A DNA stretch of 64,000 nt, from positions 186,001 to 250,000 of the forward strand of contig BRLC01000004.1 in assembly GCA_024343425.1 (NCBI GenBank), in the 5' to 3' direction. This document shows, in pieces, positions 1 to 64,000 of the stretch (positions are counted from its first letter, which is position 1; each line of letters begins with the position of its first letter). The position numbers and the translations under genes are program-made. The notes under the pieces are model-generated. The model searched no databases and was not told where the DNA came from. It saw only the letters and a program-made list of their open reading frames with translations. Source of the stretch: Rhizobiaceae bacterium MnEN-MB40S (lineage in GTDB: Bacteria > Pseudomonadota > Alphaproteobacteria > Rhizobiales > Rhizobiaceae).

Positions 1-3
1 CGA

Positions 4-30
4 TTTATTTTGAACGCACATTCAATAAAG
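4..30. promoter_or_regulatory. Candidate BetI-like operator upstream of choX
   Basis: An AT-rich imperfect palindrome lies about 70 bp before choX: arms TTGAA (10-14) and TTCAA (21-25) around a 6-bp spacer, flanked by TTTATT on the left and TAAA on the right. It resembles, from memory, the TTGAAC...TTCAA core of BetI operators that control choline and betaine genes. The next gene is a choline-binding protein, which makes a choline-responsive repressor site plausible. No regulator gene is visible in the window. Confidence 0.35.
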
Positions 31-98
31 CTTGCAAATTCTCGCTGTTTATGGCGCGATAGGCGGGGAAGTGTAAAACAGAAAAACAGGGGCCCCGC

Positions 99-1043
99 AT
101 GAAGACTATCACAACATCCATACTCGCTTTCGCCATGAGCGCGGCCATCGCCGCCCCGTCTCTGGCGGCGGATCCGGAAAGCTGCGGCACGGTGACCTTC
201 TCCGACGTCGGCTGGACGGACATCACAGCGACCACGGCGGCCACGACCAGCGTTCTGGAAGCGCTTGGTTACGAAGCCGACGTCAAGGTTCTTTCCGTGC
301 CCGTCACCTACACCGCGCTCAAGGAAGGCGATATCGACGTGTTCCTCGGCAACTGGATGCCGACCATGGAAGCCGACATCGCGCCCTACCGCGAAGACGG
401 ATCGGTCGAGACGGTTCGCGAGAACCTCGAAGGCGCGAAATACACGCTTGCGACCAACGCCGCAGGCGCCAAGCTCGGCATCGACGATTTCAGCAAGATT
501 GCCGAAAACAAGGACGCTCTCGACGGCAAGATTTACGGCATCGAGCCCGGAAATGACGGCAATCGCCTGATCCTCGACATGATCTCGTCCGATACGTTCG
601 GCCTGAAGGACTTCGAACTCGTCGAATCGTCCGAGCAGGGCATGCTCGCACAGGTGGCGCGCGACGTGAAGCGCGATCAGCCGATCGTGTTTCTCGGCTG
701 GGCGCCGCATCCGATGAACGCCAATTTCGACCTCACCTACCTTTCAGGCGGCGACGACGTTTTCGGACCCGACTTCGGCGGCGCGACCGTCTACACCAAT
801 GTGCGCGCCGGCTACACCGACGACTGCCCGAATGTCGGCCAGTTCCTGAAGAACCTGAAGTTCACGCTCGCCATGGAAAACGAGATCATGGGCGCGATCC
901 TCGACGACGGCGAAGATCCTCAGGATGCGGCCAAGGCCTGGCTGAAGGCCAATCCGGACGTGCTCGCTCCCTGGCTCGAGGGCGTGACGACGCTCGACGG
1001 CGGCGACGCTATGCCGGCTGTCAAATCCAGCCTCGGTCTCTGA
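99..1043 (+). CDS. choX: Choline/betaine ABC transporter periplasmic binding protein
   Basis: This is the periplasmic ligand-binding component of a quaternary-ammonium ABC importer. The 314-residue product starts with a Sec signal peptide (hydrophobic stretch to about residue 24, cleavage likely after SLAA) and continues as an OpuAC/ProX-type binding domain, with the family segment reading VFLGNWMPTM near residue 82 and FLGWAPHPM near 200, whose aromatic residues line the cationic box. Length matches ChoX (about 310). ATG at 99 follows a purine-rich GGGGCCC leader. choW and choV follow on the same strand after a hairpin terminator, the usual choXWV order of Rhizobiaceae. Choline is the expected main ligand by context, but betaine cannot be excluded. 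Confidence 0.92.
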   Translation: MKTITTSILAFAMSAAIAAPSLAADPESCGTVTFSDVGWTDITATTAATTSVLEALGYEADVKVLSVPVTYTALKEGDIDVFLGNWMPTMEADIAPYREDGSVETVRENLEGAKYTLATNAAGAKLGIDDFSKIAENKDALDGKIYGIEPGNDGNRLILDMISSDTFGLKDFELVESSEQGMLAQVARDVKRDQPIVFLGWAPHPMNANFDLTYLSGGDDVFGPDFGGATVYTNVRAGYTDDCPNVGQFLKNLKFTLAMENEIMGAILDDGEDPQDAAKAWLKANPDVLAPWLEGVTTLDGGDAMPAVKSSLGL

Positions 1044-1059
1044 GGAACATTAGATCACT

Positions 1060-1092
1060 CCGCCCCGGCGTCACCTCCGGGGCGGGTCTTTA
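1060..1092 (+). terminator. Hairpin terminator/attenuator between choX and choW
   Basis: A 9-bp perfect GC-rich stem (CCGCCCCGG at 1060-1068 with CCGGGGCGG at 1077-1085, 8-nt loop) is followed by GTCTTTATT. It lies 17 bp after the choX stop and before choW, where partial termination would give more binding protein than permease, a common arrangement in ABC operons. Confidence 0.7.
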
Positions 1093-1222
1093 TTGTCTGC
1101 AGCCAAAGCGCGCGAACCGCGCCGCAATACTCTCTCGAAACGTTTCAACAAAATGATATGGTGATGCTGGTCCGACATTTTACATTCATGTCGGGGACTA
1201 TCAGGAAAGGCGGGGGCCAGCC

Positions 1223-2059
1223 ATGGAATGGCTGACGGAATACAAGATTCCCATCGGCAAGTGGTCGAAGGCCGTCGTTGACTGGCTCACGGACAACGCC
1301 GACTGGTTTTTCGACGGACTGGCCGAAATTCTCGGAACTGTGATCGACGCCATCATGTGGGTCCTTCAAACCCCGCCGCCACTCGTCGTCATCCTGGCTC
1401 TTACCGCAATCGCCTTCGTCATTCGAAGGTCGTGGCCGATCACCGTCTTTGTCCTTCTCAGCCTGCTCTTTGTGGTCAACCAGGGGTACTGGACGGAAAC
1501 CACGGAAACGCTGACCCTCGTCATGACGGCCTGCATTTTGTGCATGGTGATCGGCGTGCCGGTCGGCATCGCCGCCGCCCACAGGCCGAAACTCTACGCG
1601 GCGCTGCGTCCGGTGCTGGACCTGATGCAGACGCTGCCGAGCTTCGTCTATCTCATCCCTGCGATCATCTTCTTCGGCATCGGCATGGTTCCGGGCCTGA
1701 TCGCCACGGCGATCTTCGTCCTGCCGGCGCCCATTCGCCTGACGCATCTGGGAATCACCTCTACGCCGCAGTCCCTGCTTGAAGCAGGCGAAGCTTTCGG
1801 CGCGACGCCGCGACAGTTGCTCTGGAAAGTAGAACTCCCCTACGCCATGCCGCAAATCATGGCGGGTCTCACCCAGACGATCATGCTGTCGCTTTCGATG
1901 GTCGTGATCGCGGCCCTGGTCGGCGCCGACGGGTTGGGCGTTCCGGTCGTCCGCGCCCTGAACTCAGTCAACACCGCTCTCGGTTTCGAGGCGGGCTTCG
2001 TCATCGTCGTCATCGCCATCGTGCTTGATCGGGTGCTCAGAGCGGGAGACGGCAAATGA
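1223..2059 (+). CDS. choW: Choline/betaine ABC transporter permease
   Basis: Inner-membrane permease of the choline importer. The 278-residue product has about six to seven hydrophobic segments after an amphipathic N-terminus, and the BPD_transp_1 EAA loop around residue 190 (EAGEAFGATPRQLLWKVELP) that docks on the ATPase. It matches ProW/ChoW permeases in length and topology. ATG at 1223 is preceded by GGAAAGGCGGGGG, a strong ribosome-binding region. The stop overlaps the choV start by 4 bp (ATGA), so translation is coupled. It works with ChoX and ChoV. Confidence 0.93.
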   Translation: MEWLTEYKIPIGKWSKAVVDWLTDNADWFFDGLAEILGTVIDAIMWVLQTPPPLVVILALTAIAFVIRRSWPITVFVLLSLLFVVNQGYWTETTETLTLVMTACILCMVIGVPVGIAAAHRPKLYAALRPVLDLMQTLPSFVYLIPAIIFFGIGMVPGLIATAIFVLPAPIRLTHLGITSTPQSLLEAGEAFGATPRQLLWKVELPYAMPQIMAGLTQTIMLSLSMVVIAALVGADGLGVPVVRALNSVNTALGFEAGFVIVVIAIVLDRVLRAGDGK

Positions 2060-3117
2060 TTGGCGATCCGGTGGTTCGTTTCGAGAATGTCGACATCGTC
2101 TTCGGCGACGATCCGGCGTCGGCGCTGCCGATGATAGACCGGGGCGAAAGCCGCGACGCCATCCAGGAAGCGACCGGACAGATCCTTGGCGTCGCCGGCG
2201 CAGAACTCGATGTCATGGAAGGCGAGATCATCGTCCTCATGGGATTGTCCGGCTCAGGCAAATCGACGCTCCTTCGCGCCGTCAACGGCCTCAACCCGGT
2301 CGCGCGCGGACAGACGCTGGTCGACAGCGGGTCCGGTTTCGTCAATCCGCAACAATGTTCGGCGAAAGAACTGCGGAAGCTGAGAACCAACCGCGTCGCC
2401 ATGGTCTTTCAGCAATTCGGACTTTTGCCCTGGCGCACGGTCGAGGACAATGTCGGCTTCGGACTGGAACTCGCAGGCGTTTCCACCGCGGAACGCAAAT
2501 CACGTGTGCGCGAGCAACTCGACCTTGTCGGGCTCTCGCAATGGGCGGATCGCAAGGTCAACGAACTTTCGGGCGGCATGCAGCAGCGCGTCGGTCTTGC
2601 GCGAGCTTTTGCAACCGGCGCGCCCATCCTGCTCATGGACGAGCCCTTTTCAGCGCTCGACCCTCTGATCCGCACGCGTCTGCAGGATGAACTGCTGCAG
2701 CTCCAGGCGCAGTTGCAAAAGACCATCATTTTCGTCAGTCACGATCTCGACGAGGCTTTCCGGATCGGCAATCGCATCGCCATCATGGAAGGCGGCCGGA
2801 TCGTGCAATGCGGCACGCCGCAGGAAATCGTCCAGAACCCGGCCAACGAATACGTCGCGGATTTCGTCGCCAACATGAACCCGCTCTCCATGCTCATCGC
2901 CTCCGACGTCATGGCCGAGGGCATCAGCGAAGCGGCGTCGAAAGACAGCTTTTCGGCAACGGCGGCTCCGGACACGCCGCTGGTCGACATTCTGGATTCG
3001 ATCGCCGCCAAACCCGGCGCCGTGGGGATCGTCAGCAACGGCCGCATCGTCGGTTCGATAACCTCGCAAGACATTGTGAAGGGCTTGACCCGCCACCGCC
3101 AATCTGCCACCGAGTAG
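2056..3117 (+). CDS. choV: Choline/betaine ABC transporter ATP-binding protein
   Basis: ATPase that powers ChoXW uptake. The 353-residue protein has Walker A GLSGSGKST at residues 63-71, Q-loop in VFQQFGLLPWRT, signature LSGGMQQRVGLARA, Walker B ILLMDEPFSALD and H-switch in FVSHDLDEA. The C-terminal part, about residues 240-350, has a CBS-like region, as in ProV/OpuAA where it senses ionic strength. Its start overlaps choW by 4 bp. The CBS region ends compactly and looks like a reduced pair rather than the full osmosensing module, so osmotic gating is uncertain. Confidence 0.94.
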   Translation: MIGDPVVRFENVDIVFGDDPASALPMIDRGESRDAIQEATGQILGVAGAELDVMEGEIIVLMGLSGSGKSTLLRAVNGLNPVARGQTLVDSGSGFVNPQQCSAKELRKLRTNRVAMVFQQFGLLPWRTVEDNVGFGLELAGVSTAERKSRVREQLDLVGLSQWADRKVNELSGGMQQRVGLARAFATGAPILLMDEPFSALDPLIRTRLQDELLQLQAQLQKTIIFVSHDLDEAFRIGNRIAIMEGGRIVQCGTPQEIVQNPANEYVADFVANMNPLSMLIASDVMAEGISEAASKDSFSATAAPDTPLVDILDSIAAKPGAVGIVSNGRIVGSITSQDIVKGLTRHRQSATE

Positions 3118-3201
3118 CCGTCCTGCAGCCGGCTAACGGGCGGCTTCAAACCAACAGTCGCGCCGCGCTCCGGCCACGGAATTCATAGGGAGAGATTCGA
3201 G

Positions 3202-3963
3202 ATGAAAACAGAAGGACAAGCCGCCATTGTCACGGGAGGCGGATCGGGTCTCGGCGCCGGAACTGCGCGCGCGCTTGCCGCCGCCGGCGCCAAGGTCGCC
3301 GTGCTCGACATCAATGCGGAACAGGCCAAATCCGTCGCTGACGAGATCGGCGGAATAGCCCTGACCTGCGATGTCGCAAGCGGACCGAGCGCCGAAGAAG
3401 CGGTCGCAAAGGCCGCCGAGGCGCATGGCGAAGCACGTATTCTCATAAATTGCGCGGGCATCGCCAACGCCGGCCGCATTGTCGGTCGCGAAGGCCCGCA
3501 CGACCTCGACTTGTTTTCCCGGGTGATCAACGTCAATCTCATCGGCTCCTTCAATCTGATGCGACTGGTCGCCGATCGCGCCTCGAAGCTCGATCCGCTT
3601 GACGACAATGAGCGCGCGGTGATCATCTCGACGGCTTCGGTCGCCGCCTTCGACGGCCAGATCGGCCAGGCGGCCTATTCCGCATCCAAGGGCGGCATCC
3701 ATTCCATGACCCTTCCGGCGGCGCGCGAACTCGCCCGTTTCGGCATCCGCGTCATGACGATCGCGCCCGGCATCTTCGGCACGCCGATGCTGATGGGCAT
3801 GACGCAGGAAATCCGCGACAGCCTTGCGGCGGCCGTCCCCTTCCCCTCGCGCCTCGGCACACCGGAAGATTACGCCAGTCTGGTCATGCATATTCTGGAA
3901 AACACCATGCTGAACGGCGAAACGATCCGTCTGGACGGAGCCATTCGCCTGGCGCCCAAGTGA
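3202..3963 (+). CDS. SDR-family 3-hydroxyacyl-CoA/17-beta-HSD10-like dehydrogenase
   Basis: Classical short-chain dehydrogenase of 253 residues with nucleotide motif TGGGSGLGAG near the N-terminus, NCAG, an active-site Ser in ISTASVAAF and the catalytic YSASK pair. Overall it resembles type-2 3-hydroxyacyl-CoA dehydrogenase (HSD10), which oxidises 3-hydroxyacyl-CoA with NAD+, including branched-chain intermediates. A GGGAGAGATTCGAG ribosome site precedes ATG 3202. A CaiB/AMACR-type gene starts 1 bp after the stop, so the two probably handle the same acyl-CoA substrate. The exact substrate is not visible. Confidence 0.85.
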   Translation: MKTEGQAAIVTGGGSGLGAGTARALAAAGAKVAVLDINAEQAKSVADEIGGIALTCDVASGPSAEEAVAKAAEAHGEARILINCAGIANAGRIVGREGPHDLDLFSRVINVNLIGSFNLMRLVADRASKLDPLDDNERAVIISTASVAAFDGQIGQAAYSASKGGIHSMTLPAARELARFGIRVMTIAPGIFGTPMLMGMTQEIRDSLAAAVPFPSRLGTPEDYASLVMHILENTMLNGETIRLDGAIRLAPK

Positions 3964-3964
3964 C

Positions 3965-4990
3965 ATGAAGGGACCGCTCGACGGCATCAAAATCGTCGAG
4001 ATGGCGGGCCTCGGGCCCGCCCCGTTCGCCTGTTATCTTCTGGCCGGCATGGGCGCCCAGGTCACGCGCATCGAAGCGGCCAGGCGCGCTGCGACCTTTA
4101 TAAAGCTGAATCCTGAAACCAACCCCGATATTCTGTTGCGGGAGATCCGCGAGATCGACCTCAAATCGCCGGACGGACATGACGAGGCGATGCGTCTTAT
4201 AGAGGCGGCCGACGTGCTGGTGGAAGGCTTTCGACCAGGCGTCATGGAGCGGCTCGGCCTTGGCCCCGAGCCTGCGCATAAGGTCAATCCGGGCCTGATC
4301 TACGCTCGCATGACAGGATACGGTCAGGACGGACCGATGTCCGCGACCGCCGGGCACGATCTGAATTATATCGCCATGTCGGGCGTGCTCTCCCTCATCG
4401 GCCGCAAGAATGCTCCCCCGACGCCGCCACTCAATCTCGTCGGCGATTACGCCGGCGGTACGATGATGCTCGTCACCGGCGTGCTGGCGGCGCTCTTCGA
4501 GCGTGTCCGCACCGGTCGGGGACAGGTCATCGATGCGGCCATGGTGGAAGGTTCGGCGCTTCTTGCCACCCCGATCTTCTCTTTCATCGCCTCCGGCATG
4601 TGGAATGTCGACAAACGCGGCGAAAACCTGCTCGACAGCGGCTGTCCCTTCTACGATTGCTATGAAACCGCCGACGCGAAATTCGTCGCCGTGGCGCCGC
4701 TCGAGCCGCAGTTCTTCGCAAATCTCGTTGATACGCTCGGTCTCGACACCGAATGGAAAAAGGCGCAATACGACCAAACCCGCTGGGACGAATTGAGGCG
4801 GCTTCTGGGCGATACATTCGCACGAAGACAGCGGGACGAATGGGAAGCAATTTTTACCGGGATCGACGCCTGCGTGACGCCCGTTCTTTCGCCCGGGGAA
4901 GCAGCGTCCCATCCGCACAACCAGGCACGAAACAGTTTTACGTCGCAAAATGGCGTGATGCCGGGATCCGCGCCGAAATTCAAGAGTTAG
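3965..4990 (+). CDS. CaiB/BaiF family protein, alpha-methylacyl-CoA racemase type
   Basis: Family III CoA-transferase fold. Of its 341 residues, His131 in AGHDLNY and Asp161 in LVGDYAGG match the catalytic His/Asp pair of alpha-methylacyl-CoA racemases, which epimerise 2-methylacyl-CoAs before beta-oxidation. The N-terminal LDGIKIVEMAGLGPAPF is typical. The C-terminus is somewhat shorter than the usual 360-380 residues. It lies 1 bp after an HSD10-like SDR and 3 bp before a HugZ-like gene, in one operon. Racemase is favoured over CoA-transferase because of the conserved pair; the substrate is inferred to be a branched-chain acyl-CoA. Confidence 0.85.
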   Translation: MKGPLDGIKIVEMAGLGPAPFACYLLAGMGAQVTRIEAARRAATFIKLNPETNPDILLREIREIDLKSPDGHDEAMRLIEAADVLVEGFRPGVMERLGLGPEPAHKVNPGLIYARMTGYGQDGPMSATAGHDLNYIAMSGVLSLIGRKNAPPTPPLNLVGDYAGGTMMLVTGVLAALFERVRTGRGQVIDAAMVEGSALLATPIFSFIASGMWNVDKRGENLLDSGCPFYDCYETADAKFVAVAPLEPQFFANLVDTLGLDTEWKKAQYDQTRWDELRRLLGDTFARRQRDEWEAIFTGIDACVTPVLSPGEAASHPHNQARNSFTSQNGVMPGSAPKFKS

Positions 4991-4993
4991 GCA

Positions 4994-5782
4994 ATGGCGG
5001 AGACAAAGGCCACCATTCTCGAAACGGACGAACAGGCGCGCGCGCTGGCGACGCGGCTTGTCCGCACCGCACGCTTCGGCGCGCTTGCGGTTTTGCACGC
5101 CGACAGCGGCGCCCCCTTCGCCAGCCGTGTGGCTGTCGCGACAGCGTGCGACGGCGTTCCGGTGATCCTCGTGTCCCGCCTGTCGGAGCATACCTCCGGT
5201 CTGCTCGCGGATCAGCGTTCGAGCCTGCTCGTCGGTGAGCCCGGCAAGGGCGATCCGCTGGCCCATCCCCGCATCAGCCTTGTCTGTTCCGCAATCAGGA
5301 TCGACCGCGACGATCCCCGTCACGCTTCCATTCGAAGCCGTTTCCTCAGACGCCATCCCAAATCGGCGCTCTACGCCGATTTCGCGGATTTCCTGTTCTT
5401 TCGACTGGAGCCGTTGTCCGCCAGCCTGAATGGCGGCTTTGGCAAGGCTTACCGGCTTGCGCCCGACGACATCCGCATCGATTCGCCGGCGAACGAGGAA
5501 CTCGCCGCGATGGAAGAACGCGCGGTCGAACACATGAACGAAGACCACTCGGACGCCGTCGATCTCTACGCCAAAGTGCTCGCCCGACAAAGCGGCGACG
5601 GCTGGAAACTGGCGACCGTCGATGCGGCGGGTTTTGATATGATTCGCTCTGAGCGCGTCAGTCGTGTAGAATTCAACCCAATTTTGAAGACCGCGGCCCA
5701 ATTGAGGCCTGAACTGGTGACGCTCGCCCAAAAGGCGCGAAAAACAATGGATAATCAATTGAACGATGACGGCAGTAATTGA
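4994..5782 (+). CDS. HugZ-like pyridoxamine-5'-phosphate oxidase-fold protein with DUF2470 domain
   Basis: A 262-residue protein with an N-terminal FMN-binding split barrel (roughly residues 10-155) and a C-terminal DUF2470-like domain (about 170-255) marked by HMNEDHSDAVDLYA. This architecture is shared by HugZ/HutZ-type heme-utilisation or heme-degradation proteins and related flavoproteins of unknown function. It has no signal peptide, so it is cytoplasmic. The gene overlaps the following ArsR-family regulator by 17 bp. SqrR-type ArsR proteins can bind heme, which gives weak support for a heme or redox role. The enzymatic reaction is not established. Confidence 0.8.
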   Translation: MAETKATILETDEQARALATRLVRTARFGALAVLHADSGAPFASRVAVATACDGVPVILVSRLSEHTSGLLADQRSSLLVGEPGKGDPLAHPRISLVCSAIRIDRDDPRHASIRSRFLRRHPKSALYADFADFLFFRLEPLSASLNGGFGKAYRLAPDDIRIDSPANEELAAMEERAVEHMNEDHSDAVDLYAKVLARQSGDGWKLATVDAAGFDMIRSERVSRVEFNPILKTAAQLRPELVTLAQKARKTMDNQLNDDGSN

Positions 5783-6107
5783 CGAAGAAATGATTCTCGA
5801 CACGGAGAAACTGGAGGAGAACGCCGAAAAGGCGGCCTGCCTGCTGGGCGCCATGGCGAACGCAAACCGGCTTCTCGTGCTCTGCAACCTGGTAAAAGGC
5901 GAAATGTCAGTGAATGCGCTGGCCGAAAACGTCAATCTCAGCCAGTCGGCGCTTTCCCAGCATCTGGCGAAGCTCCGTGCGCTCGATCTCGTGAAAACGC
6001 GCCGGGAGGCGCAGACGATCTATTATTCGATCGCCTCCCACGAAGTCAGCGCAGTTCTCGAAACGCTCTACGCTCTTTATTGCGCGCCGGTGCTTGAGCC
6101 GGCCTGA
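5766..6107 (+). CDS. ArsR/SmtB-family regulator of the BigR/SqrR thiol-sensing type
   Basis: A 113-residue winged-helix repressor with recognition helix QSALSQHLAKLRALDLV and wing TRREAQTIYYSI. It lacks the classical metal-box Cys pairs, but has Cys40 (LLVLCNLV) and Cys106 (LYALYCAP) at the positions where BigR/SqrR carry the two cysteines that form the sulfur-bridged or disulfide switch; Cys25 is extra. It overlaps the HugZ-like gene by 17 bp and likely autoregulates this operon. Response to persulfide, redox state or heme is an inference from family members. It converges on the GNAT gene 6 bp downstream. Confidence 0.85.
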   Translation: MTAVIDEEMILDTEKLEENAEKAACLLGAMANANRLLVLCNLVKGEMSVNALAENVNLSQSALSQHLAKLRALDLVKTRREAQTIYYSIASHEVSAVLETLYALYCAPVLEPA

Positions 6108-6113
6108 TCCACA

Positions 6114-6569
6114 TCAGCGCTGATATTTGATGAACGGAGTGAGCGCGCCGATCCGGTCATAGAGCTTGCGCGCCTGCGTATTGAATTCCTGGGTTAGCCA
6201 GTAGACCGACGGACACCCTTCAGCATCGGCGGCGCTGTATACGGCTTCGATCAGCGCGCGCCCAACGCCTTGTCCCCTCGCCTCAGGATCTGCGTAGAGG
6301 TCCTGCAGGTAACAGACATTCTCGATGCGCCAGCCATGCCTGTGAAACAGGAAATGCACGATCCCGACCGGCTTGTTGTCCAGCTCGGCGATCAGCCCGC
6401 GATACTCATTCGGCGCGCCGGCGTTGCCCGCCAGCATCCGATCAAAAGACGATCGGTAGACCTCTTCACCCACTGACGTTTCGTAAAACTCCAGATAGGC
6501 CGTCCACAACCGCCGCCATTCAGGCTCGTCGGACGGCTCGAGAGGGCGGATGACAAGGTTCGGGTTCAT
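6114..6569 (-). CDS. GNAT-family N-acetyltransferase
   Basis: A 151-residue acetyl-CoA dependent acyltransferase. The acetyl-CoA-binding loop is seen as DPEARGQGVGRALIEAV, preceded by the VCYLQDLYV-like strand (VCYLQDLYAD), and the C-terminal strand reads LTQEFNTQARKLYDRIG, all standard GNAT features. The substrate is unknown. It is a single gene on the minus strand, converging with the ArsR gene and divergent from the nucleoside hydrolase across a 162-bp promoter region. Confidence 0.88.
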   Translation of the reverse strand: MNPNLVIRPLEPSDEPEWRRLWTAYLEFYETSVGEEVYRSSFDRMLAGNAGAPNEYRGLIAELDNKPVGIVHFLFHRHGWRIENVCYLQDLYADPEARGQGVGRALIEAVYSAADAEGCPSVYWLTQEFNTQARKLYDRIGALTPFIKYQR

Positions 6570-6731
6570 GATCGGCGGTGGCCTCCTTGATGCATCAGCT
6601 CAGTGTTATTTCAAAAAGGGCGGCGGTTGAAGCCCGCCAGCAGCTTCCGGCTTTGCGGAAGGTGTTGACCTGGCAATCAAGATCGGCCACTACCGGTCTC
6701 TCTTTTCTTCGGGACACGAGGGATCCGCACC

Positions 6732-7688
6732 ATGAAACACAAGGTAGTTATCGATACCGATCCGGGTATCGACGATACGATGGCCATTGCCTATGCGGTC
6801 GCCCATCCGGAAATCGACCTTTTGGGACTGACCACGATCTTCGGCAACGTCTCCGCCGCGGAGGCAACGCGCAACGCCTTGTGCCTCCTCGATTTCTTCG
6901 GCCACAACGCCGACGTCGCCCAGGGCGAATCCCGGCCGCTGGAAATCAATCCCAATCCCCATTCCTACTATGTGCATGGCCATAACGGCCTGGGAGACAT
7001 CGACCTGGACGCGCCAAAAAGACGCGCCGTCGATCAAAGCGCCGCCGAATACCTCGTTGAGATCACCCGCAAAATGCCGGGCGAAATCAACATCTGCGCG
7101 GTCGGACCGCTGACCAATCTGGCAAAGGCGCTGGAACTCGACCCGACGATCACGCAGCGCGTCAAGTCGGTGGTGGTAATGGGCGGAGCCGTCTATCGCC
7201 GTGGCAACGTTTCGCCCGTGGCCGAGGCGAATATATGGAACGATCCGCATGCCGCCGACGCCGTGTTCGCGGCGGACTGGCCGCTCGTTCTGGCGCCGCT
7301 GGACGTGACGACGCCGGTCGTCCTGTCACCCTCGTTCTTTGCCGATCTGCGAAGCGCAAACTCAAGGGTCGGAGGACTGCTGGCCGACATGGCGCAGTTC
7401 TACACCCGATTTTACCGCAGCCACAGCGGCATCGAAGGATGTATTCCGCATGACGTGATGGCTTTGTCCTGGCTCACCATACCCGGCGTCTACCGGCAGC
7501 AGCGCGGCTCCATGGCCGTCACCACACAGGGACCAGGCATCGGGCAGACGTTGTTCCAGCCAACCGGCCGGCGATCGGTCGATCCGATGTGGATGGAACG
7601 GCCGCAGCACACGGCCCTTGTCGAGATCGATCCGGGCTTCTTCACCGCCGATTACTTTAGCGCCATCGTCGGGCTGAAGGAACACTGA
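6732..7688 (+). CDS. Inosine/uridine-preferring nucleoside hydrolase
   Basis: Calcium-dependent N-ribohydrolase (IUNH family) that splits nucleosides into base and ribose. The 318-residue protein begins with the diagnostic VVIDTDPGIDD, whose Asp10, Asp14 and Asp15 bind Ca2+, and contains HGHNGLGD and ICAVGPLTNLAKAL, which are family signatures. No signal peptide is present, so it is cytoplasmic. It stands alone on the plus strand with its own promoter region upstream. It may feed purine bases to the purine-catabolic cluster at the far end of the window, but there is no direct link. Confidence 0.93.
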   Translation: MKHKVVIDTDPGIDDTMAIAYAVAHPEIDLLGLTTIFGNVSAAEATRNALCLLDFFGHNADVAQGESRPLEINPNPHSYYVHGHNGLGDIDLDAPKRRAVDQSAAEYLVEITRKMPGEINICAVGPLTNLAKALELDPTITQRVKSVVVMGGAVYRRGNVSPVAEANIWNDPHAADAVFAADWPLVLAPLDVTTPVVLSPSFFADLRSANSRVGGLLADMAQFYTRFYRSHSGIEGCIPHDVMALSWLTIPGVYRQQRGSMAVTTQGPGIGQTLFQPTGRRSVDPMWMERPQHTALVEIDPGFFTADYFSAIVGLKEH

Positions 7689-7732
7689 AGACGCAAGGCT
7701 GACAGAGCTGCAGACAGTCGCAACGGGTTGTT

Positions 7733-8527
7733 TCAATAACCGGTCAGGCCGCCATCGACATGAAGCGTCTGTCCGGTCATGAAGCTGTTGTGCGGCGAAG
7801 ACGCGAAGACGAAGACTTCCACGACCTCGTCCACCTCGGCGAGCCGGGCCATCGGTATCCCTCTGACCATCTGCTCCTCCGTGAGCACCTTGCCGCGCAC
7901 GTTCTGGCCGAGCTGGCTCGTCGCCATGGGCGTGCGCGCAAAGGACGGACAGACCGCATTGATGCGCACGCCAAGGCGCGCATATTCCTGTGCGACGGAA
8001 CGGGTCAGGCCGACCACGCCGTGCTTGGCCGCCGCGTAGACCGAAAGACCGGAAGCGCCGGTGACACCGGCGACGGAAGCGACATTGACGATGACGCCGC
8101 CCTGTCCGGTTGTCCTGAACTGGTTCTCCATCGCGGGCAGCTGATGTTTGAGGGCGTAGAAGACACCCATCAGATCAACGTCGATGACGTGGCGCGCCTC
8201 CTCGGAGCCGATCTTCGGAAGTTTTGTAAATCCGTCCTGGACGATTCCCGCATTGTTGAGGGCGACGTCAAGCCGTCCAAACCGCTCCAGCGCCAACGAA
8301 ACAAGCTGTTCCGACAGGCCCTCGTCGGCGACATCGCCGGCAAGAAACGCGATCTCGGCGCCGGTTTCCTGATTGACCTGATCGACCGTCGTTTGCAGCG
8401 CCTGCGCCTTGTAGTCCGAGAGGACAAGATTCGCCCCCTCGGCCGCATAGCGGCGCGCCGCCGCGCTGCCGAAACCACCGCCTGCGCCGGTTATCAGAAC
8501 TGTCGCCCCTTCGAATAGTCCGCTCAC
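7733..8527 (-). CDS. SDR-family oxidoreductase
   Basis: Classical short-chain dehydrogenase of 264 residues with cofactor motif ITGAGGGFG, NNAG at the expected place, active-site VNVASVAGVTG and YAAAK. The start is taken as GTG at 8527, 1 bp after the stop of the upstream kinase-like gene and behind a GGGAGGGAG ribosome site; extending the frame upstream would run it into the kinase gene and add unconserved residues. It is the last gene of an SDR-APH-SDR transcript. Probable role: oxidation or reduction of a hydroxyacyl intermediate; the substrate is unknown. Confidence 0.87.
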   Translation of the reverse strand: MSGLFEGATVLITGAGGGFGSAAARRYAAEGANLVLSDYKAQALQTTVDQVNQETGAEIAFLAGDVADEGLSEQLVSLALERFGRLDVALNNAGIVQDGFTKLPKIGSEEARHVIDVDLMGVFYALKHQLPAMENQFRTTGQGGVIVNVASVAGVTGASGLSVYAAAKHGVVGLTRSVAQEYARLGVRINAVCPSFARTPMATSQLGQNVRGKVLTEEQMVRGIPMARLAEVDEVVEVFVFASSPHNSFMTGQTLHVDGGLTGY

Positions 8528-8528
8528 G

Positions 8529-9560
8529 TCACTCTCCCTCCCGTGTGATGTCCACCGCCATCGCGGCAAGAACCGGCGCCGCTGTTCCCATCTGCTTTGC
8601 GCGCTCCGGATTTGAAGCATTCCCGTCGAGCGCTCGTTTCAGCACGCCTTGCAGAATGGCGCCGAGGCGGAAAAACGAAAACGCCAAATAGAATGGCCAA
8701 TTGTCGATTTCGCCGATATTGCGCCGTCCGCAATAGGCCTCGACATATTCCCTTTCGGTGGGAAGGCCGATGGCGGTCCGGTCGAGGCCGCCGAGACCAC
8801 GAAATCCGCTCTTGTACGGCAGTCTCCACTGCATGCACTGATAGGCTAGGTCCGCGAGGGGATGACCAAGTGTCGACAGTTCCCAGTCCAGAATGGCGAG
8901 TATTTTCGGCGCTTCGGGATCGAAGATCATATTGTCGATCCGGTAGTCTCCGTGCACCAGCGAAACCTGTCCGTCATCGGCGGGCAGATGGCGTTCAAGC
9001 CATTCAATCAGCACGTTCATGTCCTCGATCGGCTGGGTTTCGCTCGCCCTATATTGCTTGGTCCAGCGATCGAGCTGACGCTCGAAATAACTGCCTGGCT
9101 TGCCGAAATCGCGAAGTCCGACGGTGTCCACGTCGACGTCGTGCAACGCCGCCAGGGCTGCGTTCATCGCGTCGTAAATCGGGAAACGACCCGCCTCGTC
9201 GACTTCAGGCAAGTCCGGTTGCCAGAATATTCTGCCTTCGAGATATTTCATGACGAAGAACATCCGGCCGATGGAGGAGTCCTCCTCCGACAGGTAAAAC
9301 ATCTCAGGCACCGGCACGCCGCTGCCTTTCAGCGCCTTCATGACGCGGAATTCCCTATCCACCTGATGCGCCGATTTGAGCAGTTTCCCCGGTGGTTTTG
9401 CGCGCAACACATACTTGCCGCTCGCCGCCGTCAGCAGATAGGTCGGATTGGATTGCCCCGTGTTGAACTTCTCGATGTCCTTCAGACCCGAGAAGCCGGC
9501 GACGCCGGCCTCGAGTTCCGAACCGAGAGGCTCGAGAGCAATGTCGTTTGTCTTCGTCAT
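8529..9560 (-). CDS. APH/ACAD10-type phosphotransferase
   Basis: An aminoglycoside-phosphotransferase-fold kinase of 343 residues, of the group linked to acyl-CoA dehydrogenases (ACAD10/ACAD11, LvaA). Visible motifs are the catalytic loop LVHGDYRIDNMIF and the metal-binding ILDWELST. Family members phosphorylate the hydroxyl of 4-hydroxyacyl-CoAs so that it can be eliminated before beta-oxidation. ATG 9560 is chosen over a start 5 codons upstream because GGGAGGA sits 7 bp before it. It is flanked by two SDR genes in one transcript; no acyl-CoA dehydrogenase partner is in the window. Role in hydroxy-fatty-acid catabolism is inferred. Confidence 0.85.
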   Translation of the reverse strand: MTKTNDIALEPLGSELEAGVAGFSGLKDIEKFNTGQSNPTYLLTAASGKYVLRAKPPGKLLKSAHQVDREFRVMKALKGSGVPVPEMFYLSEEDSSIGRMFFVMKYLEGRIFWQPDLPEVDEAGRFPIYDAMNAALAALHDVDVDTVGLRDFGKPGSYFERQLDRWTKQYRASETQPIEDMNVLIEWLERHLPADDGQVSLVHGDYRIDNMIFDPEAPKILAILDWELSTLGHPLADLAYQCMQWRLPYKSGFRGLGGLDRTAIGLPTEREYVEAYCGRRNIGEIDNWPFYLAFSFFRLGAILQGVLKRALDGNASNPERAKQMGTAAPVLAAMAVDITREGE

Positions 9561-9648
9561 GCGCAATCCTCCCAAATCCGCGCTTCGGAAACCTCTCCTT
9601 CAACGGACAGGATGTTCCATACGCTTATAGTCCGCTGCTGAAAATCCG

Positions 9649-10479
9649 TCAGCCGATTTGGACGGCTTCTGCAAACAGGCCCTTCCCGTGGTGGACGGAA
9701 AGACCGCCGTCTATCGGCAGGATCGCTCCGGTGATGTAGGAACCACCCTTGCTACAAAGGAACAGCGTGGCCGCGCCGATGTCGTCGGGAGATCCGATCC
9801 GTCCGATAGGAACGCCTTGAGCGACGATATCCACCTGCTTGTCAGTCCCCGTGGCGAACGCCGTCATGTTGCTCTGGAACGGGCCGGGCGCAAACGCATT
9901 GACGGTGATCCGCCGCCCGGCGAGTTCGCCTGCAAGGATACGCGTCAGGTGATGAACGGCGGCTTTCGACGCGGCGTATGAGTAGGCGCCTTCGGCGATC
10001 GGTTGCGATCCCATTACGGAACCCAGGTTGATCACGCGCGCAGGGTCGTCATCACTTCCTGCCTTTTCGAGCAGGGGAAGAAGTTCCCGCGTCAGGGTGA
10101 AGAGGCCCGCAACATTGACGCCCAGGACGCGGCCCCAGGCGCGATGCGGAAAGGTATCGAGAGGTTCGCCCCAGGTCGTGCCCGCATTATTGACGAGAAT
10201 GTCGAGGGCGTCCGTCCGCGATCGCACAGCGTCGGCCAGGGCCAGAATGCCCTCTTCCGTTGCAACGTCTCCGGCGAAGCCTTCAGCCGATCCTGGAGCA
10301 TCCATGGCGTTGAGTTCGCTTGCCACCGCCTCGCAGGCCTCGGCCTTGCGTGAAGCGATCATGACCGAAGCCCCACCCTTGACAAGCGCCGTCGCGACCA
10401 TGCGTCCGATACCCGTGGCCCCGCCGGTCACCAGGGCTTTCTTGCCCGTGACCGAAAACAATTCCTGCAGATAGTCCAT
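9649..10479 (-). CDS. SDR-family oxidoreductase
   Basis: Classical SDR of 276 residues: TGGATGIGR, NNAG, INLGSVMGSQ and YAASK. The open frame continues far upstream over the divergent FAD oxidase gene, but the true start is ATG 10479, which has GGGAGGAT just before it and begins MDYLQELFSVTG. It is the first gene of the SDR-APH-SDR transcript and lies just downstream of a strong palindrome at 10497-10516. The C-terminal segment after DGGLSVHHGKG is a little longer than usual. The substrate is unknown. Confidence 0.88.
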   Translation of the reverse strand: MDYLQELFSVTGKKALVTGGATGIGRMVATALVKGGASVMIASRKAEACEAVASELNAMDAPGSAEGFAGDVATEEGILALADAVRSRTDALDILVNNAGTTWGEPLDTFPHRAWGRVLGVNVAGLFTLTRELLPLLEKAGSDDDPARVINLGSVMGSQPIAEGAYSYAASKAAVHHLTRILAGELAGRRITVNAFAPGPFQSNMTAFATGTDKQVDIVAQGVPIGRIGSPDDIGAATLFLCSKGGSYITGAILPIDGGLSVHHGKGLFAEAVQIG

Positions 10480-10496
10480 GACATCCTCCCTGATGC

Positions 10497-10516
10497 AACA
10501 TACTGAGTAGTATGTT
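10497..10516. promoter_or_regulatory. Perfect 8-bp inverted repeat, probable TetR-type operator
   Basis: AACATACT (10497-10504) and AGTATGTT (10509-10516) form perfect arms around GAGT. It lies 17 bp upstream of the SDR start codon in the divergent promoter region between that operon and the FAD oxidase. The size and symmetry fit a TetR-family dimer site; no TetR gene is present in the window. Confidence 0.65.
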
Positions 10517-10653
10517 TCATGCCGCTTGACGAATGTAAACCCGTACCGCGGGCCTGATTCTCCATTCCACCACAATTCTCGGATGATGACCCGAGCCGGC
10601 CAGATGGTGTATGAACAATCATCACTGCGATCGGTCGATACGAAAGGAATATT

Positions 10654-11955
10654 TTGGACCTTCTTTCCGAAAATGACGTCCCGGGCGCCTATCCCGACAG
10701 CTACTACCACGCAACGGCCCACGCCGAGCCGGATCTGCCGGAACTTGAACAGAACGAGCAATGCGACGTCTGCATCATCGGCGGCGGCTATACCGGCCTG
10801 TCGGCGGCGCTTCACCTTGCCCAGTCCGGACTGGACGTGATCCTTCTGGAGGCGAACCGCGTCGGCTGGGGAGCATCCGGTCGCAACGGCGGTCAGCTGG
10901 GTTCGGGACAACGCGTCGACCAGGACCAGCTGGAAACGATGTTCGGCGTGGAGAAGGCCCAGGCGCTCTGGCGGCTCGGAGAGGAATCCAAGGCGCTCGT
11001 CCACAAGCTCATAGCCGACCACAAGATAGAGTGCGGCTATCACAGCGGCATCATGTACGTCGATCACCGGCAGCGTTTTGTCGAATCCAGCAGGGCCTAC
11101 GCAGAAAAGCTTCAAAACGTCTACGGCTACGAGCAGATCCGCTTCATCGACAAGTCTGAACTCAGCGAAATCATGCAAACGGACGCCTATCACGGCGGCG
11201 TTCTCGATTCCGGCGCGGGACATCTGCATCCGCTGAATTTTGCGCTCGGTCTGGCGAGAGCCGCCAAGTCCGCCGGCGTGCGCATTTTTGAAAACAGCCG
11301 GGTCACGGCGGTCGAAAACGGCCCGAACCCGACGATCATGACGGAAAAGGCGACGGTGAAGGCCAACCATCTCGTCTATGCCTGCAACGGCTATATCGGC
11401 GAACTGGAAGAGGCCGTGTCGGCTCGCGTGCTGCCGATCAACAATTACATCATCGCCACGGAGCCGATGGATGCGGCGCTGGCGCAATCGCTGATCGCCA
11501 ACAATGCGGCGGTCGCGGATTCAAGGAATGTCATCAACTATTTCCGACTGTCGCCCGACAACAGGCTTCTCTTCGGCGGCGGCGAAACCTATGGCTACCG
11601 CTTCCCGAGCGACATCAAATCCTATGTCCGTCGTTACATGCTCCGGGTCTATCCACAGCTGGAAGACGTGCGCATCGACTATGGCTGGGGCGGGACTCTC
11701 GGCATCACCTTCAACCGTTTGCCGCATATCACCCAGGTGGAGCCGAATATCATGTCGGCGTCTGGCTACTCCGGACACGGAATTGGCATGGCGACGCTGT
11801 GCGGCAAACTGCTCGCCGAAGCGATAAACGGGTCGACGAGGCGGTTCGACCTGATGGAATCGATCCCCAACGCGCCGTTCCCGGGAGGAACCGGCCTGCG
11901 CCAGCCCCTGCTGGTGCTCGCCATGCTCTACTACAGCCTCCGCGACAAAATCTGA
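10654..11955 (+). CDS. FAD-dependent amine/amino-acid oxidoreductase (PuuB/DAO family)
   Basis: A 433-residue flavoprotein with the dinucleotide fold CIIGGGYTGLSAALHL (Gly43, Gly45, Gly48) and the following GWGASGRNGGQ, characteristic of gamma-glutamylputrescine oxidase-like members of the DadA/GlpO family. The C-terminal FAD contact reads SGYSGHGIGMATLCG. It probably oxidises the amine of a small amino compound, using O2 or a quinone. The start is TTG 10654, preceded by AAAGGAAT at proper spacing; no ATG in frame gives the conserved N-terminus. It is divergent from the SDR operon and convergent with phnM. Confidence 0.85.
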   Translation: MDLLSENDVPGAYPDSYYHATAHAEPDLPELEQNEQCDVCIIGGGYTGLSAALHLAQSGLDVILLEANRVGWGASGRNGGQLGSGQRVDQDQLETMFGVEKAQALWRLGEESKALVHKLIADHKIECGYHSGIMYVDHRQRFVESSRAYAEKLQNVYGYEQIRFIDKSELSEIMQTDAYHGGVLDSGAGHLHPLNFALGLARAAKSAGVRIFENSRVTAVENGPNPTIMTEKATVKANHLVYACNGYIGELEEAVSARVLPINNYIIATEPMDAALAQSLIANNAAVADSRNVINYFRLSPDNRLLFGGGETYGYRFPSDIKSYVRRYMLRVYPQLEDVRIDYGWGGTLGITFNRLPHITQVEPNIMSASGYSGHGIGMATLCGKLLAEAINGSTRRFDLMESIPNAPFPGGTGLRQPLLVLAMLYYSLRDKI

Positions 11956-11994
11956 TCCGGTCCACCCCCGAAGCATGGGCTGGCGGCGTCAGGA

Positions 11995-13191
11995 TCATCT
12001 CACATCGGACCGAAAGACCTGTCGTCCCTCGACAAGCGTCGCGACGACGTCGGGAAATTGCGCTCCGTCGGACCCCGGATCGACAAGCAAAAGGTCGGCG
12101 CGGCGGCCGACTTCAATTCGGCCGCGATCCTTCATTCCGAGCGCGTCGGCGGGGTTGGCGGACACAAGATCCCAGGCTTGCTCCAGCGGCACAATTCCAT
12201 CGGCGGCCAGACGGAAAGCGGCGTGCAGCGGCGCCGGATAATAGTAGTCGGAGGAGAGCACGCTGCACAATTCATTGGCGACGAGGACGGCGGCCGAGGG
12301 ATTGCCGGTCTTGTGGCTTCCGCCGCGCAATACGTTCGGTCCGCCCATGACGACGTGCTCGCCGTGCGCGCGGGCGTCGGCGGCGACGGCGGCTGAAAGC
12401 GGAAACTCCGCAGTGCGCGCGCCAAGCGCCCGGTATCGGGCCCGCGTCTCAATATCGGGATCATCGTGACTGAGCAGCGGAACGCCAGCGGCGTTCGCCA
12501 TGCCGGCAAGCGCCTCAATCGTCGCCTGCGTCTCGGCGTCGCTCTGCGCAATCCTGTCCACCAGCTTGCAAAACGCATCCACGGACAATCCGGTGCGGCC
12601 GGCGTGGCGGGCGAGTTTCTCAGGGTTTTCCATGTCGTTGCGCGTGTCAGCCAGATGGTCGTTGAAAGCGACGACGCCGATCGAACCGTCGGCAATCAGC
12701 GGCGCCACGTCTTTCAGGCCGTCATGGTTTTGAACCTCGAAGCGCAAATGCATATGCGTGTCGCACCGCAGGCGGCGCCGCCGGGCGCGCAAGGTTTCAG
12801 CGAGCGCAAGGAACGTGTCTCTTCCCCGCAGACCCGGCTCCCAGGAATACGTCACGCCGTGCATCGCGGTGGTAATGCCGAAACCGGCCATCAGCCGGTC
12901 GGCCTCGTCAAAGGCCAGTTCCGGTGGAAACCGCACGCCGGGGCGCGGCATCAGCGATCGCTCGAAAGCGTCGCCGTGAAAATCGACGATCCCGGGAAGC
13001 AGCAGAAGGCCCCGACCATCCAGCCGCGCGCGTCCGCCTCCGCCTTCCGATGCGGAAATTTCAGCAATGCGTCCCGCCTCGACCCGAATGACGACTTCTT
13101 CAAGACGCCCTTCGACAAGCGCCCGCGCGCCTGTCACGTCGATGGATTGCGGAACGGACCCTTCCGCGCTGGCGTATGCTGGATCGGTCAT
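11995..13191 (-). CDS. phnM: PhnM-like amidohydrolase (ribose-methylphosphonate triphosphate diphosphatase family)
   Basis: A 398-residue amidohydrolase-superfamily protein matching PhnM: the FERSLMPRPGVRFPPELAF block after PGIVDFHGD, DTHMHLRFEV, LLSHDDPD and VMGGPNVLRGGSH are family hallmarks. In the C-P lyase pathway PhnM removes pyrophosphate from 5-triphosphoribosyl phosphonate. The metal-site block reads FHGDAFE where PhnM usually has HTDxxE, a mild divergence. ATG 13191 was chosen because upstream frame sequence is not conserved; the ribosome site is weak. No other phn gene is nearby, so it is an orphan or has drifted to another substrate. Confidence 0.82.
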   Translation of the reverse strand: MTDPAYASAEGSVPQSIDVTGARALVEGRLEEVVIRVEAGRIAEISASEGGGGRARLDGRGLLLLPGIVDFHGDAFERSLMPRPGVRFPPELAFDEADRLMAGFGITTAMHGVTYSWEPGLRGRDTFLALAETLRARRRRLRCDTHMHLRFEVQNHDGLKDVAPLIADGSIGVVAFNDHLADTRNDMENPEKLARHAGRTGLSVDAFCKLVDRIAQSDAETQATIEALAGMANAAGVPLLSHDDPDIETRARYRALGARTAEFPLSAAVAADARAHGEHVVMGGPNVLRGGSHKTGNPSAAVLVANELCSVLSSDYYYPAPLHAAFRLAADGIVPLEQAWDLVSANPADALGMKDRGRIEVGRRADLLLVDPGSDGAQFPDVVATLVEGRQVFRSDVR

Positions 13192-13348
13192 GATGAAACC
13201 AGGGACAAGGGGTGGAACCCGCCACGGCGAGGTTCGCGAAAGATCGAAAGAAAGTCTCCTACCCGATCTTTGTGACAGTTTCCCAACAGACGTCAGGCGA
13301 TCGTTTTTTGCCCGCGCCAACCGCAAACGCCTGATCGATCGTCGCCGC

Positions 13349-14089
13349 TTACGCCTTGATCCAGGCAATGGCTCCGTCGAGATCCCGCCGCTCGAAGAGA
13401 TGAACCTGCCCCGACATCAGAGGCGCAAACAGCCTGGCGCTGTTGCGCAACCACCCGATGTCCGTCACCAGGGCGATCTTTGAGAAGGAATGCAAATGGC
13501 TGAATCCCAGTCGGGCGTCGTCCCAGATGGCTGTAGCCGTTGCGCCTTCGAAATCCTCGTCCATGACCACGAGAAACTTCAGCCGCTCGTGCGTCTTCAG
13601 TTTCTGCTCGATCAGCGGATACATGAAATCGAGATAGTCCTTCGACGTCAGTTTGCCAACGACTTCGCAAGCGACAACATCGTCGGGCATACCGTCCATC
13701 AGCCGGAAGGAATGTCCCGGCGGATCGATAACCGAGGCCCAGTCTATGGCCTCTTTCAGGGCGTCGCTCCGGAAATGTCGTATACGCGCCCCGACGAAAT
13801 GATTGACGATCGACGGCATGACGGAAAGAACCGTGCTGTCGCTGACGATCGCCACTTTCGGTAGGATCTTCTCGTGCTCGCGCACGAGTTTGAGGTGCGC
13901 CATGAGAGAATCCAGATTTTTCCAGATCGGAAACTCCTTCGCATTGAAGACCAGCGCGGGCACAACGTCTTTCTCGTTGATGAACTGGTCGATGCGCGCT
14001 GAGAGTCCTTCGAAGTCTTCCGCGGTCAGCGATCCCTGCGGTTCTGCGACGATGACGTTATTCCCGCTGTCAACTGCAATATTGAGCAT
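13349..14089 (-). CDS. Tandem SpoIIAA-like (STAS-related) domain protein
   Basis: A 246-residue cytoplasmic protein formed by two SpoIIAA-like domains: residues 1-118 (VIVAEPQGSLTAEDFEGL...) and about 125-246 (VVACEVVGKLTSKDYLDFM...). Each repeat has the alternating beta-alpha pattern and the GxLTxxD(F/Y) opening. Single-domain members are around 120 residues and are linked to membrane or lipid association; none has a firm function. A GGAGGAGG ribosome site precedes ATG 14089. It follows ialB-like on the same strand, 108 bp away, and could be co-transcribed. Confidence 0.75.
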   Translation of the reverse strand: MLNIAVDSGNNVIVAEPQGSLTAEDFEGLSARIDQFINEKDVVPALVFNAKEFPIWKNLDSLMAHLKLVREHEKILPKVAIVSDSTVLSVMPSIVNHFVGARIRHFRSDALKEAIDWASVIDPPGHSFRLMDGMPDDVVACEVVGKLTSKDYLDFMYPLIEQKLKTHERLKFLVVMDEDFEGATATAIWDDARLGFSHLHSFSKIALVTDIGWLRNSARLFAPLMSGQVHLFERRDLDGAIAWIKA

Positions 14090-14112
14090 AGAGACAACCT
14101 CCTCCGGCGTCG

Positions 14113-14134
14113 CCGGCGACTTTCATGTCGCCGG
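14113..14134 (-). other. Intergenic hairpin before the SpoIIAA-like gene
   Basis: CCGGCGAC (14113-14120) pairs perfectly with GTCGCCGG (14127-14134) over a 6-nt loop. It lies between the IalB-like and SpoIIAA-like genes, just ahead of the latter's ribosome site. There is no T-run, so it is more likely an mRNA-processing or attenuating stem than a terminator. Confidence 0.4.
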
Positions 14135-14197
14135 GCTGCCGCCAAATTGGTCGAATTCAGAGCGCAGGACAACCCCCGGCACGTCTTTCAAGCGCGG

Positions 14198-14767
14198 TCA
14201 GAACGACGCATATTTCTGGCTGGCGGAAGTGAAGCCCTGCAGAGACAGATTGATTGTGATCGTCTTGCCTTCGATCGTATCGAAAATGACCTTGAGCTCG
14301 TTACCTCTTTTAAAAGAGTCAAGCCACTCCGGCTTGAGGATGGCGTTTGCATAAACCCCGGAACCGTCGCTGTGCGTGTAGGGCAACGGGATCGGCTGGT
14401 TGTCGTCGACTTGCAGCCGCAGCGGGTTCTGAAGCACCAGACCGTGCGGCATCGCCAGGCTGATGAGATCCTGATCGGAATTCGGTTGCGGCAGGATCGT
14501 GAAACGCAGAATCCGCTGATTGGTGTCCTTCAGGAGCACCTGCTGGAACATCTCGCACCGCATTTCCGATGATGCGCCGCTGCCGGAGCAATTGACGATC
14601 CAATTGCCGCCGGTTGCGGCCGGCGCTTCCTGACCGTTTCTCGGCGTCTTGTTCGTGGTGGCCTGCGCCAGAAGGATTTCGTCGCGGGCATGCGCGGTTG
14701 CGAGCGGCGTCACAGCCGCCGCAATCAGAAACACGCATCCAGCTTTCAAAATGTTTATGTAAGGCAT
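14198..14767 (-). CDS. IalB-family secreted protein
   Basis: A 189-residue exported protein of the invasion-associated locus B family, common in Rhizobiales. A signal peptide spans residues 1-28 with cleavage likely after AHA. The mature part has the family pattern: a W..NC opening (GNWIVNCSGS), a second Cys in MRCEMFQQ that probably makes a disulfide with the first, and the C-terminal FKRGNELKVIFDTIEGKTI block. Periplasmic or outer-surface location is expected. Its function is unknown outside Bartonella, where it aids erythrocyte invasion. The 230-bp upstream space carries its promoter. Confidence 0.82.
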   Translation of the reverse strand: MPYINILKAGCVFLIAAAVTPLATAHARDEILLAQATTNKTPRNGQEAPAATGGNWIVNCSGSGASSEMRCEMFQQVLLKDTNQRILRFTILPQPNSDQDLISLAMPHGLVLQNPLRLQVDDNQPIPLPYTHSDGSGVYANAILKPEWLDSFKRGNELKVIFDTIEGKTITINLSLQGFTSASQKYASF

Positions 14768-14997
14768 AATATCAATCTCCCCTTTACCGCCTGTCGACAG
14801 ACGGCTTTACCCGGACATCCCTTGGTCCCAACCGATCTGGCAAACTGAATTACAACCGGTGGGACTCATATCCGACAGTCGTCGGCTTCCACGCAACCAT
14901 TAGAGCGTTTCGCGTTTCGATGGAAGCACCCGATGACGGGAAATCGATCCGCCTGCGCCTGTTCCGCCAAACCGCTCTGATGATGCTCAACCGAGGG

Positions 14998-16110
14998 TCA
15001 GGGATCGAAAATCAGGACAATGTAGACAACAAAGATCACAAGATGAACGGCCCCCTGCAACATATTGGTCCTGCCGCCTCCGAAGGTCAGCGCGCTGACG
15101 AACATGGTGAGCAAAAGCAGGGTGAGATCGGTATTGGTGACGCCGAGTTGAATCGGCTGATTGATGAACACCGAAATCGCCAGCGCGGCCGGAACCGTCA
15201 GCCCGATCGTCGCCAGCGCCGACCCGAGGCAGATATTCACCGCGCGCTGGAGGTAGTTCTCCCGCGCTGAATGGAAGGCCGCCAGCGCTTCCGGAGCGAG
15301 AACCAGGCTGGCGATCAGCACGCCGCCAAGCGCGGCCGGCAAATGCCATGTGCCCACCGCAAAATTGGCGAGCAGCGCCATTTTCTTCGACAGCAGCACG
15401 ATTGGCACGAGAATTCCGACCAGCAGGACTGCATGAAACAGGATCGAGTTCGCTTCGCCATGCGAGTGATGCTTGACGTCGCCCTCGGAGACGTTTTCGG
15501 CAAGCGGCTGAACGAAAAACGAGCGATGACGCCGGGTCTGCATGGCCAGAAAGGTCGCGTACAGCACGATGGTGATGACGGCGAACAGTTCCGACTGCGT
15601 GTTGTTCAGACTGGCGTCGGACGTCGAAACCGTGAACTTCGGCAGGATCAATGACATCGTCGCAAGCGTCACCAGCACCGTCAGAAACGCATTGGCGCCG
15701 CGCAGGTTGAACTCCTGCTCTCGATGATGGAATCCGCCAACCAGGAGCACCACCCCGACGACGCCGTTCATGACGATCATGAGCACCGCCATCATGGTGT
15801 CCCTGGCGAGCGTCGGCGCGGCGTCGCCGCTTAGCATGATGGACGATATCAGGGCGACTTCGATCGTGATCACGGCGATCGTCAGGATCAGCGTGCCGAG
15901 CGGCTCCCCAAGCAGATCGGCAAGATGGTCCGCATGCCTAACCGCGGAGAAGGACATCGCCATCATCACGCAGAACAACATCACGAACAGCACAAGAAAG
16001 ATCGGCAGACTGAACGTCTCGCCGAACAGAAATGCCGCCGGACCATAGAGCACGATCGCCAGTACGACGCCTAGTAGAAGTGGTGTTTCCTTCCGTACAT
16101 GCTTGAACAT
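14998..16110 (-). CDS. chaA: Calcium/proton (Na+/H+) antiporter ChaA
   Basis: An inner-membrane cation exchanger of 370 residues with about eleven hydrophobic segments. The two CaCA-type alpha repeats are visible as GEPLGTLILTIAVITIEVAL near residue 67 and LVLAPEALAAFHSARE near 268, both with acidic residues in membrane helices; a hydrophilic histidine-bearing loop (KHHSHGEANS) lies between the halves. Length matches bacterial ChaA (366-385). It stands alone on the minus strand, with a 187-bp upstream region. It exports Ca2+ or Na+ in exchange for protons at alkaline pH. Confidence 0.9.
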   Translation of the reverse strand: MFKHVRKETPLLLGVVLAIVLYGPAAFLFGETFSLPIFLVLFVMLFCVMMAMSFSAVRHADHLADLLGEPLGTLILTIAVITIEVALISSIMLSGDAAPTLARDTMMAVLMIVMNGVVGVVLLVGGFHHREQEFNLRGANAFLTVLVTLATMSLILPKFTVSTSDASLNNTQSELFAVITIVLYATFLAMQTRRHRSFFVQPLAENVSEGDVKHHSHGEANSILFHAVLLVGILVPIVLLSKKMALLANFAVGTWHLPAALGGVLIASLVLAPEALAAFHSARENYLQRAVNICLGSALATIGLTVPAALAISVFINQPIQLGVTNTDLTLLLLTMFVSALTFGGGRTNMLQGAVHLVIFVVYIVLIFDP

Positions 16111-16265
16111 AAAAGGCTTCCAATAAAGGCAAAACGGGAACTTTCAGTTTTCTGACTGCCATACTTTCCGTGATTTGCAAACCACGCGAAGCAGATATGG
16201 CGGCGTCGCGGTTAATACGCTGAAGAAAATGTCTGAATTCAAGCGCATTGAAGTGTCTTGTACTT

Positions 16266-16294
16266 TGCCCGCCACCGCAAAACAGCGGCGGGCA
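16266..16294 (-). terminator. Hairpin just after the transporter stop codon
   Basis: TGCCCGCC (16266-16273) and GGCGGGCA (16287-16294) form 8-bp arms, starting 3 bp beyond the stop of the minus-strand transporter gene; an alternative inner stem CCGC/GCGG also exists. A T-run is missing, so termination is only probable. Confidence 0.45.
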
Positions 16295-16297
16295 TCG

Positions 16298-17767
16298 TCA
16301 TACGACCGCGCTGACGATGAGTATGACGATTGAGGCAACCATCCAGGACAGGATCGTGAACACGCCGTTCCAGCGCCAGGAGTGCACGGTCCCGGGAATA
16401 CCCGTCACCCGGTAGAGCACCAGGGAAGACGCGCTGAACGGAGAGCCGGTCAGATTAAGCCCCCAGCCGATGAGCAGCGAAAGGCCGAGCACGGAGGGCT
16501 CCAGACCGAGCCCCGGCATACCGACGAGAATTCCGCCGACAAACGTGACCGCCATCATCGGCGGCAGACCTATACAGGAGGCCAGCGGAACAATGGCGGC
16601 GACCGTAGTGTAAATCATCAAAGGGTTGACGCCATTCATGAACGTCGATTCCGAAAGCCAGGAATGGTCGACGAGCGAGGCGCCGAGAATGCCGATGAAG
16701 CCCGCCAGTCCGAGTGTGGCGGCCTCGGGGCTGCCCGCCGGTAAGGATTGCGTGAAGACGCCTCGCGCGCGGCTGACGAATACCGGCCAGGGATGGGCGG
16801 GATTTTCAAGGTACTGGACAAACAGCCAGACGATGGATACGGGAACCGCCGCAATCATGATCCCCGAAACGAGCGGTATGCCGCTTGCGTGCCTGATCAG
16901 CCAGGCCAGGCCCACCAGCGCAGCGCTGACGCCAAGAAAGCGTCCGATCGCCGCGTAGGGGAAATCGGGTGGCGGGACGGCGGGTATCGGCACGCCCTCG
17001 CGCACGAGTTTCTGGCGCGCCCGGTGACCGGTCAGACGGTCTTCCCCCCAGCCGACCCCAAGCAGGACGATCGCCATCAGCACGCCGGCGATCGCAATGA
17101 CCGAAGCGTTTGCTCCCGGCACGGTGGTGATGACGACGGCCTGGGCGATCGCCGTCGGCGCCCACACGTTGAACCAGGAAAACCCCCTGCTCAGCGCGCT
17201 GATCTGACGCCGCAGACGGATTTCCGACAATTGAGGCGTAGTGACCGACGCTGCATCCACGCCGCGCTTGATCAGCGGGCCGAGAAGGCTGATCGCTCCG
17301 AAATTCAAAAGCACGCCCATGAAATGTCCGCCAAGATGCAGGGCGATGTAGCGCCTGCCAGGCGGCTGGCTGGTGAGGTACGAGCCAATCGCAAGAACAG
17401 AGGACGAAGTGTTGGCGCCGGCGCGCAGGCTCGTCATCAGCATCATGAAGGCGGCGAGATAGGCGGCTCGGGACAGATCGTCCATAACGTGTTGCACGCC
17501 GTCGGCGTCGGCGCCCCAGAGCGCAATCGCCGTCACCAGCGCGGCGATCGCCAGCAGCGCCCTTTCTCTCAGGCGGAAATATGACTGGCAGACCACGCAA
17601 AATATGACGAAAAGCACGCCGCCTGCCAGCTTCGCCGACCATGAGGGGTCGAATACGGTCCAGATCGCGGCCATGCAAAGCAGGCCGCAGCAAACTGCAA
17701 TCAAGGCTTTGAGGCGGCCGCCGCCGTCGGATGGGGGCGTGGAGGCGGCGTTCGGGTCAGTAGCCAA
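16298..17767 (-). CDS. Polytopic membrane transporter, family not recognised
   Basis: A 489-residue protein with about twelve hydrophobic segments and a short charged N-terminus, likely an inner-membrane carrier. Pattern features include GANTSSSVLAIGSYLTSQPPG near residue 117, a glycine-rich GGHFMGVLLNFG helix, and near the C-terminus GWGLNLTGSPFSASSLVL, reminiscent of the ion-transporter superfamily, but I cannot name the family. Its start overlaps the gamma-glutamyltranspeptidase-like gene by 11 bp, so the two are translationally coupled; the natural inference is uptake or exchange of the hydrolase's substrate or product. Confidence 0.65.
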   Translation of the reverse strand: MATDPNAASTPPSDGGGRLKALIAVCCGLLCMAAIWTVFDPSWSAKLAGGVLFVIFCVVCQSYFRLRERALLAIAALVTAIALWGADADGVQHVMDDLSRAAYLAAFMMLMTSLRAGANTSSSVLAIGSYLTSQPPGRRYIALHLGGHFMGVLLNFGAISLLGPLIKRGVDAASVTTPQLSEIRLRRQISALSRGFSWFNVWAPTAIAQAVVITTVPGANASVIAIAGVLMAIVLLGVGWGEDRLTGHRARQKLVREGVPIPAVPPPDFPYAAIGRFLGVSAALVGLAWLIRHASGIPLVSGIMIAAVPVSIVWLFVQYLENPAHPWPVFVSRARGVFTQSLPAGSPEAATLGLAGFIGILGASLVDHSWLSESTFMNGVNPLMIYTTVAAIVPLASCIGLPPMMAVTFVGGILVGMPGLGLEPSVLGLSLLIGWGLNLTGSPFSASSLVLYRVTGIPGTVHSWRWNGVFTILSWMVASIVILIVSAVV

Positions 17768-19376
17768 TGGCGCAGCCGTCCTTTCGCGGGTCGGACGCGC
17801 CAGTCAGCACATTGTTTCGCCAGTCTATATGGATCGCCTGCGCTCCGCCGATCGGGCGCGCCGCCGTTTCAATGCGGTGGCCGCGGGCAATGAGTCTCTC
17901 GCGGATCGCGGCCGGGACCGCTTTTTCCATTTCGACGGCGCCTGTCGCAGGATTGACCATGAAGCGCGGCAGATCCATCGCCTCCTGCAAATCGTATCCG
18001 TAATCATAGTAGCGCGTGAGAAACTGCATGTGTCCGAAAGCCTGATAATGACCGCCCATCACGCCATAGGACATCACCGCCTTGCCGTCGCGTGCGATCA
18101 TGCCGGGAATAAGCGTATGCAACGGCCGCTTGCGCGGAGCGATGCAATTGGGATGCCCTTCGGCCAGGCTGAAACCCGTGCCGCGATTGTGCAGAAGCAC
18201 GCCTGAACGGGGCGCAACAAGGCCGCTTCCGAAACTGCTGAAAAGCGAGTTGATGAAACTGCAGACGTTGCGTTGCCTGTCGACAACGGTGATGTAGACC
18301 GTATCGCGATGGTTCGGCAGTTCCAGTTCCCGTGGCGGCGGCGTGGCGCGAAACCGGTTGATCGACGCATAAAGTTCGTGCGCTGCGTCCCGCGACAGCA
18401 AGGCCTCGACAGGTATCTCGGAAAAATCCGGATCGCCCACGTAGATGTTGCGGACCCTGTAGGCCAGCCGGCACGCTTCCAGTTCCGTATGTATCCGTTC
18501 GACGGAAATGGGACCGGCCCGGTCGATCTCGGCCTCCGACATGAGATTGAGCAGCATCAGCGCCGTGACGCCCTGGCCTGCGGGAGGGCACTGATAGACA
18601 GTGTCGCCCCTGAATTCGGAGGATATCGGCGTGACATAGTCGCCTTGCGTCTCGGCGAAATCGGCAAGCGAGTGCAAACCGCCGAGCGACTGGAGATACC
18701 CGACGATATCCTCCGCGATCCATCCGGAATAGAAGACGTCGCGGCCTTCCTCCCCGATCGCGCGGAGCGATCGCGCCAGCTTTGGCTGCTTGTGGATCCC
18801 GCCAAGCTCGGGAATTTGCCCATTGTCGAGGAAGATATCCGCCGTAGACGGGTCATCCGCAAGAAACGCCGCAGCCGCGGCGAAATCGGAATGAACACGC
18901 GATGAAATCGGGTAACCGTTCTCCGCGTAGAAGATGGCGGGCTTCAGCAATTCGCCAAGTTTCATCGAACCGTGATCGCGGCACAGCTGCGACCAGGCGT
19001 CGACTGCGCCGGGCGTCGTCACCGCGTGCGGCGAGCGCTGCGGTATCCGGGCGATCCCCTGCTCCCGGAACCACGAATGTTCCGCAGCCATCGGCGCGCG
19101 GCCTGAACCGTTGAAGGCGATCGGCTCAACAGAACCCTGCGGCGCATAGAGACAGAAACAGTCGCCTCCGACGCCGGTCGAGCCTGGCTCGACCACGCAC
19201 TGGACCGCGCAGGCCGCGATCGCCGCGTCCATGGCGTTGCCGCCGCGCAACAGCACCTGTATCGCGGTTTGTGTAGACAGCGGATGAGACGTCGCGGCCA
19301 TCCCGCCGGTCGCGACGACCGGGGAACGACCGGGAAGTGACAAATCTCTCAACGCTGACCTCCGGAAGACGGGCAA
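17757..19376 (-). CDS. Gamma-glutamyltranspeptidase-family hydrolase
   Basis: An N-terminal nucleophile (Ntn) hydrolase of 539 residues. The N-terminal RGGNAMDAAIAACAVQCVVEPGSTGVGGD blocks (split here by position 42-75) are typical GGT. The autocleavage site is retained, with the nucleophile Thr opening TVYITVVD after NHRD; the usual second Thr and His are replaced by Val and Tyr. No signal peptide is visible, so unlike E. coli Ggt it is probably cytoplasmic, like the acylase-type or YwrD-like members. It is coupled to a membrane transporter by an 11-bp overlap. The substrate is likely a gamma-glutamyl or N-acyl amino compound. Confidence 0.85.
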   Translation of the reverse strand: MPVFRRSALRDLSLPGRSPVVATGGMAATSHPLSTQTAIQVLLRGGNAMDAAIAACAVQCVVEPGSTGVGGDCFCLYAPQGSVEPIAFNGSGRAPMAAEHSWFREQGIARIPQRSPHAVTTPGAVDAWSQLCRDHGSMKLGELLKPAIFYAENGYPISSRVHSDFAAAAAFLADDPSTADIFLDNGQIPELGGIHKQPKLARSLRAIGEEGRDVFYSGWIAEDIVGYLQSLGGLHSLADFAETQGDYVTPISSEFRGDTVYQCPPAGQGVTALMLLNLMSEAEIDRAGPISVERIHTELEACRLAYRVRNIYVGDPDFSEIPVEALLSRDAAHELYASINRFRATPPPRELELPNHRDTVYITVVDRQRNVCSFINSLFSSFGSGLVAPRSGVLLHNRGTGFSLAEGHPNCIAPRKRPLHTLIPGMIARDGKAVMSYGVMGGHYQAFGHMQFLTRYYDYGYDLQEAMDLPRFMVNPATGAVEMEKAVPAAIRERLIARGHRIETAARPIGGAQAIHIDWRNNVLTGASDPRKDGCAIGY

Positions 19377-19553
19377 GGACGGGACTTGTCTTTCCTATCG
19401 CGAATTGCAAACGGATGACCAGCCTGAAGTTGAAGCTCACGCCGGATCAATTCGCCGTCACGCCGCCCTAACGCGAGTGTGTATAGCCGTGAGTGGCGGG
19501 AAATTCCGCCGGTGCGTATCGTATCGGCAGAAATTCCAACCGGGAGATAAATC
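19377..19553. promoter_or_regulatory. Divergent promoter region
   Basis: The 177-bp gap lies between the minus-strand GGT-like gene and the plus-strand YHS gene and must hold both promoters. No convincing operator palindrome or sigma-70 boxes were found by eye. Confidence 0.4.
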
Positions 19554-20081
19554 ATGTCCATTCGTTCCTTGTTCCTCGCGACGGCCTTTGTCGCGGGAAG
19601 CGCAACGCTGGCGTTCGCAGGCGAACAATATGTCGACAGCAGCGGTTACGCCGCCTCCGGCTTCGACGTCGTGGCCTATTTCGATATGGAGCAATCCGAG
19701 GTCGGCAAACCGCAGCCGAAAGCCATACGCGGCAGTTCAGCCTATACGGCGGAGTACAACGGCGCCAATTGGGCTTTCTCGTCTGCCGACAACCGGGACC
19801 GTTTTGTCGCCGATCCGGGCAAATACGCGCCGCAATATGACGGTCATTGCGCCTATGGCGTCTCCAAGGGCGGCAAGGTGCCGGCCAATCCCAACCTGTG
19901 GCGGATCGTTGACGGCAAGCTCTATCTCAACATCACGAAGCCTGTCGTCGGTTTCTGGGAAGAAGATATTTCCGGCAACCTGTCCCTCGCCCAGTCAAAC
20001 TGGAGCGGCATCGAGGGGTCGCCCGCCTCGGAAGCGGAAATTCCGCAATATGACGGTCCGATCGGCCCGGTTTCCAACTAG
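19554..20081 (+). CDS. Exported YHS-domain protein
   Basis: A 175-residue protein with a signal peptide (residues 1-22, cleavage after LAFA) followed by a YHS-type domain. The typical string SSGYAASGFDVVAYF near residue 28 and the later ADPGKYAPQYDGHCAYGVSKG are shared by a widespread family of periplasmic YHS proteins, often thought to bind a metal such as copper. A GGGAGAT ribosome site precedes ATG 19554. It converges with the HupE/UreJ-like gene; a strong hairpin separates the two. A role in metal handling is inferred only. Confidence 0.85.
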   Translation: MSIRSLFLATAFVAGSATLAFAGEQYVDSSGYAASGFDVVAYFDMEQSEVGKPQPKAIRGSSAYTAEYNGANWAFSSADNRDRFVADPGKYAPQYDGHCAYGVSKGGKVPANPNLWRIVDGKLYLNITKPVVGFWEEDISGNLSLAQSNWSGIEGSPASEAEIPQYDGPIGPVSN

Positions 20082-20091
20082 CAATCATCAG

Positions 20092-20126
20092 GCGTTCTCC
20101 GGAGGGTTGGTCCTTCCGGCGAACGC
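20092..20126. terminator. Bidirectional hairpin between converging genes
   Basis: GCGTTC (20092-20097) pairs with GAACGC (20121-20126), and inner segments CCGGA/TCCGG extend the stem with small mismatches around a TTGGT loop. It sits between the YHS gene (+) and the HupE/UreJ-like gene (-), where a shared terminator is expected; the T-tract is weak on both sides. Confidence 0.6.
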
Positions 20127-20137
20127 ATGACTGAACA

Positions 20138-21358
20138 TCAGACCAGATTGGCGGCGCGCAGGGCGATCCACCAGCCGGACACAGCTGCGATGAACAGAAG
20201 AACCGAAAGACGCGCCACCTGTACGGATTTGGGGGCGAGCTCGGAAAGCAGGGCGACGGTGGCCAGAACGATGGCCAGAACGGTGATCTGGCCAAGTTCT
20301 ATGCCGATGTTGAAGGCGACAAGCGACAGCATGAGATGTGGCGACGACGGCCCGAGCATATCCGTCAGCACGAACGAGAACCCGAGGCCGTGCAACAGGC
20401 CGATGAGTCCAAACACCCATGGTGAGCCGGCCTTGCCCGCCAGCGCGGCGATGGCTGCATAGAGAACTGAGACGGCTATCGCAGTTTCCACGGCGGGAAT
20501 GAACCAGAACCATTGCGGCGTGAGACCAAAGAACGATGCAATCAGCGTGATCGAGTGACCGACCGTAAAGGCGCTCACCATCCAGAAGAGGCCCCAGGTC
20601 ACGCCAACCGCCAGGGCGATCGCCACGACCAGCAGAACATGGTCGGGGCCTTCCGCGATATGCCGTACGCCTTGCCACAGAAATGTCCTGAAGGCGTAAA
20701 GCCGGCTGCCGTTGATCGCAACGCCGTCCTCCAGTTGCCCGGCCCTGACATAGGCGACTGGAGACGTCTGCCGCGCATCTATAATGATGTTTTCTAATGT
20801 CATGACGGGATCCAGACCTATGGCCGGAAATCCGGACCGCACATCGATAGTGCCGGACAGCGGCTCTTCTGAAAGGACGATCCTCGCCTCGACAAGAGCT
20901 TCTCCGAAAAGCGGGTCGCCGTCTGCGCCAGCAAGAGCGAGTTGCTCTTCGGCGTCTGAAGGACTTGAAAAGTCGCTGTGCTGGGTTCGGTCAATCAGCC
21001 GCATGGCCGTCACGCGCGGCGACAGATCACCTCCGGCGTATCGCCATGTCAGGGAGCGTTCGACGCGACGGGCGAGTTCCTCCCGGCTGTCCGCCACAGC
21101 CGCGGACGACAGTCTGTAGTATTGCGTGGCGCCTGTCTGCTCCATAACAAGCAGGGACGACGTCAGTGGCTCTCCCGTCCTTTGCCACCTGACAATGAGA
21201 TCAGCGAACACGAGCGGCGCAGGAATCTGCACATAGGCGACCGTTTTATCATCCTGAACAGCGACAAGAATCGTCCGGCTCCGCATATCTTCCGAAAAAT
21301 GCGCCGCTGCTGGCGAATAGGCCGTCAACAGCATGGCTATCGCGATGATGAATTTCAT
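20138..21358 (-). CDS. HupE/UreJ-family membrane protein
   Basis: A 406-residue protein with a signal peptide (residues 1-19), a periplasmic beta-rich domain to about residue 210, then a HupE/UreJ_2 domain of about six membrane helices. The HupE-type signature starts FLWQGVRHIAEGPDHVLLV near residue 225, followed by FTVGHSITLI and LLHGLGFSFVL, with the conserved His and Asp residues assumed to bind a metal such as Ni2+ or Co2+. The start is ATG 21358, because the frame upstream lacks conserved sequence and this ATG begins a clean signal peptide. No hydrogenase or urease genes are near. Confidence 0.85.
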   Translation of the reverse strand: MKFIIAIAMLLTAYSPAAAHFSEDMRSRTILVAVQDDKTVAYVQIPAPLVFADLIVRWQRTGEPLTSSLLVMEQTGATQYYRLSSAAVADSREELARRVERSLTWRYAGGDLSPRVTAMRLIDRTQHSDFSSPSDAEEQLALAGADGDPLFGEALVEARIVLSEEPLSGTIDVRSGFPAIGLDPVMTLENIIIDARQTSPVAYVRAGQLEDGVAINGSRLYAFRTFLWQGVRHIAEGPDHVLLVVAIALAVGVTWGLFWMVSAFTVGHSITLIASFFGLTPQWFWFIPAVETAIAVSVLYAAIAALAGKAGSPWVFGLIGLLHGLGFSFVLTDMLGPSSPHLMLSLVAFNIGIELGQITVLAIVLATVALLSELAPKSVQVARLSVLLFIAAVSGWWIALRAANLV

Positions 21359-21515
21359 GAATCCGCCTTGTGTCGTGGAACTGTACGCCCCATGGCCCGC
21401 GCAGTGAAGCGGATCCATCCACATCGACTGGCCGATTGCGCGTTCACATTGCATTGACGAGCCTGTAAACGGTAGAGCTGTCGATATCTTCAGATCAAAA
21501 GGGATACTTATAAAA

Positions 21516-21995
21516 ATGCTGAGTAATCGGGATTTCGGTCGTATTTCCGGCCAGCAAACAAGCCGCGGCGCGATGGCGCTGATTGCAGGCTTCAGCCTGT
21601 GTCTCCTTGTCGCAACGCAGGCCATGGCTCTGGAATACAAGCGCCTTGAACCATTGCTGCAAACCGGCGAAACGATCATCGGCCAGACTTTCGTCTACCC
21701 GCAGGACAGCCCCGCCGAAGTGACCGCGGTGATCGTGACGATGCTGCCTGGCGAGGAAACGGGCTGGCACGTTCACGAGGTCCCGCTTTTCGGTTACATG
21801 CTCGAAGGCGAACTGACCGTCGATTACGGCGCCGAGGGCAAGAAAACCTTCAAGGCGGGCGACACTCTTATGGAAGCGCTCAATCACCCGCATAACGGCG
21901 TCAACACAGGCACGGGCGTTATGAGAATTCTCGCGGTTTTCATGTCGAGCGAGAACGGCGTCAAGACGAAACCGGTCGAAGAGCCGGCTGATTGA
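21516..21995 (+). CDS. Small periplasmic cupin protein
   Basis: A 159-residue protein with a hydrophobic N-terminal segment (residues 20-38, ending AMA) and a single cupin barrel. Motif 1 reads GEETGWHVHEVPLFGYMLEGEL and motif 2 reads AGDTLMEALNHPHNGVN (each quoted in parts of the 60-130 region), keeping the His ligands for a metal. It has no enzymatic signature beyond that. It is divergent from the HupE/UreJ-like gene across 157 bp. The function is unknown; a metal-binding or small-molecule sensor role is possible. Confidence 0.8.
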   Translation: MLSNRDFGRISGQQTSRGAMALIAGFSLCLLVATQAMALEYKRLEPLLQTGETIIGQTFVYPQDSPAEVTAVIVTMLPGEETGWHVHEVPLFGYMLEGELTVDYGAEGKKTFKAGDTLMEALNHPHNGVNTGTGVMRILAVFMSSENGVKTKPVEEPAD

Positions 21996-22288
21996 GCGCG
22001 CCCGCCGGACAAATATATTGCGCGGCAAAATGAAAACGTTCAGAATTGCGCGGGGTTAAACAATTACTGGATTCGTTGCTTCGCCTGTTGTCATCTGCGA
22101 CAACGCACACCTTGTGGCGACACGCAAGAATTGCCGTCAGGCGCCGTCGGATCCGCAGGAGAGGGTTATTTGATTTACCGGCTTCGCATAGGTGAGCATG
22201 CAGGGCGCATGCCCAGGAGCATGCGTGGGCAAACGCACAGTCGGCTCACGCCGTGTGCTGCTACACATCCGACGAACCGGACAATGTG
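21996..22288 (+). promoter_or_regulatory. Upstream region of the pseudo-ABC/PKD/cyclase gene cluster
   Basis: This gene-free stretch precedes the six-gene plus-strand cluster. It contains a perfect inverted repeat GTTGTC/GACAAC (22087-22104, 6-bp spacer) and three GCATGC hexamers at 22196, 22207 and 22219, spaced 11 and 12 bp, about one helical turn. The last two form a 7-bp hairpin (CGCATGC 22206-22212, GCATGCG 22219-22225). A possible -35 TTGATT lies near 22170. Operator function is inferred from symmetry and spacing only. Confidence 0.5.
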
Positions 22289-25069
22289 ATGAACGCCTTC
22301 AGCCGCAATCATAACGCGCACCCAAGGCCGTCGACCGAGCTGGAGCCCAGCCTGCTCAAATATATCTGGAAAAATTCCAGGAACGACCAGATATGGATGC
22401 TGGTCGTCATCCTCGTGTCGATGATTCCTTACTACATGACGCTCGATTTGCCGAAATCGATCGTCAATGGCCCGATTCAGGGCAACGGTTTCGAGAATCC
22501 GGGCGCGACCTCCAAGTTCATGGAAATCTACCTGCCCTATGGCGACGCCATCTTCGGTCAGCCGGTTCTCCTGTTCGGCGGATTTGAACTCGACAGGATT
22601 GGCCTGCTCTTCGCGCTGTCCTTCATGTTCATTTTCCTGGTTGCGGTGAATGGCCAGTTCAAGCGCTATATCAACACCTTCAAGGGCCGCATGGGCGAGC
22701 GCATGCTGCGCCGGATGCGGTACGAACTCTTCGATCGCGTGCTTCGCTATCCGCTGAGGCATTTCCGCCAGGTCAAGTCGTCGGAAGTCTCCTCGATGAT
22801 CGTTAACGAGGTCGAACCGATGGGAGAATTCATCGGCGACGCCTACACGCAGCCCTTGTTGATGGGCGGACAGGCGATTACCGGTTTCGGGTTTATCGCC
22901 GTCCAGAATGTCTATCTCGGCATTCTGACGCTCGTCGTGATCGGTTTCCAGGCGGTTATCATTCCAAGGATGCGCCGCCGGCTGATCGCTCTTGGCCGCG
23001 AACGCCAGATCAAGTCGCGCGAACTGGCCGGACGCCTCGGCGAGATCGTCGACGGAATTCAGGACGTCCATACCAACGACACAACGAATTTCGAGCGCGC
23101 CACGATTTCGAGCCGTCTCAGCAATCTGTTTTTCATCCGCTTCGAAATCTATCAGCGCAAATTCTCCATCAAGTTTTTCAGCAACATGCTGATCCAGTTC
23201 CTGGCCTTCCTGTTTTATGCAGTGGGCGGTTACATGGCGATCCGCGGATCGCTCGATATCGGTCAGCTTGTCGCCGTTATCGCGGCGTACAAGGACCTGC
23301 CCGGACCGATCCGCGGGCTCCTCGACTATGACCAGCGGCGTTTGACGGCCGAGGCCCGCTACAATCAGGTCGTCGAGCAGTTCTCCGTGCCCAATCTTCA
23401 GGATCCGGACATGCAATCGCTTCCGGAAGGCGAGGTTCCTCATTTCGCCTCAGGCTACAACCTTTCCAACGTGCAGGTGCTGGACGATTCCGGAAACCGT
23501 TTGCTCGACGGCGTAACGACGAAAATCGATATCGGGGAGCGCGTCGTCCTGTTGAGCGACAGCAGCGAACCCCTCAGCGTCTTTGCAAAAACGCTTGCCC
23601 GCGTCACCGATATCAGTTCCGGAAAACTGACGATCGACGGCAAGGAAGTGGACGCCTTGCCGGAATACATGGCCGGACGGTTGATCTCCTATGTCGACAG
23701 CAGCACGTTCTTTCCGCAAGGAACAATCTACGAAACGCTGACCTATGTTCTCAAGAACCATCCGCCTGAGCTTTCCGAGGAGGAAGCGAAAAATTATGAG
23801 ATGACGAAGCTCGAGATCATCGAGGCCAAGCGGACCGCAAACAGTCTGCTTAATGCGGAAGTCGACTGGATCGACTACGGCAAAGCCGGCGTCTCGAACC
23901 AGATAGAACTCGATGCAGAGATCTACCGTATCTTAAGCGATCTTGCGATGCAGAAGGACATTGTCGCCTTCGGCTTGCGCGCAACCGTGAACGCCGAGGA
24001 AAACGAGGAATTCTGCAAAGGCATCCTGGAGGCGAGAAACGAATTCCGCTCCAGTTTCACGGAACTCGGTCTCGAAAACTCCGTCGAGACCTTCGAATAC
24101 GACAACTACAACAATTTCGCCAATATCGGAGAGAATCTGCTTTTCGGAACGTCGTCGGATCCCGACTATGAGCCGGAAAACCTGCCGTCGAACAAGATGA
24201 TCCGGAAATTGCTGGCTTCCGAAGGCCTGGAAGAACCACTGTTCGCCATGGGCAAGGAGGTGGCCGAAACGACCGTCGAACTCTTCAGCGGCCTGTCGGA
24301 AGACAATCCATTCTTCGATCAGCTGGAATATCTCAAGCCGCAGGAACTTCCCGAATACAACGAGGCGATCAGCAGGGTGGCGTCGGCCAGCTACAAGGAC
24401 ATCAACGAGAAGGACAAGAAGCGTTTCCTCAGGCTTGCCTTCACCTATACGGAATCGCGTCACCGCCTCGGCCTTCTCGACGATGAACTGATGGACAAGA
24501 TCGTCAAGGCGCGGAAGGCTCTTCGCGAGGAACTGGAGGAACTGCCGCAAAATCCGGTCAATTTCTATGATCCTGGCGCTTACATGTCGTCAGCCAGCGT
24601 TCTGGACAACGTCCTTCTTGGCCGTATTTCTTCAACAATGGCCGGCGCGGAAGACGCCGTGACGGAAGCCATTTTGCGGATTCTCGATGAACTGGGGCTG
24701 CAGGGCAGCGTGTTCCGCATCGGCCTCAACTTCAACATCGGATCGGGCGGCAAGCGGATGTCGGAAACACAGCGCCAGAAAATGCATGTGGCGCGCGCGA
24801 TCCTGAAAAACCCGGATGTTCTGATCGCCAATCAGCCTCTGTCCGGCGTTGACCCGCAGTCGCAGAGGCGAATTCTGGAATCTATTCTGGAGCGGGCGAA
24901 GGCATCGGAAAAAGGAGGTCCCGCGATCATCTGGGCGCCAACCGACCAAAGCGTCGCGACATTGTTCGATCGGGGGCTTAAGTTCGAAGGCAACAAGATT
25001 ACGGGTGATGACAAACCCGGAAAATTGCTGGATGATTCCACAGATGAAAGCGAACTGGCCGGAGCTTGA
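22289..25069 (+). CDS. ABC-exporter-like protein with degenerate, probably inactive nucleotide-binding domain
   Basis: A 926-residue half-exporter architecture: an ABC transmembrane domain (about residues 25-370, with VVILVSMIPYYM and other helices, RLGEIVDGIQDVHTND) followed by an NBD. Every ATP-handling motif is damaged. The Walker A slot (423-430) reads SDSSEPLS with Lys replaced by Leu429; the Q-loop Gln is Ser471; the signature keeps SGG (819-821) but reads SGGKRMSETQ; Walker B DE is Asn848-Gln849 in VLIANQPLSGVD; the H-switch His is lost in IIWAPTD (about 885). An acidic helical insertion fills about 490-765. ATG 22289 is used; an in-frame GTG 12 codons upstream is possible and neither has a clear ribosome site. 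It is probably a membrane scaffold or regulator rather than a pump. Confidence 0.8.
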   Translation: MNAFSRNHNAHPRPSTELEPSLLKYIWKNSRNDQIWMLVVILVSMIPYYMTLDLPKSIVNGPIQGNGFENPGATSKFMEIYLPYGDAIFGQPVLLFGGFELDRIGLLFALSFMFIFLVAVNGQFKRYINTFKGRMGERMLRRMRYELFDRVLRYPLRHFRQVKSSEVSSMIVNEVEPMGEFIGDAYTQPLLMGGQAITGFGFIAVQNVYLGILTLVVIGFQAVIIPRMRRRLIALGRERQIKSRELAGRLGEIVDGIQDVHTNDTTNFERATISSRLSNLFFIRFEIYQRKFSIKFFSNMLIQFLAFLFYAVGGYMAIRGSLDIGQLVAVIAAYKDLPGPIRGLLDYDQRRLTAEARYNQVVEQFSVPNLQDPDMQSLPEGEVPHFASGYNLSNVQVLDDSGNRLLDGVTTKIDIGERVVLLSDSSEPLSVFAKTLARVTDISSGKLTIDGKEVDALPEYMAGRLISYVDSSTFFPQGTIYETLTYVLKNHPPELSEEEAKNYEMTKLEIIEAKRTANSLLNAEVDWIDYGKAGVSNQIELDAEIYRILSDLAMQKDIVAFGLRATVNAEENEEFCKGILEARNEFRSSFTELGLENSVETFEYDNYNNFANIGENLLFGTSSDPDYEPENLPSNKMIRKLLASEGLEEPLFAMGKEVAETTVELFSGLSEDNPFFDQLEYLKPQELPEYNEAISRVASASYKDINEKDKKRFLRLAFTYTESRHRLGLLDDELMDKIVKARKALREELEELPQNPVNFYDPGAYMSSASVLDNVLLGRISSTMAGAEDAVTEAILRILDELGLQGSVFRIGLNFNIGSGGKRMSETQRQKMHVARAILKNPDVLIANQPLSGVDPQSQRRILESILERAKASEKGGPAIIWAPTDQSVATLFDRGLKFEGNKITGDDKPGKLLDDSTDESELAGA

Positions 25070-25131
25070 AGATTGGTGCTATATATTGATCCCTGTTATT
25101 TTTTGATTGTCAGCAGATCGAGGCGCAGCTG

Positions 25132-25611
25132 ATGAAAAGCACCCTCAACAGCGAAGTTGAAATGCTTCGAACCATCCCGCTGTTTGCCGGGGTTGATCCA
25201 GCCAAACTCAAACTGCTCGCTTTTTCGTCCGAGCGTGTGACTTTCAGCGACGGACAAATCATTTTCAAGCAAGGCAAGGAAGGCGACAACGCCTACGTGG
25301 TTCTCGACGGAAACGCCGATGTGATTTTTGAAAAGGACGGAGAGGAAATTCCGGTCGCCGAAGTGGGAAAGAACGCTCTTATCGGTGAATTGGCCATCCT
25401 GTGCAATGCGCCCCGCTCCGCCACCGTCAGGGCGAAGGGAAGGCTGGAGGCGCTCAATATCAAGAAAGAGTACTTCCTCGGCCTGATCACGGAATTTCCG
25501 AATATCGGCATCCATGTCATGCAGCTGCTCGCGAAGGACATCACCAACGCCACGCGCGAATTGGCGAACGCCCGCATGGAACTTGCAAAGCATACCTCAG
25601 AACAGCACTGA
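25132..25611 (+). CDS. Stand-alone cyclic-nucleotide-binding domain protein
   Basis: A 159-residue protein consisting of one CAP_ED/cNMP-binding domain (residues 10-125) and a C-terminal helix (126-159) with heptad-like spacing. The phosphate-binding cassette is intact: Gly85-Glu86-Leu87-Ala88 and Arg95-Ser96-Ala97-Thr98, as in cAMP-binding proteins, where Glu and Arg contact the ribose and phosphate. It has no DNA-binding or kinase domain, so it must signal through a partner. It lies 62 bp after the pseudo-ABC gene on the same strand; an adenylate cyclase ends the cluster. Partnering with the dead ABC protein is an inference from order. Confidence 0.9.
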   Translation: MKSTLNSEVEMLRTIPLFAGVDPAKLKLLAFSSERVTFSDGQIIFKQGKEGDNAYVVLDGNADVIFEKDGEEIPVAEVGKNALIGELAILCNAPRSATVRAKGRLEALNIKKEYFLGLITEFPNIGIHVMQLLAKDITNATRELANARMELAKHTSEQH

Positions 25612-25851
25612 CTATACCGGGAACGTTCGTCCGGCGGCGCCTGAGGCCAGGCTGTCGTAACCTCTTTCGGCTCAGAGGGCTCACCCCCAGGTTGGCGAAT
25701 CCGCATAATCAGACAAAGTACAGACTGCGGCGGCGTTTATTGTTTCACATAAATTTTCTGTTACCGGATGCGTAAATAGCAAGTAACACCGGATTGCAGC
25801 ACATGCGGCGTCCAAGTTTCCAGTTGTAATCACATATGCTTCGTCTGTACT
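25612..25851 (+). promoter_or_regulatory. Intergenic region with candidate promoter/operator
   Basis: A 240-bp gap, the largest inside the cluster, with an AT-rich part at 25730-25790. It includes an inverted repeat TGTTAC (25759-25764) / GTAACA (25783-25788), each followed by CCGG. A second promoter for the three envelope-protein genes could lie here. No terminator was evident after the cNMP gene. Confidence 0.35.
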
Positions 25852-28281
25852 GTGTTGCGGGGCGCAGGAAATTGGGGAACTTGGGTCGCCTTGAAGCTTG
25901 AGCGTTTGGCACGACCGGCTGCCTTGGCATTGCTAACCACAATCGCCATCCTTCTTCCCGCTATGGAGCGAGAGGAAACCAATGCGTTTGCCCAGACTTC
26001 CGAGGCGTTGACAGGGGCGCTCGCCCTGGAAGACGAGTTCGTCACGATCGCCATGCTTCCTGGCGCCAATCTTCGCGACATTGCGGCGGAATATCTCGAC
26101 GATCCGGATCTGTGGCCCATTATTCTGAGCCTGAATAACATAGGCGACGTTACGGAGATCGCCGAAGGCCAGGAACTGCAACTCCCGACAAGCCAATTGC
26201 AAACGGCGGTCACGGCGCTCGCCGCATCCCTTGAGAGCATTCAACTCGCGAATGAGGCCGGCGCCCAGTTGTTTGCGCCCATCCTGATCCGAAACGCAAT
26301 CACCTTGCGCGACGAGGCGATCAGGGAAAAGCAGAACGGCGTTTACAAAGAGAGCATTCTGCTGTCGTCCCGTTCGATCGACCGGGCGGAATCCGCACGC
26401 AAGAAAAGTCAGGAAAATCGTGACGTTGAGGCTGAAGCCCGTCTCAGCGATCGGCAGGGTTGGGTCGAAGGCCAGAAAATACAGGAAAACAGCTGGACGC
26501 AACGCGAACTCAACGCCGTTCTCAATGAGCAGGAAAAGCTGAGGACCCTGTCGAGTTCGACCGCTCAGGTCGTGTTCCGCGACGCCAGCCGGCTGCGTCT
26601 CAACGCCAATTCTCAAGCTGTCATCGAGCGTATGCGCGCAGATCCGCTGCAACGCAGCGAAGACGCCCAGATCAGTCTCGTGCAGGGCGATTTCTACGCT
26701 TTGCTTGCATCGGAGACCAATCGAAACCGCCTGGAAGTCAACTTGCCGAACGCCGACGCCACGATCGACTCGGGTAGTTTCTGGGTCAGCCAGGACCAGT
26801 CAGGCGCAAAGTTTTCGAACTTCGACGTCAAACCTGTTTCCGTCACCGCAGCCGGGGAAACGACGGTGCTCGGCCGCAATGAGGGCGCGGTGATTCGCAA
26901 CGGCAGAGCGCCTGAGGAAAAGGTCAATATCCAGGGTCGCGTCCATCTGGTTTCGCCGGATGAAGGCGCGGTGATCTACGGCAACAACGCCGAACTCGTG
27001 TGGGACTCGATTGGAGGCGGAGAACAATATTGGGTGGAAATCGCCTACGACCCGCGTTTCGACCGTATGGCGAAGAGCCTTTTTGGAATTGACGGCGCGC
27101 AGGTCGGAAACCTTGAACTGGATCCCGGCAGCTATTTCTGGCGCGTCGCGGCGATCGACGCCTTCGGCCTGCCGGGGCAAATGAGCACGGTGCGCAAATT
27201 CGAGGTCCGGTTCGACGATACGCCGCCATTCCTCAAGATCCTCGCCCCCGGACCGGATGCAATCCTTCGCAAGGCGTCCGTCACGCTGGAGGGAGAAACC
27301 GAACCGGAAGTGGAAATCATCATCGAGGGCGACCGCTTCGAAATCGGGTCCGATGGCCGCTTCGGGTATGAAATGGAAGCTGTTGAAGGTGAAAACAGCG
27401 TTACGGTGACAGCCATCGACAGGGCCGGCAACGAAACGCAGCGCATTGCAAAATTCACCTATCTCAGGGACGAGAATACGAACATCGCCTTTGACAGCGC
27501 CCTGATCCGCGACGAGCGCGGCCGCTTCCTGACGGCTGGCGAGACCCTGACGTTATCCGGCAAGGTAAAGGCGGACGCAAAAATATCCGTCCTTGACGCT
27601 GACGGGACCATCCGCTCCGAAACCTATGCGGAGCCGGACGGCGCCTTCCTCGTCAACATTCCCCTTTCCAGCGACGAGGAAAACCTAGCAATCCGGGTGA
27701 CGAGCCCCTCGGGTCACGCCTATGAAGAACCCCTCGAAGCCATTGTTCTCGACACAGCGCCCGCGATACGCTTTTCAAGCCCGCCGCCGCTCGTAACGTC
27801 CGAGCCGTTGCTGCAATTGGCGGTCGAGACGGATCAACCGTCAAGCGTCATTGTGAATGGACGCGAGGCGAGAGCGGAGAATGGCGCCGCCCATGTCGAG
27901 ATCGAATTGCAGCAGGGACCGAACCTGATTGAAACCGTCGCCACGAATGCGGTCGGCCTTGTCACGATCGACAAGCGGACGGTGATTTTCGACACCGAAG
28001 CGCCCACCATCACGCTTCAGAACATCAAGGTTACGCCGAAAGGCGACACAACCCTTGTTTCGCTGAATATCGGAGCTTCCGATGCATCCGGCCTGGCGAA
28101 GACGTCGCGTTTCAACATCCGCTCGGGCGAGCAGCAACACAGCGGCGTATTGCGCTTCAACAAGATCCGGAAGGCCTATCAGGGAAGCATGGAAATTCCG
28201 ATCGGGGAGGATGAAATGATTTTCGAAATCGAAATCGCCGATGTCGCCGGCAACGTCAACAATCTGAGGCTTGTGCAGTAA
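25852..28281 (+). CDS. LysM-FecR-Ig-like repeat envelope protein
   Basis: An 809-residue exported protein. Residues 20-48 form a signal or anchor segment; 62-112 resemble a LysM domain (DIAAEYLDDPDLWPIILSLN, EGQELQLP), suggesting peptidoglycan contact; 120-235 are helical and charged; 238-352 match a FecR-like domain (LVQGDFYALL, TIDSGSFWV); about 370-455 look fibronectin-like (GSYFWRVAAIDAFG); the rest is three or four bacterial Ig-like or glucodextranase-B-like modules (VTAIDRAGNETQRIAKF). GTG 25852 is assumed; a TTG near 25891 is a possible later start. The stop and the next ATG overlap (TAATG). It probably tethers the PKD proteins to the wall or inner membrane. Confidence 0.75.
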   Translation: MLRGAGNWGTWVALKLERLARPAALALLTTIAILLPAMEREETNAFAQTSEALTGALALEDEFVTIAMLPGANLRDIAAEYLDDPDLWPIILSLNNIGDVTEIAEGQELQLPTSQLQTAVTALAASLESIQLANEAGAQLFAPILIRNAITLRDEAIREKQNGVYKESILLSSRSIDRAESARKKSQENRDVEAEARLSDRQGWVEGQKIQENSWTQRELNAVLNEQEKLRTLSSSTAQVVFRDASRLRLNANSQAVIERMRADPLQRSEDAQISLVQGDFYALLASETNRNRLEVNLPNADATIDSGSFWVSQDQSGAKFSNFDVKPVSVTAAGETTVLGRNEGAVIRNGRAPEEKVNIQGRVHLVSPDEGAVIYGNNAELVWDSIGGGEQYWVEIAYDPRFDRMAKSLFGIDGAQVGNLELDPGSYFWRVAAIDAFGLPGQMSTVRKFEVRFDDTPPFLKILAPGPDAILRKASVTLEGETEPEVEIIIEGDRFEIGSDGRFGYEMEAVEGENSVTVTAIDRAGNETQRIAKFTYLRDENTNIAFDSALIRDERGRFLTAGETLTLSGKVKADAKISVLDADGTIRSETYAEPDGAFLVNIPLSSDEENLAIRVTSPSGHAYEEPLEAIVLDTAPAIRFSSPPPLVTSEPLLQLAVETDQPSSVIVNGREARAENGAAHVEIELQQGPNLIETVATNAVGLVTIDKRTVIFDTEAPTITLQNIKVTPKGDTTLVSLNIGASDASGLAKTSRFNIRSGEQQHSGVLRFNKIRKAYQGSMEIPIGEDEMIFEIEIADVAGNVNNLRLVQ

Positions 28282-31142
28282 TGCCGCTGCGCCGTCGCAC
28301 GAAACCGGCCTTGGCGTCGGCCCTCGCCGCAGTATTTGTCGCGGGCGCTCTGCTTCCCGTCCGCGCCGAAGACCCTGAATCGCCTGCACACACGCCGCTT
28401 CTGGTAACGTTTGGACCGCGCGCTGCGCAGTCGGAAGGCGACCACGACTATCGGCAACTCGTTCGTATTTCCGCGCCGTCTGACGCCGGCCAGCTTTATA
28501 TCCGCGTCTACGATCCCGACGTCGGCGGCGCCCATGACGAACCCTTGGCGGGCTTTGACACGCAAACCCGCTTCAGCCTCTACGGAAACGGGTCCGAAGC
28601 CACGATCTTCCGCGATCCGCAAGGCGTTATTCAGGAAACCGTCATGGGCGAGCCGATCGGCTCCGTCGAATTCCGGTCGGACGGCGAGGCCGACGGACGC
28701 TGGGTCACGTTGTTTACGGTCGATGCATCCGATGGCGTTGAGCGCGGCGAAATGCGCGAGTTCGTTCTTGCCGTTGAAGGGGTGTCCGGCAATGACGGCA
28801 ACGTCTTCGACGTTTTCGTCAGCCGGCAGGAAAATGAAAATGTCGCTCCCGACGGAACCAGCGTTTTTTCCTACGTACCGACGTTCCAGTCACCGGAAGA
28901 GGGCGTTTCCGTCGAACTGCGCTTTCGAATTCCGCAGGACGCGGACGCGCTGGATGTCGAGAATTTCGATGCGGCGCGTGGTGAAATCGCCTATGGGGGC
29001 CGCTTCCGTTCGCTCCCGCTTGGAGCATCCAACAAAAGCGAGTGGATACGCGACAGGATTGCACTGGAAGCCGACGAGCCGGGCCGCCTCGGATCGGTGA
29101 CCTTCGCCGGAGGCAACGAGTCGCCGAACGATCTGACCGTTTTCGCAGGCGCGCCGATGGACGGCGCAAATTCCGTCGCAACACCCGTGCCGGTGGAACT
29201 TCCGTTGCGGGTGTTTGCATTCAATCGACGGCCATTGACGAGCTTCAACAAACGCCAGACGGCCTGTCTGGAAATGCGCTTCGGCGCGTCCGCCTCCATC
29301 GATCCCGACACGGATCCGCTCACCCACTACTGGCGGTTCGACGGCGAAGGCCCCTGGATACCCGGCGCGGTGCTGAGCCATGTGTTTGACGAACCGGGAG
29401 ACCATACAGGTCGCCTGGAAGTGTTCGACGACACGGGCATGGTGGCTAGCGGGGACGCCTTCGACTTCTCCTTCTACGTAAAGCCCCGTCCCGTGGCCGC
29501 CTTCGAAAATCCGTCTCTTGCAGCGCAAGACGCCGAGGTGCAGTTTGACGCAACGGCCTCATCGACAGTCGATCGGCCGGCCGGCAACCACATCGTTGAA
29601 TACCATTGGGACTTCGGAGACGGCGACAGGCTTGTCCAGCGCGAGGGCGATCCGGATTTCGGCAAGCCTGTCCACGCCTACAGAAAATTCGGCGACTATA
29701 CGATCGGCCTGACTGTCGTCGATTCCGCTGACAATCCCTGCAACACAGGCAGCATAACGGGAACCATAGAGATCAACGCGCCGCCGGTCGCGGACGCCGG
29801 TGGGGATCGCGAATTGCTGACTGGCGAGATCGCGAAATTCGACGCCTCCGCATCCCATGATCCCGACGGCTCCGTGACCTATCATCATTGGAATTTCGGC
29901 GACGGGACCGAATCCATTCGCCAGGTGACCGAGCACGCCTGGCACCGGCCCGGCGCCTATGAAGTCACGCTGTCCGTTCTCGACGATTCGGCCTTTGACA
30001 CAGCACGGGATTCCGAAACAATCACCGTCACCGTGCGCGACGCCGTCAATAGGGAGCCTCAGGCCATCGCCGGACCGGATCGCGCCGCCGCCGTCGGCAA
30101 GCCGTTCGCGCTTGACGCAAGCGGGTCATCGGACAGCGACGGTTCGGTTCTCGTTTACGACTGGGATTTCGGCGACGCCACCGGCGCGAACACGCCCAAA
30201 ATCAGTCACACCTACTGGGAGCCCGGCGCCTATCCGGTGACTTTGAAAATCAGGGACAATGACAAGGGCGAAGCCATCGACACGCTTGTCGTCACTGTCG
30301 CGCCTCCGGACAACAGGGCGCCGCTCATCGATTTTCCGTCGCGGTTCCGCACGATGGCCCACGAGCCGCTGCGTTTCGACGCATCTGAAGCAGACGATCG
30401 CGACGGCTCGATCATCGCCTTTGAATGGGATTTCGGAGACGGGACAATTGGTCTGGGTCCAGTCATCGAACACCGCTACGACGCGCCGGGCGTGTACGAT
30501 GCAAAGCTGACGCTCACCGACAATGGCGTCCTGAACAGGCAATCGAGCACGATCGGCTTTCAGGTCGACGTCGCCCACAGACCCAATGAGAGACCGACAG
30601 CGGACGCTGGTGAGGACGTAACAGCGGTCGCCGGTTCTTCCATTGCGTTGAGCGCCGCCGGCTCGACCGATCCGGATGGTTCGATCATCGCCTATGAATG
30701 GGATTTCGGAGACGGCAATCGATCCACGGGCGTCGACACGCGACATATCTACCAGTTTCCGGGGACCTATCGGGTCAGACTGAAAATCACCGATGACGGC
30801 CGTAGCGGCGATCGTCTCGAACACGAAGACAGTCTAACGATAACCGTGCTGCCGGCGGAAAACATGGAACCCGTGGCGATCGCTGGCGGGGACCTTCTGG
30901 TCGGCGTGCAGGAGATTGTCCGGTTCGACGGTTCACCGTCCTACGATCCGGACGGGAATATCATGCGATACCAGTGGGACTTTGGAGACGGCGGCAAATC
31001 GCCTGACCGGCGCCCCTACCACGCATTTCATGATCCGGGAGACTATGGAGTGCGGCTGGTCGTGACCGACGACGGCGAGGAACCGAAGACGAGCGAGGCG
31101 GCGTTCACCGTCACGGTCAGGGAGGCAGGCGCAGAAAAATGA
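28281..31142 (+). CDS. Secreted PKD-repeat protein, shorter paralog
   Basis: A 953-residue exported protein: signal peptide to about residue 30 (cleavage near PVRA-ED), an unrecognised beta-rich domain to about residue 320 opening with LVTFGPRAAQSEGDHDYRQL, then about seven PKD modules, the first degenerate (HYWRFDGEG) and six with W(D/N)FGD cores. PKD modules act as rigid spacers or adhesion modules on surfaces. The N-terminal domain is shared with the downstream 2112-residue protein. Both junctions overlap (TAATG upstream, ATGA downstream). There is no membrane anchor or sorting signal at the C-terminus, so how it is held at the surface is unclear. Confidence 0.82.
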   Translation: MPLRRRTKPALASALAAVFVAGALLPVRAEDPESPAHTPLLVTFGPRAAQSEGDHDYRQLVRISAPSDAGQLYIRVYDPDVGGAHDEPLAGFDTQTRFSLYGNGSEATIFRDPQGVIQETVMGEPIGSVEFRSDGEADGRWVTLFTVDASDGVERGEMREFVLAVEGVSGNDGNVFDVFVSRQENENVAPDGTSVFSYVPTFQSPEEGVSVELRFRIPQDADALDVENFDAARGEIAYGGRFRSLPLGASNKSEWIRDRIALEADEPGRLGSVTFAGGNESPNDLTVFAGAPMDGANSVATPVPVELPLRVFAFNRRPLTSFNKRQTACLEMRFGASASIDPDTDPLTHYWRFDGEGPWIPGAVLSHVFDEPGDHTGRLEVFDDTGMVASGDAFDFSFYVKPRPVAAFENPSLAAQDAEVQFDATASSTVDRPAGNHIVEYHWDFGDGDRLVQREGDPDFGKPVHAYRKFGDYTIGLTVVDSADNPCNTGSITGTIEINAPPVADAGGDRELLTGEIAKFDASASHDPDGSVTYHHWNFGDGTESIRQVTEHAWHRPGAYEVTLSVLDDSAFDTARDSETITVTVRDAVNREPQAIAGPDRAAAVGKPFALDASGSSDSDGSVLVYDWDFGDATGANTPKISHTYWEPGAYPVTLKIRDNDKGEAIDTLVVTVAPPDNRAPLIDFPSRFRTMAHEPLRFDASEADDRDGSIIAFEWDFGDGTIGLGPVIEHRYDAPGVYDAKLTLTDNGVLNRQSSTIGFQVDVAHRPNERPTADAGEDVTAVAGSSIALSAAGSTDPDGSIIAYEWDFGDGNRSTGVDTRHIYQFPGTYRVRLKITDDGRSGDRLEHEDSLTITVLPAENMEPVAIAGGDLLVGVQEIVRFDGSPSYDPDGNIMRYQWDFGDGGKSPDRRPYHAFHDPGDYGVRLVVTDDGEEPKTSEAAFTVTVREAGAEK

Positions 31143-34100
31143 CATTTTCGTATATGCGCGCATCCCTCTTCAAACACGCCTTCGCCTCCGCGGCGTCCCT
31201 GCTTGCAACCCTGCCTGTCCAGATCACGCCTGGCGGTTCGCACGGTACGGCGCTCGCTCAGGACAATGAATACGCCGACACCCGGGCGCTCGTGACCTTC
31301 GGCCCGGCCGCCCGCCGGATCGAAGGCGATCACGACTTCCGGCAATTCATCCGCTTTTCGGCGCCGGAGGATGCAGGCGCGCTTTATTTGCGTGTCTTCG
31401 ACCCCGACAATGGCGGCAAGCATGACGAGACGATCGGTTTCAACAGGGGGCACACGCGCTTCAGCCTGTACGGCGCCGGTTCCGACATGCGCCTGTGGCG
31501 CGATGAAGACGGCGTCGTCCAGGAAAACGTCGAAGGCGAAGCCATTACCTCCGTCGAGTTCGGGACAGACCCGGACATTGACGACACCTGGCAGGGGCTC
31601 TTCGTGTTCGACTCCGAGGACGGCAAGCCGACAGGCGATGGCCGCCGGGAGTTCGTGCTGGCCGTCGAAGGCGTCGACGGCGACGGAGGCAACGTCTTCG
31701 ATGTCGCCGTCAGCACCTCGGAAACCGGCAACGTCCAGCCGGACGCTCTCGAGATCTACAGCTACATGCCAACCTTCCAGGTCTCTCGCAGGGGCACATT
31801 CGTCGAACTGCGCTTTCGGATACCGGACAGCGCCAAATCGCTTGTCGTGGAAAACTATGATTCCGCCGGCGGCCATGTCGCCTATGCGGGCCGCTTCCGC
31901 ACCGTTCCAATCGAAGCTTCGCGCAAGAGCGAATGGAGCAGAAGCCGCGTGGAGCTTGACGCCTCGGAGCCGGGCCGCATGGGCTCCGTCACCATGGCGG
32001 AAGGCGGCGAAACGCCCAACGACGTCACGGTGTTCATCGGAGCGCCGGTCAACGGCGACGACGCGGTGGAACAGCCGGTCGCCATCGAACTGCCGCTGCG
32101 TGTCTTTGCGTCCTATCCGCGACCCGAAGTCGCATACAATCTGCAGCCAGGCGTGTGCGGCGACATGACGTTCGACGCTTCCGCGTCGCTCGATCCGAGA
32201 GGCGGACCACTCGCCTGGGCCTGGCGACTGAACGACGGCGACGAGGTGCTTTCCGGAGCGGAAATACAGCAAAGCTTCGAAGAGCCGGGCGACTATCCTG
32301 CGCGTCTCGAGGTATTCAATGACAGCGGCATGATCGCCAGCGGGAGCGCAACCGACTTCTCTTTCTTCGTGAAGCCGCCGCCGGTCGCGCGCCTCGAAGC
32401 CCCGGCCCTCGTCGCCCAGGGCGCGGACGTCCTTTTCGACGGAACCGGTTCGACAACGCAACCCCGCCCCAACGGCAACCATATAAGCCGATATCACTGG
32501 CGCATGGGCGATGGCGGGGAGATTGTTCAGAACGAAGGCGATCCGGATTTCGGCAAACCCGTCTATGTATATGAAAATCACGGCGTCTTCACGGTTGAAC
32601 TGACCGTCACGGATTCCGCCGGCAACCCCTGCGACAGCGCCTCTGTGACGCGCCAGGTCACAGTCAATGCAAAACCGCTCGCCGAAACGGGCGGCGATCG
32701 CCGGATAGCCTTCGGCGATGCGATCGCCTTTGACGCAGGGGATCCGACGGGCCCCGACGGCGATACGCATCAATTCGCATGGGATTTCGGCGACGGCGCA
32801 ACGGCGACAGGCGCGAAGGTCGAACACACCTACCAAAAGCCGGGAACATACGCCGTCTCATTGCGCGTCGATGACGGGAAAGGCGCGGAAAACAGCATTT
32901 CAACCGATACGGCCAGCGTTTTCGTCAATGCGTCACCGGACGGCGCAGCCGCTGTCATTCCCGACATCATGCAGCCGAACACGCCGGAGATTTTCGACGC
33001 TTCCGGCGCTTTCGACAGCGACGGCGAAATCACCGCCATCGAATGGTCGTTCAGCGACGGCGTGACGACCGACAAGACCGCATTCAAACACATGTTCCGC
33101 GATCCCGGCGACTATACGGTCACGCTCAAGCTGACGGACGATTCCAACCTCGGCAACGCGGTGACGGAAATCACAAAGACGATCTCCGTGCCGGATCCCG
33201 GCAACATAGCGCCGGTTGCGGATCCCGGCGGCGACCGGCAGGCGCTGGTCGGCGAGATCGTCACCTTCGACGGCTCGGCGTCCAGCGACGCCGATGGCTC
33301 CATCCTCGACTACAGATGGGATTTCGGCGACGGACAGGTCCGCGACCGTCTCACGGTCGATCACGCCTATCACAATCCGGGCGCCTATACGGTGACGCTC
33401 GAGGTTACCGACGATTCCGGTCGCGAGAACGCCACATCCGCCGCCTCTTTCACCATCGTCGTCGCCAATCGCGACAACCAGTCGCCCATCGTGACAGCCG
33501 GCGGCGACCGCGCGGCTTTCGTGAACGAGATCATCGAATTCGACGCATCCGCCTCGATCGACGTCGACGGCAATCTGATGTCCGTGGACTGGGATTTCGG
33601 CGATGGCGGCGTGGCCTCCGGCAAGACTGCCTTTCACAGCTACGCCGAACCGGGCGACTATCTCGTCAGCGTGATCGTCAGCGACGATTCCGGACTTCGC
33701 GGCGCCGTCACCGCCAGGCAGTTCACGGTCGCAGTCACCCATGCGCCCAACGAGGCGCCTCGATCCGATATTCCGCAAACGCTGCGTCTGAAGACCAAGG
33801 TCCCGCACCAGTTCGACGCGAGCGCAGCGCAGGATCCGGACGGCAACATCATCAGTTTCGCCTGGGACTTCGGCGATGGCGGCGCATCGCACAGGCCGGT
33901 CGTCGACCACGTCTACGATCGGCCGGGCGTCTATGAAGGCTCGCTCACGCTGACAGACGATTCCGGGCTGCCGAGCGGCGTCACGGTGCGCGATTTCAAG
34001 GTCTTTGTCGAGGAAAAACCCAACGAGGCGCCGATCGCCGAGGCGGGAGTGGACATCACCGCGATTGTCGGCGAGCGGATCGATTTCGATGGCGGCGGTT

Positions 34101-37100
34101 CGACCGACGCCGACAGCAGCATCGTCTCCTACCACTGGGATTTCGGGAACGGAAAGACGGCGATCGGCCAGAAACGGTCCATCGCCTATTTCGATCCCGG
34201 CGCCTACGAGGTCGTCCTGACCGTGACCGACAATTCCGGACAAGCCAATGCGTCCGGCAGCGACAGCCTCACGGTCACCGTCAACGACCGCCCCAACGCC
34301 ATGCCGGTCGCAAGGGTTCCGAAAGACCGGCCGGCGGCGATCGACGAAGCAATTGAATTCTCCGCGGCCGAGTCGGAAGACCCGGACGGAAACATCCTTT
34401 CCTACGAGTGGGATTTCGGCGACGGAAACACCGCCAGCGGCCGCGAGGTCAGTCATCTCTACGAGAAATCCGGAACCTATGTGGCGCGGCTGACAATCCG
34501 TGACGACTCCGGGCTGGAAAACCAGAACTCCATCAGCGAACGGACCATTGTCATCAACGAACCGCCGGTCGCCGAGGCCGGTCCGGACCAGCACGTCACC
34601 GCATCCGAAGTCATCTTCGACGCGTCGCAATCTTATGACCTGGACGGCGAGATCATTTCCTACGAATGGGATTTCGGCGACGGCCAGCGCGGAACCGGGC
34701 AAAGGGTCGCCCACACCTATCGCGCTCCCGGCGTCTATGACGTCGGCCTTTATATCGTCGACAGTTCCGGCACCATCCGCAACGACGCGTCGGATTCGAT
34801 GACGGTGATCGTCAACGCTCTCCCGGTCGCCGACGCCGGTTTCGACGTGGTGACGGCTCCCGGCGAAACGCTGACTTTCGACGGGCGTCGATCGAGCGAC
34901 CCGGACGGCGAAATCGCCCGCTATCTGTGGAATTTCCGCGACGGAAATGAAGCCGAAGGAGACGTCGTCAGCCACGCATTCTCGAAGCCGGGCTACTATT
35001 CGGTGGAACTGCGCATCTATGACGACACAGGCCACGAGGAAGCGACCGATTTTTCGCAGATCCTCATCACCGTGAACGACCAGCCGACGGCCGAAGCCGG
35101 TCCGGATCTTTCGGTCGCTCCGGGTGAGGCCTTCATCCTGTCGGGCGCAGGCTCCACCGACCGGGACGGCTCGATCACCAGCTGGCGCTGGGATATCCAG
35201 AACACCGAGGAGACGCTGGAAGGCGAAACGGTCGAACACAGTTTCGAGGAACCTGGGATTTACACGATCACGCTGACCGTGACGGACGACAGCATCGCAT
35301 CGAACCGCACGGCTCAGGACGAACTTACGGTCGAGGTAAACCACGAACCGGTTGCGGAAGCAGGCCATGACATCGTCAGCGACCAACTGCGCATCGTCTT
35401 CAACGCCGGGGCCTCGGCCGATCCGGACAATGACGGCCTGACCTATATGTGGGATTTCGGCGATGGTTCGAAAGCCGCCGGCGCCGAGGTCGAGCATGTT
35501 TATGAAACAGGCGGCGTCTATCCGGTACTGCTGACGACAGACGACGGGCGCGGCCTCGCCAACTCGACCGACACCGACGCCCTGACCGTTTCGATCAACC
35601 GGACGCCGGTCGCCGTTGCGGGAGAAGATAAGCAGGCATGCGTCGGCGACATATTCGTCTTCGACGCGAGTTCCTCGGTCGATCCGGACAACGGCCTTCT
35701 CCTGTATGAATGGGATTTCGGCGACGGAAATACGTCGACCATCATCAATCCGACCAAGGTTTATGAAGATCCGGGCGTCTTCAAGGTCCGCCTCTCCGTG
35801 CGCGATGAATCGGGTCTCGCCAACGCGACCCATTCCGATGAGGCGCTGATGACGGTCTTGCCGGCGCCGGAGGCCCATGCCGGCCCGGACATCGAGGTTT
35901 GCGCGGGAACTCCCATTCGTTTCGACGGTTCGGAATCGAGCGACGTGGACGGCGTCGTCAACCGCTTTTCGTGGGACTTCGGCGACGGCCAGACCGGCGG
36001 CGGCGACCGGCCCGAGCACATCTACTATGACGCCGGCGTCTACCGCGTTTCCCTGCAGATCGAAGGTGACAACCTGGGGCTCTGTTCGCCGATCTCCACC
36101 GACGACATCCAGGTGACGGTGCTGCAGGCGCCGGTCGCGCTCGTCAATGGCCCGACATCGGTCGCCGCCGGAGAAGAGGTGACGTTTGACGGGTTCGGCT
36201 CGAGCCTCGAAGGCGGCGTCATCGCCGCCTATGAATGGGATTTCGGCGACGGACGGGTCGCTTCAGGCGGCAAGGTCAGCCATGTCTTCGAACAGCCGGG
36301 CCTCTATCATGTCCGGCTGCAGGCCAGCGCGACGGAGGATCTTGGCGGCTGCGCCAGCACGGAAACGATCCATCTGGTGACGGTCAACGCAGCGCCCATG
36401 GCGCAGATCGACGCGGCGCCGGTTGTCGAGGTCAACAAGCCACTCGTGCTCAGCGGCGCCGGGTCGTCCGATCCCGACGGAGGCGTCTCGGAATATGCCT
36501 GGGATCTCGGCGACGGCGCCGCTGCCACGGGCGTTGAAATACGCCACATCTGGCGAGAGCCCGGTCTTTACGCCGTCACCCTCAAGGTGGACGACGGAAC
36601 TGGCCTTGCCAACGCCGCCGACGAAGCGCTCTTCGAGGTGACGGTCCTGCCGGCGCCGGCAAGCGAGATCGACGGCCCGGCGATCGCCTGCGTCGGCGAG
36701 CCCGCGCCTTTCGCGCTTACCAATTTGCCGGAAGGAGCCGACAGCAGCCGCGCGGCCTGGACCTTCGGCGACGGAAACGGCGCTGAAGGCGAAACCGCCG
36801 CCCACGCCTATGCAAAATCCGGCGTCTATTCGGTCAACGCAATCCTGCCGGTCGAGCGCGCGGGTGAAGTGCTGCAGACACCCGTTTCGCGCAGCATCAC
36901 CATCAATCGGCCGCCGGTCGCAATCATCGACGTCGTTCGCAAGACCTGCGCTGGCGAAGACGTTGTATTTGAGGCATCCCGGTCCTTCGATCCCGATGGC
37001 GAAGCAATCGCCTATCACTGGGACTTCGGAGACGGAACTGTCGCCGAAGGGCCAACCGCGGAACACAGCTATGGCGAACCCGGTTCCTATCGCGCCGTCC

Positions 37101-37477
37101 TGACGGTGACGGACGCAACCGGTTCGCAATGCGCGGCCATAGAACAGGCCGTGGAGATTTTCGTCAATGCGCCGCCGGTCGCCGACGCCGGACCGGATAT
37201 TGACCTTCTCATCGGCGGCGCTCACGATTCTTTTGTCCTTGACGCCGGCCGGTCCACCGACGCAGACGGCGATCATCTCGAATATTACTGGATCCTATCC
37301 AACGGGCTGGAGCTTGATGGTGAAAAAGCCCGCGTGGAATTCAGTGAACCGGGCGTCGTGGAGGTGGAGTTGACCGCGGGAGATCCCCATGGTCTGGCCT
37401 GCAGTATTTCCACGGATGTCATGACGATACGGACCAGGACGAGGGAAGCGTCGACAACGCTGTCGCACCTGGAGTAA
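31139..37477 (+). CDS. Giant secreted PKD-repeat protein
   Basis: A 2112-residue exported protein, the largest in the window. The N-terminus has a signal peptide (cleavage near TALAQ-DN, about residue 42), then the same unrecognised domain as the upstream paralog to about residue 335 (FGPAARRIEGDHDFRQF), then some twenty PKD modules. Most have WDFGDG cores; modules 1, 2, 12 and 20 are degenerate. Modules are about 85-90 residues, many ending in VTVN and beginning PVAEAG. The C-terminus is plain. It probably forms an extended stalk or adhesin. The start overlaps the upstream gene by 4 bp. The long reverse-strand open frames across it are shadows of its regular codons. Confidence 0.85.
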   Translation: MTFSYMRASLFKHAFASAASLLATLPVQITPGGSHGTALAQDNEYADTRALVTFGPAARRIEGDHDFRQFIRFSAPEDAGALYLRVFDPDNGGKHDETIGFNRGHTRFSLYGAGSDMRLWRDEDGVVQENVEGEAITSVEFGTDPDIDDTWQGLFVFDSEDGKPTGDGRREFVLAVEGVDGDGGNVFDVAVSTSETGNVQPDALEIYSYMPTFQVSRRGTFVELRFRIPDSAKSLVVENYDSAGGHVAYAGRFRTVPIEASRKSEWSRSRVELDASEPGRMGSVTMAEGGETPNDVTVFIGAPVNGDDAVEQPVAIELPLRVFASYPRPEVAYNLQPGVCGDMTFDASASLDPRGGPLAWAWRLNDGDEVLSGAEIQQSFEEPGDYPARLEVFNDSGMIASGSATDFSFFVKPPPVARLEAPALVAQGADVLFDGTGSTTQPRPNGNHISRYHWRMGDGGEIVQNEGDPDFGKPVYVYENHGVFTVELTVTDSAGNPCDSASVTRQVTVNAKPLAETGGDRRIAFGDAIAFDAGDPTGPDGDTHQFAWDFGDGATATGAKVEHTYQKPGTYAVSLRVDDGKGAENSISTDTASVFVNASPDGAAAVIPDIMQPNTPEIFDASGAFDSDGEITAIEWSFSDGVTTDKTAFKHMFRDPGDYTVTLKLTDDSNLGNAVTEITKTISVPDPGNIAPVADPGGDRQALVGEIVTFDGSASSDADGSILDYRWDFGDGQVRDRLTVDHAYHNPGAYTVTLEVTDDSGRENATSAASFTIVVANRDNQSPIVTAGGDRAAFVNEIIEFDASASIDVDGNLMSVDWDFGDGGVASGKTAFHSYAEPGDYLVSVIVSDDSGLRGAVTARQFTVAVTHAPNEAPRSDIPQTLRLKTKVPHQFDASAAQDPDGNIISFAWDFGDGGASHRPVVDHVYDRPGVYEGSLTLTDDSGLPSGVTVRDFKVFVEEKPNEAPIAEAGVDITAIVGERIDFDGGGSTDADSSIVSYHWDFGNGKTAIGQKRSIAYFDPGAYEVVLTVTDNSGQANASGSDSLTVTVNDRPNAMPVARVPKDRPAAIDEAIEFSAAESEDPDGNILSYEWDFGDGNTASGREVSHLYEKSGTYVARLTIRDDSGLENQNSISERTIVINEPPVAEAGPDQHVTASEVIFDASQSYDLDGEIISYEWDFGDGQRGTGQRVAHTYRAPGVYDVGLYIVDSSGTIRNDASDSMTVIVNALPVADAGFDVVTAPGETLTFDGRRSSDPDGEIARYLWNFRDGNEAEGDVVSHAFSKPGYYSVELRIYDDTGHEEATDFSQILITVNDQPTAEAGPDLSVAPGEAFILSGAGSTDRDGSITSWRWDIQNTEETLEGETVEHSFEEPGIYTITLTVTDDSIASNRTAQDELTVEVNHEPVAEAGHDIVSDQLRIVFNAGASADPDNDGLTYMWDFGDGSKAAGAEVEHVYETGGVYPVLLTTDDGRGLANSTDTDALTVSINRTPVAVAGEDKQACVGDIFVFDASSSVDPDNGLLLYEWDFGDGNTSTIINPTKVYEDPGVFKVRLSVRDESGLANATHSDEALMTVLPAPEAHAGPDIEVCAGTPIRFDGSESSDVDGVVNRFSWDFGDGQTGGGDRPEHIYYDAGVYRVSLQIEGDNLGLCSPISTDDIQVTVLQAPVALVNGPTSVAAGEEVTFDGFGSSLEGGVIAAYEWDFGDGRVASGGKVSHVFEQPGLYHVRLQASATEDLGGCASTETIHLVTVNAAPMAQIDAAPVVEVNKPLVLSGAGSSDPDGGVSEYAWDLGDGAAATGVEIRHIWREPGLYAVTLKVDDGTGLANAADEALFEVTVLPAPASEIDGPAIACVGEPAPFALTNLPEGADSSRAAWTFGDGNGAEGETAAHAYAKSGVYSVNAILPVERAGEVLQTPVSRSITINRPPVAIIDVVRKTCAGEDVVFEASRSFDPDGEAIAYHWDFGDGTVAEGPTAEHSYGEPGSYRAVLTVTDATGSQCAAIEQAVEIFVNAPPVADAGPDIDLLIGGAHDSFVLDAGRSTDADGDHLEYYWILSNGLELDGEKARVEFSEPGVVEVELTAGDPHGLACSISTDVMTIRTRTREASTTLSHLE

Positions 37478-37513
37478 AACCGTTGTCCTTCCTGAATCAG
37501 AACCGGGCAGACG

Positions 37514-39244
37514 ATGCGTTTTAACCTTCGTTCCAAAATGATGATCTTCGCAGCGCTGATCGCGGTGCTGCCGCTCGTGGTCGCGGGCCAGTCGATCATT
37601 CGTGTGGCCCGCGACGAATTGAAGAGCGCCGCCAACGAGCAGCTTGTCAGCACCGCGCGTCAGGTCACCAACGAATTCAACGCCTTCTTCGAATATTCGC
37701 TCTTTGTGCCGCTCGATCTCATCCGCAATGCGATCGGCGGAGAAACGCTGGATTCCCGCTCCAAGATCACGCTCCTCAAACAGGGAATCGCCGACCTTCC
37801 GGACGTGGTCTCCCTGCAGGTCGACATAGAGGGCGCGCCGCGGCCGATCGTTGTCTCGCAGGAAGCCTATGTCCGCACGCTGGCGGAACATTTCGAGGAT
37901 CCCGTCAGCATTCTTCAGGTCGACCCCGAAGACGTCCAACCACAGACGGAATCGTCGCAGAGGGCGACCAATGTCGAATTCATCGCCGAAACCGGCGACT
38001 GGCTGGCGACGGTAAGCCTTCCAATACCGGGAGGCATTGGCGGCAGGAATGCGACACTCTACGCGCGCATCAATCTCGAACGCCTGAAACGCTTCATCAC
38101 CAAGCATCCGTTTGCGCGCACCGGCATCATTCATGTCATCAATGGCGAAGGCGATATCGTCTATGGCACGACCGAGGGCGAGTACGAACACGAAAGCGTA
38201 TCTTTGATGGCGCAACAGATGCTGTCTTCCAGACAGGCTGTCATCGCCGTCGAACCGTTTCAACTTGCCGACGGGTCGATTTCGCTTGGAGCGATCACCC
38301 TTGCGCGAGCTTTGCCGTGGGCGGTCGTGGTCGAAAAGTCCGAAGCCGACGCCTATGCCCCGATCAGGGACATGATCCGAAGTCTGTTGCAGTGGCTCGG
38401 CATCGGCGTCGCCGTGGCCATGCTCGGCGCCGCCTTCTTCGCGCTCAGGATTTCACGCCCGATCCTCCACATCGGCGAGGCGGCGATCGAAATCGCGAAG
38501 GGCAATCTGGACGTCAGGGTCGACAATGTCCGCTCCCGCGACGAAATCGGGGATCTCGCGAAGCGCTTCAACGAGATGATCGTGCAACTGGCCGAACGGT
38601 TCGAATTGCAGAAATTCGTGTCGCAAGGCACGATGAAGGCGATCAGCGGCAGTTCCGATCGCGAGGTCTCCCTTGGCGGCGAACGTCGCAGCGTGGCGAT
38701 CCTGTTTGCCGATATACGCGGCTACACGGCCTTTTCCGAAACCCGTGAGCCCGAAGAAGTGGTCGAGGTGCTCAACAGCTACTTCCAGAGGATCACGGAC
38801 ATCGTGGTCGCCAATCACGGCGATATCGACAAATTCGTCGGCGACGAGATCATGGCTGTCTTCGGAGGCGCCAACCAGTCGAAACATGCGGTCGAGTGTT
38901 CGCTCGCAATCATGCAGGTCATGGAAGAAATGCGGCTGACCTCGAAGGCGGACCTGAGGATCGGCATCGGCGTCAATGTCGGCGAAGTGGTCGTCGGCGC
39001 CATGGGCAGCAACCAGCGCAAGGACTTTACGGTGCTTGGCGACCACGTCAATCTGGCCGCCCGCCTCTGTGGTCAGGCCGGACCGGACGAGACCTGGATC
39101 TCGCGCAATGTCCACGAGCAGTTGCCGGCAAAATTGACCAGCCAGGCGCGCCGGATCGAGCCGATCGCCGTGAAGGGAAAGAAAGACCGGATCGAGGTCT
39201 TCGTCTATGACGGTCCCGGGAAATCCGAGTCGGACGCGGCCTAG
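37514..39244 (+). CDS. Membrane sensor class III adenylate cyclase (Cache-like/HAMP/cyclase)
   Basis: A 576-residue transmembrane receptor cyclase. TM1 is residues 8-27, an extracytoplasmic Cache-like sensor fills about 30-285, TM2 about 290-312 and HAMP about 313-375. The class III catalytic domain (390-560) has all key residues: metal Asp400 in FADIRGYT and Asp444 in KFVGDE, adenine-selecting Lys440, and Asn513 and Arg517 in GDHVNLAAR. Lys440 and Asp510 indicate ATP rather than GTP. It lies 36 bp after the giant PKD gene and 6 bp before an esterase gene. It likely makes the cAMP read by the cNMP-binding protein at 25132, tying envelope sensing to that protein. Confidence 0.9.
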   Translation: MRFNLRSKMMIFAALIAVLPLVVAGQSIIRVARDELKSAANEQLVSTARQVTNEFNAFFEYSLFVPLDLIRNAIGGETLDSRSKITLLKQGIADLPDVVSLQVDIEGAPRPIVVSQEAYVRTLAEHFEDPVSILQVDPEDVQPQTESSQRATNVEFIAETGDWLATVSLPIPGGIGGRNATLYARINLERLKRFITKHPFARTGIIHVINGEGDIVYGTTEGEYEHESVSLMAQQMLSSRQAVIAVEPFQLADGSISLGAITLARALPWAVVVEKSEADAYAPIRDMIRSLLQWLGIGVAVAMLGAAFFALRISRPILHIGEAAIEIAKGNLDVRVDNVRSRDEIGDLAKRFNEMIVQLAERFELQKFVSQGTMKAISGSSDREVSLGGERRSVAILFADIRGYTAFSETREPEEVVEVLNSYFQRITDIVVANHGDIDKFVGDEIMAVFGGANQSKHAVECSLAIMQVMEEMRLTSKADLRIGIGVNVGEVVVGAMGSNQRKDFTVLGDHVNLAARLCGQAGPDETWISRNVHEQLPAKLTSQARRIEPIAVKGKKDRIEVFVYDGPGKSESDAA

Positions 39245-39250
39245 CAAATC

Positions 39251-40279
39251 ATGGTGAAACCATCCGCTCTGGCGGCCTATATCCCGACGCGCCTCCCCGC
39301 CCCGATTGTCCGTCTGCTGTACGCCGGAAGAAGAGAGAGACTGGGACATCGCGTCATGGACGCGAAGGCGCAGGCCTTCGGTCGCCTCTCAAGGGCTGTG
39401 CAAAGCGATCGTCCCCCGACAATCGCCGAGATTCGCAAACAGGCGCAGAAAATCGTCGACGTATTTGACGAGCCCGCGCCGCCGCTGCTCCGCAGGGAAG
39501 ACATCACAGTCGCAGGAGCGGAAGGACCGATACCGGCGCGGCTTTATAGCGACCGCCCGAAGGAAGCCAGCCCCTCCCCTGTGCTGGTTTTCTATCACGG
39601 TGGCGGATGGTTCCAGGGCAATTGCGATTCCCATGACGGCCTGTGCGCCAGGCTCGCCAAATGGTCCGGCTGCATTGTCATTTCGGTCGACTACAGGCTG
39701 GCGCCGGAGCACAAGTTTCCGGCCGGCGTGGAAGACGCGATCGCCGCCTACCAGTGGGTCCGGCAAAACGCCGAAGGCCTTGGCGGCGATGCCTCCAGGG
39801 TTGGCGTCGGCGGCGACAGCGCAGGCGGCAATTTCGCCGCCGTCGTCTCACAACAGGCGCTGGACCGGAACTTCGAGCCGCCCGCGCTGCAGCTCCTCAT
39901 TTATCCGTCGCTTGATTCCAGCATGACGAGCCAATCCATGGAGGAACTGGAGAACGCCTACATCATTCCGCGCGACCGGGGCATGTGGATTGTCGATCTC
40001 TATCTCGAAACCAGGGGCGACATGCAGGATCCGCGCGCCTCGCCCGCCATACGGGCAGATCTCGCGGGCCTTGCGAAAGCGTGCATTATAACGGCGGGTT
40101 TCGACCCCTTGCGCGACGAGGGGGCCGCCTATGCAGAACGACTGCAGGCAAGCAATGTCGAAGTCGACCATTTTGCCTATGATGGACAGATCCACGGTTT
40201 CGTCAGTTTCAGCCGCGCCATTCCTGAAGGAATCGAGTGCCAGCGCGCCATGTCGCGCTGGCTGAAAACCGCCTGGTGA
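39251..40279 (+). CDS. Alpha/beta hydrolase, hormone-sensitive-lipase family esterase
   Basis: A 342-residue cytoplasmic carboxylesterase with the oxyanion motif HGGG (116-119), nucleophile Ser190 in GGDSAGGN, Asp285 in GFDPLRD and His315 in DGQIHGF, a complete HSL triad. The motif DYRLAPEHKFPAG is typical. It starts 6 bp after the cyclase stop, so it may be read through from that transcript, although its role there is unclear. The start ATG 39251 gives a somewhat long N-terminal cap. It converges with the MFS gene 4 bp away. It probably hydrolyses short-chain esters. Confidence 0.9.
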   Translation: MVKPSALAAYIPTRLPAPIVRLLYAGRRERLGHRVMDAKAQAFGRLSRAVQSDRPPTIAEIRKQAQKIVDVFDEPAPPLLRREDITVAGAEGPIPARLYSDRPKEASPSPVLVFYHGGGWFQGNCDSHDGLCARLAKWSGCIVISVDYRLAPEHKFPAGVEDAIAAYQWVRQNAEGLGGDASRVGVGGDSAGGNFAAVVSQQALDRNFEPPALQLLIYPSLDSSMTSQSMEELENAYIIPRDRGMWIVDLYLETRGDMQDPRASPAIRADLAGLAKACIITAGFDPLRDEGAAYAERLQASNVEVDHFAYDGQIHGFVSFSRAIPEGIECQRAMSRWLKTAW

Positions 40280-40283
40280 GCGG

Positions 40284-41654
40284 TCAGGCGCCCGTCTTGC
40301 GCTCGTCGTCTTTCATGTAGAGGAACGCAAGCAGCAGGATGACGGCGGAGACGGCGGCGTTGCCCAGGAAAACCGCAGGAAAGCTTTTCGACATGGAAAA
40401 AAGCGCGCTGCAATAGGCCACGCCGAACGTGCCGCCCAGCAGCTGGGCGCTCATCACGATTCCGCCGACCTGACCATGTTTTTCCGGAGGCGTCATCTTC
40501 ATCGCAGCGCTCCTTGGCGGCGCGAATATGAACGTGACGCCAACGCCCCAGCACAGCAGGCCGGGAACAAGCAGGAAGTAACTGTCGCGATCCATCGTCA
40601 GTCCGACCCAGAGAAGTCCGGCCGTCACGGCGACCAGAGCGAACAGGATCAGCGGCCTTGCTCCGAAGCGGTCGGCCAGTCGGCCCGACGGTCCCGCCAG
40701 TATCGGCACCGGGCCGACCGCGAGAAGCAGCGCCAGTCCCGCCATGAAAGGGCTCATGTGCAATTCGGTCTGAAGGAACACCGCGCCGAAGACGATCATC
40801 GCCATCTTGCTGAACTGCGCCATGAAGATCACCAGATTGCACAAGGCGAACCCGGAATTGGCGAAGAGATCGATCTCGATCAGCGGCGCGGCACTGCGCC
40901 GCTCGACCATGATGAACGTCGCGGCCGCCAGCAAGCCGATTGCGAAGAACGAGAGGATCGCCGGACTGAACCAGCCAAGCGACGGCGCTTCCATCAGGCC
41001 GAAGGTCAAAACGCACACGCATGTGACAAGACTGGCGAGGCCAAGGGCGTCAAATGGTCCCGTATTCAGCCCTTTCGGCGTCTCGCGCCCTCTTGCGGCG
41101 ACAATACCCGCCACGAACACCACGACTGGAAGATTGATCCAGAATATCCATCGCCAGGACAGAATATCGGTGAAGAATCCGCCGATGAGCGGGCCGAGCG
41201 CCAGGAACGTCGTGCCGATCGCGCCGTAGACGCCAAGCGCTGTTCCTCTCTCTTCCGGCGGGAAGGGCATCGTGGCAAGCGCCATGGACAACGGGAAGAT
41301 CGCCGCGGCGCCGACGCCCTGGATGGCGCGGGCTGCGATCAGCCAGGTTCCGCTCTCTGAAAAACCGCAGGCAAGCGACGACAGGGCGAATACCGCGAGG
41401 CTCGCCAGGAACAACCTGCGATGGCCCAGGATATCGCCGAGCTTGCCGCCGGCGGCCGCCAGCGATGCGAAGACGAGCAAATAGGCGTTGATGGCCCAGT
41501 GCGAGGCGCCTTCCGACATGGAGAGGTCGCGGCGTATCGTCGGCAGCGCCACACCGACCACCGTTTCGTCGAGGAGTATGATGCCGATGACGCCACCCAT
41601 TGCGGCGAGCATCCACCATTTCCGGCTGTCCGGTCTTTCGATTGAAGCCGCCAT
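40284..41654 (-). CDS. MFS transporter, DHA2-like drug/proton antiporter
   Basis: A 456-residue inner-membrane protein with about twelve to fourteen hydrophobic helices. The family motif LDETVVGVALPTI lies in helix 1, motif A reads GGKLGDILGHRR, and motif C-like glycines follow in helix 5 (LGPLIGGFFTDI). These are typical of DHA2/EmrB-type multidrug exporters. It stands alone, with an 88-bp divergent promoter region shared with the SDR gene at 41743. The substrate is unknown. Confidence 0.88.
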   Translation of the reverse strand: MAASIERPDSRKWWMLAAMGGVIGIILLDETVVGVALPTIRRDLSMSEGASHWAINAYLLVFASLAAAGGKLGDILGHRRLFLASLAVFALSSLACGFSESGTWLIAARAIQGVGAAAIFPLSMALATMPFPPEERGTALGVYGAIGTTFLALGPLIGGFFTDILSWRWIFWINLPVVVFVAGIVAARGRETPKGLNTGPFDALGLASLVTCVCVLTFGLMEAPSLGWFSPAILSFFAIGLLAAATFIMVERRSAAPLIEIDLFANSGFALCNLVIFMAQFSKMAMIVFGAVFLQTELHMSPFMAGLALLLAVGPVPILAGPSGRLADRFGARPLILFALVAVTAGLLWVGLTMDRDSYFLLVPGLLCWGVGVTFIFAPPRSAAMKMTPPEKHGQVGGIVMSAQLLGGTFGVAYCSALFSMSKSFPAVFLGNAAVSAVILLLAFLYMKDDERKTGA

Positions 41655-41742
41655 GTGAAGTTATTTCCCCGCGTTCCGCTTTTGCACTGGCAGTCCAGTC
41701 GCTGAATCCTAACTTTGGAGATATGAACAGGAGTTTGCAACA

Positions 41743-42441
41743 ATGACTGAAAGTACAGCGCTGATCGTCGGCGTCGGTGACGGATTGTCAGCGTCTCTCA
41801 CCCGCCTGCTGCACGCGAACGGATATCGTCTCGTGCTGGCGGCGAGAAACATCGAGAAAATTGCAACGCTCGCGTCGGACACAGGGGCGCAGGCGATTTC
41901 CTGCAACGCAGCCGACGCCGACGATGTCGGCCAGCTCTTCGCTTCGATTGAAGATCGTCTTGACGTCGTAGTCTACAACCCGTCCGCCCGCGTTCGGGGT
42001 CCGATCGCGGATCTCGATCCGGAAGCGGTCAGAAACGCCATCGACGTTACCGCCTTTGGCGCCTTTCTCGTTGGCCAGGCGGCTGCGCGTCGGATGCTCA
42101 CGCAGGAACCTGCTGACGGCGTGCGCGGCGCGATCCTGTTTACCGGCGCTTCTGCCGGCGTGAAGGGATTTCCCAATTCAGCCTCTTTCGCCATGGGCAA
42201 GTTCGCCCAGCGCGGTCTGGCGCAGTCCATGGCGCGCGAACTTCATCCGCAGGGCGTGCATGTGTGTTGGGTTAACATAGACGGAGGAATTCGCAATCCG
42301 GGCAGAACCGAAGCGCCGGACAGTCCCGATTCCATGCTCGATCCGGATGCGATTGCCGAGAGCTATCTCTCCGTCATCAGGCAGCACCGGTCGGCCTGGA
42401 CCAACGAACTCAGCCTGCGCCCCTGGGTCGAGCGATTCTGA
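41743..42441 (+). CDS. Atypical SDR-family protein
   Basis: A 232-residue Rossmann-fold protein of SDR type, with modified motifs. The cofactor loop reads VGVGDGLSAS rather than TGxxxGIG, the segment before the active site is LFTGASAGVKG, and the catalytic YxxxK is FAMGK, with Phe in place of the general-acid Tyr. The NNAG motif is replaced by YNPSAR. It matches a group of short atypical SDRs in proteobacteria whose activity is unproven; it may be a binding protein or use another acid. Divergent from the MFS gene and convergent with the phosphatase gene. Confidence 0.8.
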   Translation: MTESTALIVGVGDGLSASLTRLLHANGYRLVLAARNIEKIATLASDTGAQAISCNAADADDVGQLFASIEDRLDVVVYNPSARVRGPIADLDPEAVRNAIDVTAFGAFLVGQAAARRMLTQEPADGVRGAILFTGASAGVKGFPNSASFAMGKFAQRGLAQSMARELHPQGVHVCWVNIDGGIRNPGRTEAPDSPDSMLDPDAIAESYLSVIRQHRSAWTNELSLRPWVERF

Positions 42442-42455
42442 TCCCTCGGAACAAA

Positions 42456-43196
42456 TTACTCGACGTAGAGTAACCGCAGGCGATCGATCGCATCACTGTC
42501 CAGGCGCAGCACTTTCTCCGCATAAGTCTCGAACGACCCATAGGTCGCATCGACGGATTCGAAAGCTGCCTCCAGGTAGGTCTGATCGACCATCTCGATC
42601 GCCTTGCGCGCTTCGTCGGGCAGATGATCGAGCAGGCCGGTCCCTTTCCAGTGGTCGTTCGTCAGCAGATAGTCGTGCATGATGTCGTCCATGTGCACGC
42701 CCAGCAAACGCAGTATGATGGCCGCGCTGAAGCCGGTCCTGTCCTTGCCCGCGGTGCAATGAAACAGCAACGGGGTCTCGTCATCCACGAGAAGCGCGAT
42801 CAGATCGCCGAACGCGCCGATCCGCCTCGATCCGAAGACGCGATAGATATCCACCATGACGTCGCGGGTTTTGACGCCTTCCGTCGCACTGGTTCCATAC
42901 AACGCTCCGGTATGGGCTTTCAGCGTCGGTTCGATCGGCAACGGATGGATGCGTCCCACCACTCCGTCGATCGCCGAAGGCGCGCTCGCGCTTTCCATCA
43001 CGCCCCTGAAGTCGCATACAACGGCGATGCCGAGCGCCTTCAACTGCGCGCGTCCACGCTCGGTGACGCCGCTGAGCCTGGCGCTTCGATAGAGTTTCCC
43101 GCGCCGAATCCTGCCGCCTTCTGAAGTCGGCAGACCACCGAGATCACGCAAATTGCTTACGCCGTCCACGGTGATGACTCGGGAAACGGTGTTCAT
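42456..43196 (-). CDS. Protein tyrosine phosphatase (dual-specificity/PTP_3 type)
   Basis: A 246-residue phosphatase with the P-loop HCTAGKDRTG (nucleophile Cys147, Arg153), matching the tyrosine/lipid phosphatases of the SigD/MptpB-like Y_phosphatase3 family, which also use KDRTG. The N-terminal VSNLRDLGGLPTSEGGRIRRGKLYRS (positions 13-38) is the family's second signature. Its location is cytoplasmic. ATG 43196 follows AGGAGGAGAAAAGGT, a strong ribosome site. The M20 peptidase gene ends 97 bp upstream on the same strand, so it may be read as a trailer of the large operon. Confidence 0.9.
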   Translation of the reverse strand: MNTVSRVITVDGVSNLRDLGGLPTSEGGRIRRGKLYRSARLSGVTERGRAQLKALGIAVVCDFRGVMESASAPSAIDGVVGRIHPLPIEPTLKAHTGALYGTSATEGVKTRDVMVDIYRVFGSRRIGAFGDLIALLVDDETPLLFHCTAGKDRTGFSAAIILRLLGVHMDDIMHDYLLTNDHWKGTGLLDHLPDEARKAIEMVDQTYLEAAFESVDATYGSFETYAEKVLRLDSDAIDRLRLLYVE

Positions 43197-43293
43197 ACCT
43201 TTTCTCCTCCTTGCAGGATGATTTCCCTTATAGGCCGCATTGCGTGATCCGAGAACCAGCGCCTTGCCTTTTGAAAAGCCGCCTTACCTCTTT

Positions 43294-44682
43294 TCAATCG
43301 TCCGCCAGCGCCGCGAGAATGCGAACCCAGGAGCGGATGCCCTTGTGGAAGCTCGAAAGGTCGTATTTTTCGTTGGGGCTGTGGATGCGGTTGTCGAACC
43401 GCGCGAAGCCCACCAGCAGGGAGTCGCATCCCAGTCGCTTCTTGAACTCGCCGATGATGGGAATCGAGCCGCCGGTTCCGGCAAGGGCCGCTTTCCGGCC
43501 CCATTCTTCCGTCAGCGCACCGAGCGACTTGCGCAGAAAGGGACTGTCCAGCGCCATGACGGTCGCCGGCGCTGCGGCGATATCGGTGAATGTCACGGAG
43601 CAATCGGCGGGGATGGTGTTGCGCACATGCGCCTTGAACGCCTCCCGCACCTTCTCGGGATCCTGTCCGTCAACCAGCCGGAACGAGATCTTGGCGTGCG
43701 CCTTCGCCGGAATCACCGTCTTGAAACCGTCGCCCATGTAACCGCCCCACAGGCCGTGGATTTCGCAGCTCGGCCGCGCCCAGACTTGCTCCAGAACGGG
43801 ATAATCCGTTTCCCCGGCCGGGACCGAAAGCCCAACATCGCTCAGAAAACCTTCGTCGTCGAATGGCAGGCTCTGCCATTGCGCCCGCACCTCTTCTGGA
43901 AGCGGCTGCACACTGTCATAGAAGCCGTCGATCGCGATGCTGCCGTCGGCGTTCCTCAAGCTGGCGATCACGTCGCCCATCACCTGCAGCGCGTTGCGCG
44001 CCGCGTTGCCGTATATGCCGGAGTGCAGGTCACGGTCGGCGCAGGTGATTTCGATCTCCTGGCTCACCAGGCCGCGCACCATGGTGATGATGGCCGGCGT
44101 ATCCCTGTCCCACATGTCCGTGTCGCAGACGAAGATGGCGTCTGCCGCGAGTTCGTCTGCGGTTTTGTCCAGAAACGGCATGAGGTTCGGGCTGCCGGCC
44201 TCTTCCTCGCCTTCGAACAGCACGCTGACGCTGACCGGCAATTTTCCGGTCACCGCCTTCCAGGCCCGGCAGGCCTCGACGAACGTCATGAGCTGCCCCT
44301 TGTCGTCCGATGCGCCGCGCGCGATGATCGCCGTATCGCCGTTCGGCAACGGTTTCATCACCGGCTCGAAGGGATCGGTCTCCCACAGAACCAGCGGGTC
44401 CACCGGCTGAACGTCGTAATGGCCATAAAAGAGGATATGCGGCCCGGCGTCGGCGCGATTGTGACCGACGACCATCGGATGGCCGTCCGTATCGCGAACA
44501 GACGCGTCGAAACCCAGACCGCGGAGATCCTGGGCAAGCCATTCCGCGGCGTCGCTGCAGTCTTGCGCATAGGCCGGTTCGGTGGACACGCTCTTGATGC
44601 GGATCAGTTCGAAAAGCCGTTCCAGGCTGAGCGGCAACGCCTCGTCGACGTGATCCAGCACAGCATCGATTTTGTCGCCCAT
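43294..44682 (-). CDS. M20-family metallopeptidase (dipeptidase type)
   Basis: A zinc-dependent M20 hydrolase of about 462 residues. The first metal His is in FYGHYDVQP, followed by the bridging Asp in GASDDKGQ and the EGEEEAGSP block with the catalytic Glu; these and length resemble the dipeptidase/carnosinase-like subgroup rather than the shorter allantoate amidohydrolases. Start ATG 44682 has GGAG 8 bp upstream; an alternative ATG two codons earlier overlaps the ABC ATPase stop (ATGA). It is the last gene of the minus-strand import and catabolism operon and probably acts on an imported amide or peptide. Confidence 0.87.
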   Translation of the reverse strand: MGDKIDAVLDHVDEALPLSLERLFELIRIKSVSTEPAYAQDCSDAAEWLAQDLRGLGFDASVRDTDGHPMVVGHNRADAGPHILFYGHYDVQPVDPLVLWETDPFEPVMKPLPNGDTAIIARGASDDKGQLMTFVEACRAWKAVTGKLPVSVSVLFEGEEEAGSPNLMPFLDKTADELAADAIFVCDTDMWDRDTPAIITMVRGLVSQEIEITCADRDLHSGIYGNAARNALQVMGDVIASLRNADGSIAIDGFYDSVQPLPEEVRAQWQSLPFDDEGFLSDVGLSVPAGETDYPVLEQVWARPSCEIHGLWGGYMGDGFKTVIPAKAHAKISFRLVDGQDPEKVREAFKAHVRNTIPADCSVTFTDIAAAPATVMALDSPFLRKSLGALTEEWGRKAALAGTGGSIPIIGEFKKRLGCDSLLVGFARFDNRIHSPNEKYDLSSFHKGIRSWVRILAALADD

Positions 44683-44684
44683 AG

Positions 44685-45743
44685 TCATGACTCCATCGGA
44701 AGAATGCAACATTGCTCGAAATGCGGCGCAAGCACCGCGGAGCCGCCCTGCTCCATCGGGTCGGACAGGGGGCCGTTGGCGACCAGCTCACCCGCGGTCG
44801 ACTGGCATTGATACTGGTATGCGCGTCCGAGATAGGTTCTCAGACCCAGCGTCACCGGCAGACCCTCGCCCGAGCGGCGCACCGAAAGGCCGTCGGCCCG
44901 CGCCGCCAGCACGAATTCGTCGGGTATCGGACCAAGACTATCCTGGGACAGGACCATCGCCCCCGCTCCTTCAACCTCCGCCGTCACCCGGTCTCCGTCG
45001 CGCTCGCTCACCTTCATCGGAATGAGATTCTCGAAACCAACGAACCGCGCCACAAAAGCGTTGGCCGGGCGCTGGTAGAGCACTTCCGGATGATCGAGTT
45101 GCATGATCTTGCCGGCGTTCATGATCGCCACACGATCGGAGATGGAAAACGCCTCTTCCTGATCGTGCGTGACGTAAAGCGAGGTCGTGCCGTTCGCCCG
45201 CTGCAGCTTGCGGATTTCCACCCGCATGTCGATGCGCAGCTTGGCGTCGAGATTGGAAAGCGGTTCGTCGAACATCAGAAGCGGCGGTTCGATAACCAGC
45301 GCGCGCGCCAGCGCGACCCGTTGCTTCTGTCCGCCCGACAGCGCCGCAGGCAAGCGCTCCGCATAGGGCGACAGCCCGACGCGGTCGAGCATGTCGCCCG
45401 CCCGCTTTCTGCGCTCGTCCGATCCGACGCCGCGCTGTTTCAGTCCGAAAGCGACGTTCTCCAGCACGCTCAGATGCGGAAACAGCGCATAGTTCTGAAA
45501 CACGAGGCCGATATTGCGCGTATGCGCGGGAAGACGGGTGATGTCCTTGTCGCCCAGCTTGATGCGGCCTTTCGTCGGCGGCAGGAAGCCGGCGACGAGG
45601 CGCAAGGTCGTCGTCTTGCCGCAGCCGCTGGAGCCGAGCAATGAGACGAGTTCCCCGGCTTTCACCGAAAGCGACAGGTCTTTCAGCACTTCCGTATGGC
45701 CGTAATGGGCGGTGATGGAGTCGATATCGAGAGAAACGGTCAT
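44685..45743 (-). CDS. PotA-like ABC transporter ATP-binding protein
   Basis: A 352-residue ATPase of the spermidine/putrescine-type importer family. Walker A is GSSGCGKTT (37-45), signature LSGGQKQRVALARAL, Walker B LLMFDEPLSNLD and the H-switch YVTHDQEEA; a TOBE domain occupies about 270-352. The gene abuts the permease (stop then ATG with no gap) and overlaps the M20 gene region at its end. It drives the PotB/C-like permeases with the binding protein at 47432. Specificity may have shifted from polyamines to a purine-like compound, given the neighbours. Confidence 0.92.
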   Translation of the reverse strand: MTVSLDIDSITAHYGHTEVLKDLSLSVKAGELVSLLGSSGCGKTTTLRLVAGFLPPTKGRIKLGDKDITRLPAHTRNIGLVFQNYALFPHLSVLENVAFGLKQRGVGSDERRKRAGDMLDRVGLSPYAERLPAALSGGQKQRVALARALVIEPPLLMFDEPLSNLDAKLRIDMRVEIRKLQRANGTTSLYVTHDQEEAFSISDRVAIMNAGKIMQLDHPEVLYQRPANAFVARFVGFENLIPMKVSERDGDRVTAEVEGAGAMVLSQDSLGPIPDEFVLAARADGLSVRRSGEGLPVTLGLRTYLGRAYQYQCQSTAGELVANGPLSDPMEQGGSAVLAPHFEQCCILPMES

Positions 45744-46532
45744 CTACTTGGTCAGGAATGTCAGGCCGAGGGTCGCTTCGACGATCGCCATCACGGCGAC
45801 CGTCACCAGCATGAGAAGCACGGAGACGGAGGCGATCGTCGGATCGAAGAACTGCTCCATGTGCGCGAGAATCTGGATCGGCAGGGTGGAAATGCCGGGT
45901 CCGGTCAAAAACAGGGACACCGACACGTCGTTGAGCGAGGTGATGAAGGCGAGGATGAAGGCGGCGATGACGCCGGCGCGGATGTTCGGCAGCACGATGG
46001 TGAAGAAGGTTTTCAGCGGCGGACTGCCGAGGCTGATCGCCGCCTCCTCGATGGAGAAGTCGAAGGAGGCGAGGCTGGCGCTCACCACGCGCACCGAATA
46101 GGGCAGCACCAGCAGCGCATGGCCGATCAGAAGCGTCAGGAAGATCGGCGTTTCGAGACCGACGGTCACCGACTTCATTAGGGAAAACCCGAAGACGATT
46201 TCCGGCACGAGGATCGGCAGCACATAGACCGTCGAAAGCCAGGACGGCAGTTCGATCCGGTACCGGTTCAGCGCATAGGCGGCCGGGATGCCGACCAGCA
46301 GGGACAGCGCCGTGCCTAAAAAAGCAAGCTGGAAACTGGTGACCGCCGTCCTGCGGAATGCGCTCATCTCGAAGATGTTCTCGAACCAGCGCAGCGTGAG
46401 GCCGCGCGGCGGAAAGGTCAGGTAGGTCGTGTCGCTGAGCGCCGATCCGATGATGATGACGAGCGGCGCCAGCAGGAAGAAGAAGACGATCGAGGCGAAT
46501 ACGATCAGGGCCGGATGGATGCGATAGGTCAT
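45744..46532 (-). CDS. PotC-like ABC transporter permease
   Basis: A 262-residue inner-membrane permease of the polyamine importer type, with about six hydrophobic helices. The EAA-loop region near residue 165 reads SIEEAAISLGSPPLKTFFTI, which contacts the ATPase. Length matches PotC (about 265). It sits 4 bp after the PotB-like gene and directly ahead of the PotA-like gene. It forms a heterodimer with the product of 46537. Confidence 0.9.
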   Translation of the reverse strand: MTYRIHPALIVFASIVFFFLLAPLVIIIGSALSDTTYLTFPPRGLTLRWFENIFEMSAFRRTAVTSFQLAFLGTALSLLVGIPAAYALNRYRIELPSWLSTVYVLPILVPEIVFGFSLMKSVTVGLETPIFLTLLIGHALLVLPYSVRVVSASLASFDFSIEEAAISLGSPPLKTFFTIVLPNIRAGVIAAFILAFITSLNDVSVSLFLTGPGISTLPIQILAHMEQFFDPTIASVSVLLMLVTVAVMAIVEATLGLTFLTK

Positions 46533-46536
46533 GACT

Positions 46537-47361
46537 TCACACCGCCATCGGGTTCAAACGCCGGGCGATCCGGCTCATGATCAGCACGATGCCGATCGTC
46601 ACGACCACCATGATCGTGGCGATCGTCGATGCGCCCACCCAGTCGAACGTCACCATGGCGCGCTGATACAGGAAGGTGCCCATCATCATCTGCCGTTCGC
46701 CGCCGAGAAGCTGCGGCGTCGCATAGGACGTGAAGCTGCCGGTGAAGACGAGAACGGCGCCGACGATCAGTCCGGGCATGGCGAGCGGAAATATCACCTG
46801 CCGGAAGGTCGCCGCTGGCGAGGCGCCGAGCGAAATCGAAGCCTCGACGACGTCGTTCGGAATGCCCTCGAGCACGCCGACCAGCGTCAGGATCATCAGC
46901 GGCACGAAGAGATAAACCATGGCGATGATCACGGCGAATTCCGTGTAGAGCATCGACAGCGGTTCCGCGATCGCGCCGATCCAGATCAGGAAATCATTCA
47001 GAATGCCGTTCTTGCCGAGGATGATCAGCCAGGCGAAGGACCGCACCACCACGCCGGTCAGCAAGGGAAAGACGGCGGCGATGATCGCGATGCTCTTCAG
47101 CCGTCCCGGCATGCGGGCGATCACATAGGCGGTGATGAAGCCGATCACTAGGGAGATGGCCGTGGTGATCAGCGCCACCTCGATGGTCCGCCAGAGCACG
47201 GTGCGCCGAAAGCCGCTCTTGAAGAAGGCGATATAGGGCGCGAATGGTCCGGCGGCCTCGCCGAATGTCGTGGCAATGGTGCTCGCCACGGGAATGACCA
47301 GCAATAGCAGAACCGCAAGGGTGGCGGGCAGCGCCGGGCTCCAGCTGCGGAAATACTTCAT
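46537..47361 (-). CDS. PotB-like ABC transporter permease
   Basis: A 274-residue inner-membrane permease paired with the PotC-like product. It has about six hydrophobic helices; its EAA loop near residue 180 reads DVVEASISLGASPAATFRQV. Length matches PotB (about 275-285). Upstream is a stem-loop-rich 70-bp gap to the binding-protein gene, the usual place for reduced expression of permease relative to binding protein. Confidence 0.9.
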   Translation of the reverse strand: MKYFRSWSPALPATLAVLLLLVIPVASTIATTFGEAAGPFAPYIAFFKSGFRRTVLWRTIEVALITTAISLVIGFITAYVIARMPGRLKSIAIIAAVFPLLTGVVVRSFAWLIILGKNGILNDFLIWIGAIAEPLSMLYTEFAVIIAMVYLFVPLMILTLVGVLEGIPNDVVEASISLGASPAATFRQVIFPLAMPGLIVGAVLVFTGSFTSYATPQLLGGERQMMMGTFLYQRAMVTFDWVGASTIATIMVVVTIGIVLIMSRIARRLNPMAV

Positions 47362-47381
47362 CGGTCGATCACCCGGACGGT

Positions 47382-47417
47382 CTGCAGAAAATGCAGCTCC
47401 CGAAGATCATCGGGAGC
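47382..47417 (-). other. Intergenic stem-loops between binding protein and permease genes
   Basis: GCTCCCG (47396-47402) pairs perfectly with CGGGAGC (47411-47417) across an 8-nt loop, next to a smaller CTGCA/TGCAG stem around 47382-47396. There is no T-run on the minus strand. Such stems often stabilise the upstream binding-protein message or attenuate the downstream genes. Confidence 0.55.
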
Positions 47418-47431
47418 CGCAAGGGTTTGCT

Positions 47432-48475
47432 TCAGGAACCGAAGATTTCGTTCCAGCGGTCGATCCAGTCCGGCTTGGCGGCGTTCAGCTTGTCGTAATC
47501 GACGCGGTTCAGGCTGTCGATCATCTCCTTGCCGTAGGTCCAGATCTTCGCCTGCTCCTCGGTCAGTTCGACATTCTTGTTGACCGGCGCGTCGACGCCC
47601 TGCTCGGCTTCCGTCTGCTGAATGTCCTTCGACAGAACGAAGTTGATGAATTCGAGCGCAAGGTCGACATTCTCGGCGCCGGTCGGAATATTGATCGTGT
47701 TGAGCGTGGCGATATCGCCGTCGCTCAGCGTCGCCCAGGTCATGCTGGGAACAGCCGCCTTCATCGAGGCCATGGTGAAGTCCTGCGCCACGGCGACGGT
47801 CGCCTCGCCGGTCGAGATCAGGTTCACCAGTTCCGAACCGGTATTGTAGTTCTTTACCACATTCGGCTTGATTTCCTCGATCGCGACGAAAGCCTCATCG
47901 GTCTGGATATAGGGGTCGACGCCGGCATGGGCCGCGGCGCGCAGCACGACGATCGGACCTGCCGTCGTGGTGATGCCGGGCAGGCTGATTGTGCTCTTCA
48001 GGTCATCGCGCCACAGATCGTTCCAGGATCCGATCGGCGGATCGACCTTGTCGGCGTCGTAGACAACGCCGATGCGGCCGATCGTGTAGGCCGGGCCGTA
48101 ATTGCCCTGCGGGGCCTGGGCGAGATCGTACAGTTCCTCGACATTCGGGATCTTCGCGCGGTCGACTTCCTGGAACAGGCCTTCCTCGATGCCGATCTGC
48201 GAATAGCTGTCGGTCAGAAAGATCACGTCGACGCCCTTGCCGCCGCGGATCTTCAGCTTGTTCAGCCGGTCGGCGTTGTTGCCGGTTTCGAACACGACTT
48301 CGCACTCGCACATCTTCTTGAAAGGCTCGATGATGTTGGCGTTCAGCTTTTCGCCATTGTAGCCCCACCAGGAAATGGTGAAGGTCTTGTCCTGGGCGAT
48401 CGCTGCCTGGCTTCCCAGGGCCAGGGCGCCGAGAGCGACAGCGGTTCTCATCCATGTTTTCATTGTCATTTTCAT
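47432..48475 (-). CDS. PotD/PotF-like ABC transporter substrate-binding protein
   Basis: A roughly 347-residue periplasmic binding protein of the spermidine/putrescine family. The signal peptide ends around SQAAIA-QDK; the mature N-terminus FTISWWGYNGEKLNANIIEP is typical for the family. Aromatic and acidic residues seen in PotD polyamine pockets cannot be matched safely by eye. The start is taken as ATG 48475, behind AGAAGGGA; further in-frame ATGs follow within six codons. A promoter could lie in the 114-bp gap upstream. It serves the PotABC-like proteins and probably decides what the downstream purine-type enzymes receive. Confidence 0.88.
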   Translation of the reverse strand: MKMTMKTWMRTAVALGALALGSQAAIAQDKTFTISWWGYNGEKLNANIIEPFKKMCECEVVFETGNNADRLNKLKIRGGKGVDVIFLTDSYSQIGIEEGLFQEVDRAKIPNVEELYDLAQAPQGNYGPAYTIGRIGVVYDADKVDPPIGSWNDLWRDDLKSTISLPGITTTAGPIVVLRAAAHAGVDPYIQTDEAFVAIEEIKPNVVKNYNTGSELVNLISTGEATVAVAQDFTMASMKAAVPSMTWATLSDGDIATLNTINIPTGAENVDLALEFINFVLSKDIQQTEAEQGVDAPVNKNVELTEEQAKIWTYGKEMIDSLNRVDYDKLNAAKPDWIDRWNEIFGS

Positions 48476-48589
48476 TCCCTTCTCTTGCATGTTTCGAATG
48501 AGCGCGACTTTTAAGCGACCGTAATTCCTGCCTGTTTTTTTAGCAATACTAAAAGACGGGCATCGTGATTCTACGAGTGGATTTTCGCC
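48476..48589 (-). promoter_or_regulatory. Possible internal promoter before the ABC transporter genes
   Basis: A 114-bp AT-richer gap in the operon. It has a small symmetric element TTTAG/CTAAA around 48540-48554 and an A/T run (TTTTTTT) that, read on the minus strand, follows that element as AAAAAAA, so it is not a terminator for the deaminase gene. A transporter promoter or operator is plausible. Confidence 0.3.
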
Positions 48590-50458
48590 TCAGAAAACCA
48601 CCGGGTGAGTCTCGCCGGTAGCCACATTGACGAAGCCCTGCGGCGCATGATCGCTCGGCGCCACAAGCACCCAGCGCCACGGAGCGCAGGTGAGCGTTGC
48701 GAACGCCAGCCGCTCTGGAAAGCCCGGCCCCCAGCGCGGATGGAAGGACGGTTCGTACATCCAGTCGACCTTTTCGCCCTCCGCATAAAGCGCCTGCATG
48801 TCGGCGTCGAGGTCTTCCGCCGTTCGGCAACTCATCAGCCCGGCCACCTCATAGCGCACGGTCGCTGTCACCTCGCCTTCGCGCACCAGCGCCCAGCCGC
48901 CGTCCATTTCAGCGATGGCGTTGACTGCAGCGGCCATCGCCTCGTCGGACGATCCGGCGCACCAGATGTTGTGCTTGTCATGGGCCATGGAACAGGCGAG
49001 CGCCGTGTCCGGGGTACGCGGACCACAGCCGAGCCAGAACATTTTCGACACCGCCGCCTTGCCGGAAAACCGGTCGACAATGGCGAATTTGGTGATGTTG
49101 CGGCTTTCGTCGCGCTGGACGAGACCATTCTCGACCGGAAGATCGAAGGTCAGGAAATCCTCGGTCCAGTGAAACGGCCGAAGCACCGCCGCCTTCATCG
49201 TGTCGCGGCCAGGTTCAGCCTTGACGTGGAAGTCGTCCGCCGTCAGCATCCGGCCGATATTCACGGTCTTTGTCGCCCAGTCCGGCCACTCGATCTGCGG
49301 GATTTGGGGAAGATAGGCCTTGCCCTCCGACACCTGCGCGCCATCGGCCCAGACCTTCTCGACCGCAAACGACTGCATGTCGGAAACCAGCACGATATCG
49401 GCGTAACGCCCCGGCGCGATCGATCCGACCCACGGCGTCAGCCGCATGTGGCGCGCCGGATTGATGGTGACGCATTGCACGGCGATCTCGGGCGCGAGGC
49501 CCGCCTCGATCGCCATCCTGACATTGTAATCCGTGGCGCCGAGTTTCAGCGTGTCGGATGCGCTGCGATCGTCTGTCGTGAGCGCAATCTGCGACCAGTC
49601 CTGCAAACCCTTCTCCAGAAGCCCGGCAATGACCTCCGGCAGGCTGTGGATCCTGAGCTCCATAAACAGGCCGTGCGTCAGCTTTTCCCAGAACTCCTCG
49701 ACGGTCCACGCCTCGTGATCGGAAGAGAGGCCGGCCGCCGCAAAAGCGTTGATGGTCGCAACATCGCGTATGCCCGCCGCGTGCCCCTCCACGACGCCAC
49801 GACGCTCGAACGTGGCGCGGATCATGCCCCAGAGCCGGTCGTAGGACGGATTGTCGGGATTCCAGACGGACGGCCAGTCCATCACCTCGTCGAGGCCCGC
49901 CGTCATCAGGCTTTGTTGCATGAAGCGGTTCTGCTCCTCGTAGCCGAACCAGCCGCCGCCGTGCTCGTAGCCGGTTGGCGGCACTGCGGAGCCGGGCAAC
50001 GGAAAGATCTTCAAGGGCGAGCCTGCCGCTCGCGCCGTCAGCCAGAAATCGAGCGTTCTGTCGCCGTTCACGTTGGAAAATTCGTGGCTTGCCTCGCAGG
50101 TCCAGGTGTTGCCGCGCGGCAGCACCAGCGCCGCCTCGTATTCCGGCGTCAGATGCGAACTCTCGATATGTTTGTGGATTTCGCCGAGCCCCGGCACGGC
50201 GGAAAGTTCGGGCTCGTGCGCCCGGCGCTCCACTTCGCCCGGATAGCTGCCCGCATCGCCGACATAGGCGATCCGCCTGCCCTTGATGACGATCTCCTGG
50301 TCTTGCCTCCAGGTTCTGGTCGCAACGTCAAGCAGCCGTCCGACACGCAGCGCCGTGTCGGCAGGCCGCTTCCCGAGCGCGGTCAGCGTCAGGTCCTGGC
50401 GGATGGCGATCTCGGTCTCGGCGTCAAGTTCGACGTCGATCGGCGTACGGGCGGTCAT
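48590..50458 (-). CDS. Adenine-deaminase-family amidohydrolase
   Basis: A 622-residue member of the adenine deaminase (Ade/YerA) family. Metal motifs correspond in order: HKH (95-97) in GLGEIHKHIES where the family has HVHIES, SHE (124-126), EGHAAG, SDHEAW and TTDDR. The C-terminal half has the family AMAHDKHNIW motif. The divergence of several motifs from the canonical enzyme at 60153 suggests a different, perhaps N6-substituted or otherwise modified, aminopurine. The gene is 15 bp after the molybdenum hydroxylase FeS subunit. Hydrolytic deamination to the oxo-purine is the expected reaction; it is cytoplasmic. Confidence 0.82.
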   Translation of the reverse strand: MTARTPIDVELDAETEIAIRQDLTLTALGKRPADTALRVGRLLDVATRTWRQDQEIVIKGRRIAYVGDAGSYPGEVERRAHEPELSAVPGLGEIHKHIESSHLTPEYEAALVLPRGNTWTCEASHEFSNVNGDRTLDFWLTARAAGSPLKIFPLPGSAVPPTGYEHGGGWFGYEEQNRFMQQSLMTAGLDEVMDWPSVWNPDNPSYDRLWGMIRATFERRGVVEGHAAGIRDVATINAFAAAGLSSDHEAWTVEEFWEKLTHGLFMELRIHSLPEVIAGLLEKGLQDWSQIALTTDDRSASDTLKLGATDYNVRMAIEAGLAPEIAVQCVTINPARHMRLTPWVGSIAPGRYADIVLVSDMQSFAVEKVWADGAQVSEGKAYLPQIPQIEWPDWATKTVNIGRMLTADDFHVKAEPGRDTMKAAVLRPFHWTEDFLTFDLPVENGLVQRDESRNITKFAIVDRFSGKAAVSKMFWLGCGPRTPDTALACSMAHDKHNIWCAGSSDEAMAAAVNAIAEMDGGWALVREGEVTATVRYEVAGLMSCRTAEDLDADMQALYAEGEKVDWMYEPSFHPRWGPGFPERLAFATLTCAPWRWVLVAPSDHAPQGFVNVATGETHPVVF

Positions 50459-50473
50459 GGCGCTTTATGGCCC

Positions 50474-50965
50474 TTATGATACTTTGCTGCGCTCGGCGCG
50501 AACCGCCTCGGCGGCGGCCTGTGCTCCCCGCACTATAGAATGATATCCCGTGCAGCGACATATATTGCCTTCCAGCGTCGCCTTGATCCGCGACAGATCC
50601 GCCTCAGGCTCGTTGTGCAGCAGGCTCACGAGCACCGTCACGAAGCCCGGCGCACAATAACCACACTGGAATGCGTTTTCCTCCGTCATCGCCTGCCTGA
50701 CAATTCGCGTTTCAGGCAGGATATCCAGCCCTTCCGGGCTGACGATGTCCGCGCCCTCGATCTGCCATGCCATGACGAGACAGGCGTTGACCGGTTTACC
50801 GTTCATCAAAACCGTGCAGGCCCCGCATCGCCCCACACCACAGGCGACCTTGCTTGCGGTCAGCGACAGCAGATCCCGCAGAATTTCCGACAGCCGCGTT
50901 TCCGCCGCCACATCAAGCGTGCGTTCGACGCCGTTAAGACTGAAGCTGACGGGCGCGCAGCTCAC
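50474..50965 (-). CDS. Molybdenum hydroxylase 2Fe-2S subunit (XdhC/CoxS-like)
   Basis: A 163-residue iron-sulfur subunit of the xanthine dehydrogenase/CO dehydrogenase family. The plant-type cluster uses Cys42, Cys47, Cys50 and Cys62 (CGVGRCGAC, then NAC); the second cluster, near the molybdopterin, uses Cys101, Cys104, Cys136 and Cys138 (QCGYC, NICRCTGYH). Length and order match CoxS. It overlaps the fused FAD/Mo gene by 4 bp (ATGA). It passes electrons from the Mo centre to FAD. Confidence 0.95.
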   Translation of the reverse strand: MSCAPVSFSLNGVERTLDVAAETRLSEILRDLLSLTASKVACGVGRCGACTVLMNGKPVNACLVMAWQIEGADIVSPEGLDILPETRIVRQAMTEENAFQCGYCAPGFVTVLVSLLHNEPEADLSRIKATLEGNICRCTGYHSIVRGAQAAAEAVRAERSKVS

Positions 50966-53900
50966 TGCATCGTCTCCATATGGTCAAGTATGGCTTCCGG
51001 AGACAGCGGCGAGCGCGACGGCCAGTAGCCGATGGCGTCGCCCACAGCATTGACGATCGCCGGCGTGACAGAGGCAATGCCGAGTTCGCCGACGCCGCGC
51101 GGACCCAGATCATCGCCTTCATCGAGACTTTCCTGCGCGAAGACGCTCATCCTCTCGGCCGTGTCGGCTATGCCCGGCATCATGTAGGTGTCCAGGTTCG
51201 TCGTCAGATAGGCGCCGTCCCGCATCAGCGAATCTTCCAGCAGCGTATATCCCAGACCCTGGATCGCGCCGCCCTCCATCTGGCCGAGATAGGACGCCAC
51301 GTCGATCACCGGGCCCGCCGCTGTATGCAGATCCAGATCGAGCACCCGCGCCTCACCGGTTGCGCGCGAAACCGCAACGCGCGCGATCGTCGCGCCGAAA
51401 GCGAAAATGTAGCGGGCGTTGCCGCCGTCATGTTCCGTCTTCGGGAATGCGAAATGCGTCGAAACGCTCGGCCGGTCGGCCGGATCGAGCGCTGCTGCCA
51501 GATCGACATAGCTGATCAGGAGATCGCCGCTGTTCGACCGCCTGTCGGCGATCCCGCCGGCGACCAGACACAGATCCTGCGGGTCCTTGCCAAGCAGCGA
51601 GCCGGCGACGGCGGTCATTCGCCGCACAAATTCCGGCGCGGTCCGCCGCGCCGTATTCCACAGCACGTATGAGCCGCGCGAGGCTGTCGTTGAACCGGAA
51701 TCCGGCGCAAGCAGCGTATCGCCTGTTATCGGGCGCACATCATCTCGCGCGCAGCCAACAAAGTCAGCCACCTGACTGACTATCGCCGCATGCAGCCCTT
51801 GCCCAAGTTCGTCGAGCCCGAGCAGCGCCTCGATGCGGCCGTCCCCGGCCAGTCTTAGCACGCCCCCGCCCTCGTCATGCGGGATCGTGCCCAGACCGTT
51901 GCCCTGATAGCTCAGCGCCATGCCGACGCCGACATAGTCGGCGCCGTCCGGCGAAAGCCCCCGCTCGCAGGACCACAGGCGACTGGTCATCGCCGCTTCC
52001 AGCATTTCGTCGCAGCGCTCGGTCAGGGAAACGCGCTGCCCCAGATAGCCCGGCATGCCCGGCTTCCTGAGATTGCGCCGGCGTATGTCGTCCGGCGACT
52101 GACCGCACAGCGCCGCCAGCCGATCCATCTGGCATTCCACTGCGAAGGTCATCTGGTTCGCGCCAAAGCCGCGAAACGCGCCGCCCACCCCATTGTTGGT
52201 GTATGCCAGCCGTCCTCGCGTGCGGATATTGTCTATGACGTAGGGACCGGCGGCATGCTCCAGCGCCGTTTCGAGCACGCCGGGGCTGAGCGACGCGTAA
52301 GCGCCGGAATCCGAAACAAGGTCCACCTCCTGCGCGACAAGCCGCCCATCCTTGTCGCAACCGGTGCGCATGCGCAGCCGCATCGGATTGCGCTTCGTCC
52401 CGGCAAGAACGGATTCCGTGCGATCGAGATGCAGACGAACGGCCTTGCCGCTCTTTAGCGCAAGCAGCGCGAGCGCCGGCTGAACGGTCAATTCATCCTT
52501 GCCGCCGAAGGCGCCGCCTGTCGGACTGGACGTCACGCGGATGCGCTCCTCCGGAATGCCGAGTATCCGGGAAAGCTGCATTCGGTCGCGATAATTGTGC
52601 TGGCCGCCGGCCGCGACATGCAGCGTTCCATCGGCTTCCAGGCGCGCAAAGCCGCCTTCGGTTTCCAGGAAGCCGTGCATCTGCCGGGGCATTTCATAGA
52701 TCTCTTCAACGACATGCGCCGCCTCGAGAAACCCGGCTTCTATGTCGCCGCGATCAAGATGCAGTTCGGTCTGCACGTTGCCGTGTTCGTGCACTGCCGC
52801 GCTCTGCGACTCCAGCGCGATCTCCGGATCGTCAACCAGCGGGAGCGGTTCGTATTCGACGCGTATAAGCCCCAGCGCGGCTTCAGCCGTCGCGGCGTCG
52901 ACAGCGGCCACCGCGGCCACCGGGTCTCCGGCATAGCGCACCTTGTCGTGACAAAGCGCGGGCTGATCCTGGAACACGATGCCGAAGCCGTTCTCTCCGC
53001 GTATATCCCTGTGGGTCACGACGGCTGCAACCCCGGGCAATGCTTCTGCCGCGCTGACGTCGATGCTCACCAGACGCGCATGCGGAACGCCGGCTCGAAG
53101 AATACGCCCGACCAGCATGCCGTCTTCCCGGACGTCGGTCAGATAGGAGAGCGTCGCGTCAACTTTCTCCGGCATGTCCGGCCGCGTGAACCAGCGATCG
53201 GGAAGCATCTGCTTTCCAAGTTCGATTTCCTCGCGAGCGAGCGTGGGCGGCGGTGGGTCGGCGTGCACATGATCCGCGACGCCGCCCAGTTTCATCTGCA
53301 ATGCATGGACGATCGTCCCGGCCGCCGCCTTGCGGCGATAGGCGCCGCTGCGAAACAGATCATCCGGCGCCTCGACCTCGCTCAGAATCGTTTCCGAAGC
53401 GGACGCCCAGTCGCAGGACGCGATGCGCCTTCCCTGCAGCGCCTGCTCCGTCAATACGAGGCGTGACGGCGGCACGACGCCGCCGCCGACTGCAATGCGG
53501 CAGGTGTCAAACCGGCCATTGTCGAGGTGAACAACGCCGGCGACTGCAACGACGGAAGGCGTGAAGGCGCGCCGCAACCCGACCTTCCGGTGTATCCAGA
53601 CCGCGTCGTCTCCGGACGCCAGCACATTGACGGCGCACACAATATCCGTGGCCGTCGGGGTTTCTCTCAGCCAGTCGCCAAGCGCGATGTCGCGCATCTC
53701 GCCGGATCGAAAAATGACAAGTCGCGCTTCCAGCGCCAGAAGAACCGGCAACAGGCAGCCATTGCGATTGGCGATATTGCCGCCAATCGTGGCGAGGTTG
53801 CGCACCGCTGGTCCGGCAACGGATCCGATTGCATGGGCAAGCATCGGCGCGCCCGTCTGCAGGCCTTCATCACTGGCGACGTCAGAGAGGGTCGTCAGCC

Positions 53901-54105
53901 CTCCAATGCGAACATGACCGCTCTCGGCCAGAACGTCCTTCAGTTCGGCAACCCCGCCAAGATCGATCAGAATGTCGGGCTTCGCCCCGCCATTCGCCCA
54001 CAGAAGCTGCAGCGCTGTCGCGCCGGCGACGTAGCAGGCGGTCCGGCCAGCGTCCCGCGCGATTTCCTGCGCCTCCTCCAGACTTTCGGGATGAACGACC
54101 CGCAT
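50962..54105 (-). CDS. Fused FAD-binding and molybdopterin-binding subunit of a xanthine-dehydrogenase-type enzyme
   Basis: A 1047-residue protein joining two subunits normally encoded separately. Residues 1-280 are the CoxM/FAD part (FAD loop ATIGGNIANRNG, CO_deh_flav_C later); about 300-1047 are the large molybdopterin subunit, with GGAFGGKDE, AFRGFG and the catalytic Glu1007 in GVGELG. The FeS subunit is the separate gene downstream. FAD+Mo fusion with a free FeS subunit is unlike either XdhAB (FeS-FAD fused) or CoxMSL (all free). Oxidation of hypoxanthine, xanthine or a related heterocycle is expected. It starts 5 bp after the Rieske-less oxygenase gene. Confidence 0.9.
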   Translation of the reverse strand: MRVVHPESLEEAQEIARDAGRTACYVAGATALQLLWANGGAKPDILIDLGGVAELKDVLAESGHVRIGGLTTLSDVASDEGLQTGAPMLAHAIGSVAGPAVRNLATIGGNIANRNGCLLPVLLALEARLVIFRSGEMRDIALGDWLRETPTATDIVCAVNVLASGDDAVWIHRKVGLRRAFTPSVVAVAGVVHLDNGRFDTCRIAVGGGVVPPSRLVLTEQALQGRRIASCDWASASETILSEVEAPDDLFRSGAYRRKAAAGTIVHALQMKLGGVADHVHADPPPPTLAREEIELGKQMLPDRWFTRPDMPEKVDATLSYLTDVREDGMLVGRILRAGVPHARLVSIDVSAAEALPGVAAVVTHRDIRGENGFGIVFQDQPALCHDKVRYAGDPVAAVAAVDAATAEAALGLIRVEYEPLPLVDDPEIALESQSAAVHEHGNVQTELHLDRGDIEAGFLEAAHVVEEIYEMPRQMHGFLETEGGFARLEADGTLHVAAGGQHNYRDRMQLSRILGIPEERIRVTSSPTGGAFGGKDELTVQPALALLALKSGKAVRLHLDRTESVLAGTKRNPMRLRMRTGCDKDGRLVAQEVDLVSDSGAYASLSPGVLETALEHAAGPYVIDNIRTRGRLAYTNNGVGGAFRGFGANQMTFAVECQMDRLAALCGQSPDDIRRRNLRKPGMPGYLGQRVSLTERCDEMLEAAMTSRLWSCERGLSPDGADYVGVGMALSYQGNGLGTIPHDEGGGVLRLAGDGRIEALLGLDELGQGLHAAIVSQVADFVGCARDDVRPITGDTLLAPDSGSTTASRGSYVLWNTARRTAPEFVRRMTAVAGSLLGKDPQDLCLVAGGIADRRSNSGDLLISYVDLAAALDPADRPSVSTHFAFPKTEHDGGNARYIFAFGATIARVAVSRATGEARVLDLDLHTAAGPVIDVASYLGQMEGGAIQGLGYTLLEDSLMRDGAYLTTNLDTYMMPGIADTAERMSVFAQESLDEGDDLGPRGVGELGIASVTPAIVNAVGDAIGYWPSRSPLSPEAILDHMETMQ

Positions 54106-54110
54106 GCGGC

Positions 54111-54974
54111 TCAGGACCTCACGGTTCCGAAACGCACGCCCTTTTCCTTCAGCCAGCGCCGATAGGCGACGGACGAGGAATCCGCGCGGGTCGGGATCTC
54201 GCGGCGCGGTTCGAGCGGCAGGAGCAACGGCCGCTGGTTTTCGACAATGATGCGGTCTTGCAGGAAGATCACCTGTTCGAAATGCAGGATCGAGGTATGC
54301 GACGACTGGTCGTCAACCAGATACATCACCGGTTGCGCGCGGCAGTAACCCTCTTCCATCGGCTGAATGAACAAGGCGATGGCGTCCAGCCGGTCCGGCG
54401 CCGTCGGACAGACCCGGTAGAGCATGACTGTGAAGGGCGACGGGACGCGATAGGTCAGGTGAACGAAATCGCCTTCGCTTTCCGTGGCCGCGATGCGCGG
54501 CTGGAAAAACGTGCAATTGGTGGCCCAAACCTCATCGACGTCGCGACGGATTTCGCTTCTGTAGACCGGAACTTCCGTATGAGGCTCGGCGCCCAGAATA
54601 TCCGTGTGGACAAACGGAAAATGCGCCATGTCGAGGAAATTCTCGACGACCCTCAGACCGGACGCGCGCATCGTCACCCAGCCGCAGGGCACGAAACGGC
54701 GGTCGGCCTCGTGCGATTCCTCGATCTCCACAATGTCCTTGTTCGGCGCGCCAAGCGTGGTGAAGACGCAGCCATAGCGCTCACGAACGGGAAGCGGCGG
54801 ACCGTGTTCGCCGTCCTCCGTCACCTCGCGGATCACCGGGGTTCCGCCCTCGTTGCGGTATAACTCGACATCCTGTCCGAGAAGCCGGGTGCGGACCGGC
54901 TTTGAGGTCAGATCCGTGGATGTTTCCACCGCGTACCAATCGTTGAGCACCGCCCTGTCCGTGGTCTTCGTCAT
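54111..54974 (-). CDS. Rieske-less mononuclear iron oxygenase subunit
   Basis: A 287-residue ring-hydroxylating-oxygenase alpha-type protein. The N-terminal region keeps the flanks of a Rieske domain (NDWYAVETS, DVELYRNEGG, then RERYGCVFTTLG) but the cluster-binding block with CxH and CxxH is absent. The mononuclear iron site is intact: Asp115, His118, His123 in NFLDMAHFPFVH and Asp240 in FLQDRIIVENQ. Thus it needs a Rieske cluster from another protein; the gene at 62606 in the same operon encodes one. NdmC of the caffeine N7-demethylase has the same lack. ATG 54974 has GGAAGGG upstream and is 1 bp after the amidohydrolase stop. Confidence 0.87.
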   Translation of the reverse strand: MTKTTDRAVLNDWYAVETSTDLTSKPVRTRLLGQDVELYRNEGGTPVIREVTEDGEHGPPLPVRERYGCVFTTLGAPNKDIVEIEESHEADRRFVPCGWVTMRASGLRVVENFLDMAHFPFVHTDILGAEPHTEVPVYRSEIRRDVDEVWATNCTFFQPRIAATESEGDFVHLTYRVPSPFTVMLYRVCPTAPDRLDAIALFIQPMEEGYCRAQPVMYLVDDQSSHTSILHFEQVIFLQDRIIVENQRPLLLPLEPRREIPTRADSSSVAYRRWLKEKGVRFGTVRS

Positions 54975-54975
54975 G

Positions 54976-56370
54976 TCACGACCCTTCCTGCCCGGCCTCG
55001 GTCCATTGTTTCGATCCGCCCGCATTGTCTGCAAGCCACGCCGCGCGGCGTTCGAAAAGGCCTGGCGCAACGCGGTGTATGTCCGCGATGATTTCGGACA
55101 GATCCCCGGTCTTCAACTCTCCATCGTCGACGAGTATCTGGCCGTTGACCATCGTCAGACAAACGTCGCCGCCGCGCACCGCATGGACGAGATTATGCTG
55201 GAGGTTGAAATACGGACCTTCGCCGAATAGCGGCGTCATGCGCGGCGTATCGGTCCGAACCGCGATGATATCGGCCTGCTTGCCTGTCTCGATGGAGCCG
55301 ACCTCGCTGTCGAGCCCGATCGCTTTTGCGCCCAGAATCGTCGCCATTCGCAGGCATTGCCAGCTGTCCATTGCGGCGGCGTCGCGATGCCTCAGCTTGC
55401 CGAGCAGCGAAGCGCCCTTCATTTCCTCGAACATGTCGAAATTGTTGTTTTCCTTTTCGCCGTCCGTTCCGAGCCCGACCGGCACCCCGGCTTCGAGCAT
55501 GTCCGAAATCGGCGCGATGCCGCTCGCAAGTTTCATGTTGCTGACCGGATTGTGGGCGACTGACACCGGCCGTTGCGAAATCAGCTCCACTTCGCTCTCG
55601 TCCAGCCAGACCGCGTGTGCGATCATCGCACGCGGCGTCTCGAAGAAGCCAAGATCCTCGAGCGCGAACATCGGCCGTTTGCCATAGCGTTTTTCGAATT
55701 CTGCGACCTCGATATCGGCCTCGCTGCAATGGGTGTGGAACCCCGTGCCGTGGCGCTTGGCCATCTCGATCGCCCGCTGCTGGCCGGCTTCATCCGCGTA
55801 GAAGAGATGCTCAAGCCCGACCCAGACGTTGACGCGCCCGCCGGCCTTGCGATGCCACTCCTCGATCAGCGCCTCGTTCATGTCCAGCGTGTCGAAATAG
55901 TCGTAATCCGGATGCTCGCCGACATAGGGGACGGCGACGAGACGGTTGCCGATCGCCTCGGCGGCCCTGGCGCTGCCGTCCATGTAGCGCCACATGTCGA
56001 CGACGGTCGTCGTTCCACCAAGCACCGATTCCGCATAGCAGAGACGGGAAGCGATCTCCGCCTCGTGCGGCTGCAGCATGCGATGCATCGGGTTGATGTG
56101 CAGGGTCAGCCAGTCCCAGACCGGCAGATGCTCCGCCGTGCCTCGAAGAAAGCCGGAATGGGCGTGGGCGTTGACGATGCCCGGCATCAGGAGCGCGTCG
56201 GGCAGATGCTTCACGGCGACGTCAGGATGGCGCGCCGACAGGTCCAAGCGGGCGCCGACGGCCTCGATACGACCGTCCCGCACCAGAACGGCGCCATCGG
56301 TAATGACCGTGTTGTCGTCATCCATCGTCAGCAGATAATTGCCGGAGAGGATCAGTTCGTCTGCAGACAT
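54976..56370 (-). CDS. TrzA/AtzA-type amidohydrolase (guanine-deaminase-like)
   Basis: A 464-residue amidohydrolase of the chlorohydrolase/deaminase group. Metal ligands are seen in PGIVNAHAHSGFLRG (HAH), TGFHTHCSEA, MIAHAVWLDE and GLGTDGEKENN. The family deaminates or dechlorinates triazines, guanine, S-adenosylhomocysteine or related rings. In this purine-type operon an aminopurine deaminase is the natural guess, but substrate residues cannot be read reliably. It overlaps the GMC oxidoreductase by 19 bp and runs directly into the oxygenase gene. It is cytoplasmic. Confidence 0.88.
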   Translation of the reverse strand: MSADELILSGNYLLTMDDDNTVITDGAVLVRDGRIEAVGARLDLSARHPDVAVKHLPDALLMPGIVNAHAHSGFLRGTAEHLPVWDWLTLHINPMHRMLQPHEAEIASRLCYAESVLGGTTTVVDMWRYMDGSARAAEAIGNRLVAVPYVGEHPDYDYFDTLDMNEALIEEWHRKAGGRVNVWVGLEHLFYADEAGQQRAIEMAKRHGTGFHTHCSEADIEVAEFEKRYGKRPMFALEDLGFFETPRAMIAHAVWLDESEVELISQRPVSVAHNPVSNMKLASGIAPISDMLEAGVPVGLGTDGEKENNNFDMFEEMKGASLLGKLRHRDAAAMDSWQCLRMATILGAKAIGLDSEVGSIETGKQADIIAVRTDTPRMTPLFGEGPYFNLQHNLVHAVRGGDVCLTMVNGQILVDDGELKTGDLSEIIADIHRVAPGLFERRAAWLADNAGGSKQWTEAGQEGS

Positions 56371-57965
56371 GCCGTCTCCTGTTCAGTCGGCGCGCCGACG
56401 CCATGTTCCGACAGTATGAAACTGGCGGCCCGCTCGCCGATCATGGTGACCGGGGCGTGGGTGTTGCAGGTGGGAATAACCGGAATGACGGACGCATCGG
56501 CGATCGAAAGCCCGTCCAGGCCGCGCACGTTCAGTCGCGGATCCACCACCGCCATTTCATCCGAGCCCATGGCGCAGGTTCCGCAGCAATGGAAAAAGGT
56601 CGAGCAGCCATTGCGAATGAACTCGATCGTCTCATTGCGGTTCATCCGGCGGTTGGGAATGGCGTATCCGCCGAATAGTTCCGCCAGTGCGCTGGTCTGC
56701 GACAACTCCATCATCGTGTCGACGGCGACAATCAGCGCTTCGAGATCGTCAGGCTCTGCAAGGAAATTGGGTTGGATTTCCAGCAGACCGTCCGGTTCCG
56801 CGCTCCAGAGGCGCAGATATCCCCGGCTCTTCGAATGCATCAGCCCGGCGCCGAATGAAAACAGGTCCCCGTCCGCATCGTAGCGGTCGCGCAGAGCCGG
56901 TTCGGCGCTGTTGCCCTGCACCGGAAAGGCATGGACGTCCGGTTGGGCGAGATCAGGCCGTGATTTCCAGTTGATCATCGTGCCGCCGCCATTGTCGGTC
57001 ATTGGACCAAGCGGCGACTTCGAACGGAACACGCAAGCCTGCACAAGCGGGTGGTCCTGGAAATTGCGTCCGACGCCCGGCAGCGCGCATTTGACCGGCA
57101 AGCGCAGCCGGTGCAGTTCTTCCGGATCGCCGATGCCGGACATCATCAGAAGCCGCGGCGTGTCGATCGCGCCCAGCGCCAGGATCACGTGGGCGCTGGC
57201 GCGCGTCTCATAGATGCCGCCTGCACCAGTATGCCGCACCCCAACGCAGCGCGCTCCGTCCAGAAGAAGCCCGATCGCCTGCGAACCGGTGAGGATCGTC
57301 AGCCGCTCCTCATCGAGAATCGGCTTCAGATAGCCGTCCGCGGAACTGTGCCGCCGTCCCGAACTTATGTTGAAGTTCGACGGCGCCGCGCCCTCATTGT
57401 CCGGGCCGTTCGGATCGTCGATGACGGGAATGCCGAGTTCCGCAGCGGCCTCCATCATGCCGCGAGCGACCGGATGCAGGCTGCGGCTCGTCTCGATCCG
57501 CAAGGGTCCGCCGGCGCCGCGATAGTCGGTCGCCCCGCCCTCCCAGTCCTCGCAACGGCGGAACCAGGGCAGCACATCTTCGAAGCTCCAGCCCTCGGCA
57601 CCGGCGTCCGCCCAGGCGTCGTAGTCGCGCGGATGCCCGCGATACCACATCAGCGCATTGATGCTGCTCGAACCGCCCAGCACCTTGCCGCGCGGAATGC
57701 CGATCACCCGGTTGTTGACGAGCGGCGTCGGCGCGTAATTGTAACCCCAGTCGTACTGGCTGCGACCAAGCGGAACCCACCGCGACGGATCTTCGATTTC
57801 GGGCACGCCGAAGCCGCTGTCGCCGGCCTCGATCAAAAGCACGGTGGCGTCGCTGCCGTCGATGAGCCGCCGCGCCACCACGGACCCGCCGGAGCCGCCG
57901 CCGACCACGATGAAATCGTATTCCGGCAGAAGCGGTCGTTTCGGTATGGTCGTGCCTGCTGTCAT
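56352..57965 (-). CDS. GMC-family FAD oxidoreductase (alcohol/choline dehydrogenase-like)
   Basis: A 537-residue flavoprotein with FAD fold YDFIVVGGGSGGSVVARRL, the GMC signature GKVLGGSSSINALMWYRG near residue 95, and the C-terminal active-site block FFHCCGTCAMGSDEM, whose His is the catalytic base. It oxidises a primary alcohol to an aldehyde or acid, passing electrons to a quinone or O2. In this operon it may process a side-chain alcohol or a released product of the oxygenase step. It overlaps the amidohydrolase by 19 bp; the ComE-like gene ends 31 bp upstream. Confidence 0.9.
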   Translation of the reverse strand: MTAGTTIPKRPLLPEYDFIVVGGGSGGSVVARRLIDGSDATVLLIEAGDSGFGVPEIEDPSRWVPLGRSQYDWGYNYAPTPLVNNRVIGIPRGKVLGGSSSINALMWYRGHPRDYDAWADAGAEGWSFEDVLPWFRRCEDWEGGATDYRGAGGPLRIETSRSLHPVARGMMEAAAELGIPVIDDPNGPDNEGAAPSNFNISSGRRHSSADGYLKPILDEERLTILTGSQAIGLLLDGARCVGVRHTGAGGIYETRASAHVILALGAIDTPRLLMMSGIGDPEELHRLRLPVKCALPGVGRNFQDHPLVQACVFRSKSPLGPMTDNGGGTMINWKSRPDLAQPDVHAFPVQGNSAEPALRDRYDADGDLFSFGAGLMHSKSRGYLRLWSAEPDGLLEIQPNFLAEPDDLEALIVAVDTMMELSQTSALAELFGGYAIPNRRMNRNETIEFIRNGCSTFFHCCGTCAMGSDEMAVVDPRLNVRGLDGLSIADASVIPVIPTCNTHAPVTMIGERAASFILSEHGVGAPTEQETACLQTN

Positions 57966-57996
57966 CTCTGGCTAAGGTTTCCCCGGCTGAGCGCCT

Positions 57997-58605
57997 CTAG
58001 TTGTGTTCGCTCGGACCCATGATCACCACGCCCTCCGTCTCTTCGACATGGCGCACGAAAATGTACTTGTCCTCGCGGCCGTCCGAGTGCTTGCGGCGAA
58101 TGTCCGGTTCGACCGTGCCGGCGACCTTGGCGACCACCACGTAAGGAACATCGGCTGCGAGCCCCGTTGCGCAATGCGAGTCGAATTCTTCAAGCGTGTG
58201 CGCGGTGAAGGCGTTCTCGACGCCGGCGCCGCGCGCGATCGCGGCGATATCGACCCTGCCCGACGCCGTATGCGTCGGCGGCCCGCCGATCGACTGGTAG
58301 CATTCATTGTCCCAGACGACGACGAAGAGGTTTTTCGGCTGTTCATTGCCGAGGGTCGCCAGGATGCCGAGGTTGAACATCATGCCGCCGTCGGTGTCGA
58401 GCGAGACGATGCGGCGGTGGGGAAGGCCGGCGGCCAGACCGAAGGCTTCCGGCGTCACGCATCCGAGCTGCTGCTGGAACAGGCTGGCGGCGCGCATATG
58501 CGGCGCTGCGTTGTACCATTCGTCGACGCTGGCCCCGAGCGACAGGATCACCAGTTCGTCTTTCAACCGGGCGGCCAGCGCCTTCATGCAGTCATAGCGT
58601 TTCAT
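57997..58605 (-). CDS. ThDP-binding decarboxylase beta subunit (ComE/phosphonopyruvate-decarboxylase-like)
   Basis: A 202-residue subunit carrying the diphosphate-binding part of a thiamine diphosphate enzyme. The GDG-type motif reads SLDTDGGMMFNLG and is followed at the usual distance by VVVWDNECYQSIGG. It matches ComE and the C-terminal half of phosphonopyruvate decarboxylase. Its ATG overlaps the alpha-subunit stop (ATGA). With the 58602 gene it should form a 2-oxoacid decarboxylase, such as for sulfopyruvate or phosphonopyruvate in known members; here the 2-oxoacid could come from the purine side chain, which is not established. Confidence 0.85.
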   Translation of the reverse strand: MKRYDCMKALAARLKDELVILSLGASVDEWYNAAPHMRAASLFQQQLGCVTPEAFGLAAGLPHRRIVSLDTDGGMMFNLGILATLGNEQPKNLFVVVWDNECYQSIGGPPTHTASGRVDIAAIARGAGVENAFTAHTLEEFDSHCATGLAADVPYVVVAKVAGTVEPDIRRKHSDGREDKYIFVRHVEETEGVVIMGPSEHN

Positions 58606-59102
58606 CGCACCACCTCGCCGCCAAGCGCCACCGCCGAATGGTAATAGGCCGAATAGGACCACTCATAGGCGTTGACGATCGCCTGCTCGATCCGCTCTTC
58701 CTCGCGCACGACGTCGTAGGGGATGCGCAGGGCGTTCAGCACCGGCTCCATCGTAATGCCGTGGGGAATGGCCCACCAGTTGTTTTCACCCAGTTCGCCG
58801 CGATAGCTCATCAGCATGACGACCGGAATTCCGGCGCCCAGCCCCATGCGCGCAAGCGGTTCGACCGAGGCGCGCAGTCCGGAATTCTCCATGACCAGCG
58901 CCGCGCGCTTGCCTGACAGAAACACGCCGCCGCAGATGGCCGCGCCCTCGCCCTCGTTCGTCACCCGGATGGTGCGGATGTCCGGATCGGCGTCGAGCGC
59001 CGGATAAAGTTCCTTGAAAAGCGAGTCGGGCAGGTAGCAGACGATGCTGACTCCCGCCCTTTTCAGTCCGCGTATCACCGCGTCTACAGCTGTTTTTTTC
59101 AT
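58602..59102 (-). CDS. ThDP-binding decarboxylase alpha subunit (ComD-like)
   Basis: A 166-residue subunit with the pyrimidine-binding domain of ThDP enzymes. The N1'-activating Glu lies in VTNEGEGAAICGG, and the strand RAALVMENSGLRAS is typical of ComD. Together with the ComE-like subunit it makes one full active site. ATG 59102 is preceded by GAGGA at 7 bp; an in-frame TTG two codons upstream is less likely. The start is 101 bp from the LysR gene, a gap with no obvious signal. Confidence 0.85.
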   Translation of the reverse strand: MKKTAVDAVIRGLKRAGVSIVCYLPDSLFKELYPALDADPDIRTIRVTNEGEGAAICGGVFLSGKRAALVMENSGLRASVEPLARMGLGAGIPVVMLMSYRGELGENNWWAIPHGITMEPVLNALRIPYDVVREEERIEQAIVNAYEWSYSAYYHSAVALGGEVVR

Positions 59103-59202
59103 GCGCAATCCTCGTTGTCGGCCGAGAATCGCAAAATCGAGTTGTTCGGAATAGTGCCTGATTTCCGATCATTGAATTGCGTAAAAGGCAACAAGTCCGT
59201 CA

Positions 59203-60156
59203 TCAGACCGCGGCCTCCGCCAGCGCCGGCGCCGAATTCACGGATCGCTCGATGGATTGCGCCAGCAATCTGCCGAGCGCCGCCGCCGCGTCCGACATCT
59301 CGCGCTCGGATCGCGACAGCAACATCAGCTTGCGTGTGGGAACCTTGGGATCGCGCAAGGGCACAAAAATCAGCGTCCCGTTGCGAATTTCCTCCTCGAC
59401 GCCGATCTGTGTCTGCAGCACCGTGCCGAGATTGCGGCGCGCGAGCTCCACCATCAGTTCGATGGAATTGGTGCGCGACCGGCGCGTCAGGTCGATCAGG
59501 GTCTGGCTGAAGGCCTCCTCGACGGAGGCGCCCAGCATGAGGCTGGAATCGGATAGGATGACGCGTTCGCCGGACAAATCGAACAGCTTCAGGCTCCGCC
59601 GGCCGGCGAAGCGGCTGCCGGGCAATGCGACCACGCCCAACGGCAGGGAGGCGCTCGCGATGCGCCGGATCGAACGCGGCGTATTCACGTCGAAGGCGAC
59701 GGCGAGATCGCAATCGCCTTCGTGCACGGCGTCCGCCGCCTGCTGAGACCCCGTGACCTTTATGTCCACCACGATGGCCGGATAGCGCTTCCAGAATTCC
59801 TCCAGAACCGCCGGCATCTGGCCCCGCGCGACGCTCTCCACCACGCTGATCGAAACCGTGCCGCGTTGCAGGCCGTGCAGTTCGTTGATCTCGCTGCACG
59901 CGCGGCCGAGTTCGGACAGGCTGATGCGGGCGTGATAGAGCAGCAGTTCGCCGGCGCTAGTCAGTTTTAGCCGCTGGCGCACCCGCTCGAAGAGCGGCGT
60001 GCCCAGTTCCTCTTCCAGTTGCCGGATGATCCGGCTGACGGATGAAGGCGCGACATTCATCGCCTGGGCTGCCTGACGGATCGACCCCAGCTTCGCGACG
60101 AGCTGGAAGTAGTGTGTCCGCGTTGCGACAAGCCCGAGGCGATAGGGTTCCATCAT
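59203..60156 (-). CDS. LysR-family transcriptional regulator
   Basis: A 317-residue LTTR: N-terminal helix-turn-helix ([44 protein letters not shown] quoted in parts across residues 18-62) and a C-terminal ligand-binding domain. It overlaps the adenine deaminase stop by 4 bp, so it lies within the operon rather than divergent from it, which is unusual for LTTRs. It likely controls this operon, responding to the imported compound or a product. The AT-rich inverted repeat near 63709-63738 is a candidate target. Confidence 0.92.
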
Positions 60157-61955
60157 GCGGTCTCGAACAAAGGCACGGTTTCCATTTCAGGCACGAGCAC
60201 CAGTCCCATATCGGTAATCCGGATTTCGGGAATGACCGAAAGCGGAATGAGGTTGAAGCCCATATAGGCGATGGTGCAGCCGGCCTTTTCCCATTCGACC
60301 TTCAGCGCCTTGACCTCTTCGGCGACCTCGCCCACGCGCTTGTCGGAAAGCAGGCCGGCGATCGGCAGCGGCAGCATCGCCTTGACCTCGCCGTCGGCGA
60401 CCACGCAGACCCCGCCCTGATGGTCCTCGATCGCCCGGAGCGCCACCTGCATGTCGGCCTCGTTGGTGCCGGCGATGATGATGTTGTGGCTGTCGTGGCC
60501 GACGGAGGACGCGACGGCGCCCTGCTTCAGGCCGAAATTGTTGAGCAGGCCGCGCGAGATGTTGCCGTTTGATTTGCCGTGCCGCTCGATTACGCTGACG
60601 AAGCACAGGTCATGCCGGTCGAAATGCGACTGCCAGTCATTGGCCGGATCCAGCGTAATCTTCACATGTCCGAGTTCGATGCCCGGCAGTTCCGTCCGGA
60701 TGGCGTGCGCGGTCACCTTTTCCGTCGGCAACTCCGGAGCGAGCCTGATTTCAGCCGGCAGCTTGACCGTATGATAGGCCGCCTCCGGATAGCGGTACGG
60801 ATTCGACAGCGCCGCGTCGAGCAGCGGCGTGATCGCCTTGTCTTCCACCATGAGTTCGCCGCCGTACCAGGTGTTCACCGGCTCCAGATCGTCGGTCAGA
60901 AGCACGACGTCGGCGCGCCGCCCGCCGCCCATGCCGCCGAATTCGTTTTCCATGCCGTAGCGCGTCGCGCCGTGCAGCGAACCCATCGACCAGGCCTGTT
61001 CCCGAGTCATGCCGGCTTTGACTGCCTGCCGCGTCACCCAGTCCTGCCCGAAGATCAGCAGGTCGTCGGCGTCGCGATCGTCCGTGCACACGCAGATGCG
61101 CTTGTGCGATGCGCCGAGTTCGGTGATCGTCTTGATGGCTTCCGGCAGGCTGTGCCATGGCGTCGTCGGCGGACCGCCCCGCAGGAACAGCCAGATGCCG
61201 GCTTCGAGCAGGTCGTCGGCGATCTCGCGATCGATCGCCTCATGCGTGTCGGTCACGCCGGCGGCGGCGTAGGCCGCGACAAACTGGCGCCCGTAGATAT
61301 GGCCGCAGACTGGCCGGCCGCGCTCAAGGGCTGCGGCAATGATGGCGTGGCTGCGTTCGTCGCTCATGGCCACCGGCACGAAATCCATCTTTTCGCCGAG
61401 CGCCACGGCCTCCGGCCATTTGTCGAAGATCGCGGCGATCTTGTCCGGCGTCAGGTCGCCGCCGGCGGTCTCGAGTTCCGGCGAAGTCGCCGGCACGGTG
61501 CTCGGAACGGTCAGGAAGATCGAAAGCGGCGCCTGTCGCGCGTCCTCGAGCATCGCCTCGACGCCGGCGACGTCCATCACGTTGCCGATCTCGTGGCTGT
61601 CGCAGAAGATCGTCGTCGTGCCGTTGAGAAGCGCCGCCTCCGCATAGGCGCAGGCCGTAATCATGCTGGACTCGACATGGATATGCGGATCCACCAGCCC
61701 CGGAGCGATGATGCCGCCGGCGGCGTCGTAGATCTTTGCGCCGCCGCCCTTGTAGGTTCCCTTTGGCTGCACGGCGGCGATCCGCCCGCCGGATATCCAG
61801 ATTTCCTTGTCCGGCAAAATGCGTTCGGAATAGGTCGAGAGCACCCTTGCGTCTCCGATCACGAGGTCCGGCTCCTGCCGGCCGAACGCCACATCGGCGA
61901 GCTTGCGTGTCATAGTGGAAAGAGGGGCGACTGAAAATCGTGTAATGGTGCTCAT
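60153..61955 (-). CDS. ade: Adenine deaminase
   Basis: A 600-residue canonical adenine deaminase, converting adenine to hypoxanthine and ammonia with a bimetal centre. Motifs are intact: [14 protein letters not shown] with His91 and His93, [31 protein letters not shown] and the C-terminal [13 protein letters not shown]. Length matches E. coli Ade (588). It overlaps the downstream LysR gene by 4 bp. A second, more divergent paralog lies at 48590, so the two probably deaminate different aminopurines. Confidence 0.94.
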
Positions 61956-61973
61956 CGCGACAAATATCCTGCT

Positions 61974-62606
61974 TCAGTGATAGTCGGGAATGCCGGGCAT
62001 GGTGGTGAAGTTTTCAAGGTTGCGGAACCGCCTGATCCATCGCCGAAGCGCCGGGAATTCGTCGTGGTCGATTCCGAAATCGCGGCTGAGCGCAAACGAC
62101 GGGAAGAGAGCGAGATCGGCAAGCGTGACGTGTTCGCCGACGAACCACTCACCGTGTTCATAGCCGCGCTTCGTCATGTGATCGTCCATGATGCGGAACG
62201 CATTCCGGCTCGCCTCTTTCAGCGGGGCGTCTACGCCGGTCGTCCCGAACAGGGCCTGCACCCGCGCCTGCGAAGCCGGCTGGAGATCCAGGGTCGAGAA
62301 ATTGAGCCACATCATGACGCGGCCGAAATCGGCGGCGTCTTTCGGCAACCATGTGTTCGCGCCGTCATAGGCGCGCGCCAGATAGGCGAGCAGCGCCTCC
62401 GTTCCGTGCAGGACCAGATCGCCATCTCTCATGACAGGCAGCCGTCCAAGCGGGTTCAGGGCAAGCATGGGAGGCTGCTTTTCCTCTTCGCCCGGCACCA
62501 TGTCGATCGCGTGCGGCGCCCATTCCAGGCCCAGCATCGTCAGCAGCAACCGAACCCGGTAACAGTGCTCGTCGAGTTCGTAATCGTACAGCGTGATCGC
62601 GGCCAT
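61974..62606 (-). CDS. Glutathione S-transferase family protein
   Basis: A 210-residue GST: thioredoxin-fold N-terminus (LYDYELDEHCYRVRLLLTML, then NPLGRLPVMRDGDLVLHGTEAL in two parts over residues 5-75) and an all-helical C-terminus with FVGEHVTLADLALFP. The stop of the Rieske gene and the ATG of this gene share one base (TGATG). In the NdmCDE complex of caffeine degraders a GST-like protein (NdmE) holds the split oxygenase together; this gene sits directly after the operon's Rieske gene, so a structural role is proposed rather than detoxification. Confidence 0.9.
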   Translation of the reverse strand: MAAITLYDYELDEHCYRVRLLLTMLGLEWAPHAIDMVPGEEEKQPPMLALNPLGRLPVMRDGDLVLHGTEALLAYLARAYDGANTWLPKDAADFGRVMMWLNFSTLDLQPASQARVQALFGTTGVDAPLKEASRNAFRIMDDHMTKRGYEHGEWFVGEHVTLADLALFPSFALSRDFGIDHDEFPALRRWIRRFRNLENFTTMPGIPDYH

Positions 62607-63343
62607 CAGGCGACCTCCGCCGTCGTCATGGGCGCAGACGCGGCCTTTTCAGGCGCGCCGTCTTCCAGGCTCCGCCGCAGGGTTTCCAGCCACGTGGAAA
62701 AGTGCGCCTGACCGGCGCCGGCGTAGGTCGCCTGCGGTCCTGCGATCATGACATGGAGCGCTGTTTGCGAAGGATTGACCCGCTGAACGCCGATAAAAAG
62801 CCGGTCCTCGCCAGTCGTCAGAGTCCAGACAGTGTCAGAGAGAGCGGCAAAATCGGTTCCTTCCTCCGAAGCCGAGAAGCCAGGCAGTGATGCGGTTTCC
62901 AGCGCCTCGCGGACGAAGGCGGCCGGACAATCGATGTAAAGGCTGCGCAGAGCGGTAACCTGGTCTGTTTCGCCGGGAATTGCTTCGTCCGGAACCTCTT
63001 CGGACAAGGTCGACCAGATGACGCCGTTGGCCTCCTTTGTCGCATAGGTCATCACCTTGATCGTCTGCGGCACGTCGAGATCGGGATGCGCGGGGATGTA
63101 CTGGCACTGGCCGGCCGTATCATATTGCCATCCATGATAGAGGCAGGCGATATGGTCGCCGCGGACAAAGCCGAAACTCATGCGCATGCCGCGATGCGGG
63201 CAGCGGTCTTCCCAGGCATGCGCCTTGCCGCTGGTGTCACGCCACACCACCACTTCCTTGCCGTCGACCACCGCGCCGGCTGAAGCGCCTGCTTCGATCT
63301 CCGACGAAAGGGCCACAGGTATCCAAACGGTCGGCGCCGTCAT
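62606..63343 (-). CDS. Rieske 2Fe-2S protein lacking an oxygenase iron site
   Basis: A 245-residue protein with a complete Rieske domain: Cys48-x-His50 in DRCPHRG and Cys67-x2-His70 in ACLYHGW, in the oxygenase-type arrangement. The C-terminal part (about 95-245) has the size of a shrunken catalytic domain but no DxxHx(3-4)H mononuclear iron site. It therefore complements the Rieske-less oxygenase at 54111. The frame overlaps the small upstream gene by 4 bp and the GST gene by 1 bp. A ferredoxin or reductase partner is not in the window. The electron-donor role is inferred. Confidence 0.88.
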   Translation of the reverse strand: MTAPTVWIPVALSSEIEAGASAGAVVDGKEVVVWRDTSGKAHAWEDRCPHRGMRMSFGFVRGDHIACLYHGWQYDTAGQCQYIPAHPDLDVPQTIKVMTYATKEANGVIWSTLSEEVPDEAIPGETDQVTALRSLYIDCPAAFVREALETASLPGFSASEEGTDFAALSDTVWTLTTGEDRLFIGVQRVNPSQTALHVMIAGPQATYAGAGQAHFSTWLETLRRSLEDGAPEKAASAPMTTAEVA

Positions 63344-63615
63344 GCCAGTTTCTCCTTGGTTTTGCCGGCGAGCAAGGCTGCGCCGGACTTTCGTTCCACA
63401 TCGAGAACAATGCAGTCATGCGGCCCGAGGCTGCAGGCCATCTCGAAAGCGTCCACAAGGTCATGAGCGCCCTCCACCGCAACGCTTACGGCCTCGTTGC
63501 TGCAGTCGCCAAAGGCGTAGCCGAGATCGAGACGCCGGGCGCGATGCGTGGCGAACTCCAGAAAGCTGTCGGCCTGAAGGCTCCCCAAAAAGGTAAATTG
63601 CACCGCCTCAGTCAT
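63340..63615 (-). CDS. Small acylphosphatase-like protein, probably without activity
   Basis: A 91-residue protein whose spacing resembles the acylphosphatase ferredoxin-like fold: VQFTFLGSLQADSFLEFAT, then ARRLDLGY, VSVAVEG and a final GPHDCIVLDVE. In real acylphosphatases the loop after strand 1 has a catalytic Arg in VQGVxFR and a later Asn; here the Arg position is Leu and the Asn region is altered, so phosphatase activity is unlikely. It is the first gene of the long minus-strand operon and overlaps the Rieske gene by 4 bp (ATGA). ATG 63615 is used; an in-frame ATG five codons upstream is possible. Confidence 0.6.
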   Translation of the reverse strand: MTEAVQFTFLGSLQADSFLEFATHRARRLDLGYAFGDCSNEAVSVAVEGAHDLVDAFEMACSLGPHDCIVLDVERKSGAALLAGKTKEKLA

Positions 63616-64000
63616 GGCAGGCGCGACCATTTCGACGCTTGTTCCGACATGTCCCGGCCGATACTCTTTCAGATGCAGTATTGATCACGTTGAACCCGTA
63701 TTAGATGCCTAATTATTGGATTATTGCCTAATAATTAGTCTTGCATTATTCGTAGGCATTCTAGTCCGCGCTCGCTTCCGCTTTCAAGTGGTTTTTTGAT
63801 CGGAGCTGTTGCGTTTGACGCAAAGCCACGTTCAAAAAATTCTCTCTATTCCGAACAACTGCTTTTTGTCAGGCTGCGGTCCGGACCGTTTTTCCAATCG
63901 AAAACAAGCAGTAATCCCTTGGAGTTTGAACTGGTCCGGCCAGCCCTCGGGACCGCCGGCCCGGTCTGCTCGCATTCACGGCTCAGACGACCCTCGTGAA
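63616..64000. promoter_or_regulatory. Gene-free AT-rich region holding the promoter of the minus-strand operon
   Basis: This 385-bp end of the window lacks a convincing gene. Its core (63700-63760) is markedly AT-rich. A perfect 9-bp inverted repeat, CTAATTATT (63709-63717) and AATAATTAG (63730-63738), flanks a 12-bp spacer, and TGCCTAAT occurs twice 19 bp apart. This fits a regulator site, for example for the operon's LysR protein, upstream of the 63615 gene. The 67-codon plus-strand frame from 63796 looks non-coding. Confidence 0.5.

Follow-up and report, generated by a model that had tools for sequence, protein, structure and literature searches.

Secretion of polysaccharides such as cellulose, alginate and Pel is controlled by c-di-GMP. 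An ABC exporter joined to a cyclic-nucleotide-binding (cNMP) type domain is described in Nostoc, where HetC, a peptidase ABC exporter, carries an N-terminal cNMP domain that is required for function; according to the available part of that report, this domain bound ppGpp best and cAMP gave no significant protection (PMC10986499). In Campylobacterota, a gene cluster encodes a CHASE2 cyclase, a FecR outer-membrane protein, a TPR protein and a phosphodiesterase (PMC9239204, available excerpt). In Sinorhizobium meliloti, SMc02177, which encodes a FecR protein, and SMc02178 are targets of the cAMP-dependent regulator Clr, and this species has 28 adenylate cyclases, that is, 25 besides CyaD1, CyaD2 and CyaK (PMC5498481, available excerpt).

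The window analysed here, a 64,000-nucleotide stretch on contig 4 of the 4.13-Mb, 79% complete genome of Rhizobiaceae bacterium MnEN-MB40S, contains six consecutive plus-strand ORFs at the positions given in a first-pass annotation, which had read them as one six-gene system. The genes are described below as two modules, A (an ABC-like protein and a cNMP protein) and B (a FecR protein, two PKD proteins and a membrane adenylate cyclase), with the following features.

22253..25069, plus strand: ABC-exporter-like putative pseudo-ATPase with a transmembrane domain and a degenerate nucleotide-binding domain, module A (motifs, Pfam, profile matches)
22508..23284, plus strand: ABC_membrane transmembrane region, residues 86-344 (PF00664, E 1.3e-17)
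23666..23980, plus strand: R1, first of three copies of the Q-loop/helical segment, residues about 472-576 (hhalign R1-R2, R1-R3)
24065..24259, plus strand: R2, second copy of this segment, residues about 605-669 (hhalign R2-R3, probability 98%)
24533..24748, plus strand: R3, third copy of this segment, residues about 761-832, followed by the degenerate signature, Walker B and H-loop (alignment, hhalign)
25132..25611, plus strand: stand-alone cyclic-nucleotide-binding protein with a canonical phosphate-binding cassette (GELAILCNAPRSA), module A (Pfam cNMP_binding)
25612..25851, plus strand: 240-bp intermodule gap, diverged near the cNMP gene, with higher conservation over the ~90 bp next to the FecR gene
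25852..28281, plus strand: protein with a FecR domain, Ig-like domains and, at the N-terminus, a weak LysM-like stretch, module B (Pfam)
28281..31142, plus strand: PKD protein 1 (PKD1), with an N-terminal domain of ~300 residues lacking a Pfam match, module B (Pfam)
31139..37477, plus strand: PKD protein 2 (PKD2), 2112 aa, with an N-terminal domain as in PKD1 (57% identical), module B (Pfam, search)
37514..39244, plus strand: membrane adenylate cyclase with a Cache-like sensor, HAMP and a class III catalytic domain, module B (Pfam, motifs)
39251-40279, plus strand: HSL-type esterase, the seventh plus-strand gene, starting 6 bp after the cyclase gene

The window ABC protein is 97% identical to its counterpart in Flavimaribacter sediminis WL0058 and 93% identical to that of a Pararhizobium MAG, which places the source organism close to Flavimaribacter. 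The GTG start assigned to its gene is probably too early, because most family matches begin near residue 29. Three tight junctions had been reported, and all three are present: the FecR (LysM) and PKD1 genes share one base (TAATG), the PKD1 and PKD2 genes overlap at ATGA, and 36 bp separate the PKD2 and cyclase genes. All of them are confined to the second half of the cluster, from the FecR gene to the cyclase gene; 62 bp lie between the ABC and cNMP genes, and 240 bp between the cNMP and FecR genes. A scan of positions 25000-26000 for promoters and terminators gave one of each kind, not above chance. The way the 240-bp gap is conserved gives a slight hint that module B may have a start of its own. 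The upstream neighbours, on the minus strand, encode a HupE/UreJ protein and a gamma-glutamyltranspeptidase, and the next gene after the esterase, also on the minus strand, encodes an MFS-like protein (by look only); these flanking genes look unrelated to the six.

The first-pass annotation proposed that the Cache cyclase sets the cAMP level, that the cNMP protein and the dead ABC protein read it out, and that the PKD proteins are displayed or exported in response. Strand and order of the six genes are indeed kept in three genomes of one genus (G000, G217 and G316), and module A is present in 13 of the 14 genomes with module B (Fisher p 0.026 for co-occurrence in the order draw). However, these three are the only genomes, among the 13 holding both modules, in which A and B are adjacent; elsewhere the ABC gene lies 149 kb (G300), 483 kb (G370) or 3.2 Mb (G261) from the cyclase gene, or on a separate contig (seven genomes), and a FecR gene directly follows the cNMP gene in none of the ten non-adjacent genomes. 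Furthermore, G172 has module B without module A (at E 1e-30), and 68 genomes of the order have A without B. In the family draw, all nine module B genomes hold A, versus 90 of 189 in the family-wide search for A; shared descent could explain the co-occurrence in both draws. The six genes are two separable conserved modules, not one conserved system: the FecR, PKD and Cache-cyclase genes occur in 6 of 199 genomes of the order versus 73 of 199 for the ABC-like gene, and the co-occurrence survey found no conserved neighbourhood of the six beyond one genus, which largely undoes the earlier proposal. Module B as a conserved partner of A was rejected, and a single six-gene system is very improbable.

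Module B is the rarer of the two modules and keeps its own gene order. Searches of the 199 genomes of the order draw with the FecR protein (E 1e-20), the N-terminal part of PKD1 (E 1e-10) and the cyclase (E 1e-60) each returned six genomes, and these were the identical six. The cyclase was found in 9 of the 199 genomes of the family draw, which gives 14 genomes with module B over both draws. The order FecR-PKD-PKD-cyclase is kept in all nine genomes that have the module on one contig (G000, G079, G172, G217, G261, G300, G316, G357 and G370), and the module is broken by contig ends in the remaining five. A plasmid of Skermanella mucosa carries a short form with FecR, one PKD protein and the cyclase, and no ABC-cNMP pair is annotated in the 38 kb of this plasmid shown; a second Skermanella plasmid also matched.

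Pfam recognizes FecR and Ig-like domains on the FecR protein, 7 PKD_4 stretches in PKD1 and 20 in PKD2, and HAMP and Guanylate_cyc on the cyclase. The first-pass description of a wall-binding LysM/FecR protein holds for FecR and needs correction for LysM, for which the window protein gives no Pfam match even at E 1; among four homologues, LysM was matched in one at E 0.005 and in one at 0.14, both below the cut-off. The Cache match on the window cyclase also fell below the Pfam cut-off, and no CHASE2 domain was found there by Pfam. The catalytic motifs of this cyclase are complete, as had been claimed, and they are kept in 12 of 13 aligned module B cyclases, L011 lacking the last ones. The ~300-residue N-terminal domain common to PKD1 and PKD2, which has no match in Pfam, was modelled from six sequences with a mean pLDDT of 46.1, too poor for use. 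As read by eye from the sequences, the FecR and PKD proteins are predicted to be exported and the sensor of the cyclase to be periplasmic.

Module B would act as an envelope sensor that drives a cyclase, and it is a variant of the FecR-cyclase sensors. Like the Campylobacterota cluster, it combines genes for a FecR-domain envelope protein and an adenylate cyclase, but its sensor is Cache-like instead of CHASE2, it has PKD stalks, and it lacks a TPR or phosphodiesterase gene (compared with the available part of PMC9239204). The likeness to SMc02177 and Clr of S. meliloti, a member of the same family, is a genetic connection of a FecR-domain envelope protein with cAMP signalling; in contrast, no PKD proteins or pseudo-ABC protein are described there in the available part of the report (PMC5498481). 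No paper on a combination of PKD domain, FecR, adenylate cyclase and LysM was found in the open-licence literature.

Module A has a much wider distribution. The ABC-like protein was found in 73 of 199 genomes of the order (E 1e-40) and the cNMP protein in 93 of the 199 (E 1e-18), covering 70 of the 73 ABC genomes. In a draw of 398 genomes from the phylum, module A occurs in 31, all belonging to one class, and 262 plasmid records carry it at E 1e-40. No paper on the ABC-cNMP pair was found in the open-licence literature.

The conserved companion of module A is a GT28-type glycosyltransferase, GTa, which we take to be COG4671; no paper on COG4671 was found in the open-licence literature. With the first glycosyltransferase of Rhizobium etli as query (E 1e-20), GTa was found in 65 of 199 genomes of the order. 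GTa and module A occur together in 64 genomes, A only in 9, GTa only in 1 and neither in 125 (Fisher test, 5e-41, with genomes treated as independent and shared descent ignored). In 53 of these 64 genomes no more than 20 kb separate GTa from the ABC gene, and in the remaining 11 it is on another contig, counted without weak second glycosyltransferase matches (E above 1e-30) and without weaker or partial second ABC matches. The nine module A genomes that lack GTa at E 1e-20 include the incomplete window genome (79% complete), in which GTa was not found; it is present in two congeners. In the genus of the window and its near kin (G217, G316, G261, G300, G370, G357 and G199), GTa lies far from module A or on another contig. 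The PKD stalks, once proposed as the cargo of the ABC protein, cannot have this role generally, the conserved companion being a glycosyltransferase.

Clustering of neighbouring genes, combined with Pfam, identified GT28-C type and GT4 glycosyltransferases, an MBL hydrolase, a UDP-glucose dehydrogenase and cyclases around module A; this clustering undercounts, since the simple ORF picker missed real genes in some loci. A role of the MBL neighbour as a cAMP phosphodiesterase is no more than a possibility; its nearest solved relatives are of RNase Z type. Plasmid p42e of R. etli CFN 42 carries, one after the other, genes for a cyclase, an Opp-like ABC importer, three glycosyltransferases, the ABC-like protein and the cNMP protein. 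The cNMP, ABC-like and neighbouring glycosyltransferase genes there are RHE_RS24190, RHE_RS24195 and RHE_RS24210. Sequence matches on pSymB of S. meliloti 1021 comprise a cyclase, a lyase, importer parts, three glycosyltransferases, the ABC-like protein and the cNMP protein, and a Phyllobacterium locus has a polysaccharide lyase and a deacetylase-like protein in addition.

At 34 of 60 module A loci, a class III cyclase is encoded no farther than 6 kb from the ABC gene, against about 4.5% expected from the cyclase density of S. meliloti (28 per its 6.7-Mb genome); the 60 loci exclude L002 and L003 and are a non-random sample, some having been chosen for holding module B or for kinship with the window. 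Because class III cyclases recur in this manner beside the pair, its link to cAMP is credible. The other 26 loci, including that of the window, have no class III cyclase within 6 kb.

Pfam identifies ABC_membrane and a partial ABC_tran domain on the ABC-like protein, and MsbA/MDR profile matches span both of its halves. It therefore resembles ABCB-type (MsbA/MDR-like) exporters in transmembrane fold and overall domain order, but differs from them by its degenerate motifs, by a Q-loop/helical segment that appears three times and by about 300 extra residues. Among 32 aligned ABC-like proteins (near-copies L002 and L003 and the fragment L015 excluded), Walker A is intact in one (L030) and the Walker B Asp-Glu is present in one (L038); the LSGGQ signature occurs in none, nor does the H-loop His at the aligned column, with a His one column after this position in L034 and L040. 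As the first-pass annotation had proposed for the window protein, these motifs predict an inability to hydrolyse ATP, and the protein would be a pseudo-ATPase across the family.

Between the Q-loop and the signature, ~300 residues were unmatched in one structure alignment, and it is there that the extra Q-loop/helical copies sit. Profile comparison with hhalign gave probabilities of 77% and 83% in two runs for R1-R2, 95% for R1-R3 and 98% for R2-R3. By comparison, the controls reached at most 1% in 24 comparisons of R1, R2 and R3 with front-part segments of the same proteins, and at most 10.6% in six comparisons of front-part segments with each other. Judged from these profiles, the dead domain holds the Q-loop/helical segment in triplicate. 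Structure models of the ABC protein, built from a three-sequence alignment, had a mean pLDDT of 30.5, too poor for use.

The dN/dS ratio of the ABC-like gene is 0.065-0.070 versus two relatives; the membrane half alone gives 0.054 and the dead domain 0.084. The gene is under purifying selection and is not decaying. Decay by chance is ruled out by the ratio of 0.065-0.07.

Loss of the ATPase motifs might also be expected of the degenerate half of a heterodimeric exporter that has its live partner elsewhere, with the cNMP protein tuning an ATP-driven pump. Exporters of the ABC type that have a single degenerate site are common among eukaryotes and also known from bacteria (PMC7756269, available part), and Walker A is retained in L030. 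However, no live ABCB-type half recurs among the clustered module A loci (in a clustering that misses some genes), where the recurrent live ABC genes identified are the Opp-like importer set. Moreover, Walker A, signature and H-loop are all gone, and to our knowledge the losses at described degenerate ABC sites are less extensive than these three together. A heterodimeric pump is an unlikely explanation for module A.

The tight co-occurrence with a glycosyltransferase, and an ATPase that is dead while both domains stay under selection, would equally suit a membrane scaffold that recruits glycosyltransferases and moves no substrate. This alternative is doubtful: the transmembrane region still matches ABC_membrane and is under tighter constraint than the dead domain, which would be needless for a mere anchor.

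The cNMP protein is the dedicated partner of the dead ABC protein, in line with the pairing first proposed. All 32 loci fetched for holding module A (L012-L043) have a cNMP domain that is either part of the ABC ORF itself or encoded no more than 213 bp away from the ABC gene; seven of these loci have the two fused in a single ORF of 1022-1100 aa, and an eighth fused ORF is found in Ruegeria TM1040. On a tree of 42 proteins, which excludes the near-copies L002 and L003 and the fragment L015, the fused state needs three changes, at least two of them forced by well-supported branches. Therefore, fusion or splitting occurred more than once. This pairing and fusion across loci is the strongest evidence that the cNMP and ABC-like proteins act jointly. 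The stretches around the ABC-like genes of Azospirillum (L048) and of a Methylobacterium plasmid (L049) gave no cNMP match at E 1e-8, which speaks against a strictly universal pairing.

The window cNMP protein appears to have no output domain, as had been noted: it has 159 aa, PF00027 (E 2.2e-20) is its sole Pfam family at E 0.01, and a C-terminal helix-turn-helix of the CRP/FNR type was not found at this threshold. In the cNMP fold, a Glu and an Arg of the phosphate-binding cassette have a role in binding. Among 45 copies (L002 and L003 counted, the second separate cNMP protein of L027 excluded), 43 retain the Glu and 44 the Arg, the exceptions being L013 (Asp), L041 (Ala) and L034 (no Arg). 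The dN/dS of the cNMP gene is 0.017-0.031. Its candidate ligand is cAMP.

Module A resembles HetC in that an ABC exporter fold is joined to a cNMP-type domain. In contrast to module A, which lacks the ATPase motifs, HetC needs its ATPase residue; HetC also has a peptidase domain, whereas the window ABC protein has none by Pfam, and the cNMP domain of module A is C-terminal or separate and its usual setting is a glycosyltransferase locus (compared with the available part of PMC10986499). Because the domain of HetC binds ppGpp, the cNMP fold alone leaves the ligand unsettled.

With a probability of roughly 60%, module A is a cAMP-controlled pseudo-transporter of a polysaccharide pathway and module B a separate envelope sensor that makes cAMP. 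In module A, cAMP would bind the cNMP protein, which would sit on the dead cytoplasmic domain of an ABCB-type exporter fold, and the cAMP state, not ATP, would determine which conformation the membrane part adopts. That conformation would in turn govern how the polysaccharide produced by the linked GT28/GT4 enzymes is secreted or assembled. In module B, an external or wall signal would pass from the periplasmic FecR/Ig protein and the PKD stalks to the Cache-HAMP cyclase, and thence to cAMP. As in c-di-GMP-controlled secretion, the messenger of module A would target a secretion component of the inner membrane directly, but the messenger class, the receptor domain (cNMP) and the membrane component are all different. 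We read the role of module A as extending to R. etli and S. meliloti. A bolder version, which we hold only tentatively and consider possible at best, is that an alphaproteobacterial class derived from ABC exporters has swapped ATP for cAMP, the cNMP protein, repeatedly fused or split, gating a pseudo-ABC polysaccharide exporter or channel with the triplicated helical segment directly and non-transcriptionally, including in symbionts like R. etli and S. meliloti.

Among the nearest relatives of the window's module A are nine loci (L071-L079) whose ABC proteins share 50-56% identity with that of the window. In these, a Fer2-domain cyclase lies upstream in eight (directly in seven, 1.3 kb off in L077), and the cNMP gene and a downstream MBL gene are present in all nine; no FecR or PKD match was found in these stretches. 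Conversely, the MBL query has no match in the window, and the Fer2-cyclase query hits nothing there but the module B cyclase, in its catalytic domain only. One reading is that the window arrangement is a swap of cyclase source. Module B may be the local cAMP source of module A here, because it occupies the place of the cyclase and MBL genes of the relatives, and an interaction between A and B within the window's genus is possible.

Module A is a widespread candidate membrane receptor-effector pair whose occurrence follows that of a polysaccharide enzyme, and model symbionts amenable to genetics carry it; we know of no described output for most of the adenylate cyclases of S. meliloti. It also represents an unusual ABC fold that has been retained by selection after loss of its ATPase motifs and in which the helical segment is triplicated internally.

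The two PKD proteins of module B, which also comprises the FecR protein and the Cache-HAMP class III cyclase, begin with a common domain, and the cyclase is followed on its own strand by an esterase gene.

Window 28281-29270 and 31139-32130: N-terminal domain of about 300 residues, at the start of each PKD protein
Window 39251-40279, + strand: HSL-type esterase, starting 6 bp past the cyclase

The two copies of the N-terminal domain are 57% identical and have no match to any Pfam family; in the draw of 199 genomes of the order, the domain was detected in no genomes other than the six with module B. The esterase is also present in G316 (locus L063, 92%), while no cyclase-adjacent match to it was found in loci L054, L056, L058 and L060.

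Module A, the ABC-exporter-like pseudo-ATPase with its cNMP protein, has recurrent neighbours of its own.

L017 5546-6673: radical SAM/SPASM protein (Pfam assignment in this locus)
L044 4182-10152: Opp-like importer made up of an ATPase, two permeases and a family 5 binding protein, also in L047, L048 and L050
L020 10222-11892: cyclase adjoining module A, with a 2Fe-2S ferredoxin domain ahead of the catalytic domain

The radical SAM/SPASM cluster is also represented in L022, L023 and L032; in L017, L022 and L023 its member is the gene immediately upstream of the ABC gene. The Opp-like importer is a repeated companion of the ABC-like gene or of the glycosyltransferases, as seen in Rhizobium, Phyllobacterium, Ruegeria and Azospirillum.

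The ABC match of S. meliloti 1021 is split into two pieces (L046, about 13933-16716, on pSymB), whereas the Rm41 copy matches in one. Several module A matches (for example, G213, G313, G381, G368 and G498) each show one internal stop codon, which may reflect either match ends or genuinely broken genes. Mosaic ABC proteins (G207:C22, G308:C48 and G362:C15) share 55-59% identity with that of the window in the membrane half but just 34-37% in the dead domain, as if the two halves had separate histories. A fused ABC-cNMP protein (L030, genome G072) retains an intact Walker A motif (GATGSGKSS) and is possibly an intermediate on the way to ATPase loss.

Cyclases resembling that of L020 occur in L071-L074 and L076-L079, among the nearest module A relatives of the window. 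The L020 cyclase combines the ferredoxin domain with a membrane part, the latter judged by eye, and this suggests a redox input to it.
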